Part shown: positions 1 to 41,385 of the stretch, in pieces
Layout of the letters: each line of letters begins with the position of its first letter
Position numbering within the stretch: position 1 is the first letter of the stretch
Source: a virus
DNA length: 41,385 bases
Direction: 5' to 3' (one strand)
IMG/VR virus record: IMGVR_UViG_3300047548_000252
Location: 1 to 41,385 of that record
Program-made: the position numbers and the translations under genes
Notes under the pieces: generated by a model
Told to the model about the DNA's origin: nothing
The model's input: only the letters and a program-made list of their open reading frames with translations
Databases searched by the model: none

Positions 1-17
1 CTATATATAATAATAAC

Positions 18-88
18 TTAGAGATACACCTAGAGATAAACCTAGAGACAATCTTAGAGAGACACCTAGAGATAACCTATAGATTAAC
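18..88. repeat. 12-bp tandem repeat array (six units) in the terminal repeat
   Basis: Six consecutive units of about 12 bp, (C/T)TAGAGATAAAC-like, begin at 18, 30, 42, 54, 66 and 77; the fifth unit is 11 bp. The same array occurs at 41276-41346. T7 carries arrays of short CCTAAAG repeats next to its terminal repeats, linked to concatemer processing. A similar packaging or replication role here is inference from position and period. Confidence 0.8.
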
Positions 89-108
89 CTTTAGTTCTCC
101 CTCTCCCC

Positions 109-125
109 TATTGAGCAGGAGTCAA
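109..125 (-). promoter_or_regulatory. Phage RNA polymerase promoter, terminal-repeat copy (left)
   Basis: On the minus strand the 17-mer TTGACTCCTGCTCAATA is followed by GGGGAGA, with the predicted +1 G at 108. It matches the other copies of the element, and the A/GGG start most resembles T7 promoters. Placed after the terminase gene and firing toward the genome end, it corresponds to T7 phiOR, which is tied to replication and packaging. Confidence 0.75.
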
Positions 126-153
126 GATTGTCTTTTGTTTTCAAGGGCTTGTC

Positions 154-1830
154 TTATCTTTGCGCTGGGTTCTTAGAGATCCATGTCGTTGCCTTAGGTT
201 TAGACCCTAAGACAGACCCCATGAACTTCTTCAGTTCCCCTTTGAGAGCCTCTGACTTCATCTGAGAGACAGCCTTATCGTTGTCTCTGGACATGTGCTC
301 CACCCAGTAGCTGACAGCCATGGAGAGAGCATCCAGTCTATCGTCATGGATCAGAGCACCTCTGTCCTTGGTGATCCTGGTCAATTGATAGAACAAGGAG
401 TACTTAGGATCTGAGGCTGTATCGAAGTCTCTCTGGATGACCTTCTGGTCAACGATGAGACGATGCTGAGACATCACAGGCTCTAGGGTGTCGATGATCC
501 TCATCTCTTTCTGAGTTGAGTGTTTGACTTCCTCGATGAGACACTTGTGGTGTCTGGCCATCACAGGGGTCAGGAGCTTGGTGTACATACCATCACCGAA
601 GTTGGCTTCGACAATGACATGGTTCACCTGGTGCATCTTGGCCAACCTAGCGAGTGTCTCTAGGGTCTCATCGGAGTAGCCACCCATGAGACCACCCGCA
701 GCGACCAGGTAGAGGTTACCAGCGAGGATCTTGATGATGGCATAGCCTGTCTCGTCACTACCCCTACCTGAGGGGTCAATGGCCATGACACAGCCTGTGT
801 ACTCCACCATCTCGTCTGAGTGCCACATCGGGCGATAGAACCTATCTCCTGTGAGAGCCACATTGGGAAGGTCATTGATGACCAGCTCAGGGGCTGCTGC
901 CCAGGCCACCTTCGGATGAGCCATGGTTGGGTTGAGGTTCTGAACCACGAGATCCTGAACCTTCAGAGGATACCTGTCGGCATCACTGAGGGAGGTGTCG
1001 AGCATGAACTGAAGGGCAAAGCCAGCTCGTCCATAGGAAGCCCTACGCTCCAAGAGATCCTCCTCACCGAATCGGAGGGGATCGGTGGGCTTTCCAGCCA
1101 CCTGGGGATTCTCTTCGATCGCCTTGGTGATCCAAGGAGCCAACTTGCCCTGGTACGAGATGACCTTCTGAACCTCAGGGTACTGGGCTGGCCAGATCCT
1201 GGTTTCATATCCACGCTCACCGAGAGCGTTGTAGAGGGACATCTCCAACTGAGGGGTACCCAGATAGATGATCCTTGAGTCCGGAAGGGGACGAAGGATT
1301 GAGTCAAATTCCTTGACCAGCTCAGAGAGCTTGTCTCGCATCATCTGTGTGGCTGAATTTCCAGGAGTCTCGATGTCATCGGCTACGATGATGTCGGCGC
1401 GGCTACCGGTTAGCTGACCAGTGATACCTACGGACTTGACCGAAGGGCTGTGGTCAGCGATGGCTGGACCCACGTCGAAGGAGATCACAGAATCACGTTG
1501 ACCCTCTTTGGGTTTCAAGTGCTGGAGGATTGGAACCTCATTGATCAATCTCTTCACGAATGTGGAGAACGCATCCGCACGTTCCTTAGAAGCTGAGACT
1601 ACGAGGATCTTCTTCTGTGGATTGTTGAGGAGTACCCAACATACGAATGCAGATGTCAGAAATGACTTACCTACGCCTCGAAACGCTTCGATAATCGAAC
1701 GCTTTGGTCCGTGCTGTAGGTACAAACAAATGTCATTTTGGACTGGAGTAGGGTTTGGTAGATTTAGATGTGTCCAAATTACGTGAGCGAACACTCGGAA
1801 ATCGTGTAGAACTGGATGTTTAGTTGTCAT
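154..1830 (-). CDS. terL: Terminase large subunit (DNA maturase B, T7 gp19-like)
   Basis: A protein of 558 aa (T7 gp19 is 586 aa) that packages concatemeric DNA into proheads using ATP and cuts it with a C-terminal nuclease. The Walker A motif RGVGKS lies at residues 51-56 and the Walker B motif IIVADDIE near 147-154. RNase H-like nuclease acidic residues are visible at D352 (in AIDPSGRG), E408 and the HDDRLDA segment at 495-501. Its start overlaps the end of the HNH gene by 11 bases. It is the last gene before the terminal repeat, as in T7. The family call is firm. Confidence 0.97.
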   Translation of the reverse strand: MTTKHPVLHDFRVFAHVIWTHLNLPNPTPVQNDICLYLQHGPKRSIIEAFRGVGKSFLTSAFVCWVLLNNPQKKILVVSASKERADAFSTFVKRLINEVPILQHLKPKEGQRDSVISFDVGPAIADHSPSVKSVGITGQLTGSRADIIVADDIETPGNSATQMMRDKLSELVKEFDSILRPLPDSRIIYLGTPQLEMSLYNALGERGYETRIWPAQYPEVQKVISYQGKLAPWITKAIEENPQVAGKPTDPLRFGEEDLLERRASYGRAGFALQFMLDTSLSDADRYPLKVQDLVVQNLNPTMAHPKVAWAAAPELVINDLPNVALTGDRFYRPMWHSDEMVEYTGCVMAIDPSGRGSDETGYAIIKILAGNLYLVAAGGLMGGYSDETLETLARLAKMHQVNHVIVEANFGDGMYTKLLTPVMARHHKCLIEEVKHSTQKEMRIIDTLEPVMSQHRLIVDQKVIQRDFDTASDPKYSLFYQLTRITKDRGALIHDDRLDALSMAVSYWVEHMSRDNDKAVSQMKSEALKGELKKFMGSVLGSKPKATTWISKNPAQR

Positions 1831-2302
1831 TCGCTATCAAAGCCTTTGCCAATCTTATTACGTCATTATGTGATGAGACTCCCTTTGCTTGGTTATACAT
1901 CCAACAAACAACCTTTACGTTGTCTTTGGTGTAACCACGGGTGCAATCAGTGCGATCTAGGGAAGGGGTCCACGGACGGAAGTGCTTGGTGGTTTCACCA
2001 GTCAGCTCTAGGGGAAGCCCAGTGGCCTCACACACTCCAGCTAGGAGCTTGGCTTCAATCCACTCAGGGGTTAGGTCAAATTCCCACCCACGTTCGTCAG
2101 CTCGCTTCTTGGAGCTGGTCCAGAGGGACTTGGCACGTCCTTTAGGTTTATCTCGCCAGGCTTGGCTAACTGCTTTCATGCAGTCACGGCACAAATGATT
2201 GTATCCGTCAGCCTTGGTATGGTTCTTGTGGAACCCAGAAAACGGCTTGGTAGTCTTACATGTGCTACATGTCTTTACCGAAACCTCGGTAGAATAGTTC
2301 AT
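1820..2302 (-). CDS. HNH / recombination endonuclease VII-like nuclease
   Basis: 160 aa. The N-terminus has a zinc-ribbon pattern (CSTC near 12-15, then CRDC). The C-terminal half carries an HNH or endonuclease VII-like segment, SLDRTDCTRGYTKDNVKVVC, of the kind seen in free-standing phage nucleases. The start has a good ribosome binding site (AAGGA, 4 bases before ATG). It sits between the small and large terminase genes, a common insertion point for HNH genes; in some phages such proteins assist terminase, in others they are selfish homing nucleases. The sequence does not decide which. Nuclease family likely, role uncertain. Confidence 0.82.
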   Translation of the reverse strand: MNYSTEVSVKTCSTCKTTKPFSGFHKNHTKADGYNHLCRDCMKAVSQAWRDKPKGRAKSLWTSSKKRADERGWEFDLTPEWIEAKLLAGVCEATGLPLELTGETTKHFRPWTPSLDRTDCTRGYTKDNVKVVCWMYNQAKGVSSHNDVIRLAKALIANDN

Positions 2303-2342
2303 AGAGTCCTTTTAAAGGGGTTTAGAGACGTTTTCAGAGATC

Positions 2343-2386
2343 GCCTAGGGGGTAACCTAGGCAACCTGAGAAAAAGCCTTGTGGGC
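2343..2386 (-). terminator. Hairpin pair after terS, possible weak terminator
   Basis: Just beyond the small terminase gene lie a short hairpin (AGCC-CACAA-GGCT, read on the minus strand) followed by T5, and then a perfect 7-bp dyad GCCTAGG/CCTAGGC at 2343-2362 with no T run. The first could be a weak rho-independent terminator. The 4-bp stem makes this tentative. Confidence 0.4.
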
Positions 2387-2389
2387 TGT

Positions 2390-2653
2390 TTAATTTGCTT
2401 TGCGAATAGGGACGATGTTGTCGTCCTCAAACACAGGGAGATCAGCAAGGGAATGCAGAGGAGAACCCTCGGCAGCAATGGCTTCAATTTTGTTGTCTTT
2501 TAGAAACTGACGAGCAACGTTGAGGATTGCAGCAGGGGGAGGAAGCTTGGATCCTGTATCAGGGTCAATATACTCCTGATCAAGAGCTTCCTTCAGTACA
2601 TCTGCAAGCTTGCCGTGAAGACCAGCTAGGGCCTTCTCGTCAGCTTTGTTCAT
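2390..2653 (-). CDS. terS: Terminase small subunit (DNA maturase A, T7 gp18-like)
   Basis: 87 aa, close to T7 gp18 (89 aa). It has a predicted helical N-terminus and a segment PPPAAILNVARQFLKDN typical of the podophage small terminase family, which recognises the concatemer and presents it to TerL. Its start overlaps the end of the holin gene by 4 bases (ATGA-type). Holin followed by small terminase matches T7 genes 17.5-18. The call rests on the motif and on synteny. Confidence 0.85.
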   Translation of the reverse strand: MNKADEKALAGLHGKLADVLKEALDQEYIDPDTGSKLPPPAAILNVARQFLKDNKIEAIAAEGSPLHSLADLPVFEDDNIVPIRKAN

Positions 2654-3045
2654 TTAGTAACGCCTTTCCATTTCTCAAAGGTTCTTAGACCACCTAGGCC
2701 AAGCATACCAAGCACTAGCTCCATCAGAGTATCTGAGAAGAGCGGAGGGGGCTTGATATCGGTACCATAGGCAGCAATAGACCAGAGCATCAAAGGGTAG
2801 ATTATAAAGTTGTAAGTTAGTGCTAGTCCACATACCCATCCTATAAAAGGTCTCCAGCCAGAAACGAAGAGGTTAGAATGTTTCGCCTCTTCGGCATTCG
2901 CTTGAATCTGCTGAAGAGCCACCTGGAACTCTTGGTCCTGGGCAGCTCTCATCAGTTCGAACTGAGCTTTCTGTCTGGCATCCTTATCGGGGATGATCTT
3001 GTCGAGTAACCTTGCACCAATCTCAATGATGGCTAGGGGGTTCAT
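2650..3045 (-). CDS. Holin, 3TM family
   Basis: 131 aa. The start resembles the three-TM holin family (PF11351): an amphipathic N-terminus (MNPLAIIEIGARLLDKIIPD), a charged helical middle, then hydrophobic segments around 77-108 and 115-125 with the family-like stretch LVLGMLGLGGLRTFEKW. Such proteins open the inner membrane at lysis so the amidase can reach the cell wall. It overlaps its neighbours by 4 bases on both sides and has only a weak ribosome site, so it is probably translationally coupled. It occupies the T7 gene 17.5 position. Confidence 0.82.
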   Translation of the reverse strand: MNPLAIIEIGARLLDKIIPDKDARQKAQFELMRAAQDQEFQVALQQIQANAEEAKHSNLFVSGWRPFIGWVCGLALTYNFIIYPLMLWSIAAYGTDIKPPPLFSDTLMELVLGMLGLGGLRTFEKWKGVTK

Positions 3046-3260
3046 GATAGGATGATCTTCATCACTTTATCGAGACCCATGGCCTGACCAAACAGAGCAA
3101 CCACAGCACCTGTGGCAATCCATTTGATTTGAGCAAGGGTCTTCTCAATGCCAGCTAAAGATTTCTTCATAGAATCAGAGATGTCTTGAAGTCTCTTCAG
3201 ATCTTCTGCATGGTCTTCTACCCTTAGTTCTAGCTTAATGACACGGTGTTCCAATTCCAA
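3042..3260 (-). CDS. XhlA-like coiled-coil/membrane protein
   Basis: 72 aa. The first 48 residues form a charged heptad-like coiled coil (LEHRVIKLELRVEDHAEDLK), followed by one hydrophobic segment (WIATGAVVALFGQAMGL). This is the architecture of XhlA or haemolysin-type lysis accessory proteins. The start codon is TTG at 3260, supported by GAGGTG five bases upstream. It overlaps the holin gene by 4 bases. A role in holin function or as an inner-membrane spanin-like part is inference. Confidence 0.7.
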   Translation of the reverse strand: MELEHRVIKLELRVEDHAEDLKRLQDISDSMKKSLAGIEKTLAQIKWIATGAVVALFGQAMGLDKVMKIILS

Positions 3261-3272
3261 TTTCTCACCTCA

Positions 3273-3461
3273 TTAAGATTTAGGGTATTTGTTCTTGACC
3301 GACTGGCACGAATTGATCCATGCAGTTGTCTCTTCAGGGAGCTGAATGCCAGACTCTTGGAGAGCCTTAGCCATCTTGAAGATGGCATCGAGCTGTTCTC
3401 CAGTCGCAGGGTATGAAGCCTTCCTGGCAGTGATGTGGTTCTTTGTCAGATCGACTTTCAT
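3273..3461 (-). CDS. Small phage protein, unknown function
   Basis: 62 aa, soluble and basic, with the segment YPATGEQLDAIFKMAKAL, which resembles short proteins often found beside tail genes in aquatic phages. A strong AAGGAG lies upstream and the start overlaps the preceding gene by 4 bases. No enzymatic motif is seen. Its position between fibre genes and lysis genes suggests a tail or lysis-associated accessory role, but function cannot be assigned. Confidence 0.75.
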   Translation of the reverse strand: MKVDLTKNHITARKASYPATGEQLDAIFKMAKALQESGIQLPEETTAWINSCQSVKNKYPKS

Positions 3462-3799
3462 ACGAACAACTCCTTGGTTACAAATGGTGCTTTCTGGAGG
3501 ACCACCTTAACGGGGTAGGTCCCTGCCTTGACAATCTCCACAGTGCCATCGTTGCACATCACAGACTCGCCATTGATGTTCACCATCGTGCCAATAGGAA
3601 CACCAGTGATGGTGCTCCCGTTGACTTCGATAGGGAACTCAGTCTTCTCCTTCACAACCCCACCAGCAATGTAGTGGGTTTGGAAAGAGTACTGACCGTC
3701 AATGTAAGAGTTGTTCTCAAAGAAAGGCTCTGGGGCTTCTCCAAGAGATGTGCCGACAATGTTTCCGTGATTATCGTAGTATGTATATTTATTTGCCAT
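3458..3799 (-). CDS. Putative beta-rich virion accessory protein
   Basis: 113 aa with alternating polar and hydrophobic residues suggesting beta structure (for example GTYPVKVVLQKAPFVTKELFV). No signal peptide or catalytic motif. It sits directly after the large accessory fibre gene, with only a couple of bases between them, and before lysis genes, so a fibre-associated or assembly role is likely. Not recognised beyond that. Confidence 0.7.
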   Translation of the reverse strand: MANKYTYYDNHGNIVGTSLGEAPEPFFENNSYIDGQYSFQTHYIAGGVVKEKTEFPIEVNGSTITGVPIGTMVNINGESVMCNDGTVEIVKAGTYPVKVVLQKAPFVTKELFV

Positions 3800-3801
3800 G
3801 G

Positions 3802-5436
3802 TTATCTCATTGGGACTAAAGCGGTTAGGTTACGATTGGTAAGCTGTACATAAGCGTTTGCAGATCTGTACCAGCCGTTCCATTCGACAGTCACTGTGTT
3901 AGTACCGGCATTCATATTTACCAATCCTGAGAAGGATGGCGTATCCTGAACGGCACCCATACCTCGTTCAAAGGCTGCAACACCGTTGACCCTGATCCGG
4001 AAATACGTAGCGAGGTTGCCTAGGTAGTTAGGATCATTCACATCCCAACCATAGTATCCTTGCTGGAGAGCCATTAGCAGAAGCACTGGGGCTGCCTGAG
4101 GCAAGGTTACAGTCAAGCTTAGAACCTGCTGCACAGTGGTGAATGTTCCAGGAGCTGCTGTTCCGTTGAGGGCACTTGATGCAGTTGAGGAACGAACGAT
4201 CGAGACAGCCTCATCACCAATCTTCAAACGGGTGATCTGAGCGTCAGCAATCTTAGCAGTTGTAATGATACCCGAAGCAATCTGAGCCGAAGCTGTGATC
4301 AAGTTCGTGGTAGCAAGCTTGTCTGACGTGATAGCCTGAGCTGCAATCTGAGAGGCACCAATAGCACCCACAGCAATCTTACCGGCTGTGATTGAGTTGG
4401 CTGCAAGCTTGTCAGTCGTGATCGCATTGGTAGCGATCTTCTCGGCTGTCACCGCGTTGGCAACGATCTTCTCAGACGTGATAGAACCAGCAGCGAGCTG
4501 TCCGGTATTTACGGCACCAGCAGCAATCTGAGCTGCATTGATCGCACCAGCCTGGATCTTACCTGTGGTGATCGCATTGGCAGCAATCTGATCCGCACCA
4601 ATCTGACCCGTTAGGTCCGTAGCGTTGATGCTGGAGACGAACTGGGTACCGTTGTAGCGGTAAAGCTTGTCATCCGTTGTTAGAAAGACCAGACGACCTT
4701 CAATGTTTCCTGTGGTCGGTAGCGCATTCAGAATCTCAACAGGACGCAGACCCTGAGCAAACTTAGCGACAGTGATAGAGGCATCAGCCACTGTCTCAGC
4801 CGTACTCACGTTGACAACGACCTGAACCCAAGCACCGTTCACACGTTGATAGAGAAAGCCGTCAGTGGTCAAGAAGACAACCGTACCATCGATCGCATCG
4901 GTAGGAAGTGAACTTACAACCTGAACTGCATCAGGGGCGTCAGGAGTCAAAGACTCATTGACAGTCAACCACTGAGTACCGTCCCAGATGTAGAGGATAC
5001 CGTTGAGAAGAACCGTACGACCTACGAAGTTTCCTTCTGTAGGGAGAGATGCAACGATCTCGATGTAGGATCCCTCTGGAGGAGGATTCGTGGTACCACC
5101 TCCGGTGTCTCCACCGCCAGTGCCACCGCCTGTGTCTCCACCACCAGTGCCACCACCTGAAGATCCACCACCGGTTGAACTACCGGTTCCCGTGGCTGTG
5201 ATCGTCACTACGCCTTTGCCGTTGGATGGATTGATCGAGATACCGTTACCGGCAATCACTCGATTCACAAGACCGCCACCATCGGCAGCGTAGGCACCTA
5301 AGAGGATCTCTAGGGCTGTAACCCTGCTTCGAACTGCACTGAGGTCATCATTGACATCAACAAGCTCGTTGCTAACCGTCTGATCCAAAGTCTCTGTCTG
5401 AACAATCAGCTCATTCAATTGATTTTCAATAGTCAT
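3802..5436 (-). CDS. Accessory tail fibre-like protein with decapeptide repeats
   Basis: 544 aa. The order is: N-terminal helical heptad segment (1-45), a compact region to about 80, a Gly/Thr/Asp linker (84-115), three copies of a roughly 35-residue module (LP...G..V.L....LY..NG..W) near 125-160, 171-206 and 233-268, then about nine 10-residue repeats of the form AANAITTGKI at 285-374, and a beta-rich C-terminal domain (415-544). Repetitive stalks ending in a globular tip are typical of receptor-binding fibres. AAGGA precedes the ATG. It follows the tail assembly chaperone-like gene by 2 bases. Fibre identity is inferred from architecture. Confidence 0.8.
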   Translation of the reverse strand: MTIENQLNELIVQTETLDQTVSNELVDVNDDLSAVRSRVTALEILLGAYAADGGGLVNRVIAGNGISINPSNGKGVVTITATGTGSSTGGGSSGGGTGGGDTGGGTGGGDTGGGTTNPPPEGSYIEIVASLPTEGNFVGRTVLLNGILYIWDGTQWLTVNESLTPDAPDAVQVVSSLPTDAIDGTVVFLTTDGFLYQRVNGAWVQVVVNVSTAETVADASITVAKFAQGLRPVEILNALPTTGNIEGRLVFLTTDDKLYRYNGTQFVSSINATDLTGQIGADQIAANAITTGKIQAGAINAAQIAAGAVNTGQLAAGSITSEKIVANAVTAEKIATNAITTDKLAANSITAGKIAVGAIGASQIAAQAITSDKLATTNLITASAQIASGIITTAKIADAQITRLKIGDEAVSIVRSSTASSALNGTAAPGTFTTVQQVLSLTVTLPQAAPVLLLMALQQGYYGWDVNDPNYLGNLATYFRIRVNGVAAFERGMGAVQDTPSFSGLVNMNAGTNTVTVEWNGWYRSANAYVQLTNRNLTALVPMR

Positions 5437-5438
5437 CT

Positions 5439-5903
5439 TTATTCCTTACTTGGCTGTGTAGGCCAGACGATTTCAAATGGATTGGTCTGATCGGTGATAT
5501 CTCGAAGAGCTTGTCTATAAGCAGCCCATTCGAGCTTCTTTGAGTTGCTGATTGGAGTGTCGTCTAGCTGGGTCCAATCTGAACCAGTCAAAAGTTTATT
5601 TCGTTTGTCTCTGACTTCAACCCACTCGCTATCCTCGCGAGCTGTGATCTCTTCTGGAGATGCGTCAGACACTACCCACACTTGAACCCAGCCTTCACTG
5701 GTATCCTGTGGGGATCCCTCTGAGAGGTTCTTTGTGTGATCAACTTGAGGAGATTCAATCTGCAACACAGGGACAACACCAAAGGAATCTAAGGTGTCGT
5801 CGCTGATGTGTGCAGGAAATGAAACGTTTGGATTATCTTTCCGGAGATCGCCGATTGTGTAAGGGTATTTCTCGACGACCCCGTTGTTAAGTTTAGCGTA
5901 CAT
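5439..5903 (-). CDS. Putative tail assembly chaperone-like protein
   Basis: 154 aa. The C-terminal 55 residues, including RDKRNKLLTGSDWTQL and the stretch to WAAYRQALRDIT and VWPTQP, match the pattern of the phage tail assembly chaperone family (PF16778) commonly encoded next to fibre genes. AAGGAAACTAA precedes the start. Its place between two fibre-like genes supports a part in fibre assembly or attachment. Domain recognition is good; the exact partner is unknown. Confidence 0.8.
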   Translation of the reverse strand: MYAKLNNGVVEKYPYTIGDLRKDNPNVSFPAHISDDTLDSFGVVPVLQIESPQVDHTKNLSEGSPQDTSEGWVQVWVVSDASPEEITAREDSEWVEVRDKRNKLLTGSDWTQLDDTPISNSKKLEWAAYRQALRDITDQTNPFEIVWPTQPSKE

Positions 5904-5913
5904 TTAGTTTCCT

Positions 5914-6558
5914 TTAAGATGGGCCAACAGATGTCTGGAAGCCGTTCCATTGGTTATCCTCTGGGTTTGTAACAGTGATGTTTGAGGTTGCGCCTGCTGG
6001 TTGATCTAGTTTGTACCACAGGAATCCAGCTACGTTGTTACCATTTGTAGCATTTCCAGCCAGAAATGTGAATCCGGACGGAGTGGTTGCATTTCTGTTA
6101 TCACTGTTAGACCCAGCAAAAGCGAATTGAATACTTTTATTAGCTGGAATGGTGATCGAATTTAGGGTACCTGGATTAGCATAGGTTGCGACCGTGCCTA
6201 CAACACCGAAAGACGCTTTACGTAAGATCACCATAATAGCAATAGACTGACCACCACCTGCTCCGTTTGTATAAGCGACGGTATATGATGAGGCACTGAC
6301 GTCTGTTGAGGTGGCAATCTTAGAATACAAACCACAGCCACCACTAGTTACTTGTCGTGTCCAACCTGTCAGTGCACTCCAAGCTCCATTGGTGCCGTTA
6401 ATTCGACCGAAGATCAACATCAGATCTCCCACCTGAACGTTAGCAGCCTTGGTGACCACGATGTTTGTTGTAGAGGTTGTTCTCTGAGATACTGCTGACG
6501 AAACAATTTCAGGGCCGGTGGATAGACCACCAGCCGCTCTAAGGAATTGACCTAGCAT
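5914..6558 (-). CDS. Putative tail fibre/receptor-binding accessory protein
   Basis: 214 aa, rich in Thr, Ser, Gly and Asn and probably all-beta. The start chosen is the ATG that shares a base with the fibre stop codon (TAATG) and follows AGGTGG; an upstream in-frame extension overlaps the fibre gene and has an implausible Trp-rich composition. Similar beta proteins lie next to fibre genes in aquatic phages and often act as tips or adhesins. No specific domain name can be given. Confidence 0.75.
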   Translation of the reverse strand: MLGQFLRAAGGLSTGPEIVSSAVSQRTTSTTNIVVTKAANVQVGDLMLIFGRINGTNGAWSALTGWTRQVTSGGCGLYSKIATSTDVSASSYTVAYTNGAGGGQSIAIMVILRKASFGVVGTVATYANPGTLNSITIPANKSIQFAFAGSNSDNRNATTPSGFTFLAGNATNGNNVAGFLWYKLDQPAGATSNITVTNPEDNQWNGFQTSVGPS

Positions 6559-8336
6559 TATGCCACCTGTCCAACGAGAGCACCGTAGATAGTCGAACCA
6601 ACTTTCCACAATTGGATCACTGTATAACCACCACCAGGAACTAACGTTGGGGCAGAACCACCAACCCAAGTTACAGGAATGGAAGTCCAGTTCACTGTGA
6701 AAAGACTAGCCGTGTCGTTGACCATGAGGGTGATAGACTCACCAGCGTTCCATGAGTTCGCTACTGGGGTACTTGCTGCTGTAAGTGTCCAAGTCTGGAT
6801 TGTTCCGTTTGAAGGACTTAGGTCAGGAGTTGTACCAGTGACCGCAAAGATTTCTTCACGGATGTAACCATCCATCACCAAGTTTGTGATCGTCTTGTTG
6901 CTCAACGTCTGGACAGCCGTGGTTCCCACCAAGCTTCCTGAAGGAGGAGTTAGCCAGGTCGTCGCATAGTCAGTTCCAGAGGACTTGACGAGGATCGCAC
7001 CTGAAGCACCACCAGCGGCAACACCTGGACCAGCCGGTCCCGTGGCACCTGTGGCACCCGCTGGGCCTTGAACGCCCTGAATTCCCTGTGGTCCCTGTGG
7101 TCCGGTATCGCCTGTATCGCCCTTCGGACCCTGTGGTCCTGTGGCTCCGTCAACACCGTTTGTTCCGTTGGTTCCTGCTGGGCCTTGTGGTCCCTGCGGT
7201 CCCTGAATTCCCTGCGGTCCCTGTGGTCCAGGTTCGCCCTGTGGTCCCTGAGGGCCTGTGGCACCCGTGGCTCCTGCGGGACCCTGTACGTTACCAACGT
7301 CTTCCCATGAGGAACCCGTCCAAACGTAGAGATCACCAGCAATCAGATAGGCGTCACCAGTCGTACCAGAGGCTGGAAGCTCACCAGTGTTGGCAGCTTC
7401 ACCAAGGATGTTGAGACCAGCTCCAACCGGACCCGCTGGACCCTGTGGTCCCGTGTTGCCGGTATCGCCCTTATCGCCCTTGTCACCCTTCAAACCCTGC
7501 GGTCCCTGGGCACCGGCAGGACCCTGAGGTCCAACATCTCCAGTGTCACCCTTTGGACCCTGAGGTCCCTGTAAACCCTGAGCACCGGCAGGACCCTGTG
7601 GTCCCGTATTTCCGGTTTCACCTTGTGGTCCCTGTAGACCCTGTGGTCCGGTCAAACCCTGTGGTCCCTGTGGTCCCGCAACGCCTTGTGGGCCTTGCTG
7701 TCCAGGAGGTAGACCAAAAGTGAAAGCAATGTTTTCAGGATCGTAGGCAACCGTAGGAGACGCACCCGATGCAAGAACATCAATGCCAACTGTGAGATTC
7801 TCAGCGAAGTTCACAGTGGCATCTTTGGAAGCTAGAGCTGCTTCGGCTGCAAGTTGAGCTTGTTCAACGAATGTGCCTGCGAGATCCTTGAAGATCCCTG
7901 CTTGATCTTCTGCATCACGAGCATTCTCTCGGTGATCAAAAGCCAAGCGTTCATATTTAAAAGCTAGATCTGCATACTGACGTGCAAGATCTGTGTAGTC
8001 CTCAAAGTCTTCTACTAGCTCATCAGCTAGTTCGAATGCTTCTTGACTTAGAAAGAAAGCCTGTTGCGTTGCTCTGTCGAGATCAGCTTCGGTAAGCACT
8101 GAACCATCAACGAAGTCAACAATTCTGTCGTCTCGTTTAGTCTGACGGAAAATCCTGATTTCAGCTCCAAGTGCAGGAGCGGGATCGATGCGGAGTGTCG
8201 AAGCATTAGACCAAGAGGGAGTGACGAGATTTCCATCTACCTTGACCTTAACATCCTGCTCATCAATGTATGAGAAGGGGACGTTGAAGATCGAGTTAGA
8301 CCCAGTTCCTGTGTAAATAACGTAACTGTAAGCCAC
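6558..8336 (-). CDS. Tail fibre with T7 gp17-type N-terminus and collagen-like stalk
   Basis: 592 aa. Residues 1-90 match the T7 gp17 N-terminal tail-attachment domain ([19 protein letters not shown], then [13 protein letters not shown]). A helical, probably trimeric coiled coil follows (about 90-180). Collagen Gly-X-Y repeats span about 212-306 and 351-438, interrupted by a 45-residue module (307-350) with [19 protein letters not shown] beta-rich C-terminus ends the protein. The start is GTG at 8336 with GGAG nine bases upstream; no ATG fits. This is the main host-recognition fibre; the tip may be supplied by the next two genes. Confidence 0.92.
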
Positions 8337-8349
8337 TTATAAATTCTCC

Positions 8350-8380
8350 AAAAGAAAACCCCTAGTGTTACCTAGGGGTT
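8350..8380 (-). terminator. Rho-independent terminator between internal virion gene and fibre gene
   Basis: On the minus strand AACCCCTAG and CTAGGGGTT form a perfect 9-bp stem with a 6-base loop, followed by TTCTTTT. It lies in the 50-bp gap between the internal virion protein stop (8387) and the fibre start (8336). It may lower fibre and lysis expression relative to head genes. Confidence 0.8.
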
Positions 8381-8386
8381 GAGTTA

Positions 8387-11300
8387 TCATTCTTGCTTAT
8401 CGGTATTCGGATAATCCGCAGCAATCGAGTTTAATACGTTTGAGATACCTACAACGTTGTTCATTGGTAGGAGCTTCATCCAGTTCCTGACATCCTTCTC
8501 ACTCACCTGGACATCCTCAGAGGCAGACGCTAGGGCGAGCTTACGAGGCATCGCCAAGGCTGTGCTGATAGCCGAGAGAGTTGGGTTGGAGCCGATGAAG
8601 TCCGTCACGTTGGACGTGGTTCTGGCACCAGAGAAGATAGGCACAGGGGCAATCGTGGAATCAATCATCACTGGGAGTAGAGACACCTGAGCGATACGAC
8701 CAATCGAGTTGGCCACGATCTGCTTGTTGCTCAATCGCTTCTCAGCGAACTCCTGACGTTCAGCCTCTGACATACCCACCATCGAAGCGTTTGTACGAGC
8801 GATGTAGGTAGCAGCAGCGAACATTGAACCATGAAGAACCGTAGACAAGGTTTGATAGTCACGATGGTTCATAGCGAACATCATTGACTTATTCCAACCC
8901 TGCATCGAGAAGTTCATAAACTGGAACAAGGTTTGACCCCAGCCTTTACCCATGATCGGAACCATGGCTGCTAGGTCATTCTCTTGAACCACTCTTCGTG
9001 CTTCTCTTTGATACGCTACGATAAATTTAGCGTACGTCTCCGGGTCACTCGCTTGCCATTTCTCAAAGTCAACCTTGCCGATCTTTGAGCCAGCCTGTGG
9101 AGTGTGGTAGGTTTTGATTCCATCTAGTACCTTTTGAGTGTCAGTTTCATCTAAGCCCATCCATGCCAACCTCTCCTTGGAGAAGGCAAGCTTGGCTCTT
9201 CCTGTGGCTGAATCAACGAAGTGGTTGATCATGGCAATCGCGTGGATACGCTTCTGCTGGATCATTACCCCTGTCATGCCGGTGTACTTCAGAACGCCTG
9301 AGGCAGAGTTCGCCATCAGGTTATCAGCCCTATCGAGCCACTGGTTCAAAGGCGTGTCACCACGCTGTCTGACCCAATCGTCTCTTGGAGAGAAGTCCGT
9401 ACGACGGAGAAGATCGGATCCAGCTCCACCCGTGAGGTTCTCGAGCTGGTCGAGCATCTCATTGGCGACCTTTCCGGTCTTAGCGTCACGAACCATGACC
9501 TTCAGCTCAGGGATCGCCTTGAGGGTTGTCTTCCAACCCAAGGATCCGATGATCTGAGACAATTCCTGCACCTGGTTATAAACGGCACCACCCATGAGGC
9601 GGGTCACGTTCAAGGCTCTCCACATCTCTAGGAGTTTGTTGCCCGTTGAGAACTCCTCGACAGGACGACCTAGGATGCGATCGAAGGTGAAGTTGAGGTT
9701 CTCTCTGAGCTTACCCAATCGGTCTGTCGAGAGTGACGAACCAAACTGTTGTTCGGTGGCATTCTTGATCAGACGATCAATGTCGGCTGCCTTGTAGACA
9801 TCCAACTGGTTAGCTAGAGAGACCGTACCAGCGGTTCTCCTAAAGTAAGCCTCTAGGACATCGAAGGTGCGGGTATCAATGAAATCATTAAGAGTCATCA
9901 TGTGACGTGAACCGTCAGCCATGACAATCTCTTCAGTGTAAGTTTCATTCAATGAAGAACGTGATTTGAGGTTACGTGTGAGAGGGTTCGCCTTGTCTCG
10001 TTTAGGGAACATAACTGACAATAGCTCGTCAGCTTGGTTCTCAGTCATCAATCCATTACGGATGAATGATTCACGAAGGCTCTCTCTATCGGCACCCCTA
10101 AGCATGTTCTCAAGGTTGTCGTTCACTCGATTCAGCTTGGCATCCTGTAAGTTGTTGAAATACCACTTACCAAACCGTTGAGCTACGTTATCAGCAGCGT
10201 CTGGGTTAGCAGCCTTGAATACATTACCGAAGAACTTTTGGACAGTCTCAGCACCAAACTGAGCTGTCATTGAATTGAACTTAGCCACATCGGGATGACG
10301 TGGTAGGTAGTTATCGTTGTAGGGGAGGGGATCTGAGAGTGTCTTAACACCTAGCTCATCTACCTCTTCCACCTGTGTCAAGCCACGCTTCACACCACCA
10401 TTGAACTTAGCAGGATTGTTAATGTGATCCACCGCCTCCTTGAGGAGAGCACGTGTATCATTACCTACCTTAATCACGGATGGGTGATACTCAGCTTCAA
10501 CACCACGGATGTAGTTACCTACTTGACGTTCCCATGTGTCGAACACCTTAGCTCTGTCCCAACGGGTGGCTTCACCCTTTTCCATCAGCTCTTGGAAGTA
10601 CTGGTTGAACTGAGGTTTGAAGGACTTGTCGAGCTTGGTGATCCAGCCATCACCCAGGGCAAGGGTTTGATCCCAAGCTGACTGTGAGACGACTGCATGA
10701 TTCTTATAGCCAGTGGTTGACCCAGCGAGCTTCGCAAAGATATCACGAGCTTCCTGAGGTACCCACTCACGAGCGAAGAAGTTCTCTAGGCCTGGACCGT
10801 AGGATGTGAATCCAACCTTCTCACCAGCCTCTGGGAGATAGTCAGGGTCGTCCATGGAGAAACTCTTCTCACCACGACCGGCACCCTTATCGAGCTTCAC
10901 GTTGAGCTTCTCATCGATCAGACGATCGGAGACATCGAGGGCCTTGAGGAACAGGTTGGCTTCCTCGGCATCAAAACCAAGGAGCTTACGGAGGCTATCC
11001 ACGAACTCCGAGAGGAGCGAACCCTTCTCAGTCTTGATCTTGGACAGGAAGTCCACCATAGGCTTGGCAGCAGCACCACCATAGAGACCCGCAGCGAACT
11101 CACGGATATTCGAAAGATAATAGCTCTCGAATCCCTGCTTCTTAGCTTCAGCCAAGGCAGTCTCATAAAGAGAATTGAACTCTTGGTAGAGTTTACCGTG
11201 GGCTGTCTCTGGGTTTAGCTTACCGTACTCAAGCTTATGAACGGTCAAGGCATGGGCAATCTCATGGACTCTCGTGGTGTCCTTAGCTTCTTTCGAAACA

Positions 11301-12847
11301 AGGACTGAATGTGAATCGTGATAGTAGACCCCAGCTCGTCCCTTCAATGCCTTCGTACTCTTTGGTACGACATAGAAAGGAATGTCATCTGAGAGCTGTT
11401 CCAACAAACGACTGGCCAGCTTAGAGATAACCTCATCGGTATTCTTTGAGAGTTGCTCTAGGGCTTGCCTTGTTGAACCAGCTTGGTAGGGCTTACCACC
11501 TGAGTTAGTTGGTACAAAGTCAGTGTAAGCAGCAGTCCTCTCGTAGGTAGGGATGCTCTTGGCTTCCTGACGGATAGCCTCAATCTCAGCCTTAGCGACT
11601 TGCTCCTGACGGTATTGAGGATCGAGAGTCTTCCTACCCTTCTCAGTGAGGGTCAGGCCGGCCTCCTCGATCTCCTTGATGTTGAGCTTCGTGAGTTCCT
11701 TCTGACCGAACCTGGCGAGATCCGTGACCTCATCCGTGAAGGTCGAGGCAGCTCGTCCACCGGTTTTCGCCATGGCACCCATAGGGAGACCAAAGGCCAA
11801 TCCAGCAGCCGCAGCCCAGTAGAGATCATTCTCACTCGCCAGAGGCTTGTACTTAGCAAGGGCAGCCTCACCAGCCACGTTACCCCCAGCCATGGCCATG
11901 CCAGTGACAAGGGCGTTCTTGAGGCGGTTGGTCTTAGAGACGACCGTAGCTGTCCCTAGGCCAGGGATGAATCCCACTAGCGTAGGCAGATCCACGAGAG
12001 ACCCTGTGAGGGTACCAACGACACCCACAGCTCCCATCGCAGACAGCTCTTGTTGTTTCTTCAGGGACTCGTCCACACGAGCCTTACGACGATAGACATC
12101 CTCCTGAGAGACCCCACTAAGGATGTACCCGTGGTAGTCCTGAGGAACGCCTTCGGTTGCCTTCTGGACGATATCCTTGGTGTATCGGAAGTCCCGATCC
12201 ACCTGTTGCATGTTCTGATCCACCAAGAAGTTGTAGACTGAGTTCTGGGTTTGGAAACCGAGAGACACAGCTTCTGGTAGATTTCTAACTTGATTTACAA
12301 TGCCACCGTACTTTGCATCGTCCTGAGCTTCCTTGAAGGCCAGGTCAACGGCACTCACGGATGTCTGAGGAACGATAGAACCTTGAGTCTGGTTCTGGAG
12401 GCTAGGAGGGGCAGAGGCTACCGTAGGGGTAATCTGCCCACCGAAGAACTTGGAGACCCACTCATTGGATCTCTTTGGACCGGCATACTGGGAGCTGGGC
12501 ATGGAAGCCCAGGTTCCCCCGATCTTGCTGATGGCTGCCCCGAAGTTGCCGCTACGGACATCCTCAAGGGCACCATTTCGTCTGATCAATTCCAGAGCGA
12601 TACGATCCTGGCTTTGAGGAGAGAAGTCAGTAATGCCTAGCTTCGGTGCTACATCGTCATAAGTTGTTTTAGTGATTTGGTACTTACCGGCAGCAGTGCT
12701 GGGACCATGTTGCGTCACCATACCAACGATACCTGGGTGTTTATCGAATGAATTAAAACGACCACCACCAGTTATAACGTTGTAATCTGCACCCTCGGCT
12801 GCACCTAAGAAGTCTAAGAACTTCTTAACATTACTAACTTGATCCAT
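8387..12847 (-). CDS. Internal virion protein D-like (T7 gp16), transglycosylase plus HExxH segment
   Basis: 1486 aa (T7 gp16 is 1318 aa). It should be ejected to form part of the channel that carries DNA across the envelope. Residues about 10-125 closely resemble lambda endolysin R (GH104 transglycosylase): catalytic Glu in FLGAAEG at residue 18 (lambda E19), the STAAGKYQIT segment, and DFSPQSQD. This differs from the Slt70-like domain of T7 gp16. A second segment has HEIAH at 528-532 and a downstream Glu (NIREFAAG, E583), a gluzincin-like pattern. Hydrophobic stretches near 270-360 may enter the membrane. The ATG at 12847 shares a base with the upstream stop and has GGAG; a TTG three bases earlier is less likely. 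Confidence 0.9.
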   Translation of the reverse strand: MDQVSNVKKFLDFLGAAEGADYNVITGGGRFNSFDKHPGIVGMVTQHGPSTAAGKYQITKTTYDDVAPKLGITDFSPQSQDRIALELIRRNGALEDVRSGNFGAAISKIGGTWASMPSSQYAGPKRSNEWVSKFFGGQITPTVASAPPSLQNQTQGSIVPQTSVSAVDLAFKEAQDDAKYGGIVNQVRNLPEAVSLGFQTQNSVYNFLVDQNMQQVDRDFRYTKDIVQKATEGVPQDYHGYILSGVSQEDVYRRKARVDESLKKQQELSAMGAVGVVGTLTGSLVDLPTLVGFIPGLGTATVVSKTNRLKNALVTGMAMAGGNVAGEAALAKYKPLASENDLYWAAAAGLAFGLPMGAMAKTGGRAASTFTDEVTDLARFGQKELTKLNIKEIEEAGLTLTEKGRKTLDPQYRQEQVAKAEIEAIRQEAKSIPTYERTAAYTDFVPTNSGGKPYQAGSTRQALEQLSKNTDEVISKLASRLLEQLSDDIPFYVVPKSTKALKGRAGVYYHDSHSVLVSKEAKDTTRVHEIAHALTVHKLEYGKLNPETAHGKLYQEFNSLYETALAEAKKQGFESYYLSNIREFAAGLYGGAAAKPMVDFLSKIKTEKGSLLSEFVDSLRKLLGFDAEEANLFLKALDVSDRLIDEKLNVKLDKGAGRGEKSFSMDDPDYLPEAGEKVGFTSYGPGLENFFAREWVPQEARDIFAKLAGSTTGYKNHAVVSQSAWDQTLALGDGWITKLDKSFKPQFNQYFQELMEKGEATRWDRAKVFDTWERQVGNYIRGVEAEYHPSVIKVGNDTRALLKEAVDHINNPAKFNGGVKRGLTQVEEVDELGVKTLSDPLPYNDNYLPRHPDVAKFNSMTAQFGAETVQKFFGNVFKAANPDAADNVAQRFGKWYFNNLQDAKLNRVNDNLENMLRGADRESLRESFIRNGLMTENQADELLSVMFPKRDKANPLTRNLKSRSSLNETYTEEIVMADGSRHMMTLNDFIDTRTFDVLEAYFRRTAGTVSLANQLDVYKAADIDRLIKNATEQQFGSSLSTDRLGKLRENLNFTFDRILGRPVEEFSTGNKLLEMWRALNVTRLMGGAVYNQVQELSQIIGSLGWKTTLKAIPELKVMVRDAKTGKVANEMLDQLENLTGGAGSDLLRRTDFSPRDDWVRQRGDTPLNQWLDRADNLMANSASGVLKYTGMTGVMIQQKRIHAIAMINHFVDSATGRAKLAFSKERLAWMGLDETDTQKVLDGIKTYHTPQAGSKIGKVDFEKWQASDPETYAKFIVAYQREARRVVQENDLAAMVPIMGKGWGQTLFQFMNFSMQGWNKSMMFAMNHRDYQTLSTVLHGSMFAAATYIARTNASMVGMSEAERQEFAEKRLSNKQIVANSIGRIAQVSLLPVMIDSTIAPVPIFSGARTTSNVTDFIGSNPTLSAISTALAMPRKLALASASEDVQVSEKDVRNWMKLLPMNNVVGISNVLNSIAADYPNTDKQE

Positions 12848-14940
12848 CAATTACTCCGTTTACGTGTTCCCGCAGGACCAATCATAACAGCTCCACCTGG
12901 AGTCGTTACGGTTTCTGGACGGACAGGGTTCTGTCTACGATCCAGTTGCTTGTTTGCATCTGTAGCTTGGTTCTGAGCACGAATCTCAATCTGACCTTTG
13001 ATCCAGCTCTCGACTTCCGCTTGAGTGACGATGAGTGTTCCCACACCGTTCTCTGAAGGAAGAGGCATTGATCGATTAGACACCACGTACATGGGCTGAC
13101 CACCCTTGGTAGGGAGCAAAGTGAGATCTGAGAGAGATGGATCAATACCCATCTTGTTCAGACGAGGCATGAGAACCTCCTTCTGATACTTCTCAAACCA
13201 CTTAATCGAGTCTTCACCTTGAGGAGCCTTAGGCAGATCTGTGATCATGTACATGGTGTTGTTCACCTGTACCACAGTCTTACTCATATAGTCCGTAGCC
13301 ATCTTGACAGCAGTCTTGGCATCAGGAGCTACACGAGCTGCGAGATAAGTCTCAGCTAAATACTTTACGTTACTTTCGATAGGGATGATGTTCTTATCAC
13401 CCTCACCGAACTCACCACGGAATAGCTCACCCCAGAATCTACCAGAGAAAATGCCAGGATTCTTAACGTCCTCCACGGCTGAACTCACGGTCTTCTGGAT
13501 GTTACCCCATGTGGTTGGTTCATATTGTCTGCGGTTGATCTGATTGACCAATCCAGCAGCTTGATTCATATCAGGAATACCAGCTTCACGCAGGGCCTGG
13601 ATACGATTCAAGATCTTGTAATTCTCTTCACCAACGAGATCCTTGGCATATTGCTCATCCACTTGGCGAACCACAGCGAACTTGTTCAGAGCATCTTGGG
13701 TGCCCTTCAAGAGTGTTCCTGCTGGCTTACCATCGGCATTGATCGTTACCTCACCAATGTTGTAGACAGCCGTGTTGAACTCTTTCTTCCAACCCTCGTT
13801 GATCACACCATTGTTCTTGAAGAGACGCACCTGGTCACCGAAGTCCATATTTGGATTCGCAGCAACCTGACGTTCGACAGAGGCAGCCACGAGATCCTTG
13901 CCCTTGATGACCTTTTGGCCACCATCAGGGGTAGGGACTGTGACATCCTGCATGGCTCCACCGTTGCGCTGAGAGACCAGCTCGTCAGCTCTCTGGTTGG
14001 CACCATTGATGATCGTATCAGCCGTGGCTTGAACGGTCCGGACATTGGCCTCTCGGACCACCCTTTCGTACTCACGTTCAGCCGTGTTGCGGAGGACCAC
14101 AGAACGACCGGTAGCTTGACCATTACGGACATCAAGGAAGGCCTCGATCGATGGACCGTTGTTAGGAAGCTTAGTTCTCAAGAACTCTTCAACAAGAGCC
14201 TTGTTACCCGTAGCAGCTAACTTGAGGAGAGCATTATCCAGCACACCTCTAGCGTTATCATCGTTAATAACACGAGCGTTCCTAAGACGATCATACTTTC
14301 CAATGACATAGGCGACCCTCTCAGCATCGGATTTGCCGTTCCAAGACTCACCAGTAATCTCTGCAATAGAGTTGGAGACATCTTCAGTTGCAACCTGTAC
14401 GCCTTCAGTTTCATATCTCTTGGTCATCACGGTGTTCTGAGCACCAACTGCACGATCTCTAAAGGTTCCGAAGTTCCTATCAAAGCCAGCTACTTCATAG
14501 CGTGACTTACCAGAGAGCATGTCATTACGACGACCATAGATGAAATCATCTAGTTCCTTCTGGGTCTTGAACTCACCTGTGGCGATCTTGGATTCAACCT
14601 CACGGAAGAGAGCCTTAGAGGCATTCTCACCAGCCGTGTTCTGAACCGTTCCAACCCAGACAGGAGACTTCCAGGCAGGGAGTTCCCCTGCATCTATCTT
14701 CTTGCGTAGCTCGTCAGGAGACATGCTGTTAGCAAACTCCTGGGCTTCCAGACGCTCCCTTGCGAGGGACTTCTGGTACTCCCTATCGATGATCTGAGCT
14801 GGAGTGCTGAGTGCCTCTGCAAGCTGATACGCCTTGTCCCCTCTAGGATCGAACCTAGCCTGGACGGCTTGCAACTTTGGGGCAGCGACTGTTTGTAGTG
14901 CCTCAGCACGTACACCAGATTCTACCGGTACCCTTGCCAT
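12847..14940 (-). CDS. Internal virion protein C-like (T7 gp15)
   Basis: 697 aa (T7 gp15 is 747 aa). A mostly helical, charged protein without membrane segments. Its position between the gp14-like and gp16-like genes, its size and its start (MARVPVESGVRAEALQTV) fit the T7 gp15 family, which forms the periplasmic tunnel of the ejectosome with gp14 and gp16. AAGGAG precedes the ATG. Called mainly from synteny and size. Confidence 0.85.
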   Translation of the reverse strand: MARVPVESGVRAEALQTVAAPKLQAVQARFDPRGDKAYQLAEALSTPAQIIDREYQKSLARERLEAQEFANSMSPDELRKKIDAGELPAWKSPVWVGTVQNTAGENASKALFREVESKIATGEFKTQKELDDFIYGRRNDMLSGKSRYEVAGFDRNFGTFRDRAVGAQNTVMTKRYETEGVQVATEDVSNSIAEITGESWNGKSDAERVAYVIGKYDRLRNARVINDDNARGVLDNALLKLAATGNKALVEEFLRTKLPNNGPSIEAFLDVRNGQATGRSVVLRNTAEREYERVVREANVRTVQATADTIINGANQRADELVSQRNGGAMQDVTVPTPDGGQKVIKGKDLVAASVERQVAANPNMDFGDQVRLFKNNGVINEGWKKEFNTAVYNIGEVTINADGKPAGTLLKGTQDALNKFAVVRQVDEQYAKDLVGEENYKILNRIQALREAGIPDMNQAAGLVNQINRRQYEPTTWGNIQKTVSSAVEDVKNPGIFSGRFWGELFRGEFGEGDKNIIPIESNVKYLAETYLAARVAPDAKTAVKMATDYMSKTVVQVNNTMYMITDLPKAPQGEDSIKWFEKYQKEVLMPRLNKMGIDPSLSDLTLLPTKGGQPMYVVSNRSMPLPSENGVGTLIVTQAEVESWIKGQIEIRAQNQATDANKQLDRRQNPVRPETVTTPGGAVMIGPAGTRKRSN

Positions 14941-14949
14941 AAAATCTCC

Positions 14950-15486
14950 TTAAGTGTTTCCTCGAGTAACCCGAACGTCAGACGCTCTTGGGTTATTGTA
15001 ATCGTAAGCGGCGGTACCAATCTTCAAAGCAGCACCGAGATAATCGGGACCTTGAGGAGTCTTCAGACTGTTAATAGCTGAAGCAGTACCAGACCACATG
15101 TTCATCTTCTCCGCTTCGATCGCTCGATCACGACGGAGGTAATTCGTTTCAGCATTGGACACAGCTCGTCCACCAGCTCCACCTAGTTCCTGTAAGAGGG
15201 CATCTACGGATAATCCGGAGACACCAGCTTCACCGGCAGACACGGTTGCCTTGGCCTGATCAGCTTGAACCCTTGAGTTGATCTCAAGCTTCTTCTGAGC
15301 CAGGTTCTCAGCTTCCTGCTGCTTGGTCACATTGGCGTTCGCTAGGTTGTAGTTGTATGCCAACATCTGGCTATCATACGTCTGTTGATTAGCCTTGGTT
15401 TGAGCACGAGCTGCTTGGTCCTGCTGGTAAACAGTGGCTGCGGTTGATGCAATCGTTAGCACCGCAAGCGTAGTTGGTTCACACAT
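14950..15486 (-). CDS. Internal virion protein B-like (T7 gp14)
   Basis: 178 aa (T7 gp14 is 196 aa). It starts with a short hydrophobic segment (TTLAVLTIASTAATVY), followed by a long Gln/Ala-rich helical region, the usual gp14 pattern. In T7 gp14 inserts in the outer membrane during infection and seeds the ejection channel. AAGGTG precedes the start, which overlaps the gp13-like gene by 8 bases. Synteny is strong. Confidence 0.85.
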   Translation of the reverse strand: MCEPTTLAVLTIASTAATVYQQDQAARAQTKANQQTYDSQMLAYNYNLANANVTKQQEAENLAQKKLEINSRVQADQAKATVSAGEAGVSGLSVDALLQELGGAGGRAVSNAETNYLRRDRAIEAEKMNMWSGTASAINSLKTPQGPDYLGAALKIGTAAYDYNNPRASDVRVTRGNT

Positions 15487-15961
15487 ACTGTTTCACCTTA
15501 TGAAAATGTATAAATAATTCATTGTCAGGCCCGAGGGGTTCAGCTTCACCAAATTTGAAGCCTAGCCATTTCAGCCATGCAATATGTACTTTGTTCTTTG
15601 CCCACACGAAGTTCGTCAGCACTGGATAATCATCGTGCATCTTCTCAACGTAGGGCTTGCATTCCCTAAGGAACGTCTTTCCGATCTTCTTAATGTCATC
15701 CGTAGCGAGCATCCAAGGAACCCCAACGGATCCCTTGTTGCCCGATACCCCAAACATGGCTATAGGCTTTGTATTCCATTCAACCACATAGGGTTTATCG
15801 GATACCTTGTAGCCATCCATGAAGGCATCTACAGGGAGTTTATGGGCAATATGCCAGACTTCCCTGCGATCACAATCACGGATGTTTGCAGATAGAATTA
15901 GAACATCTACTAATTTTGCTTCACGTACGAAAGGCTTAGACGCCTCGACTTCTCTTGACAT
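15479..15961 (-). CDS. T7 gp13-like protein, acetyltransferase-like fold
   Basis: 160 aa. It has GNAT-like features (PIAMFGVSGNKGSVGVPWMLATDD, then KVHIAWLKWLGFKFGE), as in the T7 gp13/DUF2833 family needed for virion maturation of internal proteins. The ATG at 15961 is chosen because GGAAGGA lies 4 bases upstream; a start seven codons earlier lacks this. It overlaps the tail tubular B gene by 26 bases. Enzymatic activity is not demonstrated for this family. Confidence 0.8.
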   Translation of the reverse strand: MSREVEASKPFVREAKLVDVLILSANIRDCDRREVWHIAHKLPVDAFMDGYKVSDKPYVVEWNTKPIAMFGVSGNKGSVGVPWMLATDDIKKIGKTFLRECKPYVEKMHDDYPVLTNFVWAKNKVHIAWLKWLGFKFGEAEPLGPDNELFIHFHKVKQYV

Positions 15962-18335
15962 ACATTCCTTCCCAATCGGCACTCAATAATGAACACGGCA
16001 ATGGAGCATCAGAGTTCAGTTCGATGGTCACACGAGTGTTCTGAGCGAGAATCGGGAACTTCATATTACCGGTTGGTAGATTAGTCTCACCAATGGTTGA
16101 CGATAGATTGCCTAGGTTCTTACCTGTATAGACGTACGTGTAAGGTGATCTACCCTCAGGAGTCACAATCGCTTTGAAGTAGCCTGTATCAGCAAAGTTC
16201 ACTTGCATGGTTCTTAGCTGTAGGCGTCCAGTTGTATCAGACTTGATGGCCTGACCAGCCTGTTGCTTCATCGTGATGGGACTGAACTGGTATCTCATCG
16301 TGTACACACGACCTACCACCATGTCAGAGTCACCGTAGTTACCCTTGATACGAGCACCTGTTGAGGTGGACTCTAGGAGAACCCTAGTGCCAGCCTTCTT
16401 AGGTTGAAGCTCGGTGATCACCGCTTCCCACTTACCGGCTGCAATCGAGCCAGGAAGGTAGGCCACGGGGATGTGGGTGTAGGTACCATCGAATGTGGTC
16501 TGAGCTGCTGTGACCAGCTTCTTGCGATCGAGATGCACGATGTAGGGTTCAACCCCATCGGACACACTCGTGGATACCGAGAGAGACTCAAGGTACACAC
16601 CATCGGATCGCTGGATCACGAGCACCATTTCAGAGAGGATGAAATCCGCATTGAGGATCTTATCACCCGCATCGAAGGTCCACTTGGACCAGGCACTTTG
16701 AAGCTTTTCGTTGTTATTGAAATAGAACTTGTAAGCCCAGATGGAGTTTCTCTCGTGCTTAGAAAGCACTGCAAGGAAGTCATCGGTCAAACAAGCAGCA
16801 ATCTTGAAGGTTTGATGAGGGATGTATGAAGGCACGTGGCTTGTAACTTCCACTGAATCATTCACACCCGTCACTTCATCCACAGGGAAATACTCACGTA
16901 CTCCTGTGTAATCACCCTTCGTAACTGCGAAGTATGCGTTCTTACCAATGACAGCCGGTTTCACACCCACGTCAGCCTCAAACTCCGTGGCCACCTTGAT
17001 GGCGATCGTCTTAGGAGTGAGGAGATCCCCAGCTTCAACCACGAACTGGCTCTGAGCCGAGAACAGGAGGAGCTGACGGTTATACGGGATGGCATGTTGG
17101 AGAGTGGACACCTTCGTGTGACTCACGGTCACGTCGATAGGGTCAGAGTCCAAGAGCTGTGTCACGGTCGTCCGATAGAAATTGAAGAACTCTGAGGCTT
17201 CAGAGAAGATCACTGACTCATCCGCTAGGACACCCAGACGGTTACGATAGAAGAAGATATCCGTGATCTTACGACCGACGAATGAAGGATCCTCATTGCT
17301 ATCGAGAGTACCTACCGTTCTACCTGTCCAAGTGGCAGGAGCAAACGTGAAGGTGCCGTCAGAGTTTCTCACTAGGGTGTGAGGCATTGACTCATTGATG
17401 AACCCTAGGCGTGTGCCAGGCTTGATCGTCTCTTTCCAGGTACCCGTTCCAGTGGAATCGTACTCAACCCAGAAGTTGTCAAAGCCGTTGATATCATCTC
17501 CGATCACCTCGACAGCGAAACCATCCACACCAGCATTGGCAGGAAGCTCTTCGAAGCGTTGGATCTTCTCCTTGATGGCGAGCATCGCTCCATTGTTGAA
17601 GCCATCCTCGCAGCGGATCGTGAAGTCAGCAGAGGTCCTGGAGATGTAGATCACCGAACCAATCTGGGTCACGGTCCAGCCATTGGCAGACGTGATGCCA
17701 TTCTGGACGAGGCCACCATCGGTCAACCCAGTGACAGCGTTGAGAGATCCGTTGATCAACTTCTCAGCAATATGATCCGTTGAGATCAACTTTGAGTGCG
17801 TCGGTTGGGATCCGTCAGGGGTTGTGTAGGTAGCAACCACTACATCATTGAGAATGATCTCATAGTCCTTGCCATAGTTACCCGCCTTGACGTTCACAAT
17901 GGCTTCGTAGGGACGAGTAGGGGAGGTGGCTGAACCGACCAGCACGGTCTTCTCACGGTTCACCAGGAAGGTGTAATCCGCTACCGTGGTTGCCCTGAAG
18001 GCAGTGGAGGTGTTTGTGGCAGATAGGTAACTCTTCCCGTTTGGAAAGCTTACGGTCTTCTCATTACCAAGGAGGTCAAAGACCTTCAGATCCTCGTTGG
18101 CTACCACCACGACATAACGCTCGTTCTCGTCACGATTGATCGTGTGAATGAAGGCGTTCTCGTAGGAGCCTGTGAGAATCTTTTTGATGTGCTTGGTGGG
18201 AGGGCGTTTCCTCAGCCCCTGTGCAGTCGTGCTCAGGCCATTCTCTTGGAGTTCAGCCTGTGAAGCCAACCGAAGCGTGAAGGGCTGCTGAGAGACGCCA
18301 TTGACCAAGTTAGGAATGGACTGGGAAATCAGCAT
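15936..18335 (-). CDS. Tail tubular protein B (T7 gp12-like, nozzle)
   Basis: 799 aa, almost the same length as T7 gp12 (794 aa). It has the conserved N-terminal phrase IPNLVNGVSQQPFTLRLASQ of podophage tail tubular protein B and is beta-rich throughout. It forms the tail nozzle and binds fibres. The gene begins 3 bases after tail tubular A, as in T7 genes 11-12. Firm call. Confidence 0.95.
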   Translation of the reverse strand: MLISQSIPNLVNGVSQQPFTLRLASQAELQENGLSTTAQGLRKRPPTKHIKKILTGSYENAFIHTINRDENERYVVVVANEDLKVFDLLGNEKTVSFPNGKSYLSATNTSTAFRATTVADYTFLVNREKTVLVGSATSPTRPYEAIVNVKAGNYGKDYEIILNDVVVATYTTPDGSQPTHSKLISTDHIAEKLINGSLNAVTGLTDGGLVQNGITSANGWTVTQIGSVIYISRTSADFTIRCEDGFNNGAMLAIKEKIQRFEELPANAGVDGFAVEVIGDDINGFDNFWVEYDSTGTGTWKETIKPGTRLGFINESMPHTLVRNSDGTFTFAPATWTGRTVGTLDSNEDPSFVGRKITDIFFYRNRLGVLADESVIFSEASEFFNFYRTTVTQLLDSDPIDVTVSHTKVSTLQHAIPYNRQLLLFSAQSQFVVEAGDLLTPKTIAIKVATEFEADVGVKPAVIGKNAYFAVTKGDYTGVREYFPVDEVTGVNDSVEVTSHVPSYIPHQTFKIAACLTDDFLAVLSKHERNSIWAYKFYFNNNEKLQSAWSKWTFDAGDKILNADFILSEMVLVIQRSDGVYLESLSVSTSVSDGVEPYIVHLDRKKLVTAAQTTFDGTYTHIPVAYLPGSIAAGKWEAVITELQPKKAGTRVLLESTSTGARIKGNYGDSDMVVGRVYTMRYQFSPITMKQQAGQAIKSDTTGRLQLRTMQVNFADTGYFKAIVTPEGRSPYTYVYTGKNLGNLSSTIGETNLPTGNMKFPILAQNTRVTIELNSDAPLPCSLLSADWEGMYVKRSRGV

Positions 18336-18337
18336 AG

Positions 18338-18931
18338 TTACTCTCTAATAAGTGATCTGTAGACAGTTGGGTTGCTAGTCAAGATGTTGTAATCACCGTT
18401 GATACCCTCGTTCCTCTTGAGATCGAGCATAGCATCGCGTTCATCTACAGCAGTAAATTGGTACAAGGCTTCAGAACCCACAGTGCGGGACTGGAATATA
18501 CGAGCTGCCTTGATTGTAATGTATTGACGTGCAGCCTGAGGAAGCTCCGTGAAAGGCAATAGGACAACCATATCTACCTTGAGAGGCTTCGTGAAGGTGT
18601 ACGAATGGGTTGCACGGTTGTAAAGTCTGTTTCCTCGCTGAACGATGTCAGACTCACGGTCATCACCATCAGAGTCTATACGAAGACAATTGGTTGGAAC
18701 CGCGATATTCTTTGAGACAGTCTCAGGGACTAACTCATAATTCTTTTCAGTGTTGAAATGCCATCCTCTGGTTTGCACCTGGCGAGACACTTCAGACAGG
18801 ATTGATTGTGCCGTTACGGCATCAGCTACTGACGAGATATCCGACAAAGAGGAGATAGGAGATTCGCCAATAACAGAGAGAATCGTATTGATCGCTTCAA
18901 GCTCCGAAGTCGGAGTTAGAACAGTAGCCAT
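18338..18931 (-). CDS. Tail tubular protein A (T7 gp11-like, gatekeeper)
   Basis: 197 aa, matching T7 gp11 (196 aa). The N-terminus (ELEAINTILSVIGESPI) and the middle (WHFNTEKNYELVP) are hallmarks of the family. It forms the ring joining portal to nozzle. It lies after the capsid gene and its terminator, the T7 arrangement. Firm call. Confidence 0.95.
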   Translation of the reverse strand: MATVLTPTSELEAINTILSVIGESPISSLSDISSVADAVTAQSILSEVSRQVQTRGWHFNTEKNYELVPETVSKNIAVPTNCLRIDSDGDDRESDIVQRGNRLYNRATHSYTFTKPLKVDMVVLLPFTELPQAARQYITIKAARIFQSRTVGSEALYQFTAVDERDAMLDLKRNEGINGDYNILTSNPTVYRSLIRE

Positions 18932-18946
18932 ATAATCACCAATAAT

Positions 18947-18984
18947 AAAAAAAAGGGGAACCCCCTTAAACAGAGAGTTCCCCT
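18947..18984 (-). terminator. Rho-independent terminator after the capsid gene (Tphi-like)
   Basis: On the minus strand AGGGGAAC and GTTCCCCT form an 8-bp perfect stem (18954-18961 with 18977-18984), followed directly by eight T. It lies 27 bp after the capsid stop, the same place as T7 Tphi downstream of gene 10, which raises the capsid to tail transcript ratio. Confidence 0.92.
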
Positions 18985-19010
18985 AGGGGTTACTTCAAAT
19001 TAGTTGCTGA

Positions 19011-19961
19011 TTAAGCTACTGCGTCAGTAGCCAATTCAACAGCACACTCAGGACGGAGAACACCGTGACCCATAGCGTACTTAGCAACCATCAATGTGCC
19101 CTGACGACGGATGTCGTAGTCAGATTCCATAGCCAAGTCCATCAACTTAACTGTGCCGATAGCTTCAGCCTGAAGCACTAGAGCAGCAGTAGTAGTTGCA
19201 TCTACAGCGTAACGAGCAGATGTGCCAGCAGCAACACCAGTAGTGATGTTAGTGTTAGGCAAGTGGTTAGAAGCTACGATAGTCAAGCCAGCGATGCGAA
19301 GAACCTTACCGTCAGCGTAGGCACCAGCACCACCCCAGTCCTTGTTCAACACCTTAGTGTTCTGAGCAAGAGCGTAGTACTGAGCTGGGCGAACGAAAGC
19401 GTAACGGCCATCTTCAGGAACATCCTTCTCGTCCAACTTCTGAGCAGCAGCGAACAAGCCAGCGATCAAGTCGTCAGAGCTTGTAAGGAAGTCAGCGTCT
19501 TCGATACGAGAACCACCGTTGCCACCAGTTACAGTAGCAGCAGAACGAGCAGCCTGGATACCTACGTTGAACAAGTGCTTGTCAGCAGTGTTCGCTAGAG
19601 CCTCACCCAACTTACGGCTATAGTTAGCACGTACGTCGTAGTGGTTCTTAGCTTCATCGATGTTAGAAATGAAAGTGTTAGCAATTAGCAAGTCATCGAT
19701 TGTGATGATTCGCTCTGCGTGATTCATCGCAGTGCCAAGAATTTCATTACCAGGAGTGTGATACGCAGCACTGAAGTTGCCAGTCACAGGGAACTGTGCA
19801 GACTTACCAGAGCTGATTGTACGTACCATGTGCTTGTCCATCATCACGTTCTTTTCAGCGAACGCAGTTAGAACTTCACCGGCAAATACTTTTAGAAACA
19901 ATGCGTCTTTATCGACACCACCATTGATGGCACCAAGACGGCTTGGAGTAGCGTTAGACAT
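19011..19961 (-). CDS. Major capsid protein (T7 gp10-like)
   Basis: 316 aa (T7 gp10A is 345 aa). Near-identical motifs to T7: LFLKVFAGEVLTAFAEKNV, HMVRTISSGKSAQFPV, AERIITIDDLLIANT and AKNHYDVRANYSRKLGE. The ATG at 19961 is chosen because homology begins there and ACGAGG lies upstream; the 19-residue in-frame extension does not resemble the family. No frameshifted minor form (gp10B) is supported: a terminator follows within 30 bases. Confidence 0.97.
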   Translation of the reverse strand: MSNATPSRLGAINGGVDKDALFLKVFAGEVLTAFAEKNVMMDKHMVRTISSGKSAQFPVTGNFSAAYHTPGNEILGTAMNHAERIITIDDLLIANTFISNIDEAKNHYDVRANYSRKLGEALANTADKHLFNVGIQAARSAATVTGGNGGSRIEDADFLTSSDDLIAGLFAAAQKLDEKDVPEDGRYAFVRPAQYYALAQNTKVLNKDWGGAGAYADGKVLRIAGLTIVASNHLPNTNITTGVAAGTSARYAVDATTTAALVLQAEAIGTVKLMDLAMESDYDIRRQGTLMVAKYAMGHGVLRPECAVELATDAVA

Positions 19962-20130
19962 AAAATATACCTCGTGTAGAGTTGAAGAAAGTTTGATGCA
20001 ACTTCCTGAACCCGACACACAGTCACGCAGAGTTGTCTCCCCTCGGGGAGGCTAAGGTCGTGTTATCAGTTTCTTAGAATTGCAATTCCACCGCATAGAG
20101 ATGCAGTGTGGAGCGTCTTCAAATACGAGG
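19962..20130 (-). other. Structured leader upstream of the capsid gene
   Basis: A non-coding stretch read as a capsid mRNA leader on the minus strand. It contains a CCAC...GCAT-CTCT-ATGC.GTGG hairpin (near 20089-20112), the dyad GAATTGCAATTC, and a CTCC-CCGAGG-GGAG hairpin near 20038-20052. No copy of the 17-bp phage promoter is present. The hairpins may be mRNA processing or stabilising elements; this is inference. Confidence 0.45.
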
Positions 20131-20192
20131 AAGAAAACCCCCCTGGGTGCGCCCGACCGAGTAGTCTCAATCCGTTAGAGGCGTGGGGGGTG
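20131..20192 (-). terminator. Possible large terminator between scaffold and capsid genes
   Basis: Six C (minus strand, complement of 20085-20090) pair with six G (complement of 20038+100, that is 20138-20143), with an inner GGCG/CGCC helix and smaller hairpins between, followed by TTTTCTT. The GC-only closing stem plus T run suggest termination or strong attenuation just past the scaffold gene. The long apical region makes it less certain. Confidence 0.45.
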
Positions 20193-20200
20193 TGTTACTT

Positions 20201-21001
20201 TTACAAAATGTTGGAACGAGCCAACTTGGACTGGACCTTTGCTCTGAAAGCTGGGTCAGTCTTGTACTCAGAGCTTGCCATATCCTTCTGCATCTGAGCG
20301 ATAGACTCATAGACATCGCTTGAAGCAGCAGAATTGGTTCCCTTGAACAAGTTAGGTTCCGAAGGACGACTAGCTGAGAACTTGGCATAGACGCCAGAGA
20401 CAGCCAGCTTGGCCTGGGTAGCATTACGGGAATCGATCGCAGCGTTGTAGGCAGCAATCTCATCGGAGCTTAGGTTGGCCTTAGCCCACTCGACCATCTC
20501 ATTGAAGTTCTGGTCACCACCGGCTACAGACTTGACCTCGGATTCGTACAAGGCAGCTAGTGCCTTCTGACCCTCGATATAAGAGTCAACGACATTCCTT
20601 TGATAACCAGCCTTCTCAAGAGCGTCATAGCTCTCAGGAGACAATGTACCCTTCTCAGCGAACTCCTTAGAGTAATCCTCTAGGTTCAACCCTTTGGACT
20701 GCAACTCGTCAGACACTTGCTTCGTCTGTTCGTCAGCAGGAGGGGTATCCGTAGGAGTCTGGTTAGTAGCACCCTTGCTGAGTTTTGCTTCTAACTCGGC
20801 ATAGGCCTTAGCCATATCCTCAGGAGACTGAAACTTCTCAGGGAGCCACTGTGGGCGGTCATCGGTCTTATTGTCAGTAGGTATATCTGCACCATCATCA
20901 GCAGGAGGCGTAGCAGCTTGATCGGCTTTAGCGATCATCGCTTCGATATGCTTCGGATCCTCTGGAGGTGTCTGTGAATTTATAACGACTGTATCAACCA
21001 T
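20201..21001 (-). CDS. Scaffolding/capsid assembly protein (T7 gp9-like)
   Basis: 266 aa (T7 gp9 is 307 aa), acidic, low in hydrophobics, with a disordered N-terminus and a helical C-terminus ending in AFRAKVQSKLARSNIL, as usual for podophage scaffolds. It guides prohead assembly around the portal and then leaves. The start shares a base with the stop of the preceding 50-aa gene (TAATG) and has no clear ribosome site, which implies coupling. Position between portal and capsid supports the call. Confidence 0.9.
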   Translation of the reverse strand: MVDTVVINSQTPPEDPKHIEAMIAKADQAATPPADDGADIPTDNKTDDRPQWLPEKFQSPEDMAKAYAELEAKLSKGATNQTPTDTPPADEQTKQVSDELQSKGLNLEDYSKEFAEKGTLSPESYDALEKAGYQRNVVDSYIEGQKALAALYESEVKSVAGGDQNFNEMVEWAKANLSSDEIAAYNAAIDSRNATQAKLAVSGVYAKFSASRPSEPNLFKGTNSAASSDVYESIAQMQKDMASSEYKTDPAFRAKVQSKLARSNIL

Positions 21002-21153
21002 TAGTAATCAATTATCTTGAATTTAGTTTTAGGAGCTTCGACCTTCGTCTTAGCTGGTTCTTTGGCTTTGGTATCCTCGATGGTTTGAGGAGCTACTACT
21101 GGAGTAGCGTCCTCTTCAACCTTCTGGATCTCAGCCTTCTTGGCTTTGACCAT
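21001..21153 (-). CDS. Small Lys/Ala/Pro-rich protein between portal and scaffold
   Basis: A 50-aa reading frame from ATG at 21153 to TAA at 21001, overlapping the portal end by 23 bases and joined to the scaffold start by TAATG. The product is highly charged (MVKAKKAEIQKVEED...KFKIIDY), disordered and Ala/Lys/Pro-rich. The ribosome site is weak, but the TAATG junction and the lack of any other leader for the scaffold gene support translation. Function unknown; perhaps a small head protein. Confidence 0.6.
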   Translation of the reverse strand: MVKAKKAEIQKVEEDATPVVAPQTIEDTKAKEPAKTKVEAPKTKFKIIDY

Positions 21154-22675
21154 CTTGTTTCATTCTTTCTTGAACGATTTTACCACCAGCTTGAATCGCA
21201 GGATTCATGGCCTGTTGCATCATGGCCATTTGCTGGGCTTGCTGTTGTTCCTGGGCGACCTGTTCCTGTGACTTCACAAGACCCTTCATGTCGATACCAA
21301 GTGCGGTACCTCGACGGGTTAGGTAGTCACTCCAGTTGATCATTCCGGCTGCATCAGGGATCTGCTGCACCACAGCGATGAACTGGTCTAAGCGGTTCAG
21401 ATCGTTGCCACGACCTAGGGCTTCCATGCCCGTGACGATCACAGGTTCAACCGTGCCTTCAGGAAGGCTAGGGAGCTTCTTGGCTCTCTCCATCGCAAAT
21501 ATGATTCGCTTCACGAGAGGGAGCTGGAACTCCTGGCTGAGGATCGAGTAGATGCCACCTAGGGCAGACTCTAGCTCGTTCGCCATGTAGCGGATCTCTT
21601 CAGCCGTCACTCGTTCCCCACTGCGTTGCACAGCGGAATTGAGGAGGAATGCGAATGACAAACGTTCGTTGATCGTGTTGACCGTCTCTAAGGCAACTCT
21701 GAAGTCGTTGAACTTCTGAAGTTGTAGAGTGGACACATCAGTTTGCATACCCTCAACGAATGCACCGTTATCAGCCTCAGCAAGCTGGGCCATATCAGTT
21801 ACACCGTTAGGGTTCACCATAAATAAGACTTTAGCGGCAGCAGCCGAACCCTCAACGATAGCCTGTGAGAGACCCTCAAGTGACTTCAAGTCACCTAGGT
21901 ATTCTTCAACGTAACCTCGTCCGTAGTTCTCACCGTCAATCTTGGTGAAACGTACAGGGATCCATGGGGACTTATCTAGGGGATAAGAACCCTCTGTGCC
22001 TGGTAGCTTTGTACCATTGATCTCTTGATAGACAGTCCACTTCTCACCATCACGGTAGACGTGGGTGTACATATCAACGTTCTCTTTCTCTGCTTCACCG
22101 TTGGCACTTGAAATTGCCTCACGGATCTCTTCAGGGAGAGTAGAACGTGCAACACTTTCCTTCGTGATAATGTCAAGGACATTACCCATCGGATCACGTT
22201 TGACCACGAAACGGTCCAAACGGAAGACTCGAACACCCCCTTCCTTAGGTAGGTAGACGAGCACATTACCCGTCACCAAGAGTTGCTTGAGAGCTTCGAA
22301 TCCACCCACACGGATGGCGTTGCTCTCGATCTCATTCATTACGGATCGTTCGATTCGGTTCAGGCCTTCTTCGACCTTGGCTCTCATGCCTTCCTGCTGG
22401 GTCAACTTCTCAAGAGTGAAGTCATCAATCGAGAGACGGAAGAACGGAGCGTTTGGTGGAAGCAAAGCCAGTAGGAGCTTCGATGCCAGGTTGTTCACCC
22501 CACGAGCACCAATGCCCTGCCAAGGGGTTGGCAAGCGTGATGCCTCAGAGTGTCCGTCCTTAGGCAACAGCGAAGGGATGGTCAGCTCGGCACACTCTCT
22601 AGCTCTATCCAGGAACGTCTTTCGGCTATTCTCTAGCTTCGCATATTTGCCAGAACAGGTTTGGTTATTGTCCAT
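21131..22675 (-). CDS. Portal (head-tail connector, T7 gp8-like)
   Basis: 514 aa (T7 gp8 is 536 aa). Conserved features include RARECAELTIPSLLPKD, TPWQGIGARGVNNLASKLLLAL and a Gln/Met-rich C-terminal tail. It forms the dodecameric ring for DNA packaging and tail attachment. AAGGAG lies upstream of the ATG. It starts the head cluster after two small genes. Confidence 0.96.
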   Translation of the reverse strand: MDNNQTCSGKYAKLENSRKTFLDRARECAELTIPSLLPKDGHSEASRLPTPWQGIGARGVNNLASKLLLALLPPNAPFFRLSIDDFTLEKLTQQEGMRAKVEEGLNRIERSVMNEIESNAIRVGGFEALKQLLVTGNVLVYLPKEGGVRVFRLDRFVVKRDPMGNVLDIITKESVARSTLPEEIREAISSANGEAEKENVDMYTHVYRDGEKWTVYQEINGTKLPGTEGSYPLDKSPWIPVRFTKIDGENYGRGYVEEYLGDLKSLEGLSQAIVEGSAAAAKVLFMVNPNGVTDMAQLAEADNGAFVEGMQTDVSTLQLQKFNDFRVALETVNTINERLSFAFLLNSAVQRSGERVTAEEIRYMANELESALGGIYSILSQEFQLPLVKRIIFAMERAKKLPSLPEGTVEPVIVTGMEALGRGNDLNRLDQFIAVVQQIPDAAGMINWSDYLTRRGTALGIDMKGLVKSQEQVAQEQQQAQQMAMMQQAMNPAIQAGGKIVQERMKQDGQSQEG

Positions 22676-22687
22676 CCCTACTCCTTA

Positions 22688-22885
22688 TTATTGTGGAATG
22701 TTCAGGCCAGTTCCCTCAGTGGGAGCGTTATTAGCCAAGTCAATACGTAGACTCTGGCGACCCTTTTTCATGGATGCCGTGTCTTTCTCATTAGCCACTG
22801 TGTCCAACTCAGGTGCCTTAACAGGCGGAGCCGGTGGCGGTGGAGGTGGAGGTGGCGGTGGTGCCTTAGGACTGCTTAAACACAT
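22688..22885 (-). CDS. Proline-rich small virion protein (possibly T7 gp7.3-like)
   Basis: 65 aa. MCLSSPKA is followed by ten Pro, and the protein ends in a Gly/Asn-rich tail, GRQSLRIDLANNAP and GLNIP, which resembles the GKKSL...GGGINI ending of T7 gp7.3. Similar Pro-stretch proteins precede the portal gene in other T7-like phages. T7 gp7.3 is a virion protein needed for tail assembly and adsorption. The start shares TAATG with the preceding gene. Homology is tentative. Confidence 0.7.
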   Translation of the reverse strand: MCLSSPKAPPPPPPPPPPAPPVKAPELDTVANEKDTASMKKGRQSLRIDLANNAPTEGTGLNIPQ

Positions 22886-23079
22886 TATTTATTCTCCAAT
22901 ACATTGCGGTTCTGGACCTCAAAAATTGATCTCAGGAATTTGACAACTGAGACTTGTCCAGTCTTGATACGAATCTCGTCTAAGGAAGTCGTAGGTTCAG
23001 GACACCTGTCGGGGAATCTCTTCTCCAACTCCTCAAGTAATTCTTTGGGTACTACAGGAAATTTCTTCTTGTTATCCAT
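22885..23079 (-). CDS. Small protein at the head of the structural operon, unknown function
   Basis: 64 aa, charged, with LLEELEKRFPDRCPEP and a helical end. It is the first gene after promoter P2; the predicted transcript starts only nine bases before its ATG, so the leader is just GGAGAACTC, with GGAG serving as ribosome site at the extreme 5' end. Small proteins of this kind precede the portal gene in related phages. No motif allows a function. Confidence 0.75.
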   Translation of the reverse strand: MDNKKKFPVVPKELLEELEKRFPDRCPEPTTSLDEIRIKTGQVSVVKFLRSIFEVQNRNVLENK

Positions 23080-23088
23080 GAGTTCTCC

Positions 23089-23105
23089 AATTGGGCAGGA
23101 GTCAA
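23089..23105 (-). promoter_or_regulatory. Phage RNA polymerase promoter P2 (structural operon)
   Basis: The minus-strand 17-mer TTGACTCCTGCCCAATT is followed by GGAGAAC, predicted +1 at 23088. It differs from the other copies mainly at one variable position. It lies between the terminator after the ribonucleotide reductase and the first gene of the head cluster, so it should drive class III (structural) genes. Confidence 0.82.
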
Positions 23106-23106
23106 T

Positions 23107-23139
23107 AAAAACAAAGGGTTAGGAGGGTTTGACCCCTCC
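23107..23139 (-). terminator. Rho-independent terminator after the nucleotide-metabolism block
   Basis: On the minus strand GGAGGG and CCCTCC form a 6-bp stem with loop GTCAAA, followed a few bases later by TTTGTTTTTATT. It lies 7 bases past the ribonucleotide reductase stop and just ahead of promoter P2, marking a clean transcription-unit border. Confidence 0.7.
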
Positions 23140-23145
23140 CAGCTC

Positions 23146-25125
23146 TTATCGGATTGGACAGGCTCCACCCGCACATTCCTCACCCTGGATCTCCTCAAAG
23201 CTGTTCGCTTGGTCGATCTCTAGGGGTTGGATACGGGAGGCGTACTCGTCAAAAACTTCTTTAGAAACAACCTCTTGCGGTAGGTAGAGGTATCCTAGGT
23301 CCTTGGCTGTCTTGGTTGGATCAGCACGGAATAGGAAGCTCACCCCCACATACACGTCCCAATTGTCCATCAACCAGTCCACAATGCCTTCCACCTCATC
23401 CACGGAATAGCTGATCGTGGCTGAGACGTTCTGCTGGCACCAGGACTGCATGAGCATCTTGTAACGCTCAAGCTGGCTTACGGCTGACTCTAGGTTGACC
23501 TCCAGCTCCTTACCGTCACGAACCACCTTATCGAATGGGACATCATCCCAGCGGACAGGGAAGGTGATCAGAACGGATTCAGGATCGATAGGGTTGTCAA
23601 ACACACGGTAGCCAGAAGCACGGCACAAAGGTACAAGGGGATCATGTTTGGAGAAATTCACGTTATTAAACACGTACTTACCTAGTGGCTTATGAACACC
23701 TTCAGTGGTGTCCATAATCTTCGATAGTGTCCCACTCGGTTTGATTGTCGTGACGTTCTTTGGACGCGGTAGCCCAAGCTCGTCAGCCATTGAGTAAGCT
23801 CCCGAAGTAGCTGTTCTCTGCAACTCAGTATAGTCGTAACTACCCAAGTCTGGTCTTCGCACGATACCCGTAAGACCCACGCCGCATAACCGTAGGAACT
23901 CGTTGTTGAGATGCCAAGCTTCTTGGAGGATACCATCTCTGAGATCAACACAGGTCTGCCTGTAGTTAGCCCTGGCTGCAAGATGGACTGCCCTTCTGAG
24001 ACCGGAAGAATCGCCTTTAAATTTCCCAACATCTACCTCTGTAAGATTACAGAAACTCTTGTTGCCTAACAGAATCTCTGCACATGGATTTACACCCTTG
24101 AACCAAGGGGCACGTTTAACTGCCGTCTGACCATTGATAAAGCCAGGCTCTGAACCACCAGACTCAACCATCAAATGGAAGATGTGCTCAAGCTCGTGAC
24201 GCTGTGGCTTGGTCTTGAATAGGAGAGAGTTGTTGGATTGTGCTCTCTGGATGTTCGAAACCCACCAGTCCTTCTTGGCTACTGCGAACTCTTGCCACTC
24301 GTCTTCACCGAACGCGAAGAGGGCGATTTCCGCTGACCTACGGGACGAGAGGACGGTGCCGAGCCAGTTGACGATATCGAGGATGTCGATCCTGGTGAGG
24401 AGGCTTCCTGCCCTGCGGTTGAGGATCTTGAAGATCTCTTCGTACGCTTTGGCGATGGCTCCGTCACCTGAGGAGATCCAGCCGTAGCCTTTAAGTCGCT
24501 CCCCCGAAGGACGGATTTGAGAGAAGTCCAGGACCAGCTTATCGGCTGGGTAAGGGTGAGCCATAAGCTTACCAATAGATTTCGCCCACGCTTCAGCAGA
24601 GTCTCCGATTTGGATCGTCCAGGTACCATCTTCGTACGTTTCTTTGTTGTGTTCATTACCACCTTTCTCAGTTCGTGAACTGCGAATAACTTCTAAGTTC
24701 TTGATTGGCTTCTGAAAACCAGTCAATTGACCCACGATCGGGCTGAAGCCTACACCACATCCTTGCAATAGTAGCCATAGGACATCTACAACATCATAGA
24801 TGGATTCCACATGGGTGAAGCTACAGTTGAACTGGGAGGCTTCACGCTGTCTGGCCACGGATGTACCGCCTAGCCAAAGGGTGCGTCCGGATGTCAGAAC
24901 CTTACGGTCCATCATGAGCTGTCGTAGCTCACGGAGTTCCTCCAGGCCTTCATAGGGGATCTTGTTGTCTGAAGCTCGTTCCCACAGCCAGAGCTGGTGA
25001 GCAATCACACGGTCCACCGTGTCCTCCCAGGTCTCGAAGTTCTTTCCTGAGTCGTCGGTAGGTCTGTTGTAGGTTCGTCTCGTAATTAGTTGTGCCCGTA
25101 GGCTTGGGTTACCTGTCGTCGCCAT
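23146..25125 (-). CDS. Class II (adenosylcobalamin-dependent) ribonucleoside triphosphate reductase
   Basis: 659 aa from the ATG at 25125; the longer in-frame extension overlaps the MazG-like gene and is not conserved in type. Resembles monomeric RTPR of the Lactobacillus leichmannii type: active-site Cys in QFNCSFTHV, NPCAEILLGNKSFCNLTEV, and a C-terminal redox pair in CAGGACPIR. It makes dNTPs from NTPs using B12, without oxygen dependence or a second subunit. Common in aquatic phages. It closes the DNA metabolism block and is followed by a terminator. Confidence 0.93.
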   Translation of the reverse strand: MATTGNPSLRAQLITRRTYNRPTDDSGKNFETWEDTVDRVIAHQLWLWERASDNKIPYEGLEELRELRQLMMDRKVLTSGRTLWLGGTSVARQREASQFNCSFTHVESIYDVVDVLWLLLQGCGVGFSPIVGQLTGFQKPIKNLEVIRSSRTEKGGNEHNKETYEDGTWTIQIGDSAEAWAKSIGKLMAHPYPADKLVLDFSQIRPSGERLKGYGWISSGDGAIAKAYEEIFKILNRRAGSLLTRIDILDIVNWLGTVLSSRRSAEIALFAFGEDEWQEFAVAKKDWWVSNIQRAQSNNSLLFKTKPQRHELEHIFHLMVESGGSEPGFINGQTAVKRAPWFKGVNPCAEILLGNKSFCNLTEVDVGKFKGDSSGLRRAVHLAARANYRQTCVDLRDGILQEAWHLNNEFLRLCGVGLTGIVRRPDLGSYDYTELQRTATSGAYSMADELGLPRPKNVTTIKPSGTLSKIMDTTEGVHKPLGKYVFNNVNFSKHDPLVPLCRASGYRVFDNPIDPESVLITFPVRWDDVPFDKVVRDGKELEVNLESAVSQLERYKMLMQSWCQQNVSATISYSVDEVEGIVDWLMDNWDVYVGVSFLFRADPTKTAKDLGYLYLPQEVVSKEVFDEYASRIQPLEIDQANSFEEIQGEECAGGACPIR

Positions 25126-25423
25126 GTCCTGTAATTGTATTTCTAGCCATACGGCTCGTAAGTTTATGAATGTTTGCTTCAGCAATTTCTTCCAAGGAGA
25201 AGCCGTGATCCTGTCCAATCATGGCAATATGCCAGAGGACATCACCCAGTTCCTTCTTGAGGTTCTCTCGGTACTTATCGATGTTGGCACCATCCCTAAT
25301 CAGCTTGGCCTCAAGGGACAGAACCTCACCGACCTCAGCAGCCAGGTTGAGGAAGCAATAGAGATCCGAGGCTGACTTCAACCTCGTGACCCCGCATTTG
25401 AATTGGTACTCATCGAACGTCAT
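25109..25423 (-). CDS. MazG-like nucleotide pyrophosphohydrolase
   Basis: 104 aa. It shows the metal-binding pattern of MazG/all-alpha NTP-PPases: NLAAEVGEVLSLEAKLIRD followed by KKELGDVLWHIAMIG. Such enzymes hydrolyse NTPs or (p)ppGpp-like alarmones, or cleanse dNTP pools. The ATG at 25423 is preferred because GAGG lies 7 bases upstream; an earlier start adds five residues. It overlaps the DUF3310 and reductase genes, so the three are co-translated. Confidence 0.85.
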   Translation of the reverse strand: MTFDEYQFKCGVTRLKSASDLYCFLNLAAEVGEVLSLEAKLIRDGANIDKYRENLKKELGDVLWHIAMIGQDHGFSLEEIAEANIHKLTSRMARNTITGHGDDR

Positions 25424-25631
25424 CAAAGACCTCATCATAGTTCTCTATCAGATACTCAAGATAGTGAATGGCTTTCTCTAGGTCTTCACGACCATTCTTG
25501 TAGGGTGCTCTCAAAACGTACTTGACTACGTTGCCTCGCCAATAATCCAGCTTCCATGTGTTGATAATGTCCCATGGCTGGATAGCTTTGCGATAGTGAT
25601 CGCCACCTACTTGTTTACTCATTGTGTTCAT
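25410..25631 (-). CDS. DUF3310 protein
   Basis: 73 aa with the signature of DUF3310 (PF11753): VGGDHYRKAIQPWDII, then GNVVKYVLRAPYKNGREDLEKAIHYLEYL. The family is widespread in phages as a nucleotide-kinase-like or accessory protein, but its biochemical role is not established. GGGAG lies upstream of the first ATG; an alternative ATG three codons later would give the common MSKQ start. It overlaps both the exonuclease and the MazG-like genes. Confidence 0.88.
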   Translation of the reverse strand: MNTMSKQVGGDHYRKAIQPWDIINTWKLDYWRGNVVKYVLRAPYKNGREDLEKAIHYLEYLIENYDEVFDDVR

Positions 25632-26418
25632 ACGGCTCCCAAAGTTTCACTTGTTTATTGGCAAAGTCATAATCGGATGCACGGCAGATCCTAGCGACAC
25701 GTGCTTGAACCAGGGCTTCCTCAGCGGACAACCCAGCCTTCTCATAGGCCTTCACCACGTGTGCCCAGAGGATCGCATTGAGCTGATCTCGGTTAGCCCA
25801 TGGTGTGCCCTCATCAATGGCAGCCTGGAGAATCTTCTCCGCTGTCTTAGGGCCAACCCCTGGACAACCACCATAGCCATCCGTTGAGTCACCCGTGAGG
25901 GTCTGATACATGTGCCACTTGTCAGCCTCATGCTCCGTGATCGCGAACAGTTCGTCCCTGCCAAAGTTGTAATGGTGGCCAGGGATGGTCTTGAAGTCCT
26001 TGTCGATCGAGCACACGATGAACTGAGAATCAGGGACCTTGCTCTTCATGGTTGCTAAAATGCCGAGACAATCGTCACCCTCGAGTCCCTCTCGTTGGTA
26101 ACAGTTGTATTTTTCCTTAGCGTATTCCCGTAAGTGTTTCAGGAGGATAGGCTTTCGGACATCTGAGCGATTATGTTTGTATGTGGGGAGGATTTCTTTT
26201 CGCCAGTTCTTCGAATCGCTGAAAGCGAGAATCACATTCTTGGCGTCAACCTTCTCAATGAGGTTGTCGATCATGGCATCGAACTTGGCTTCAGCTTCAG
26301 ACTCAAAGGCGTGAAGCGTCCATAGATCGTCATCCCATCGGATCGGTTGTTCTGATGCAGTGGCAGCTTGATAGGCCAGAATGTCAGCATCAATCAGAGC
26401 TGTTACTATTGGGTTCAT
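25615..26418 (-). CDS. 5'-3' exonuclease (T7 gp6-like)
   Basis: 267 aa (T7 gp6 is 300 aa). Metal-binding and FEN-family motifs are visible: ALIDADILAYQAA at the start, EGLEGDDCLG, VCSIDKDFKTIPG, and the helix-hairpin-helix-like GCPGVGPKTAEKIL. It degrades host DNA and removes primers. The ATG at 26418 gives the family start; it overlaps the 56-aa gene upstream by 29 bases. Confidence 0.93.
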   Translation of the reverse strand: MNPIVTALIDADILAYQAATASEQPIRWDDDLWTLHAFESEAEAKFDAMIDNLIEKVDAKNVILAFSDSKNWRKEILPTYKHNRSDVRKPILLKHLREYAKEKYNCYQREGLEGDDCLGILATMKSKVPDSQFIVCSIDKDFKTIPGHHYNFGRDELFAITEHEADKWHMYQTLTGDSTDGYGGCPGVGPKTAEKILQAAIDEGTPWANRDQLNAILWAHVVKAYEKAGLSAEEALVQARVARICRASDYDFANKQVKLWEPYEHNE

Positions 26419-26560
26419 AATCAACTTTCGGTGCCAGCAGGGCACAAGGAGGTTTAACAAGGAAGAACTGCTGACGGATTTCTTCGGCTGACTTATGGTC
26501 ACCGTTGCGATCACAGATCATTGCACATTGCTGTGCTACACGAGGAGCATGGTCGAACAT
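26390..26560 (-). CDS. Small protein ahead of the exonuclease, unknown function
   Basis: A 56-aa frame from ATG at 26560 (AAGGA five bases upstream) to TGA at 26390. The product starts MFDHAPRVAQQCAMICDRNG and contains four Cys (residues 12, 16, 39 and none paired in a clear CxxC), so no zinc motif is claimed. It begins right after the metallopeptidase-like gene and overlaps the exonuclease start, fitting the tight packing of the operon. Confidence 0.65.
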   Translation of the reverse strand: MFDHAPRVAQQCAMICDRNGDHKSAEEIRQQFFLVKPPCALLAPKVDYEPNSNSSD

Positions 26561-26561
26561 A

Positions 26562-26897
26562 TCATTCCTTATTTTTGATTGCAGAGAAGTACTTTAGCAA
26601 CGATGGATTATCTAGGAACACCTGGAACAAACCAGAGGCACTCCTGCGGACAATCGGTTCCTCTTCCATCGGACCACCATCAATCCCCATCTGGTGCCAT
26701 ACGGCATGGAGGATCTCATGGAGAACCGTGTCACCTTCCTCAACGGGAAGCTGATAATCCTGGATGGCAATGGTCAGCTTCTTATGATCGCATTGACCCA
26801 GGTTCTCGTGGTCGATTGAGCACTCATGTACGAAGTTAAATTCGTAGATCTTGCCCATGACCCTGACACTCTTGGGTCTTAGCTTTTTATAATTCAT
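26562..26897 (-). CDS. Putative small zinc metallopeptidase-like protein (HExxH)
   Basis: 111 aa. The segment DTVLHEILHAVWHQMGI holds a zinc-binding HExxH motif (HEILH) with acidic residues downstream (MEEEP) that could supply the third ligand. Comparable short HExxH proteins (SprT- or ImmA-like in shape) occur in aquatic T7-like phages; none with a proven substrate. Two further His/Cys residues (HECSIDHENLGQCDHKK) precede it. AAGG precedes the ATG; the gene overlaps its upstream neighbour by 4 bases. Confidence 0.75.
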   Translation of the reverse strand: MNYKKLRPKSVRVMGKIYEFNFVHECSIDHENLGQCDHKKLTIAIQDYQLPVEEGDTVLHEILHAVWHQMGIDGGPMEEEPIVRRSASGLFQVFLDNPSLLKYFSAIKNKE

Positions 26898-27115
26898 ACA
26901 ATGCCTTCTTCTGAGAGTAGCTTCATTCCGTCAAGCGTGACCCTCCACATCCGTCCAAAGACAGGGGAGGTGCCACGAACTACCTTAGTTGTTATGTAAC
27001 CCATGGATGCCAAGGCACCCACTTCTTGGGCGTGTTGTCGAGCGTAATTGGATTGGACAGCGAACCCTTCAGAATATGCTTTGAACAACACATCATTGAT
27101 CTTGTTGCGTGTCAT
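26894..27115 (-). CDS. Small winged-helix-like protein
   Basis: 73 aa. The pattern of three short helices followed by a strand pair (ALASMGYITTKVVRG, then MWRVTLDGMKLLSEEGIV) looks like a winged helix-turn-helix fold, as in short phage regulators. GGGAG precedes the ATG. It follows the DNA polymerase gene by 8 bases. Regulatory function is inference; no specific family is recognised. Confidence 0.7.
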   Translation of the reverse strand: MTRNKINDVLFKAYSEGFAVQSNYARQHAQEVGALASMGYITTKVVRGTSPVFGRMWRVTLDGMKLLSEEGIV

Positions 27116-27123
27116 AGTTCTCC

Positions 27124-28917
27124 CTAGTGAGTTTGCGACCAGTTCTTTCCAATCTTGGCTTCACCGGCTAGAGGGCAGCGGAACTGAAAGAACTCTCCAG
27201 CCTTGCTCACCGCAGCGACAGCCATCTCAGCTACCTGTTTGGCAACCTCTTCCGTTCGGCAAGCAATCTGAACCTCGTCATGGACCCAGGCACAGAAGGC
27301 GTAGTCACCATCCCAGCCATGCTTCAAGCCAGCAGCCTTGAGATCCTCTTCCAGGATCAAGAGCCACTTCTTGCAGATCAATGCACCAGCAGATTGTAAG
27401 AGGGTGTTCAATGCAGCGTGTGAACTTCTAACGTGCAATCTTCTTCCGTCCAACCCCGTGAGATAGCCCCTTCGACTAGCTGCTTGCACAGCTTCGACAA
27501 GTCGTCCGAGGGCTGGCAGTGAACGGAGAAACTTAGTTTTAAGTCTCCTTCCTGCACCTGCATCACCACCAACAATGGTACCGATCTTTGCATCACCAGC
27601 TCCATATAAGAATGCGTAAATAAAAGTCTTGGCCTGGTTGCGTGTCTGTAACCCAGCAGCGTTCTGGTTCTCTGTGTGGATGTCACCACCTAGTAGGACT
27701 TCGGCATACTTGCCACCATCCCACTTAGCCATGAAATGAGCGAGGCAGCGAAGCTCAAGGCCTGATGCGTCTGCCCCCACAAGAAACCAACCGCTAGGCA
27801 CAGTGAACAGCTCACGGCATTCAGGACCATACTGACTTCCACCTGATGGAACCTGTGCGATATTAGGGTAAGCATGGGTGGCACGACCAGTAACAGCACC
27901 ATTTGGATTAACACTTCCATGAATCTTTCCTTGTTTCTCGGACTTCATCCACGCTTGGGCACCCTCAGATAACTGACCACAACGCTTCTGGATCAGCAGA
28001 TATTCGGTGAGGAGTTTGCAAGGGGGATAGTCTAGCTTGGAGAGAACCTCTTCATCCACCATGGGCTTTCCGCCTTCGGTGAAGTCCAGGGGCTTCCATC
28101 CGTACAGGGTAATCAGCCGGTCAGCGATGTGATCCCGAGACGATGGATTGAACTCGATCGTCTTGGACTTGGTGACAGGCACCCCCTTCACATAGCCCCT
28201 GGCTTTGTTGTTCACCTTGGGGATGAAGTCGGGGAGCTGGATCACCCAGGACCCAAAGTAGTCCTTGAGTTCCCTCTCCAGCTCCCCCCTCCGCTGCACG
28301 AGCTTGGCGTAGAGTGAGGCCGCTTTTGGTGTGTCGAACACGAACCCATTGCGTTCCTGCTTCGCCATCAACCAAGCGACATGATGCTCAAGCTCCAGTG
28401 CAGAAGCTGCGTATTCCTTGCTGAGGATCTTCTCGTAAAGCGTGTGGGTGACCTCAACGTCCTGAACGTTATAGTCCAGCATCTCCTGAGAGAACTCCTC
28501 CCAGCCACCGTCATAGTCACCCTTGTAGTTACCTAGGCGATATCCCCAGGCAGCCAGTGAGTGACTCCCAAAGTATTTCTTCGGGAGTTTCTCGTCTCTC
28601 ATAAGAGCCACATCATGGTCCTTGATGTTGGACCAGATCAGTCGTGTAGCTACAAGCGTGTCAAATACTTTTGACTTATCCACGTTGAACCACGGATACA
28701 ACTTTTCAATTACAGGTACGTCAAACTTGATTACGTTGTGACCTACCAGTATGTCACCGGCTTCCATACCAGCCATGAGCTTGTTGATTCCAAGCTCAAC
28801 CTGTTCGCCTACGTATGTGTAGGTCTTATCGATGTCGGTTTCTTTGATTACCATGCAATGTATTGTGGTTAGATCATCCAACAATCCATTTGTTTCTAAG
28901 TCAAATATAAGTGCCAC
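27124..28917 (-). CDS. DNA polymerase, family A (T7 gp5-like)
   Basis: 597 aa, shorter than T7 gp5 (704 aa). Proofreading exonuclease motifs: DLETNG (D6, E8), HNVIKFD (D66) and YNVQDVE (D153). Polymerase motif A is ADASGLELR (D382), motif B RNQAKTFIYAFLYG (R425, K429), motif C VHDEVQ (D546). The missing length falls in the thumb region, so the thioredoxin-binding loop of T7 gp5 may be absent. Start codon is GTG at 28917 with AAAGGGA upstream. Confidence 0.95.
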   Translation of the reverse strand: MALIFDLETNGLLDDLTTIHCMVIKETDIDKTYTYVGEQVELGINKLMAGMEAGDILVGHNVIKFDVPVIEKLYPWFNVDKSKVFDTLVATRLIWSNIKDHDVALMRDEKLPKKYFGSHSLAAWGYRLGNYKGDYDGGWEEFSQEMLDYNVQDVEVTHTLYEKILSKEYAASALELEHHVAWLMAKQERNGFVFDTPKAASLYAKLVQRRGELERELKDYFGSWVIQLPDFIPKVNNKARGYVKGVPVTKSKTIEFNPSSRDHIADRLITLYGWKPLDFTEGGKPMVDEEVLSKLDYPPCKLLTEYLLIQKRCGQLSEGAQAWMKSEKQGKIHGSVNPNGAVTGRATHAYPNIAQVPSGGSQYGPECRELFTVPSGWFLVGADASGLELRCLAHFMAKWDGGKYAEVLLGGDIHTENQNAAGLQTRNQAKTFIYAFLYGAGDAKIGTIVGGDAGAGRRLKTKFLRSLPALGRLVEAVQAASRRGYLTGLDGRRLHVRSSHAALNTLLQSAGALICKKWLLILEEDLKAAGLKHGWDGDYAFCAWVHDEVQIACRTEEVAKQVAEMAVAAVSKAGEFFQFRCPLAGEAKIGKNWSQTH

Positions 28918-28938
28918 GCTGTCCCTTTCGACTAGCTG

Positions 28939-29082
28939 TTATTCATAGACTACGATCAATCGAAAGATGAACATATCGATGATGAGGTAGCCCTCGTCGT
29001 CATCGGCATATCCTACCGGGGATACACAGACCCCCACGGATACACCAAAGATTGCTTCAAACATTATCTCTGTGATTCTCAT
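28939..29082 (-). CDS. Small protein before the DNA polymerase gene
   Basis: A 47-aa frame, ATG at 29082 sharing a base with the stop of the HTH gene (TAATG), ending at 28939, just ahead of the polymerase ribosome site. The product is MRITEIMFEAIFGVSVGVCV, then an acidic DDDEGY turn and a hydrophobic IIDMFIFRLIVVY end. It may be membrane-associated. No family recognised; translation is supported by the junction and fit between neighbours. Confidence 0.6.
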   Translation of the reverse strand: MRITEIMFEAIFGVSVGVCVSPVGYADDDEGYLIIDMFIFRLIVVYE

Positions 29083-29282
29083 TATCGTCCCAACACGTAG
29101 CGAGCATAACGCTGCCCAGTGATAGGATGCTTCTTGTGCTTAGTGACGATATTGTAGCCCATCGCTCGTAGCTCGCTAATACGTTTAGTCAAGCTCTGGA
29201 TACCATGATCGATCAGGGCTTCACGCTGCGAAATGCTACGGGTCTTGCGAAGGTGCTTCAAAAGGATTTCATTCTGAGACAT
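29082..29282 (-). CDS. Helix-turn-helix protein
   Basis: 66 aa, basic. The segment ILLKHLRKTRSISQREALIDHGIQSLTKRISELRAMGY matches the small phage helix-turn-helix domain (HTH_39-like) found next to replication genes. GGAG lies upstream; the start abuts the primase-helicase stop. It probably binds DNA, either as a regulator or as a replication accessory. Confidence 0.8.
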   Translation of the reverse strand: MSQNEILLKHLRKTRSISQREALIDHGIQSLTKRISELRAMGYNIVTKHKKHPITGQRYARYVLGR

Positions 29283-30904
29283 TAGAACTCCGATTCAAAA
29301 GTTGGTTTGTTTGTTTCGTCCTCAAACTGAATGTCAGTCTCGGACAGCCTTCCGGTATCCCGGTCGTACTTCAGGTAGCCAGCCTCACCGGTCTCACCTG
29401 AGAAGCGGTTCTTGAGAACCCTCAGGGTGGTCACGTTGGGGTGCTTGCCTTGTTGGTCACGCTCTAGTCCGATCACCATGTCAGAGAGCTGGGCGATCGA
29501 GTGAGATCCACGGAGCTGAGAGAGCGAGGTCTTAGCTCCTTGTTCGTGTCCACGGTCACCTTCAGGGCGTCTGAGGTGTGACACGAGGAACATACCCACA
29601 CCGGTCTCTTCGACCAGGGTACGTAGGGAGGTCATCGCATTATCGATGAGTCGTCTTTCGTCACCATCCCCAAGACCACTAACAACAATAGAAAGGTGGT
29701 CGAGAATAATCCAGTTGCAGCCGCAACCCTTAGCCAGATATCGAACCCGAGAAACCAGGTTATCGATGTCGCTACTGCCAAAATGGTTGTACAAATAGCA
29801 GCGGCCACTGCCGACAGTATTAGAAAATGCCTTACGTAGATCATCTTCAGAGACGCCTTCCTTGTTGAGATGCAATGGCTTATTGAGATCAATCCCCATC
29901 AATCCCAGAGCCGTGCGCTTAGGGTTCTCCTCAAGCATGAGGAGTCCCACTGTTTCGCCCTGTGCAAGAAGGTGATGCGTGATCTCACGGACAATCGCTG
30001 ACTTTCCAATGCCCGATCCTGCCGTGAGAGTAACGAGTTCACCCTTACGGGCACCCCTGGTAACTTCGTTGAGGGACTTCCAGGGATACGGGATCGCCTG
30101 GACAACCTCGTCACTGGTGACTTGCTCCCAGAGTTCTTCACCCGAGAGAACACCGTCAGGACGGTAGGTCTTAGCGTTCCAGATCGCTTGAACAATCTCT
30201 TCAGGCTTCCCATTCTGGAGACACTCGTTCGCATCTTTGAATGGCAGTGAGGCAATCTTTGCCTTACCACCCTCAAAGAGTTCAGCGCACTCCTGAGCGG
30301 CCTTCTGCCCCGGCTCATCCATGTCAAACATGAGGATGATTTCCTCAAAACGATGGAGATAGTCGAGGTTTCTCTTGATAGCCTTGAGAGCACCCTGCGC
30401 TCCGTTGGGGAGTGATACCACAGGCCACTTGTTGTTCTGGATCTGCGACACTGTAAGTGCATCTATCTCTCCCTCGGTGATGACAATCTTCTTTCCTTGG
30501 TTCCAAAGGTTGGCACCAAAGAGTTGAGCTTTGGAGATGTCACCCAGAACTGAGAAGCTCTTGTCTGCACCACGGATCTTTTGGGCAATAAGGGTTCCAC
30601 TCGCATCGTAGTAGGGGGCAATCTGGACAGTGCGCCCTTGGTACTCTCCAACCTGGTAGCCAAACTTCCGGCATGTCTCCTCTCGGATCTTTCTCTTCGA
30701 GAGATCCTGGAAGGTTCCAGAGATTAAGCCTTTCGTAATCTTTGTAGGTGTGCGCTCGTTGCTGCATGAGCCATCGCCCTTCTTGTGTGTATTGCAAGCA
30801 AAGCAGAATTGATGTCCGTCTGAATACAGACTGTTTGCATCAGATGATCCACAGTTGTCACAAGGAATATGCCTGAGGAACTCGCTTTCGTTTTCTTGAT
30901 TCAT
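29282..30904 (-). CDS. Primase-helicase (T7 gp4-like)
   Basis: 540 aa (T7 gp4A is 566 aa). N-terminal zinc-binding Cys at 15, 18, 34 and 37 recognises primer sites; TOPRIM primase motifs are VITEGEIDAL (E144) and MFDMDEPG (D194, D196); helicase Walker A is GSGIGKS (296-302). It makes RNA primers and unwinds the fork with the DNA polymerase and SSB. The ATG at 30904 (AAGGA upstream) is chosen because a longer frame would run through a rho-independent terminator. Confidence 0.95.
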   Translation of the reverse strand: MNQENESEFLRHIPCDNCGSSDANSLYSDGHQFCFACNTHKKGDGSCSNERTPTKITKGLISGTFQDLSKRKIREETCRKFGYQVGEYQGRTVQIAPYYDASGTLIAQKIRGADKSFSVLGDISKAQLFGANLWNQGKKIVITEGEIDALTVSQIQNNKWPVVSLPNGAQGALKAIKRNLDYLHRFEEIILMFDMDEPGQKAAQECAELFEGGKAKIASLPFKDANECLQNGKPEEIVQAIWNAKTYRPDGVLSGEELWEQVTSDEVVQAIPYPWKSLNEVTRGARKGELVTLTAGSGIGKSAIVREITHHLLAQGETVGLLMLEENPKRTALGLMGIDLNKPLHLNKEGVSEDDLRKAFSNTVGSGRCYLYNHFGSSDIDNLVSRVRYLAKGCGCNWIILDHLSIVVSGLGDGDERRLIDNAMTSLRTLVEETGVGMFLVSHLRRPEGDRGHEQGAKTSLSQLRGSHSIAQLSDMVIGLERDQQGKHPNVTTLRVLKNRFSGETGEAGYLKYDRDTGRLSETDIQFEDETNKPTFESEF

Positions 30905-30914
30905 TCTGTCCTTG

Positions 30915-30944
30915 AGAAAAAAGAGGGTGACCCGAAGGCCACCC
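30915..30944 (-). terminator. Rho-independent terminator upstream of the primase-helicase
   Basis: On the minus strand GGGTGGCC and GGTCACCC pair (one G-T) around a stable TTCG tetraloop at 30933-30936, followed by TCTTTTTTCTC. It lies between the amidase stop (30979) and the primase start (30904), attenuating flow from the SSB-endonuclease-amidase block into replication genes. Confidence 0.85.
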
Positions 30945-30978
30945 ATAAGTTACAACTAGGAGATCACATGAAAAAACA

Positions 30979-31428
30979 CTACATGTTCTTTGCCAGCCAT
31001 GCCTTCACGTCGAATGAAGGACAGGCTTTAGCCACTCCTGGGAAGTCACGGTGCCCCTGAATCTTTGCATCAGGGTACTGCAACTTCAACACAGTCAGGA
31101 GAGACTTCAGTGAGGTGAACTGCGCCTCAGTAAAATTGTTCTTGGCTTTCGTATGGTCATTGGCATCAACGCCTCCAACCATGCAGATGCCGATGGAGAA
31201 CTCATTGTGTCCTGCCACATGGGCACCGACCACCTGGACATCACGTCCATGTTCCACATCACCATTGCGTCGGATCACATAGTGATATCCGATACAAGCC
31301 CAACCATTCTTGCGGTGCCACTTGTCAATCTCGGCAGCACCAATATCCATCTTGTCGCCAGTCGCAGAACAATGTACCACAATGTAGTCTGTTCGGACTC
31401 GCTTCTTAGTATTAGAAGTATACGTCAT
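30979..31428 (-). CDS. N-acetylmuramoyl-L-alanine amidase (T7 lysozyme, gp3.5-like)
   Basis: 149 aa (T7 gp3.5 is 151 aa). Zinc ligands H19 (VVHCSAT), H126 (GHRDFPG) and C136 (KACPSFD), with catalytic Tyr 48 and Lys 134, match T7 lysozyme. It cuts the amide bond in peptidoglycan at lysis and, in T7, also binds and inhibits the phage RNA polymerase. AAGGA precedes the ATG. As in T7 it lies in the replication block, far from the holin. Confidence 0.95.
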   Translation of the reverse strand: MTYTSNTKKRVRTDYIVVHCSATGDKMDIGAAEIDKWHRKNGWACIGYHYVIRRNGDVEHGRDVQVVGAHVAGHNEFSIGICMVGGVDANDHTKAKNNFTEAQFTSLKSLLTVLKLQYPDAKIQGHRDFPGVAKACPSFDVKAWLAKNM

Positions 31429-31429
31429 A

Positions 31430-31867
31430 TTATTCCTTCAACCACGCATCAGGTATCTCCTTATCAGCGTAGAGAAATCCATTCTTAATACACCAATCTG
31501 CATACGTTGTCTTAGAACGTTTGCTGATCTTGGTCTTAGAATTACTAAATACAAACCTGATGTCTAGCTCAGGATGCTGGCTCTTGACGAGGATATGTTT
31601 TTGTCGATCCTCAGTGAGGAACCGACCCTTGGACTCTATGATGATACCGTTCTCTAAAACAAAGTCTGGAGTATATTTGGAGACACGTGCTGGTTTCGTA
31701 TAGTTGATAACCAGCTCTTCAAAAGTGAAGCCCACCCCTTTCGAGGTGAGCTTGTCAGCAATTGCTTCTTCCAATCCAGAGCGGAACCCATACTTGAGTC
31801 CCACCTGTTTAGAGTTAAACGGTTTAGAAGTCTTCTTCGTCTTCGTTGGTTTCGTCTTTAAACTCAT
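31430..31867 (-). CDS. Endonuclease I, Holliday junction resolvase (T7 gp3-like)
   Basis: 145 aa (T7 gp3 is 149 aa). The catalytic segment TPDFVLENGIIIESKGRF holds the Asp, Glu and Lys of the family, and QHPELDIRFVFSNSKTKI is close to T7. It resolves branched DNA and helps degrade host DNA. The ATG at 31867 gives the family length; a 27-residue longer frame runs through the SSB gene. The gene overlaps the SSB tail by 44 bases, probably with coupled translation, since no clear ribosome site is seen. Confidence 0.95.
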   Translation of the reverse strand: MSLKTKPTKTKKTSKPFNSKQVGLKYGFRSGLEEAIADKLTSKGVGFTFEELVINYTKPARVSKYTPDFVLENGIIIESKGRFLTEDRQKHILVKSQHPELDIRFVFSNSKTKISKRSKTTYADWCIKNGFLYADKEIPDAWLKE

Positions 31868-32438
31868 TATTGTTGGCAGTTGGAGCTGCCTCGTAGCCAT
31901 CCTCTTCACCGAAGCCAAAGGCACCGGCACCACCCGAACTAAACTCAACCAGCTCGATCACCTGGACCGCTCGCAATCGGAGCGACACACCGGCACCAGC
32001 GATGGCTGTGAAGTAGGGGATTGCCTCGTAGGCAACCTTCACCTTGGAGCCACCACCAATCTTGGCGTCAGCATCCAAAGGGTTACCCTTGGCATCGAAC
32101 AAGGCAGGACGTTGCTCGAATGGCTCACCATTCTTAGGAGTCACCTTGGCTTTCAGCTTGAAGCGGACTGTCACCTTACCGGTGTTCTCATCCACGCTGT
32201 AAGGCACATCACCCTGCTTGATCTTCTTACCAGGGTTGGCCTTCTTGGCTGCCTCGACAGCCTCTGCGAACTGTTCATCCAAGAATGACATGATCTCAGA
32301 TGCTTCGCTTGATTCTAGCTCAAGGTTGATCTTGTAATCACCGTCTGGATTGAACTTTGTGTCCGGCTTAGTTAGGTATGGATACTGCGCTGTTCCCTTA
32401 GGCGTAATGTAGCGGGGCAGCTTAGGTCTCTTACTCAT
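31824..32438 (-). CDS. Single-stranded DNA-binding protein (T7 gp2.5-like)
   Basis: 204 aa (T7 gp2.5 is 232 aa). An OB-fold-like body with many Lys and aromatic residues is followed by an acidic tail ending DETNEDEEDF; the terminal Phe and acidic tail bind polymerase and helicase in T7. AAGGA lies upstream of the ATG. It heads the replication block after promoter P3. Confidence 0.93.
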   Translation of the reverse strand: MSKRPKLPRYITPKGTAQYPYLTKPDTKFNPDGDYKINLELESSEASEIMSFLDEQFAEAVEAAKKANPGKKIKQGDVPYSVDENTGKVTVRFKLKAKVTPKNGEPFEQRPALFDAKGNPLDADAKIGGGSKVKVAYEAIPYFTAIAGAGVSLRLRAVQVIELVEFSSGGAGAFGFGEEDGYEAAPTANNNEFKDETNEDEEDF

Positions 32439-32446
32439 AAATTTCC

Positions 32447-32557
32447 TTATTTAAAATGTCCTGCATAGGACTCTTGCATTTCTCGGATCAAACGCATGGC
32501 TTGGACTCGCGTCTTAACCACACGGACTGTTCCGTCAGGCATTACAACAGTGAACAT
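32447..32557 (-). CDS. 36-residue early/middle protein
   Basis: A short frame from ATG at 32557 to TAA at 32447, with a near-perfect ribosome site (AAGGAGG, 5 bases upstream). The product is MFTVVMPDGTVRVVKTRVQA followed by a charged helix and ends in AGHFK. It is the first gene after promoter P3 and ends just before the SSB ribosome site. Basic and compact; in T7 this slot holds small host-takeover proteins such as gp2, but no homology is claimed. Confidence 0.72.
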   Translation of the reverse strand: MFTVVMPDGTVRVVKTRVQAMRLIREMQESYAGHFK

Positions 32558-32588
32558 GGTCCCTCCTTATGGCTCGTTTGGATTATCC

Positions 32589-32605
32589 AATTGTGCAGGG
32601 GTCAA
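32589..32605 (-). promoter_or_regulatory. Phage RNA polymerase promoter P3 (replication block)
   Basis: Minus-strand TTGACCCCTGCACAATT followed by GGATAATCC, predicted +1 at 32588; one base differs from the other copies within the left half. It lies 22 bp past the RNA polymerase stop codon and leads the SSB/endonuclease/amidase genes (class II). Confidence 0.82.
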
Positions 32606-32626
32606 ACATTTCCGCTCGGTAACCAT

Positions 32627-35152
32627 TTAGGCAAAGCAGTAGCGTGACTTGCACACCTGGCTGAGATCCAAGTCGCCTCGTTCAGGCAGGGGTTCCATCT
32701 TCTCCCGGTTCTTCTCAGAGAGCTGCTGAAGGATGTCCTCTCGGAAGTTCTCAAGGACAGGGATGTCATCGTACATCTCCACGAAACTCTCACGGACCAC
32801 GTGATACAGCTCCTCCACATCACCCGCAGTGGTTCCGAACGAGTCGTGAATCATTGCAAAGTTGTGGATGCCAGCCTGTTTCGCACGAACCACGGTGAGC
32901 ATCATGTGTGCTGCATCGCAGGAGTGTACGTAGTTAGGAGCGATCCCTTGAGATTGCTTTCTCCGGTCGAGCTTGTCCTTGTCCTGGTACATGGTCAGGA
33001 AGACAGTGCGTCCGTTGATCGCCGTCTCGATCCGTCTCTTCGATGTGTCCACATAGGCTTGCATCACAGGGAAGCCGACAGGGGTAGTCCATCGCACCGG
33101 CAATTCCTCAGAGGCAGCCAGAGAGGCAGCATGTTGGAGCCAGCGCATGGCCTCACCAGCCTTGACCAGGGTCTTGTTCACAGCCACCCAGATCGCCTTG
33201 GCCATGTAAGCCGCAGCTCGGTAGCCATCATGCGTGAAGGGGAACCGTGAGGGATCCATGGCAGCCGCCTGTTTGGCAGGACGAATGATGTCCTCCATGA
33301 GCTGCTCCTTGAACCCGTACTCCTTGGAGCCATAGGCCAGGGTCATCACCGAACGCTTGGTCACCTTGCGGGTGATACCGAACTCTAACCATTGCTTGGC
33401 AAGGGTCTTGGTTCCTTCAACCACGTATGGACGACCGTCGTCAGTGTGTGCCAGTCCGTCTTCTGTCCCAGACTCGATGTCTTCTCGGACTTGCTCAAGG
33501 ACTTTGTTGGCCACAAGCTGGTAGACATCCGCTGGTAGATCCTGTGGTACCAAGTTGACGGCTGCACCACCGGTTCTGTCACGTAGCATGGCCGAGAAGT
33601 GTTGTATGCCAGAGCATGAACCGTCCATAGCCACGGGGAGCTTCGATACGAACGAGTCACCATATTCGGTGTAACCCTTCCACTCGTAACAAAACGCCAA
33701 GAACTGCCAAGGTTTGTCAATATCCACGCCTCCCACAGAACTACACCATCCACGTTCGTTGTACGGATCCATTGCGATGCGAACAATCTCTTCTTCATTA
33801 TCTTGTACCCAATTCACTCTGTCCTCTAGGGACGCTTTATCAAAGCCAGCCACGTTTGCTCCGTGGATCGCCAACCATTTCCAACCCTCTTCACCCAGAG
33901 GCTTTCCGTTCGCGAAACGGAGGAGTGCCTTCTGATAATCAGATCCCTGTGGATTCAGGTGTGGCACTGCGTAGATCCTGCCCCTGAAATCCAATTGGTA
34001 GGGGAAGTAGATCTTTCTGAACGGCTCGAATCGCTTGGCAATCCCAAGGGCGATCGAGAAGCCAATACGCTGTCCAAGGATCGACAGGTTCTGCATGTGG
34101 ATCTTGGCAGAGGCGATCCTGAACTCCTTCTTGGCCAGCTCGTTCGTCTCGATGTCCTGAGGAACCTGAGGCATGGGCAAACCCTCGCGTGGAGGCAAAC
34201 CACCCATCTCAGAGCCTGTCTCCCAGAGTGAGGTCATCACCTCCAGGATCTGGCTGTTGATCTGCCAGGGGGTTCTCTGAAGGGCGTTCACCGCCTCGTA
34301 GACGATGGGCATCTCCACGTTCTTGAGTTCATCGAGGTAGGCACGGTTCTTGGTCTTCACCAGTTTCAACGGCTTGATGTTGGAGCTGATGTAGCCACCC
34401 GTGAATGGGTCTTCCCAATCTCGAGGTTGAACAACCATCGGTTCATAGACGGGTCTCAGAAATTGTGTGACGTCGTTCTTGCGTTCGATCCACTCCAACG
34501 TATCCGGCATGGCCTTCACGTACTTCACGCTCTGATCCTTCTCCACCTTCTGGTGGGTCAGCTCGATCACTCCGATGGATCCCATGCAGATATCCAAGAG
34601 CTTTGTGCCAACGTGCAACCTTTCCACACGAGTCCACTTTTGCCAGTCGTCAACCTTCTGAGCCTGACGAACGGCGTAGACGTGCTTGTAGTGGTAGCTC
34701 GATCGCTTCTTAGCCCCAGAGACGAGCTTGTCGTACTTGCGCTTCTCCACCTCACGAATCGCAGCGAATCGCAGCTCATCCTCGACCGCAGTGCCGATGG
34801 CCACAGCCACGAACTGAAGGGTGCGAATCGATGAGATGCCAGCCAGGACGTTCTTGAGGGTCAGGAAGGCGAGGGTGCTCGCAGACATGGCCTTGATCTT
34901 CTTGTACGCGGTGGCGTTGTTGCCAGCCCGTCCCTTGCCCGTCTCATCCAACCAGTCCTGAATCGCCTTGGCCAGGCTCTCCAGACGGTGAGACAGGATG
35001 GTCTGTCCGTAGGCTGTGCCCTCCTCTCGGTTGGCCTGTTTGGCCTTAGACACATCCCTCAGGTAGCGTTCTTGTCCTCTCTGAGTCATCTCTTCTTCGA
35101 GACGAATCTGAGTCTCCATAAGATCATTTGGTTCAGCTTGTAGTGTAGTCAT
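32627..35152 (-). CDS. Single-subunit DNA-dependent RNA polymerase (T7 RNAP-like)
   Basis: 841 aa (T7 RNAP is 883 aa). Catalytic residues are visible: D510 in AMDGSCSGIQHF, K599 and Y607 in RKVTKRSVMTLAYGSKEYG, D770 in MIHDSFG; the C-terminus RYCFA is the FAFA-like foot. The specificity loop lies around 703-735. The ATG at 35152 is preferred because the promoter element P4 lies upstream of it, inside a longer in-frame extension (to 35275, 882 aa) whose start also has AAAGGGGG. It should transcribe the operons headed by the 17-bp promoters. Confidence 0.95.
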   Translation of the reverse strand: MTTLQAEPNDLMETQIRLEEEMTQRGQERYLRDVSKAKQANREEGTAYGQTILSHRLESLAKAIQDWLDETGKGRAGNNATAYKKIKAMSASTLAFLTLKNVLAGISSIRTLQFVAVAIGTAVEDELRFAAIREVEKRKYDKLVSGAKKRSSYHYKHVYAVRQAQKVDDWQKWTRVERLHVGTKLLDICMGSIGVIELTHQKVEKDQSVKYVKAMPDTLEWIERKNDVTQFLRPVYEPMVVQPRDWEDPFTGGYISSNIKPLKLVKTKNRAYLDELKNVEMPIVYEAVNALQRTPWQINSQILEVMTSLWETGSEMGGLPPREGLPMPQVPQDIETNELAKKEFRIASAKIHMQNLSILGQRIGFSIALGIAKRFEPFRKIYFPYQLDFRGRIYAVPHLNPQGSDYQKALLRFANGKPLGEEGWKWLAIHGANVAGFDKASLEDRVNWVQDNEEEIVRIAMDPYNERGWCSSVGGVDIDKPWQFLAFCYEWKGYTEYGDSFVSKLPVAMDGSCSGIQHFSAMLRDRTGGAAVNLVPQDLPADVYQLVANKVLEQVREDIESGTEDGLAHTDDGRPYVVEGTKTLAKQWLEFGITRKVTKRSVMTLAYGSKEYGFKEQLMEDIIRPAKQAAAMDPSRFPFTHDGYRAAAYMAKAIWVAVNKTLVKAGEAMRWLQHAASLAASEELPVRWTTPVGFPVMQAYVDTSKRRIETAINGRTVFLTMYQDKDKLDRRKQSQGIAPNYVHSCDAAHMMLTVVRAKQAGIHNFAMIHDSFGTTAGDVEELYHVVRESFVEMYDDIPVLENFREDILQQLSEKNREKMEPLPERGDLDLSQVCKSRYCFA

Positions 35153-35237
35153 AGCTCTCTCTAGGTTTAAATATATATAGTTAATATCTTTATAGATATA
35201 TATCGCTAAGATATCTTTAGATCTCTCAGGGATATCC

Positions 35238-35254
35238 AATTGTGCAGGAGTCAA
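35238..35254 (-). promoter_or_regulatory. Phage RNA polymerase promoter P4 (upstream of the polymerase gene)
   Basis: Minus-strand TTGACTCCTGCACAATT followed by GGATATCC, predicted +1 at 35237, 85 bases before the chosen polymerase start. The leader is A/T-rich with GATATC and ATATAT stretches. It would let the polymerase amplify its own gene. Confidence 0.82.
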
Positions 35255-35296
35255 ATTCTTAACCATGTCGTTCATGGTTTGCCCCCTTTGTCTCCG

Positions 35297-35315
35297 ACTC
35301 GATGGAAAATCGAGT
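35297..35315 (+). terminator. Dyad with plus-strand T run, possible antisense terminator
   Basis: ACTCGAT-GGAAA-ATCGAGT is a perfect 7-bp dyad followed on the plus strand by GTGTTTTT. It could end rightward transcription coming from the polymerase region, or be an operator. No rightward gene needs it, so this is weak. Confidence 0.35.
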
Positions 35316-35331
35316 GTGTTTTTGGCTAAAA

Positions 35332-35353
35332 AGTTGTCACAGAGTTGTCACAG
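35332..35353. repeat. Perfect tandem 11-bp repeat near attP
   Basis: AGTTGTCACAG occurs twice head to tail, followed at once by a 7-bp dyad (AAGGTTG/CAACCTT, 35354-35376). The location, about 120 bp from the attP core, suits integrase arm-type or regulatory sites. That role is inference. Confidence 0.6.
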
Positions 35354-35412
35354 AAGGTTGCCGGGGGAGCAACCTTTGACACCGTGAGACTATCGCCAAG
35401 GATCATCGGGAG

Positions 35413-35456
35413 TCAAAAACTAAGGGGGATCAAGGTTATAGACTCCTTGACCCCCC
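35413..35456 (-). terminator. Strong rho-independent terminator next to attP
   Basis: On the minus strand GGGGG-TCAAGG pairs with CCTTGA-CCCCC (one A-C mismatch within a 12-base stem), with a 9-base loop, followed by TTAGTTTTT. It starts 11 bp beyond the CCA end of the tRNA half in attP. After integration it would sit just downstream of the rebuilt host tRNA-Leu gene, ahead of the phage polymerase gene. Confidence 0.87.
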
Positions 35457-35467
35457 TCGGTTTGATC

Positions 35468-35520
35468 TGGTGCCCCTGGCCGGGATCGAACCAGCACTCC
35501 TTGCGGAACTCGATTTTGAG
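35468..35520 (-). other. attP: attP core: 3' half of tRNA-Leu(CAA)
   Basis: Read on the minus strand, 53 bases form the 3' part of a leucine tRNA: anticodon loop CTCAAAA (anticodon CAA), stem strand TCGAG, long variable arm with TTCC-GCAA-GGAG, T arm GCTGG-TTCGATC-CCGGC, acceptor strand CAGGGGC and ACCA. No matching 5' half is present upstream (GCCCCTG is missing, and the anticodon stem does not close), so it is not a functional gene. A tRNA 3' end beside an integrase gene is the usual attP; integration would restore the host tRNA. Confidence 0.9.
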
Positions 35521-35626
35521 AACCACCGGTTTACTTGCTGGAAGCTAACTCCCTGATATCTAAGCCAAAAACATCGATCAAACTGGTAACATAAGACGCA
35601 AAGGAAACTGTCTTACGTCATGTGTG

Positions 35627-36664
35627 TCACGCAGACCGGAGCACCGGAGCGTGTGAGTTCCTATACTGGTCCAAGGCATCCACGCCTTCGATCAACTTGC
35701 TAGGTGCGAGGTGCATGTAGCGAGCTGTCGTGATGGGAGTGGAGTGACCCATCCAGGCCTGAATGAACTGAGCCGTCTTGTCCTGCATGGCGAGACGAGA
35801 GGCACAGGTATGCCTGAGCATGTGAACCACGAACTGGGGATCGTCCTGCTTCCCAAGGTACGCTCTGACCTCCTCCCACTTGGTCCTGAGGCGAGAGGGA
35901 GTGAGATCCCCGAAGAGGATCTTGTTGTTCCTCCTCCGCTCCAGAATCTCCTGAACACGCTTGGTGGCAGGGACTGCCCTAGCCTTGTTCGTTTTGGTCT
36001 GGTCAGGGTGGAGATGCAGAAACCCACCACGGTACTGACTGACAGGGAAGTTCAGCAGCTCCATCCTGCGGAAGCCGGTGTCGATCGCACACACGATGTA
36101 GTCGTGTATGGGATGAAGCCCCATCTTCGTACAGGTGTTCAGAACCTCCATCTCCTCCTCAGCATCGAGCCACCGGATCCTGTGGTCACCGTTAGCCCTT
36201 CGCTTGATGCGTGGCATGGTTTCAATCCAGCCCTCATCAGCAGCCGTCTTGAGCATCATCGAGAGAGCCGAGAGCTTCCCGTTGATCGTTCCACCCGAGT
36301 CACCCTCTTCGAGAAACTCGCTGACCATCTCACGGATCACCGATGTGGTTATCTCCGTGACAGGGGTGTCCTTGCCGAGCGAATCAATCACCGGCTTGGA
36401 GGTGAATAGGTACGCTTTGGAGCGTTTTGTGCTCCAGATGTCCCTGACGGTGAGCTGGTAGGCCGCATAGAGGGTATGCAAATTTTGCTTACCCATGCGT
36501 ACCTCTGTGCGTGTATCCGGTAGGACATCTTCGTGTTTCCGGCAGAGTTCAAGAGTTTTCTCCTGTAAAACTGCCTCAGCGTAGGTCTTGACCGACTTTC
36601 TAACTCGATCTTTCCCACTGCCGACAGATACCATCCATGAGTTACCTCGTTTATAGATTGGCAT
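35627..36664 (-). CDS. int: Tyrosine recombinase / integrase
   Basis: 345 aa. An N-terminal arm-binding-like region and a core-binding helical domain (about 60-155) precede the catalytic domain. Catalytic residues: R199 in DTGFRRMELL, Lys near 224-227, H281 and R284 in HMLRHTCASR, H307 in WMGHS, and the nucleophile Y316 in TARYMHL. It should insert the phage at a tRNA-Leu gene; attP lies 107 bp downstream. GGAGAAG precedes the ATG, which overlaps the MarR-like gene by 14 bases, so the two are co-expressed. Confidence 0.95.
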   Translation of the reverse strand: MPIYKRGNSWMVSVGSGKDRVRKSVKTYAEAVLQEKTLELCRKHEDVLPDTRTEVRMGKQNLHTLYAAYQLTVRDIWSTKRSKAYLFTSKPVIDSLGKDTPVTEITTSVIREMVSEFLEEGDSGGTINGKLSALSMMLKTAADEGWIETMPRIKRRANGDHRIRWLDAEEEMEVLNTCTKMGLHPIHDYIVCAIDTGFRRMELLNFPVSQYRGGFLHLHPDQTKTNKARAVPATKRVQEILERRRNNKILFGDLTPSRLRTKWEEVRAYLGKQDDPQFVVHMLRHTCASRLAMQDKTAQFIQAWMGHSTPITTARYMHLAPSKLIEGVDALDQYRNSHAPVLRSA

Positions 36665-36983
36665 GGTCTTCTCCTAGTAGTCTTCTTACGGTTGCCCTTC
36701 CCTTAGGAGTCAGTCGAATGATCTTCTTCCGACGTTCCATAGGGTCTTCAAAGGCTTCGATTAGATTGAAACCTTCCTCCTTATGTCTGTTGATCTTACC
36801 CAGTGCCGCTACGTAACGTGATGCTGTAGCGATCCCTATCTCTGCCTTCTTGGCTAAGTCTGACAGAGAAAGGCCTTCCTCTTCTTTGGCGATCAGGAGG
36901 AGACAGTGGATCTGCTGCAATGGCATCTCCGTGTCTACTCGTCTGACCACGCTCACGAACCTTATTGCGTCATCTAGCTGCAT
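36651..36983 (-). CDS. MarR-like winged-helix regulator
   Basis: 110 aa. Winged-helix pattern: LQQIHCLLLIAKEEEGLSLSDLAKKAEIGIATASRYVAALGKINRH, then a wing and RRKKIIRLTPKGRATVRRLL, typical of MarR-family proteins. It overlaps the integrase start by 14 bases. It may control integration/lysogeny or act as a directionality factor; no CI-like repressor is seen elsewhere. An ATG with a weak upstream GAG is used. Confidence 0.85.
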   Translation of the reverse strand: MQLDDAIRFVSVVRRVDTEMPLQQIHCLLLIAKEEEGLSLSDLAKKAEIGIATASRYVAALGKINRHKEEGFNLIEAFEDPMERRKKIIRLTPKGRATVRRLLGEDHANL

Positions 36984-37077
36984 ACTCAGTTCTCACTCTT
37001 TGACCCTTTAAGCAGGGCAGTTCGCACCATGCACGAAAGAGGGACTCCGGTCAACAACAGTTGCCGTTTGGAAAGCG

Positions 37078-37401
37078 TTGACATTGTTTTCCACGGAGTC
37101 ACTTTTTCCACCAGGCAAACGAACGGAGGAAGCGTTGAGACTGTCTAATGCACTGATTGAGACTGTTAAAAAGGCTGGTGTCGAGGTCTATTTCGCAGAC
37201 CGCAGCACCACCAAGGTTTGGAACCAGATCAGATCCAGGGGTGAACCCCTGCAATATGGAGGCTGGTACTGGTACCGCAAACACAAGGGCAGGGTGGTTG
37301 AGACAGACGAGGAGGGACCATTCAGATCCGAGTCCTCAGCCTTCCGTGATGCCTTCATCAAGCTCCAATTGCGCCAGGCTCCGTCTTATCAAGAACGATA
37401 A
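37078..37401 (+). CDS. Only plus-strand gene: unknown protein beside the lysogeny genes
   Basis: 107 aa. The C-terminal half, with GGWYWYRKHKGRVVETDEEG, then PFRSESSAF and a final helix, looks like the aromatic GGWYW...GPF-type domain of short phage proteins, so it is probably a real gene. The start is likely TTG at 37078 (GGAAAG upstream); no in-frame ATG exists. It is divergent from the MarR-like gene and its end overlaps the opposite-strand gene by 44 bases. Orientation alone suggests expression in the lysogen or from a separate promoter. Confidence 0.65.
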   Translation: MTLFSTESLFPPGKRTEEALRLSNALIETVKKAGVEVYFADRSTTKVWNQIRSRGEPLQYGGWYWYRKHKGRVVETDEEGPFRSESSAFRDAFIKLQLRQAPSYQER

Positions 37402-37558
37402 CACCGGCCTTCTCCAGCTCCTCGAATTGCTTCGTGAAGTTGGTGGCCAGGTGCAACGAAATGGAATCCATGGGGTTGTCGCAGCAACCATTCCCCCGCC
37501 ATCGGATCTCCGGGTAGATGCCCTTAGGTGTGTCCTGTAGGATGATAACGACCTTCAT
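37358..37558 (-). CDS. Early protein, unknown function
   Basis: 66 aa from the ATG at 37558, preceded by AAGGAGAGAAA. It begins MKVVIILQDTPKGIYPEIRW, has two Cys in GNGCCDN, and ends in an acidic helix and strand. It resembles small early podophage proteins but no function is known. Its end overlaps the plus-strand gene in antisense. Confidence 0.72.
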   Translation of the reverse strand: MKVVIILQDTPKGIYPEIRWRGNGCCDNPMDSISLHLATNFTKQFEELEKAGVIVLDKTEPGAIGA

Positions 37559-37743
37559 TTTCTCTCCTTCACACACCCGATGTCACAGGCATAATCCCCA
37601 CAGGGTGTCTTGCACTTAGGAGTTGACACCTCAATCACGTAGACCCCGTGATCCACCTCTTCCACGGTAACTTTCTTTTTGCTGAAGATCTTGTCCCAGC
37701 CCTGTCTGAACTTCTCAGTGGTTTTCTTTTGGTTCTCGTTCAT
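37555..37743 (-). CDS. Small Cys-containing early protein
   Basis: 62 aa from the ATG at 37743, which overlaps the previous stop by 4 bases. A basic helical N-terminus (MNENQKKTTEKFRQGWDKIF) is followed by CKTPCGDYACDIGC, four Cys that could bind zinc. A longer in-frame extension overlaps the upstream gene and is rejected. Function unknown; possibly a host-takeover protein. Confidence 0.7.
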   Translation of the reverse strand: MNENQKKTTEKFRQGWDKIFSKKKVTVEEVDHGVYVIEVSTPKCKTPCGDYACDIGCVKERK

Positions 37744-37961
37744 TCCATGTCCTCCACGAATTGATTGAGCTTCACTGGAGGCTTTGCAAGGCCTTCCTTG
37801 ATCTTCTCGACCATCCAATCGGCTTCGTCCAGGTTGTCCAAAATGATGGTCGCTGGGACGTAGCCGTAGGGTTCCTTCTTCTTGTTCCAATAGACTTCAC
37901 AGAGCTTGTAATAAGTCTCTCCGAAGAGTTCTTGTTCTACCAATCGATAATTCCAACTCAT
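37740..37961 (-). CDS. Early protein, unknown function
   Basis: 73 aa, beginning MSWNYRLVEQELFGETYYKLCEVYWNKK. Proteins with this start occur in many phages, generally annotated only as hypothetical. GGGGA lies upstream and it overlaps both neighbours by 4 bases. Compact alpha/beta pattern, no catalytic motif. Confidence 0.78.
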   Translation of the reverse strand: MSWNYRLVEQELFGETYYKLCEVYWNKKKEPYGYVPATIILDNLDEADWMVEKIKEGLAKPPVKLNQFVEDME

Positions 37962-38179
37962 ACTTTAATCCCCGAAATAGTTTTGAAAGGCCATGAGTTC
38001 TGTCTCCAAACACAGATCTCTAAGCCCATGTCTTGCACTACATGAGTGGTGTAGTCCCTCATATCTCCGCAATCCATGCGGTGAAAGTAGTCTGTAAACA
38101 CCGCAACCTGGATACTGACCCACATACCAGCCACGAAGCAGACTCCACATAACGCTTTGGTTTTCAACGAGATAGCCAT
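37958..38179 (-). CDS. Small membrane-anchored early protein
   Basis: 73 aa with one N-terminal hydrophobic segment (ALCGVCFVAGMWVSIQVAVF) followed by a soluble domain with two Cys. AGGAG lies 7 bases before the ATG, and the start overlaps the previous gene by 16 bases. Probably an inner-membrane anchor; role unknown. An overlapping frame one base out of register is a shadow. Confidence 0.7.
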   Translation of the reverse strand: MAISLKTKALCGVCFVAGMWVSIQVAVFTDYFHRMDCGDMRDYTTHVVQDMGLEICVWRQNSWPFKTISGIKV

Positions 38180-38379
38180 AGAACAACTCCTGAAAAATAG
38201 ATGGCGACAGCTACAACTTCAACCAAGAACAGGGGAGGGTCTTTTTGGAGAAACCCTGCGAGTGTCCATAAGGCTGACCCAACGAGAGACAAAAAGATGT
38301 TCGCTGGGTAGATGTTGAAGCTCGTCAATGCGATACCTGCAAGGCACAACGTAGTGCCTAACCACTTGATGAGTAACAT
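38164..38379 (-). CDS. Small integral membrane protein, DUF6552-like
   Basis: 71 aa with about three hydrophobic helices (MLLIKWLGTTLCLAGIALTS, then FLSLVGSALWTLAGFL and VVAVAIYFSGVVLWL). This layout matches small membrane proteins (DUF6552-like) seen in aquatic phages. AAGGA precedes the ATG. No function is established; superinfection exclusion or membrane remodelling are possibilities only. Confidence 0.72.
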   Translation of the reverse strand: MLLIKWLGTTLCLAGIALTSFNIYPANIFLSLVGSALWTLAGFLQKDPPLFLVEVVAVAIYFSGVVLWLSR

Positions 38380-38388
38380 AAATCCTTT

Positions 38389-38574
38389 CTAGAAGGGTGC
38401 ATCCCCTACTTTTTGAAACGGGTTGAGGATGAGTTTTCCCTGTATTTCTATGATTGACCAGTTTTTCAGACAAAAGTGTTGAGCTTCTTCTTTGGTGTCA
38501 AAGACTCGGATCTTCTCTCCGTCTTCATCTAGGACAGCGTAACGCATGTCTCTAATATCGTGTTCATTGATCAT
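38389..38574 (-). CDS. Early protein, unknown function
   Basis: 61 aa: MINEHDIRDMRYAVLDEDGE, then KIRVFDTKEEAQHFCLKNW, a small alpha/beta pattern like that of modifier or inhibitor proteins. GGGAG lies 7 bases upstream. It overlaps the preceding gene by 11 bases. Not recognised. Confidence 0.7.
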   Translation of the reverse strand: MINEHDIRDMRYAVLDEDGEKIRVFDTKEEAQHFCLKNWSIIEIQGKLILNPFQKVGDAPF

Positions 38575-38797
38575 CTAAATACTCCCATGTAATGATTGGT
38601 GTGTCCTCACCAAGGTAACCACCATCTGTATTGTGATAGACATATTCAATTGCCTCCTCAGGTGACATCCCTTGAGCCATGAAGACATCAACTATCTTCT
38701 CACCTTGATAGACTGCTCGTTCAACACGAGAGCCATCGGGATGCCACACTGAGGCGGTGCCTATAAGGGCTGACTCCAAGCCATCGTAGAGGATCAT
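38564..38797 (-). CDS. Early protein, unknown function
   Basis: 77 aa, acidic, with VERAVYQGEKIVDVFMAQGM and SPEEAIEYVYHNTDGGYLG, a recurrent phrase in small phage proteins of unknown role. GGGGGA lies upstream. It follows the previous gene by 2 bases. Confidence 0.72.
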   Translation of the reverse strand: MILYDGLESALIGTASVWHPDGSRVERAVYQGEKIVDVFMAQGMSPEEAIEYVYHNTDGGYLGEDTPIITWEYLDDQ

Positions 38798-38799
38798 GT

Positions 38800-38967
38800 T
38801 TAATCCCCCGTCCAGCGTGTTCCACTGGATCCCTTGGCCAGGTGATAGGCCTCTTCGTCAATTGAGGGTGGGTCATAGTCCACCCAAGGCTTGAGCTGAT
38901 CTCTCGGCTTGCCCTTCTCTCGGCATACCTCAGCCAAGAGTTGTTCCTTTGCTTCTGTGTAAGTCAT
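38800..38967 (-). CDS. Early protein, unknown function
   Basis: 55 aa from the ATG at 38967, which has AAGGAG 5 bases upstream; a longer frame to 39006 has no such site. The product is MTYTEAKEQLLAEVCREKGK, then Pro/Asp-rich, ending in GSSGTRWTGD. It leads the second early cluster after a long non-coding gap, so a promoter must lie upstream. Confidence 0.7.
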   Translation of the reverse strand: MTYTEAKEQLLAEVCREKGKPRDQLKPWVDYDPPSIDEEAYHLAKGSSGTRWTGD

Positions 38968-39324
38968 TGATTCTCCTTCGGTCATGACAAAAAAGAGAAC
39001 ACTCAAAGGAATGCCCTCTTGTTTGTCAGCTATTGTCTGAAAGTTCTCAGCGTCCGCCAGTGACCCACGCTTTTTAAAGTCCTCGTGTCAGGACATCGCG
39101 AGTATATCAGCCATGTTCAGGCGATAGTAACATCACTAAAAAATAGCTGGCCAAGACCTCGACGACCAAAAAAAGAACTAGTCGGCCAAGATTTTGCGAT
39201 GCAAGTGTTGTTTTTATACAACAACCCTGCAAGCCTTATTTTATAAGGATATACCTCTAGAACGCTCTAAACGGCTCTACAAAGCGTTTTAGGGATACAC
39301 CTATGCTATCCCCTTGGTCAAGCT
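38968..39324. other. Non-coding early intergenic region with dyads
   Basis: About 350 bp without a supported gene. Two perfect dyads stand out: TGTTGT-TTTTAT-ACAACA (39206-39223) and CCTTAT-TTT-ATAAGG (39234-39248). GGCCAAGA is repeated 35 bp apart, and CTCTA(G/A)AACG-like units recur at about 39256-39292. This probably holds an early promoter and operators for the 38967 cluster; no copy of the phage 17-bp promoter and no clear sigma70 promoter was found. Confidence 0.55.
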
Positions 39325-39347
39325 AAAAGAGAGCCGTGTAGGCTCTC
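39325..39347 (-). terminator. Rho-independent terminator after the first early cluster
   Basis: On the minus strand GAGAGCC-TACAC-GGCTCTC forms a perfect 7-bp stem followed by TTTTAGC. It lies 10 bases past the stop of the 73-aa gene and ends the first early transcription unit. Confidence 0.8.
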
Positions 39348-39356
39348 CTGTGGCTC

Positions 39357-39578
39357 TCAATCGTTGATATTTACTAGCCAACTCTGAGGGAGTGGCGACA
39401 TTGGGTGTGCTACTCGGTTCTTGCCATAGCCATTCACATGGAACGAGACAGAGCCGAGAGAGAACTCTCCAATCCCCCCGTAGGTCTTAAAAGAGTAAGG
39501 GACAACAATCTTGTAGGGAGTGCCCACAATTCTGACTAGTTCTCCAACTGCCCTGCGTGGTGTGGTGTATCTTTTCAT
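39357..39578 (-). CDS. Early protein, unknown function
   Basis: 73 aa, basic: MKRYTTPRRAVGELVRIVGT, then a Gly/aromatic-rich beta region and LPQSWLVNIND. AAGGAG precedes the ATG. It is the last gene before a terminator. Beta-barrel-like pattern but no family recognised. Confidence 0.75.
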   Translation of the reverse strand: MKRYTTPRRAVGELVRIVGTPYKIVVPYSFKTYGGIGEFSLGSVSFHVNGYGKNRVAHPMSPLPQSWLVNIND

Positions 39579-39589
39579 GGTGCATCTCC

Positions 39590-39862
39590 TTAGTTAAACC
39601 ATGCGGTCATCAATGGGTGACTGTGGGTCACCTTTGGCGGGACATAAGCACCCCATATCTGTTTTGGCTCTAGGTCATCTCCTAGAGGTGTCCAATAGAC
39701 ATCCAAGCCCTTCCTCTCGTAGCTCACCAGTCCATCCCGTAGGAGTGACTTGAGGGCGTTGTGACAGAGGTTCCGAGAGAGACCTGAGAGGTCTCCTAGG
39801 GTTTTCGTTTTGGATGTCCCGTGGTCAGTTAGTAGTTGAATCATGAGTTCCTTGTGGGTCAT
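39590..39862 (-). CDS. Winged-helix early regulator-like protein
   Basis: 90 aa. LMIQLLTDHGTSKTKTLGDLSGLSRNLCHNALKSLLRDGLVSYERKGLDVYWTPL reads as a winged helix-turn-helix with an aromatic wing, the type used in small DNA-binding regulators. It overlaps the previous gene by 4 bases, with AAGGAG upstream. It may control early or lysogenic expression; this is inference. Confidence 0.78.
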   Translation of the reverse strand: MTHKELMIQLLTDHGTSKTKTLGDLSGLSRNLCHNALKSLLRDGLVSYERKGLDVYWTPLGDDLEPKQIWGAYVPPKVTHSHPLMTAWFN

Positions 39863-40014
39863 AGTGAAATCTCCTTGACTGACTTGATGGCTCGCTCAGG
39901 GCACCGCTCGATTGCACAGATTGTCTTGGTTGCGCTCTCAATTGATGAGTGACCAAACAAGGTGATCGTGACATAACCTTTATCGTGCTTTAGTTTAAAT
40001 ACGTGCTTTTTCAT
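39859..40014 (-). CDS. Small early protein, unknown function
   Basis: 51 aa from the ATG at 40014 (AGGAG 8 bases upstream). MKKHVFKLKHDKGYVTITLF, then a helix with ERCPERAIKSVKEI, a pattern that recurs in short podophage and myophage proteins of unknown role. A 21-residue N-terminal extension lacks a ribosome site and is not used. Confidence 0.75.
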   Translation of the reverse strand: MKKHVFKLKHDKGYVTITLFGHSSIESATKTICAIERCPERAIKSVKEISL

Positions 40015-40076
40015 TCTATATTCTCCTAGTGAATGACTAAGACCGTCTCTCGACAGTTTCGACCAGTTAGGTCTCA

Positions 40077-40394
40077 TCAGTTAGCCTGGGCTTCCTCCGC
40101 TTCGTTGACCAATCTAAATGCGTAGGTTTCAGCAACGAACCAAACGACTGCATTCTTGAAAATCGCAACACTGCCTGATCTAAGGGCTTCAGTGATAAAC
40201 CCTGGAACCTCCCCGAAGTTCTCGACTTCGAATGCGATCATTTCGTGCAGCTCGTCCGCAAACTGATCATAAAGGTCTGTTGTATCGCTGTAATAGATCA
40301 TCGTTCCTGCACAGCCTGAAGCGCAGCCATGGTTCACGATGTCGTTTAACTCTTCAATGTTGTAGTTATCTCTAATATGATCTAAGAATGTCAT
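40077..40394 (-). CDS. Conserved early protein, unknown function
   Basis: 105 aa, acidic and helical: MTFLDHIRDNYNIEELNDIV, then HGCASGCAG and a long helical body. Proteins with this start and the GCxSGCxG turn occur early in T7-like phage genomes (possibly DUF7222). AAGGAG precedes the ATG. Function unknown; the small cysteine-containing turn could bind metal. Confidence 0.78.
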   Translation of the reverse strand: MTFLDHIRDNYNIEELNDIVNHGCASGCAGTMIYYSDTTDLYDQFADELHEMIAFEVENFGEVPGFITEALRSGSVAIFKNAVVWFVAETYAFRLVNEAEEAQAN

Positions 40395-40414
40395 TTTGTA
40401 ATCTCCTTGGTTGT

Positions 40415-40519
40415 TTAAATTGTATCGTAAAAGAATGCGTAGGCGAACATGAGGCAGATTGTAGCCATCACTAGAAATCCCAGTGCGTGTTCAATGATAT
40501 TTAGTAGCGTGGTCTTCAT
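40415..40519 (-). CDS. 34-residue membrane peptide, first early gene
   Basis: Short frame from ATG at 40519 (AGGAG nine bases upstream) to TAA at 40415. The product MKTTLLNIIEHALGFLVMAT, then ICLMFAYAFFYDTI, is one transmembrane helix. It is the first gene after the control region. Supported by the ribosome site and composition; role unknown. Confidence 0.65.
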   Translation of the reverse strand: MKTTLLNIIEHALGFLVMATICLMFAYAFFYDTI

Positions 40520-40746
40520 TTTCTAATCTCCTAACTGATCAAGCGATATTGCTTAAACGAGATATTAGTCCTTAGGTTGTCTTTTGTCATCTCACAATGT
40601 GAAATAGATGACTAGGGGAAACCCTAGGATGTCTGAAAGGCAACCGATTGGAATCAACAAGAGGCAATGGGATGTCCCTAGGCTCGCTTTAGGAGCGATA
40701 AGAGGCATCTGGTGAGCTGCTAGTGTTCAGCTCTCCTGGTGAGCCT

Positions 40747-40770
40747 GTGGAGCATCTCGTGGAGCATCTC
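40747..40770. repeat. Tandem 12-bp repeat GTGGAGCATCTC
   Basis: Two perfect head-to-tail copies followed by a third partial GTGG. Just beyond lie imperfect GATAG-CTGAGGCT repeats. Possible protein-binding sites for replication or regulation; no function is shown. Confidence 0.7.
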
Positions 40771-40865
40771 GTGGTGATTCGTAGGGATAGTCTGAGGCTA
40801 TCGCTGAGGGCTGGTTGATAGCTTGAGGCTAAGAAAAAAAAGCCACTGATAATCGCAACCACAGA

Positions 40866-40885
40866 CCCTGTACGGTTGTACAGTA
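40866..40885 (-). promoter_or_regulatory. LexA/SOS-box-like operator
   Basis: The minus-strand 20-mer TACTGTACAACCGTACAGGG holds CTGT-N8-ACAG, the consensus half-sites of the beta/gammaproteobacterial LexA box, including the flanking TA on one side. It overlaps the palindrome ACAGTACTGT. It lies in the early control region of a phage with an integrase, where LexA control could link prophage induction to DNA damage. The match is seen; the function is inferred. Confidence 0.6.
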
Positions 40886-41141
40886 CTGTATGGATTACCA
40901 GTAGTTTCCTTCTTTTGACCTGGGGATTGATCGAATCAATATATCTAATCGAGTGAAAGCCCAATGATTTCAATGGGTTAGCAACTCATGTGACACTCTC
41001 ACGTGCCAACTGCTTCTCTTTTGGGTATCGTTGGGTCAATCGAAGGGGTGACGGGGGAATCGCCCACTTTTAAAAATCGAGGGTGCTATCTCATATTTTT
41101 GTAATAAAACCTTTCGACACCCTATGGATCACCTCAAGTCA

Positions 41142-41166
41142 CCCATAAGTCCACCCATTCCCACCC
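41142..41166 (-). other. Potential G-quadruplex in the control region
   Basis: On the minus (sense) strand four GGG tracts occur with loops of 1, 3 and 9 bases (GGGTGGGAATGGG, then GGG after nine bases). Further GGG/GGTG tracts follow. It could form a quadruplex or be a set of GGGTG-type protein sites near the genome end. Confidence 0.5.
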
Positions 41167-41180
41167 AAAGTGTTTCTCAA

Positions 41181-41194
41181 GATATCCAATTGTG
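41181..41194 (-). promoter_or_regulatory. Half phage promoter
   Basis: The 14 bases CACAATTGGATATC are identical to the initiation side of promoter P4, but the recognition half (TTGACTCCTG) is replaced by GTATAGTA, part of a GTGTA-N8-TACAC dyad. Either a decayed promoter or a site read by another factor. Confidence 0.45.
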
Positions 41195-41258
41195 TACTAT
41201 ACGATACACTTCTTGATATCCTAAGGTGTCTCTCTAGGAGTATCTATATATAGAATAT

Positions 41259-41385
41259 CTATATATAATAATAACTTAGAGATACACCTAGAGATAAACC
41301 TAGAGACAATCTTAGAGAGACACCTAGAGATAACCTATAGATTAACCTTTAGTTCTCCCTCTCCCCTATTGAGCAGGAGTCAAGA
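41259..41385. repeat. Direct terminal repeat, right copy
   Basis: Identical to bases 1-127, including the 12-bp tandem array (41276-41346). Transcription of the early region starts from this side. The unique genome length is therefore 41,258 bp. The same caution about assembler overlap applies. Confidence 0.9.
41367..41383 (-). promoter_or_regulatory. Phage RNA polymerase promoter, terminal-repeat copy (right)
   Basis: Same 17-mer as at 109-125 (predicted +1 at 41366). On this end it reads into the early region, like T7 phiOL, which fires near the genome start and supports replication initiation. Confidence 0.72.

Follow-up and report, generated by a model that had tools for sequence, protein, structure and literature searches.

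A gp16-class ejection protein with a lambda-R-type transglycosylase module and a predicted zincin-like metallopeptidase domain

What would a phage ejection protein do with two predicted cutting modules, one directed at the bacterial cell wall and one resembling a zinc protease? The question is raised by a gene in a stretch of viral DNA of 41,385 nucleotides (IMGVR_UViG_3300047548_000252), hereafter the window. The initial annotation had read its product as a counterpart of T7 gp16 in which a lambda-R-type module replaces the Slt70-like one, with an HEIAH segment and a downstream Glu forming a gluzincin-like site. Here, computation yields the architecture of the protein, its homology, its fold, an invariant motif and the swapping of its wall-cutting module. 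Our overall explanation, which we hold to be probable, is that of an ejected gp16-class protein carrying a GH104 transglycosylase and a predicted active zinc-protease module.

The locus and the ejection protein

The gene encodes 1486 amino acids on the minus strand, with its ATG at 12847 and position 8387 as the last base of its stop codon (Table 1). Coordinates were thus correct in the initial annotation, and so were its residue numbers, i.e., E18 in AAEG, STAAGKYQIT, DFSPQSQD, HEIAH at 528–532 and Glu583. The start codon shares bases with the stop codon of the ejection gene upstream, the two together reading TGATG. Residues 134–1485 match the PHROG_342 profile, 'internal virion protein with endolysin domain', with E=3.1e-141. 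The preceding genes are a tail tubular protein (gp12-type) and then three smaller internal virion proteins (gp14/gp15-type), in the order phrog_457, 308, 805, 23202, which is the gene order looked for with a gp16-class protein. Other genes in the window encode a single-subunit RNA polymerase (identified by sequence), a terminase and an integrase. Judged by sequence, the window is a T7-supergroup phage genome and the 1486-residue product a gp16-class (tetrameric) ejection protein; by analogy with its PhiM1 and T7 homologues, it is probably packaged in the virion and ejected. Because a separate amidase gene is present for lysis, the GH104 module is not the lysis endolysin of this phage.

Table 1. 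Coordinates of the ejection protein gene, its domains and predicted active-site residues, and other genes of the window
Feature	Coordinates	Strand	Basis
gp16-class ejection protein (internal virion protein D), CDS	8387..12847	-	PHROG_342
lambda-R-type (GH104) lytic transglycosylase module, residues 1-135	12443..12847	-	sequence, profile and fold match
Codon of E18	12794..12796	-	aligned with E19 of lambda R
Mostly helical linker, residues 140-445	11513..12430	-	hydropathy; model of 1-700
Predicted zincin-like metallopeptidase domain, residues 455-645	10913..11485	-	AlphaFold2 model, structural and profile matches
HEIAH, residues 528-532: two predicted zinc ligands and predicted catalytic Glu529	11252..11266	-	invariance
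Codon of Glu583, predicted third zinc ligand, NxxEF motif	11099..11101	-	invariance
Conserved C-terminal hub region of gp16-class proteins, residues 690-1486	8390..10780	-	identity, profile matches
gp15-class ejection protein, 697 aa, upstream	12847..14940	-	phrog_23202 internal virion protein, E=1.8e-99
Two smaller internal virion proteins	14950..15982	-	phrog_805, E=1.4e-27; phrog_308, E=7.9e-45
Separate lysis amidase	30979..31428	-	phrog_822 amidase, E=2e-67

Relatives are encoded at 24 IMG/VR loci in one search and at 46 in a second, the two overlapping widely. The closest named ones are Bordetella phage vB_BbrP_BB8 and Limnohabitans phage YIMV22061. Internal protein D of BB8 is a full-length homologue (48% identity) with both a GH104 module and a zincin of the form HEISH...E, and it differs in being 65 residues longer than the window protein. 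In the BB8 paper the terms internal, lysozyme, protease and transglycosylase do not occur, and neither domain is apparently discussed there (PMC7073063). PADLOC and Pfam scans of the whole window protein gave nothing useful.

The C-terminal hub is 46–82% identical in most of the family and 35–40% in three deep members. A family profile matches the T7 gp16 structures 7eyb and 6yt5 (E=2e-6 for the T7 gp16 structures), and also 23sg. Between the wall-cutting module and the middle domain, the linker contains a hydrophobic stretch at about residues 273–303, followed by a variable part of low confidence. We looked for clear transmembrane segments that would place the middle domain relative to the inner membrane; the hydropathy was only borderline and we therefore claim no topology.

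An exchangeable wall-cutting module

The N-terminus had been described as lambda-R-like, and both sequence and fold bear this out. Residues 9–134 match lambda lysozyme (1am7) with E=2.7e-17 as a single sequence and 2.2e-21 as a family profile. In the predicted structure of residues 1–700, residues 1–137 superpose on lambda lysozyme 3d3d_A with Z 13.2 and an rmsd of 2.6 Å over 119 residues, i.e., the predicted fold is that of GH104 and not of an Slt70 domain. The module shares 36% identity with lambda endolysin R, together with the Glu and the STxAGxYQ and DFSPxSQD motifs. E18 is invariant in six module sequences and in lambda R (alignment to the public record of lambda R), where it corresponds to E19, the established catalytic Glu. 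Lambda R, however, is a free lysis enzyme, whereas the window version is a module of a virion protein; it also lacks a ten-residue loop just past the catalytic Glu. By sequence and fold the module is of GH104 transglycosylase type, with predicted muralytic activity.

T7 gp16 resembles the window protein in its position in the ejection cluster, in having an N-terminal wall-cutting module and in its conserved C-terminal hub. In contrast, T7 carries SLT and no zincin, whereas the window protein carries GH104 and a zincin. The SLT model (PF01464) did not match the window protein, which had no Pfam match at E<=1, while in the same scan SLT was matched in nine of 15 aligned family members. As the N-terminus matches GH104 and not SLT, the initial reading of a swapped wall-cutting module stands. 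GH104 was found in ten relatives, counting the window, and SLT in most others. In a 42-row tree built from the C-terminal part, four changes of the wall-cutting label are needed, at least three of them forced by well-supported branches; deep branches of this tree are long and the change counts carry no direction. Sequence comparison thus indicates that GH104 and SLT have replaced one another as the wall-cutting module three times or more, with the zincin retained. Domain swaps between gp15 and gp16 homologues have been reported for wall-cutting domains and are already a known theme (PMC8954989).

The wall-cutting module is also found elsewhere or not at all. In phiKMV and PhiM1 a lysozyme motif lies on the neighbouring gp15-class protein, and Axy21, Drael01 and VAC_51 have a shorter ejection protein whose N-terminus has no recognisable wall-cutting module. 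A profile of the middle domain, run on a set of 24 proteins, found phiKMV gp37 (6e-22), LIMElight (9e-16), Vibrio phage phi 1 vRNAP (6e-18) and N4 (6e-5); it also found Paku (Okabevirinae), Axy21 (Krylovirinae), several Pseudomonas and Providencia phages, BB8 and YIMV22061. In the same set of 24, the domain was absent from T7, MmP1, SP6, P-SSP7, a Pelagibacter phage and a Mesorhizobium phage. Since the wall-cutting module has moved or is absent where the zincin is kept, the zincin is the more constant of the two in these phages.

A predicted zincin-like domain in the middle of the protein

HExxH alone is weak evidence for a metal site, because 1.3% of shuffled copies of the window protein contain one somewhere; T7 gp16 has an unrelated HERLH. 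We examined conservation across the family. None of the 48 rows spanning the region departs from H528, E529, H532 or E583. After removal of near-copies (n=35), with a median pairwise identity of 31% and a minimum of 17%, five of 236 columns tested were invariant, i.e., these four residues and G624. The predicted site is convincing because its invariance spans very diverged sequences. On this alignment the conservation of H-E-H-E is not due to chance, and it is the signature expected of a gluzincin-type metal site.

The AlphaFold2 model has a pLDDT of about 90 over most of residues 455–625, and the model of residues 1–700 is of low overall confidence (pLDDT 59). The predicted fold comprises three strands, a long helix with HEIAH (523–544) and a second helix with Glu583 (581–586), the helix boundaries being those of the model of 1–700. 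Foldseek alone gave no match of the middle domain in the PDB under E=0.1, and the structural matches came from realignment by VIA-align 2. The best match to a solved structure was the PhiM1 ejection protein, 8vb2_A (Z 11.7, rmsd 2.6 Å, 142 residues), followed at lower rank by lethal-factor-type zincins (Z about 6.2), PPEP endopeptidases (Z 4–5) and IrrE-type proteins (Z about 3.3). Outside phages the zincin matches are middling (Z 4–6.3, rmsd 4–6 Å), and we take them as support for, not proof of, a zincin fold.

The domain family profile matches 9sfn_G, a solved internal virion protein structure (5.7e-17), and 8vb2_A, i.e., PhiM1 gp48 (9e-10); the family profile alone found these, and phmmer with the zincin domain of the window alone returned no PDB relative. 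Among Pfam peptidase models none scored above the cut-off, and the sub-threshold ones were SprT-like, ATLF and Tox-MPTase4. From the model and matches of moderate strength, we conclude that the domain probably folds as a zincin-like metallopeptidase. The gluzincin-like site that had been proposed from HEIAH and Glu583 is in keeping with this predicted fold.

PhiM1 gp48 (PDB 8VB2) and phiKMV gp37 each have a homologous zincin domain in which HExxH is followed downstream by a Glu; in contrast to the window protein, the GH104 module was not found in them. Moreover, hhalign aligned the window domain with the zincins of N4-type vRNAPs (C1 domain) at a probability of 96.5%. There too a virion protein that is ejected contains a homologous HExxH zincin, but the fusion partner is an RNA polymerase and not a gp16-class hub. 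Zincin-like metallopeptidases have been described in injected 'polyvalent' proteins including N4 vRNAP, often together with lysozyme domains, and those of N4-type vRNAPs were linked to lethal-factor-type zincins, with auto-processing suggested as their role (Iyer et al. 2017, PMC5512222). This kind of domain is therefore already known, because the window domain is homologous to the N4-type vRNAP metallopeptidases. In gp16-class ejection proteins, however, it appears unrecorded in the searchable open-access literature, where we found no paper linking a metallopeptidase with gp16 and internal virion protein, an absence that is not proof; no peptidase is named in a review of ejection proteins (PMC8954989).

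Possible roles of the two modules during infection

We propose that during ejection the N-terminal GH104 module, through Glu18, would cut peptidoglycan glycan strands locally and so open the wall, the task of the SLT module in T7 and most sister phages. In the middle domain, His528, His532 and Glu583 would hold a zinc ion and Glu529 would activate water. The zincin would be carried intact inside the capsid and would most likely cut protein after ejection. Metal binding, proteolysis, timing and substrate are the inferred elements of this scheme. The target may be the ejectosome itself, processed or cleared once the DNA has passed, as suggested for polyvalent proteins, or it may be a host protein of the envelope or cytoplasm; we weigh the two about equally. 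The initial annotation had likewise suggested that the protein could act on host or phage proteins.

It is quite possible, if short of probable, that the domain is an auto-processing protease only, one that would divide the ejection protein (or the gp15 partner) into units once inside the cell, without any target in the host. Such a role has been suggested for the metallopeptidases of polyvalent proteins, with P1 DdrB, present in processed form in the head, cited as a case (PMC5512222), and the linker around residues 380–455 is long, variable and poorly ordered. The 8vb2 structure, however, is that of the pre-infection PhiM1 ejectosome, and its chain of 1103 modelled residues includes the middle domain together with the hub. 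Processing before ejection is therefore disfavoured, and did not occur in the mature PhiM1 virion; moreover, the T7 and SP6 ejectosomes function without a zincin domain. We give a similar weight to an injected effector that would cut a host protein, of the envelope or the cytoplasm, early in infection. With the closest relatives set aside, identity to the window is about 19–47% for the domain and 35–50% for the hub, i.e., the domain diverges faster around a fixed active site, as expected for a changing target, and it persists in proteins whose wall-cutting module has been exchanged or is missing. Yet the faster divergence may reflect relaxed surface constraint, and no neighbouring gene hints at a host target.

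Two further readings carry less weight. Region 268–528 of PhiM1 gp48 was labelled endolysin/exotransglycosidase-like from BLASTP and DALI (PMC11440229), and many relatives carry the annotation 'internal virion protein with endolysin domain', from which the middle domain could be a second peptidoglycan-cutting domain. Its structural matches, however, are zincins and not glycosidases, and the invariant residues are H-E-H-E, so that we regard this as very improbable; a peptide-cutting role of the domain in the wall may nevertheless exist. Also unlikely, if less so, is an HExxH domain that binds metal and is not a peptidase, e.g., an alpha-ketoglutarate HExxH oxygenase or a site where zinc has a purely structural role. 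An alpha-ketoglutarate-dependent HExxH domain, 8s5f_E, is among the weak matches (Z 3.8), and HExxH is also found in radical-SAM-linked enzymes according to a preprint on N4 vRNAP (PMC12633501). The Z score of 8s5f_E is nevertheless at background and below those of the peptidases, and an invariant Glu529 would be superfluous in a purely structural site.

Returning to the predicted zinc protease, we put forward one wider conjecture, tentatively and with some doubt: with many gp16-class ejectosomes (phiKMV, LIMElight, Okabevirinae, BB8 and relatives) a metalloprotease might be injected and cleave a host protein within minutes of the onset of infection, independently of the exchangeable wall-cutting module, and this might have been overlooked through the endolysin annotation. 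In annotations of related phages the zincin-bearing region mostly goes under the name 'endolysin', and the comparison made here corrects the 'endolysin-like' label of the PhiM1 domain. Zincins were known in N4-type and polyvalent injected proteins; what is apparently new is the same domain in gp16-class ejection proteins, where the wall-cutting module can be exchanged and the protease-like site stays. Were this site active, delivery of a zinc protease alongside the DNA would extend to a wide range of short-tailed phages, the model phage phiKMV among them, and this gives a concrete handle on roles of ejection proteins beyond channel formation.

A second HExxH protein and other genes of the window

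Besides the ejection protein with its HEIAH segment, the DNA-metabolism region of the window encodes another, small HExxH protein of 111 residues, HEILHAVWHQMG. It matched a PHROG family of unknown function, and no Pfam family was matched. Elsewhere in this T7-type genome, a ribonucleotide reductase gene adjoins that of a MazG-like pyrophosphatase, and the large terminase gene is adjoined by an endonuclease VII/HNH-like gene. The tail fibre genes contain repeats, i.e., collagen-like GPQG and also AITTGKIQAGAI-type units.

Features of the window and of related loci
Feature	Position (strand)	PHROG match
Endonuclease VII/HNH-like	1820-2302 (-)	
Tail fibre	3802-5436 (-)	
Tail fibre	6558-8336 (-)	
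Ribonucleotide reductase, MazG-like pyrophosphatase	23146-25438 (-)	phrog_367 (reductase, E=2e-170)
Small HExxH protein	26562-26897 (-)	phrog_1233 (E=2e-18)
Tyrosine integrase, MarR/IclR-like regulator	35627-36983 (-)	phrog_1, phrog_9665
Ejection gene in two frames, IMG/VR contig	L005:1-1982	
gp37 and gp38, Pelagibacter phage HTVC309P	L075:2961-7307	

Possibly split ejection genes in relatives

On the IMG/VR contig the ejection gene lies in two frames. The break, near window residue 901, could reflect either a genuine split or a mistake in sequencing. In HTVC309P, two annotated genes cover the region with similarity to the ejection protein's C-terminal part.

Integrase and lifestyle

In this T7-type phage, the tyrosine integrase gene adjoins that of the regulator. 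The related Bordetella phage vB_BbrP_BB8 has been described as strictly lytic, and its integrase as a relic. A Pseudomonas putida HAI-2 contig of 851 kb (L073) also encodes an ejection protein homologue, whose location there suggests an integrated, temperate member of the group.

Follow-up and report, generated by a model that had tools for sequence, protein, structure and literature searches.

How might a T7-like phage insert itself into a bacterial genome and then hold its own RNA polymerase (RNAP) off? The locus described here raises this question. The window, that is, the whole 41,385-base virus record analysed, contains T7-like structural and replication genes by Pfam and PHROG profile matches, and its sequence marks it as a T7-like (Autographiviridae) phage with the kit for insertion into a bacterial leucine-tRNA gene. 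With temperate Autographiviridae of the LUZ100/Pasto type it shares a T7-type single-subunit RNAP in a T7-like gene set, an integrase near the RNAP with a MarR-like gene directly upstream, and an attachment site in a tRNA gene, the last also found in one relative. Phages of this kind are known: LUZ100, the HTVC019P group, Pasto and T7-like cyanophages carry integrases, and several also have a MarR-like regulator and tRNA-Leu sites (PMC10134795, PMC6811365, PMC8776855); vB_PaeM-G11 is an induced prophage among integrating T7-like phages (PMC10142737). The remark in the initial annotation that classic T7-like phages are strictly lytic therefore overstates the surprise. The fresh part of the finding is a divergent gene, missed at that stage, together with its operator, neither of which we found described in a literature search that had Boeckman et al. 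2022 outside its scope.

The features around the attachment site, in minus-strand order, are:

36,651–36,983, minus strand: MarR-like winged-helix regulator, 110 aa (AlphaFold model; PHROG 9665 transcriptional regulator).
35,627–36,664, minus strand: tyrosine integrase, 345 aa (Pfam/PHROG matches, invariant catalytic residues).
35,468–35,520, minus strand: attP core, a tRNA-Leu(CAA) 3' half running from anticodon loop to CCA (exact match, at least 114 bacterial loci).
35,422–35,458, minus strand: terminator-like element immediately downstream of the attP core, a strong hairpin and then a T-rich run (folding).
35,332–35,352, minus strand: TGTGACAACT twice in tandem, putative arm-type sites of the integrase (same word flanks attP in relatives).
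32,627–35,275, minus strand: T7-type RNAP, ORF as listed (Pfam RNA_pol, 1e-120).

The integrase looks intact. It scores 2.2e-17 with Pfam Phage_integrase and 2.2e-46 with the PHROG integrase profile, and the tyrosine recombinase catalytic set R, K, H, R, H, Y is present as R199, K224, H281, R284, H307 and Y316, all invariant across nine homologues. This agrees with the earlier description of a complete enzyme from R199, H281, R284, H307 and Y316, and the 14-nt overlap between the regulator and integrase genes is likewise confirmed from the coordinates. In many relatives an unbiased word search found attP flanked on either side by TGTGACA/TGTCACA, as is typical of integrase arm sites, making these words candidates for that role. 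In the window attP has such words on one side only, two tandem copies that are not significant by themselves, and TGTGACA shows no window-wide enrichment; it is the relatives that make the case for arm sites.

The attP core reads CTCAAAATCGAGTTCCGCAAGGAGTGCTGGTTCGATCCCGGCCAGGGGCACCA on the minus strand of 35,468–35,520. At least 114 tRNA loci (at least 119 stretches of GTDB genomes) contain its 52-mer, TCAAAA through CCA, without a mismatch, and the next base, the C that opens the anticodon loop, is also identical in 114 of the 115 loci with enough flank. Identity to the host loci stops at that C and at CCA, with none beyond on either side, and ARAGORN called the complete host genes in the sampled bacterial loci as tRNA-Leu(CAA). 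The matches, their boundaries and these calls identify the block as a genuine tRNA 3' half, far beyond chance. ARAGORN called no tRNA in the window, so no 5' half is present. Thus the search for bacterial tRNA-Leu genes proposed in the initial annotation succeeded, and the block it had described, a 53-base 3' half of a leucine tRNA(CAA) ending in CCA with no matching 5' half, was found as stated. Its broader interpretation, of a tRNA-Leu attP with an intact-looking integrase and a MarR-like regulator, is supported.

Among the matches listed, the named loci are nearly all from Hyphomicrobiales (Bosea, Microvirga, Rhodopseudomonas, Mesorhizobium and Nitratireductor), one being a Sphingomonadales-named MAG; in a Pseudomonadota sample 3 of 398 genomes match, namely the centre and two genomes already within the Hyphomicrobiales draw. 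The host therefore probably belongs to the Hyphomicrobiales, a prediction that covers the order and not the host itself and that calls for caution, the phage G+C of 50% being low for hosts of this type. With its exact attP and the order of its likely host, this putatively temperate phage is a well-resolved addition to the temperate T7-like phages, whose number is growing. The same tRNA-Leu(CAA) adjoins a 381-aa integrase unmatched by this phage's integrase on a viral contig (L131, 1,658–1,742), which shows that other elements use this site too; we set the contig aside because, although it shares the tRNA site, no protein of the module had a match there.

We think it fairly probable that these features form an integration module, with a marR-int operon, a tRNA-Leu(CAA) target, control of the RNAP by the MarR-like protein and its operator, and a divergent opposing gene. 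The integrase, made from the overlapping marR-int operon, would join attP to the host tRNA-Leu(CAA) gene, and the phage copy would restore the tRNA 3' half upon integration. The expected junctions are the host 5' half, core and GATCAAACCGAGG on one side and GTAAACCGGTGGTT, core and host on the other. With attP positioned between int and the RNAP gene, integration would cut the RNAP off from both the marR-int and the early promoters and leave it downstream of the regenerated host tRNA, behind the hairpin. Such a separation could silence the RNAP. The hairpin may act as a terminator: the segment 35,405–35,467 has a folding energy of -28.1 kcal/mol (z -4.1). Consensus scans for sigma-70 promoters and terminators did no better than on shuffled sequence and were set aside.

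The module is shared by about 30 IMG/VR relatives with the common order MarR-Int-attP-RNAP, drawn from 35 IMG/VR loci with an RNAP at least 50% identical. A MarR-like gene lies directly upstream of int in 31 of the 32 relatives with enough sequence, and 26 of the 35 have a tRNA 3' half in the int-RNAP interval; by eye most of these halves belong to tRNA-Leu isoacceptors and one, in L155, apparently to tRNA-Cys. One relative, G436 (L162), is a provirus. It carries a 52-bp direct repeat at both ends, the 3' half of an apparent tRNA-Leu(TAG), with int adjoining one copy and the RNAP the other. In three others (G440, G444 and G446) int and RNAP likewise occupy the two opposite ends of the contig, though these showed no att repeat; the 123 bp repeated in G440 appear to be an overlap of the contig's ends. 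The window has int, attP and RNAP side by side, and its record is therefore of the free or virion form. T7-type RNAPs in Hyphomicrobiales mostly lack a marR-int cassette, L148 being the only one with it.

Could integration be merely transient, int and attP being functional but no lysogen maintained? We consider this improbable, though precedents exist. Integration without stable lysogens is known from T7-like cyanophages that have int and attP (PMC8776855); in P-SSP7 and S-TIP37 int is followed by a partial tRNA-Leu attP, as here, and these phages enter tRNA-Leu (PMC8776855). LUZ100 yielded no lysogen (PMC10134795). The prophages flanked by the block that the initial annotation had proposed to look for were not found for this phage: neither an integrated copy nor a close integrase was seen beside the matching tRNA loci or in 397 Hyphomicrobiales genomes, the latter search showing little since it had no positive control, and searching IMG/VR for attP-plus-phage junctions gave no match. 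The relative G436 is integrated at a tRNA-Leu 3' half, as the initial annotation would predict, and the existence of such related proviruses argues against transience. So does the conserved MarR-like gene and operator network of the clade, whereas no repressor homologue is reported for the cyanophages (PMC8776855).

Named phages share parts of this arrangement. Pseudomonas phage LUZ100 (OP329100), also T7-like, has a MarR-like gene, integrase and RNAP in the same order with a tRNA-Leu nearby, and its marR and int are co-transcribed (PMC10134795); however, its tRNA-Leu(TAA) is complete, on the other strand and between marR and int, its Int is just 32% identical, and the divergent gene was not detected in it. 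The closest named phage, Bordetella phage vB_BbrP_BB8 (MK984681, Gyeongsanvirus; RNAP 64%, Int 47%), also has int just before the RNAP but gave no MarR match and no tRNA in the region. In Limnohabitans phage YIMV22061 (PQ492660) a MarR-like homologue is clustered with int, RNAP and a tRNA-Leu, but this tRNA-Leu(TAA) is complete and on the opposite strand, and the RNAP is 55% identical. HTVC019P-type pelagiphages and uv-Fonsiphage-EPL integrate into tRNA-Leu(TAG) (PMC6811365), and the HTVC019P-type phages have MarR homologues, although both groups are distant and infect other hosts.

The regulator is MarR-like by fold but not by Pfam profile. Its AlphaFold model (pLDDT 80) has MarR/MepR/MexR as best PDB matches, consistent with a predicted MarR family fold, whereas it reaches 21.9 bits against the Pfam MarR cut-off of 24.6, and HTH_IclR scores above its own cut-off. 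No CI-like repressor was found among the early ORFs scanned with Pfam and PHROG profiles, as the initial annotation had noted, in contrast to the lambda-type CI/Cro switch with its CI-like repressor gene. Integration-dependent immunity of the mycobacteriophage BPs type also differs, since its attP lies inside the repressor gene and here attP lies outside marR and int. Two more small winged-helix proteins, at 29,082–29,282 (HTH_39) and 39,590–39,862 (weak HTH_24), could also be regulatory.

Control of the regulator and of the RNAP would involve the following elements:

37,135–37,401, plus strand: divergent gene for an 88-aa protein, with a TTG start codon and GGAGG at 37,125–37,129 (20 IMG/VR homologues, coding-type pattern).
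37,105–37,118, no strand: second operator-like palindrome, TTTCCACCAGGCAA (matrix scan, score 12.8).
37,078–37,083, plus strand: TTGACA, -35 element of the divergent gene (alignment).
37,061–37,074, no strand: candidate operator, the palindrome TTGCCGTTTGGAAA, flanked by the -35 boxes of marR and the divergent gene (position conserved in relatives).
37,050–37,055, minus strand: GTTGAC with the conserved TTGAC -35 element, marR-int promoter (alignment and sequence reading).
35,233–35,244, minus strand: CACAATTGGATA, candidate phage-RNAP promoter before the RNAP (repeated word, also in relatives).
32,609–32,622, no strand: operator-like palindrome just after the RNAP gene (matrix scan, score 12.7).

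The divergent gene lies on the strand opposite to the other likely genes and is read away from marR. Its 20 IMG/VR homologues are divergent to marR-int in all 18 loci with marR covered, and the identities at the three codon positions, about 0.7/0.84/0.47, reveal constraint on the protein. The protein gave no convincing match in Pfam, PHROG or phage records and no usable match in a fold search (model pLDDT 63). It is likely an opposing arm, putatively an anti-repressor, Cro-like protein or excision factor. A homologue also occurs on L263 (3,089–3,325), where the stretch fetched matched neither MarR nor Int nor RNAP.

Between the two genes the order is the marR -35 element (minus strand), the palindrome TTTCCAnTTGGnAA and the divergent-gene TTGACA. 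The marR-int -35 element, plus-strand GTCAA, is present in 12 of 13 aligned phages, the window among them; TTGACA is invariant in all 13 and present in 19 of 20 loci. We built an operator matrix from this intergenic palindrome alone and counted matches outside the training sites against shuffles. Matches fall in the int-RNAP gap in 8 of 14 loci (0.15 in shuffles) and a few bases past the RNAP stop in 6 of 11, the window included (0.06 in shuffles); the scan gave no match in the window's own int-RNAP gap. Sites on both sides of the RNAP fit a proposal by Boeckman et al. 2022 (Virology 568:86), as cited in the LUZ100 paper (PMC10134795), in which the promoter of the RNAP is flanked by MarR sites. 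Two close relatives have further clusters of operator-like palindromes in their early regions (L126, 1,906–2,749; L127, 1,894–2,745).

MarR-fold proteins usually bind near-palindromes at their own promoters, and the MarR-like protein would repress its own operon in this way; in relatives it would also act at the RNAP-flanking sites, keeping the self-amplifying RNAP off. That the palindrome is instead bound by the divergent protein or a host factor, with MarR acting elsewhere, seems unlikely to us. The divergent gene does share the site, and binding by MarR is itself read from the DNA, but L126 and L129 have a MarR-like gene and the palindrome with no divergent-gene match, which points to MarR as the binder, as does the habit of the fold.

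As a candidate phage promoter before the RNAP, CACAATTGGATA would let the polymerase amplify its own expression when repression fails. The word has three exact copies (32,584–32,595, 35,233–35,244 and 41,183–41,194), each on the minus strand, which look like phage-specific promoter elements, and it precedes the RNAP in several relatives too. The listed RNAP ORF starts upstream of this candidate promoter (extra stretch 35,153–35,275). The true start is probably M42 at 35,152, since homologues align from about residue 26–60 and a GGAGAG site supports it. The divergent protein would oppose the MarR-like protein, and we suggest, tentatively and at rather less than even confidence, that the two form a two-sided switch on a shared operator controlling the RNAP, with integration adding silencing. 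No such lysis-lysogeny switch is described for T7-like phages in the literature searched. The operator, divergent gene, hairpin and arm sites are concrete sequences for testing how T7-like phages hold lysogeny.

That the module is a relic, its attP taken from a former host and the phage virulent today, is very improbable: one-sided arm repeats, the int-RNAP gap free of operator matches and a G+C mismatch with the matching hosts would fit, but int and marR are intact, the 53-nt match is perfect and the divergent gene shows coding-type conservation.

A 127-bp repeat occupies both window ends (1–127 and 41,259–41,385); assemblers often have 127 as their largest k-mer, so the repeat may come from a circular assembly and not be the phage's true terminal repeat. 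The phage also carries a ribonucleotide reductase gene (23,146–25,218; PHROG 367) and a tail fibre with long collagen-like Gly-X-Y repeats (6,558–8,336).
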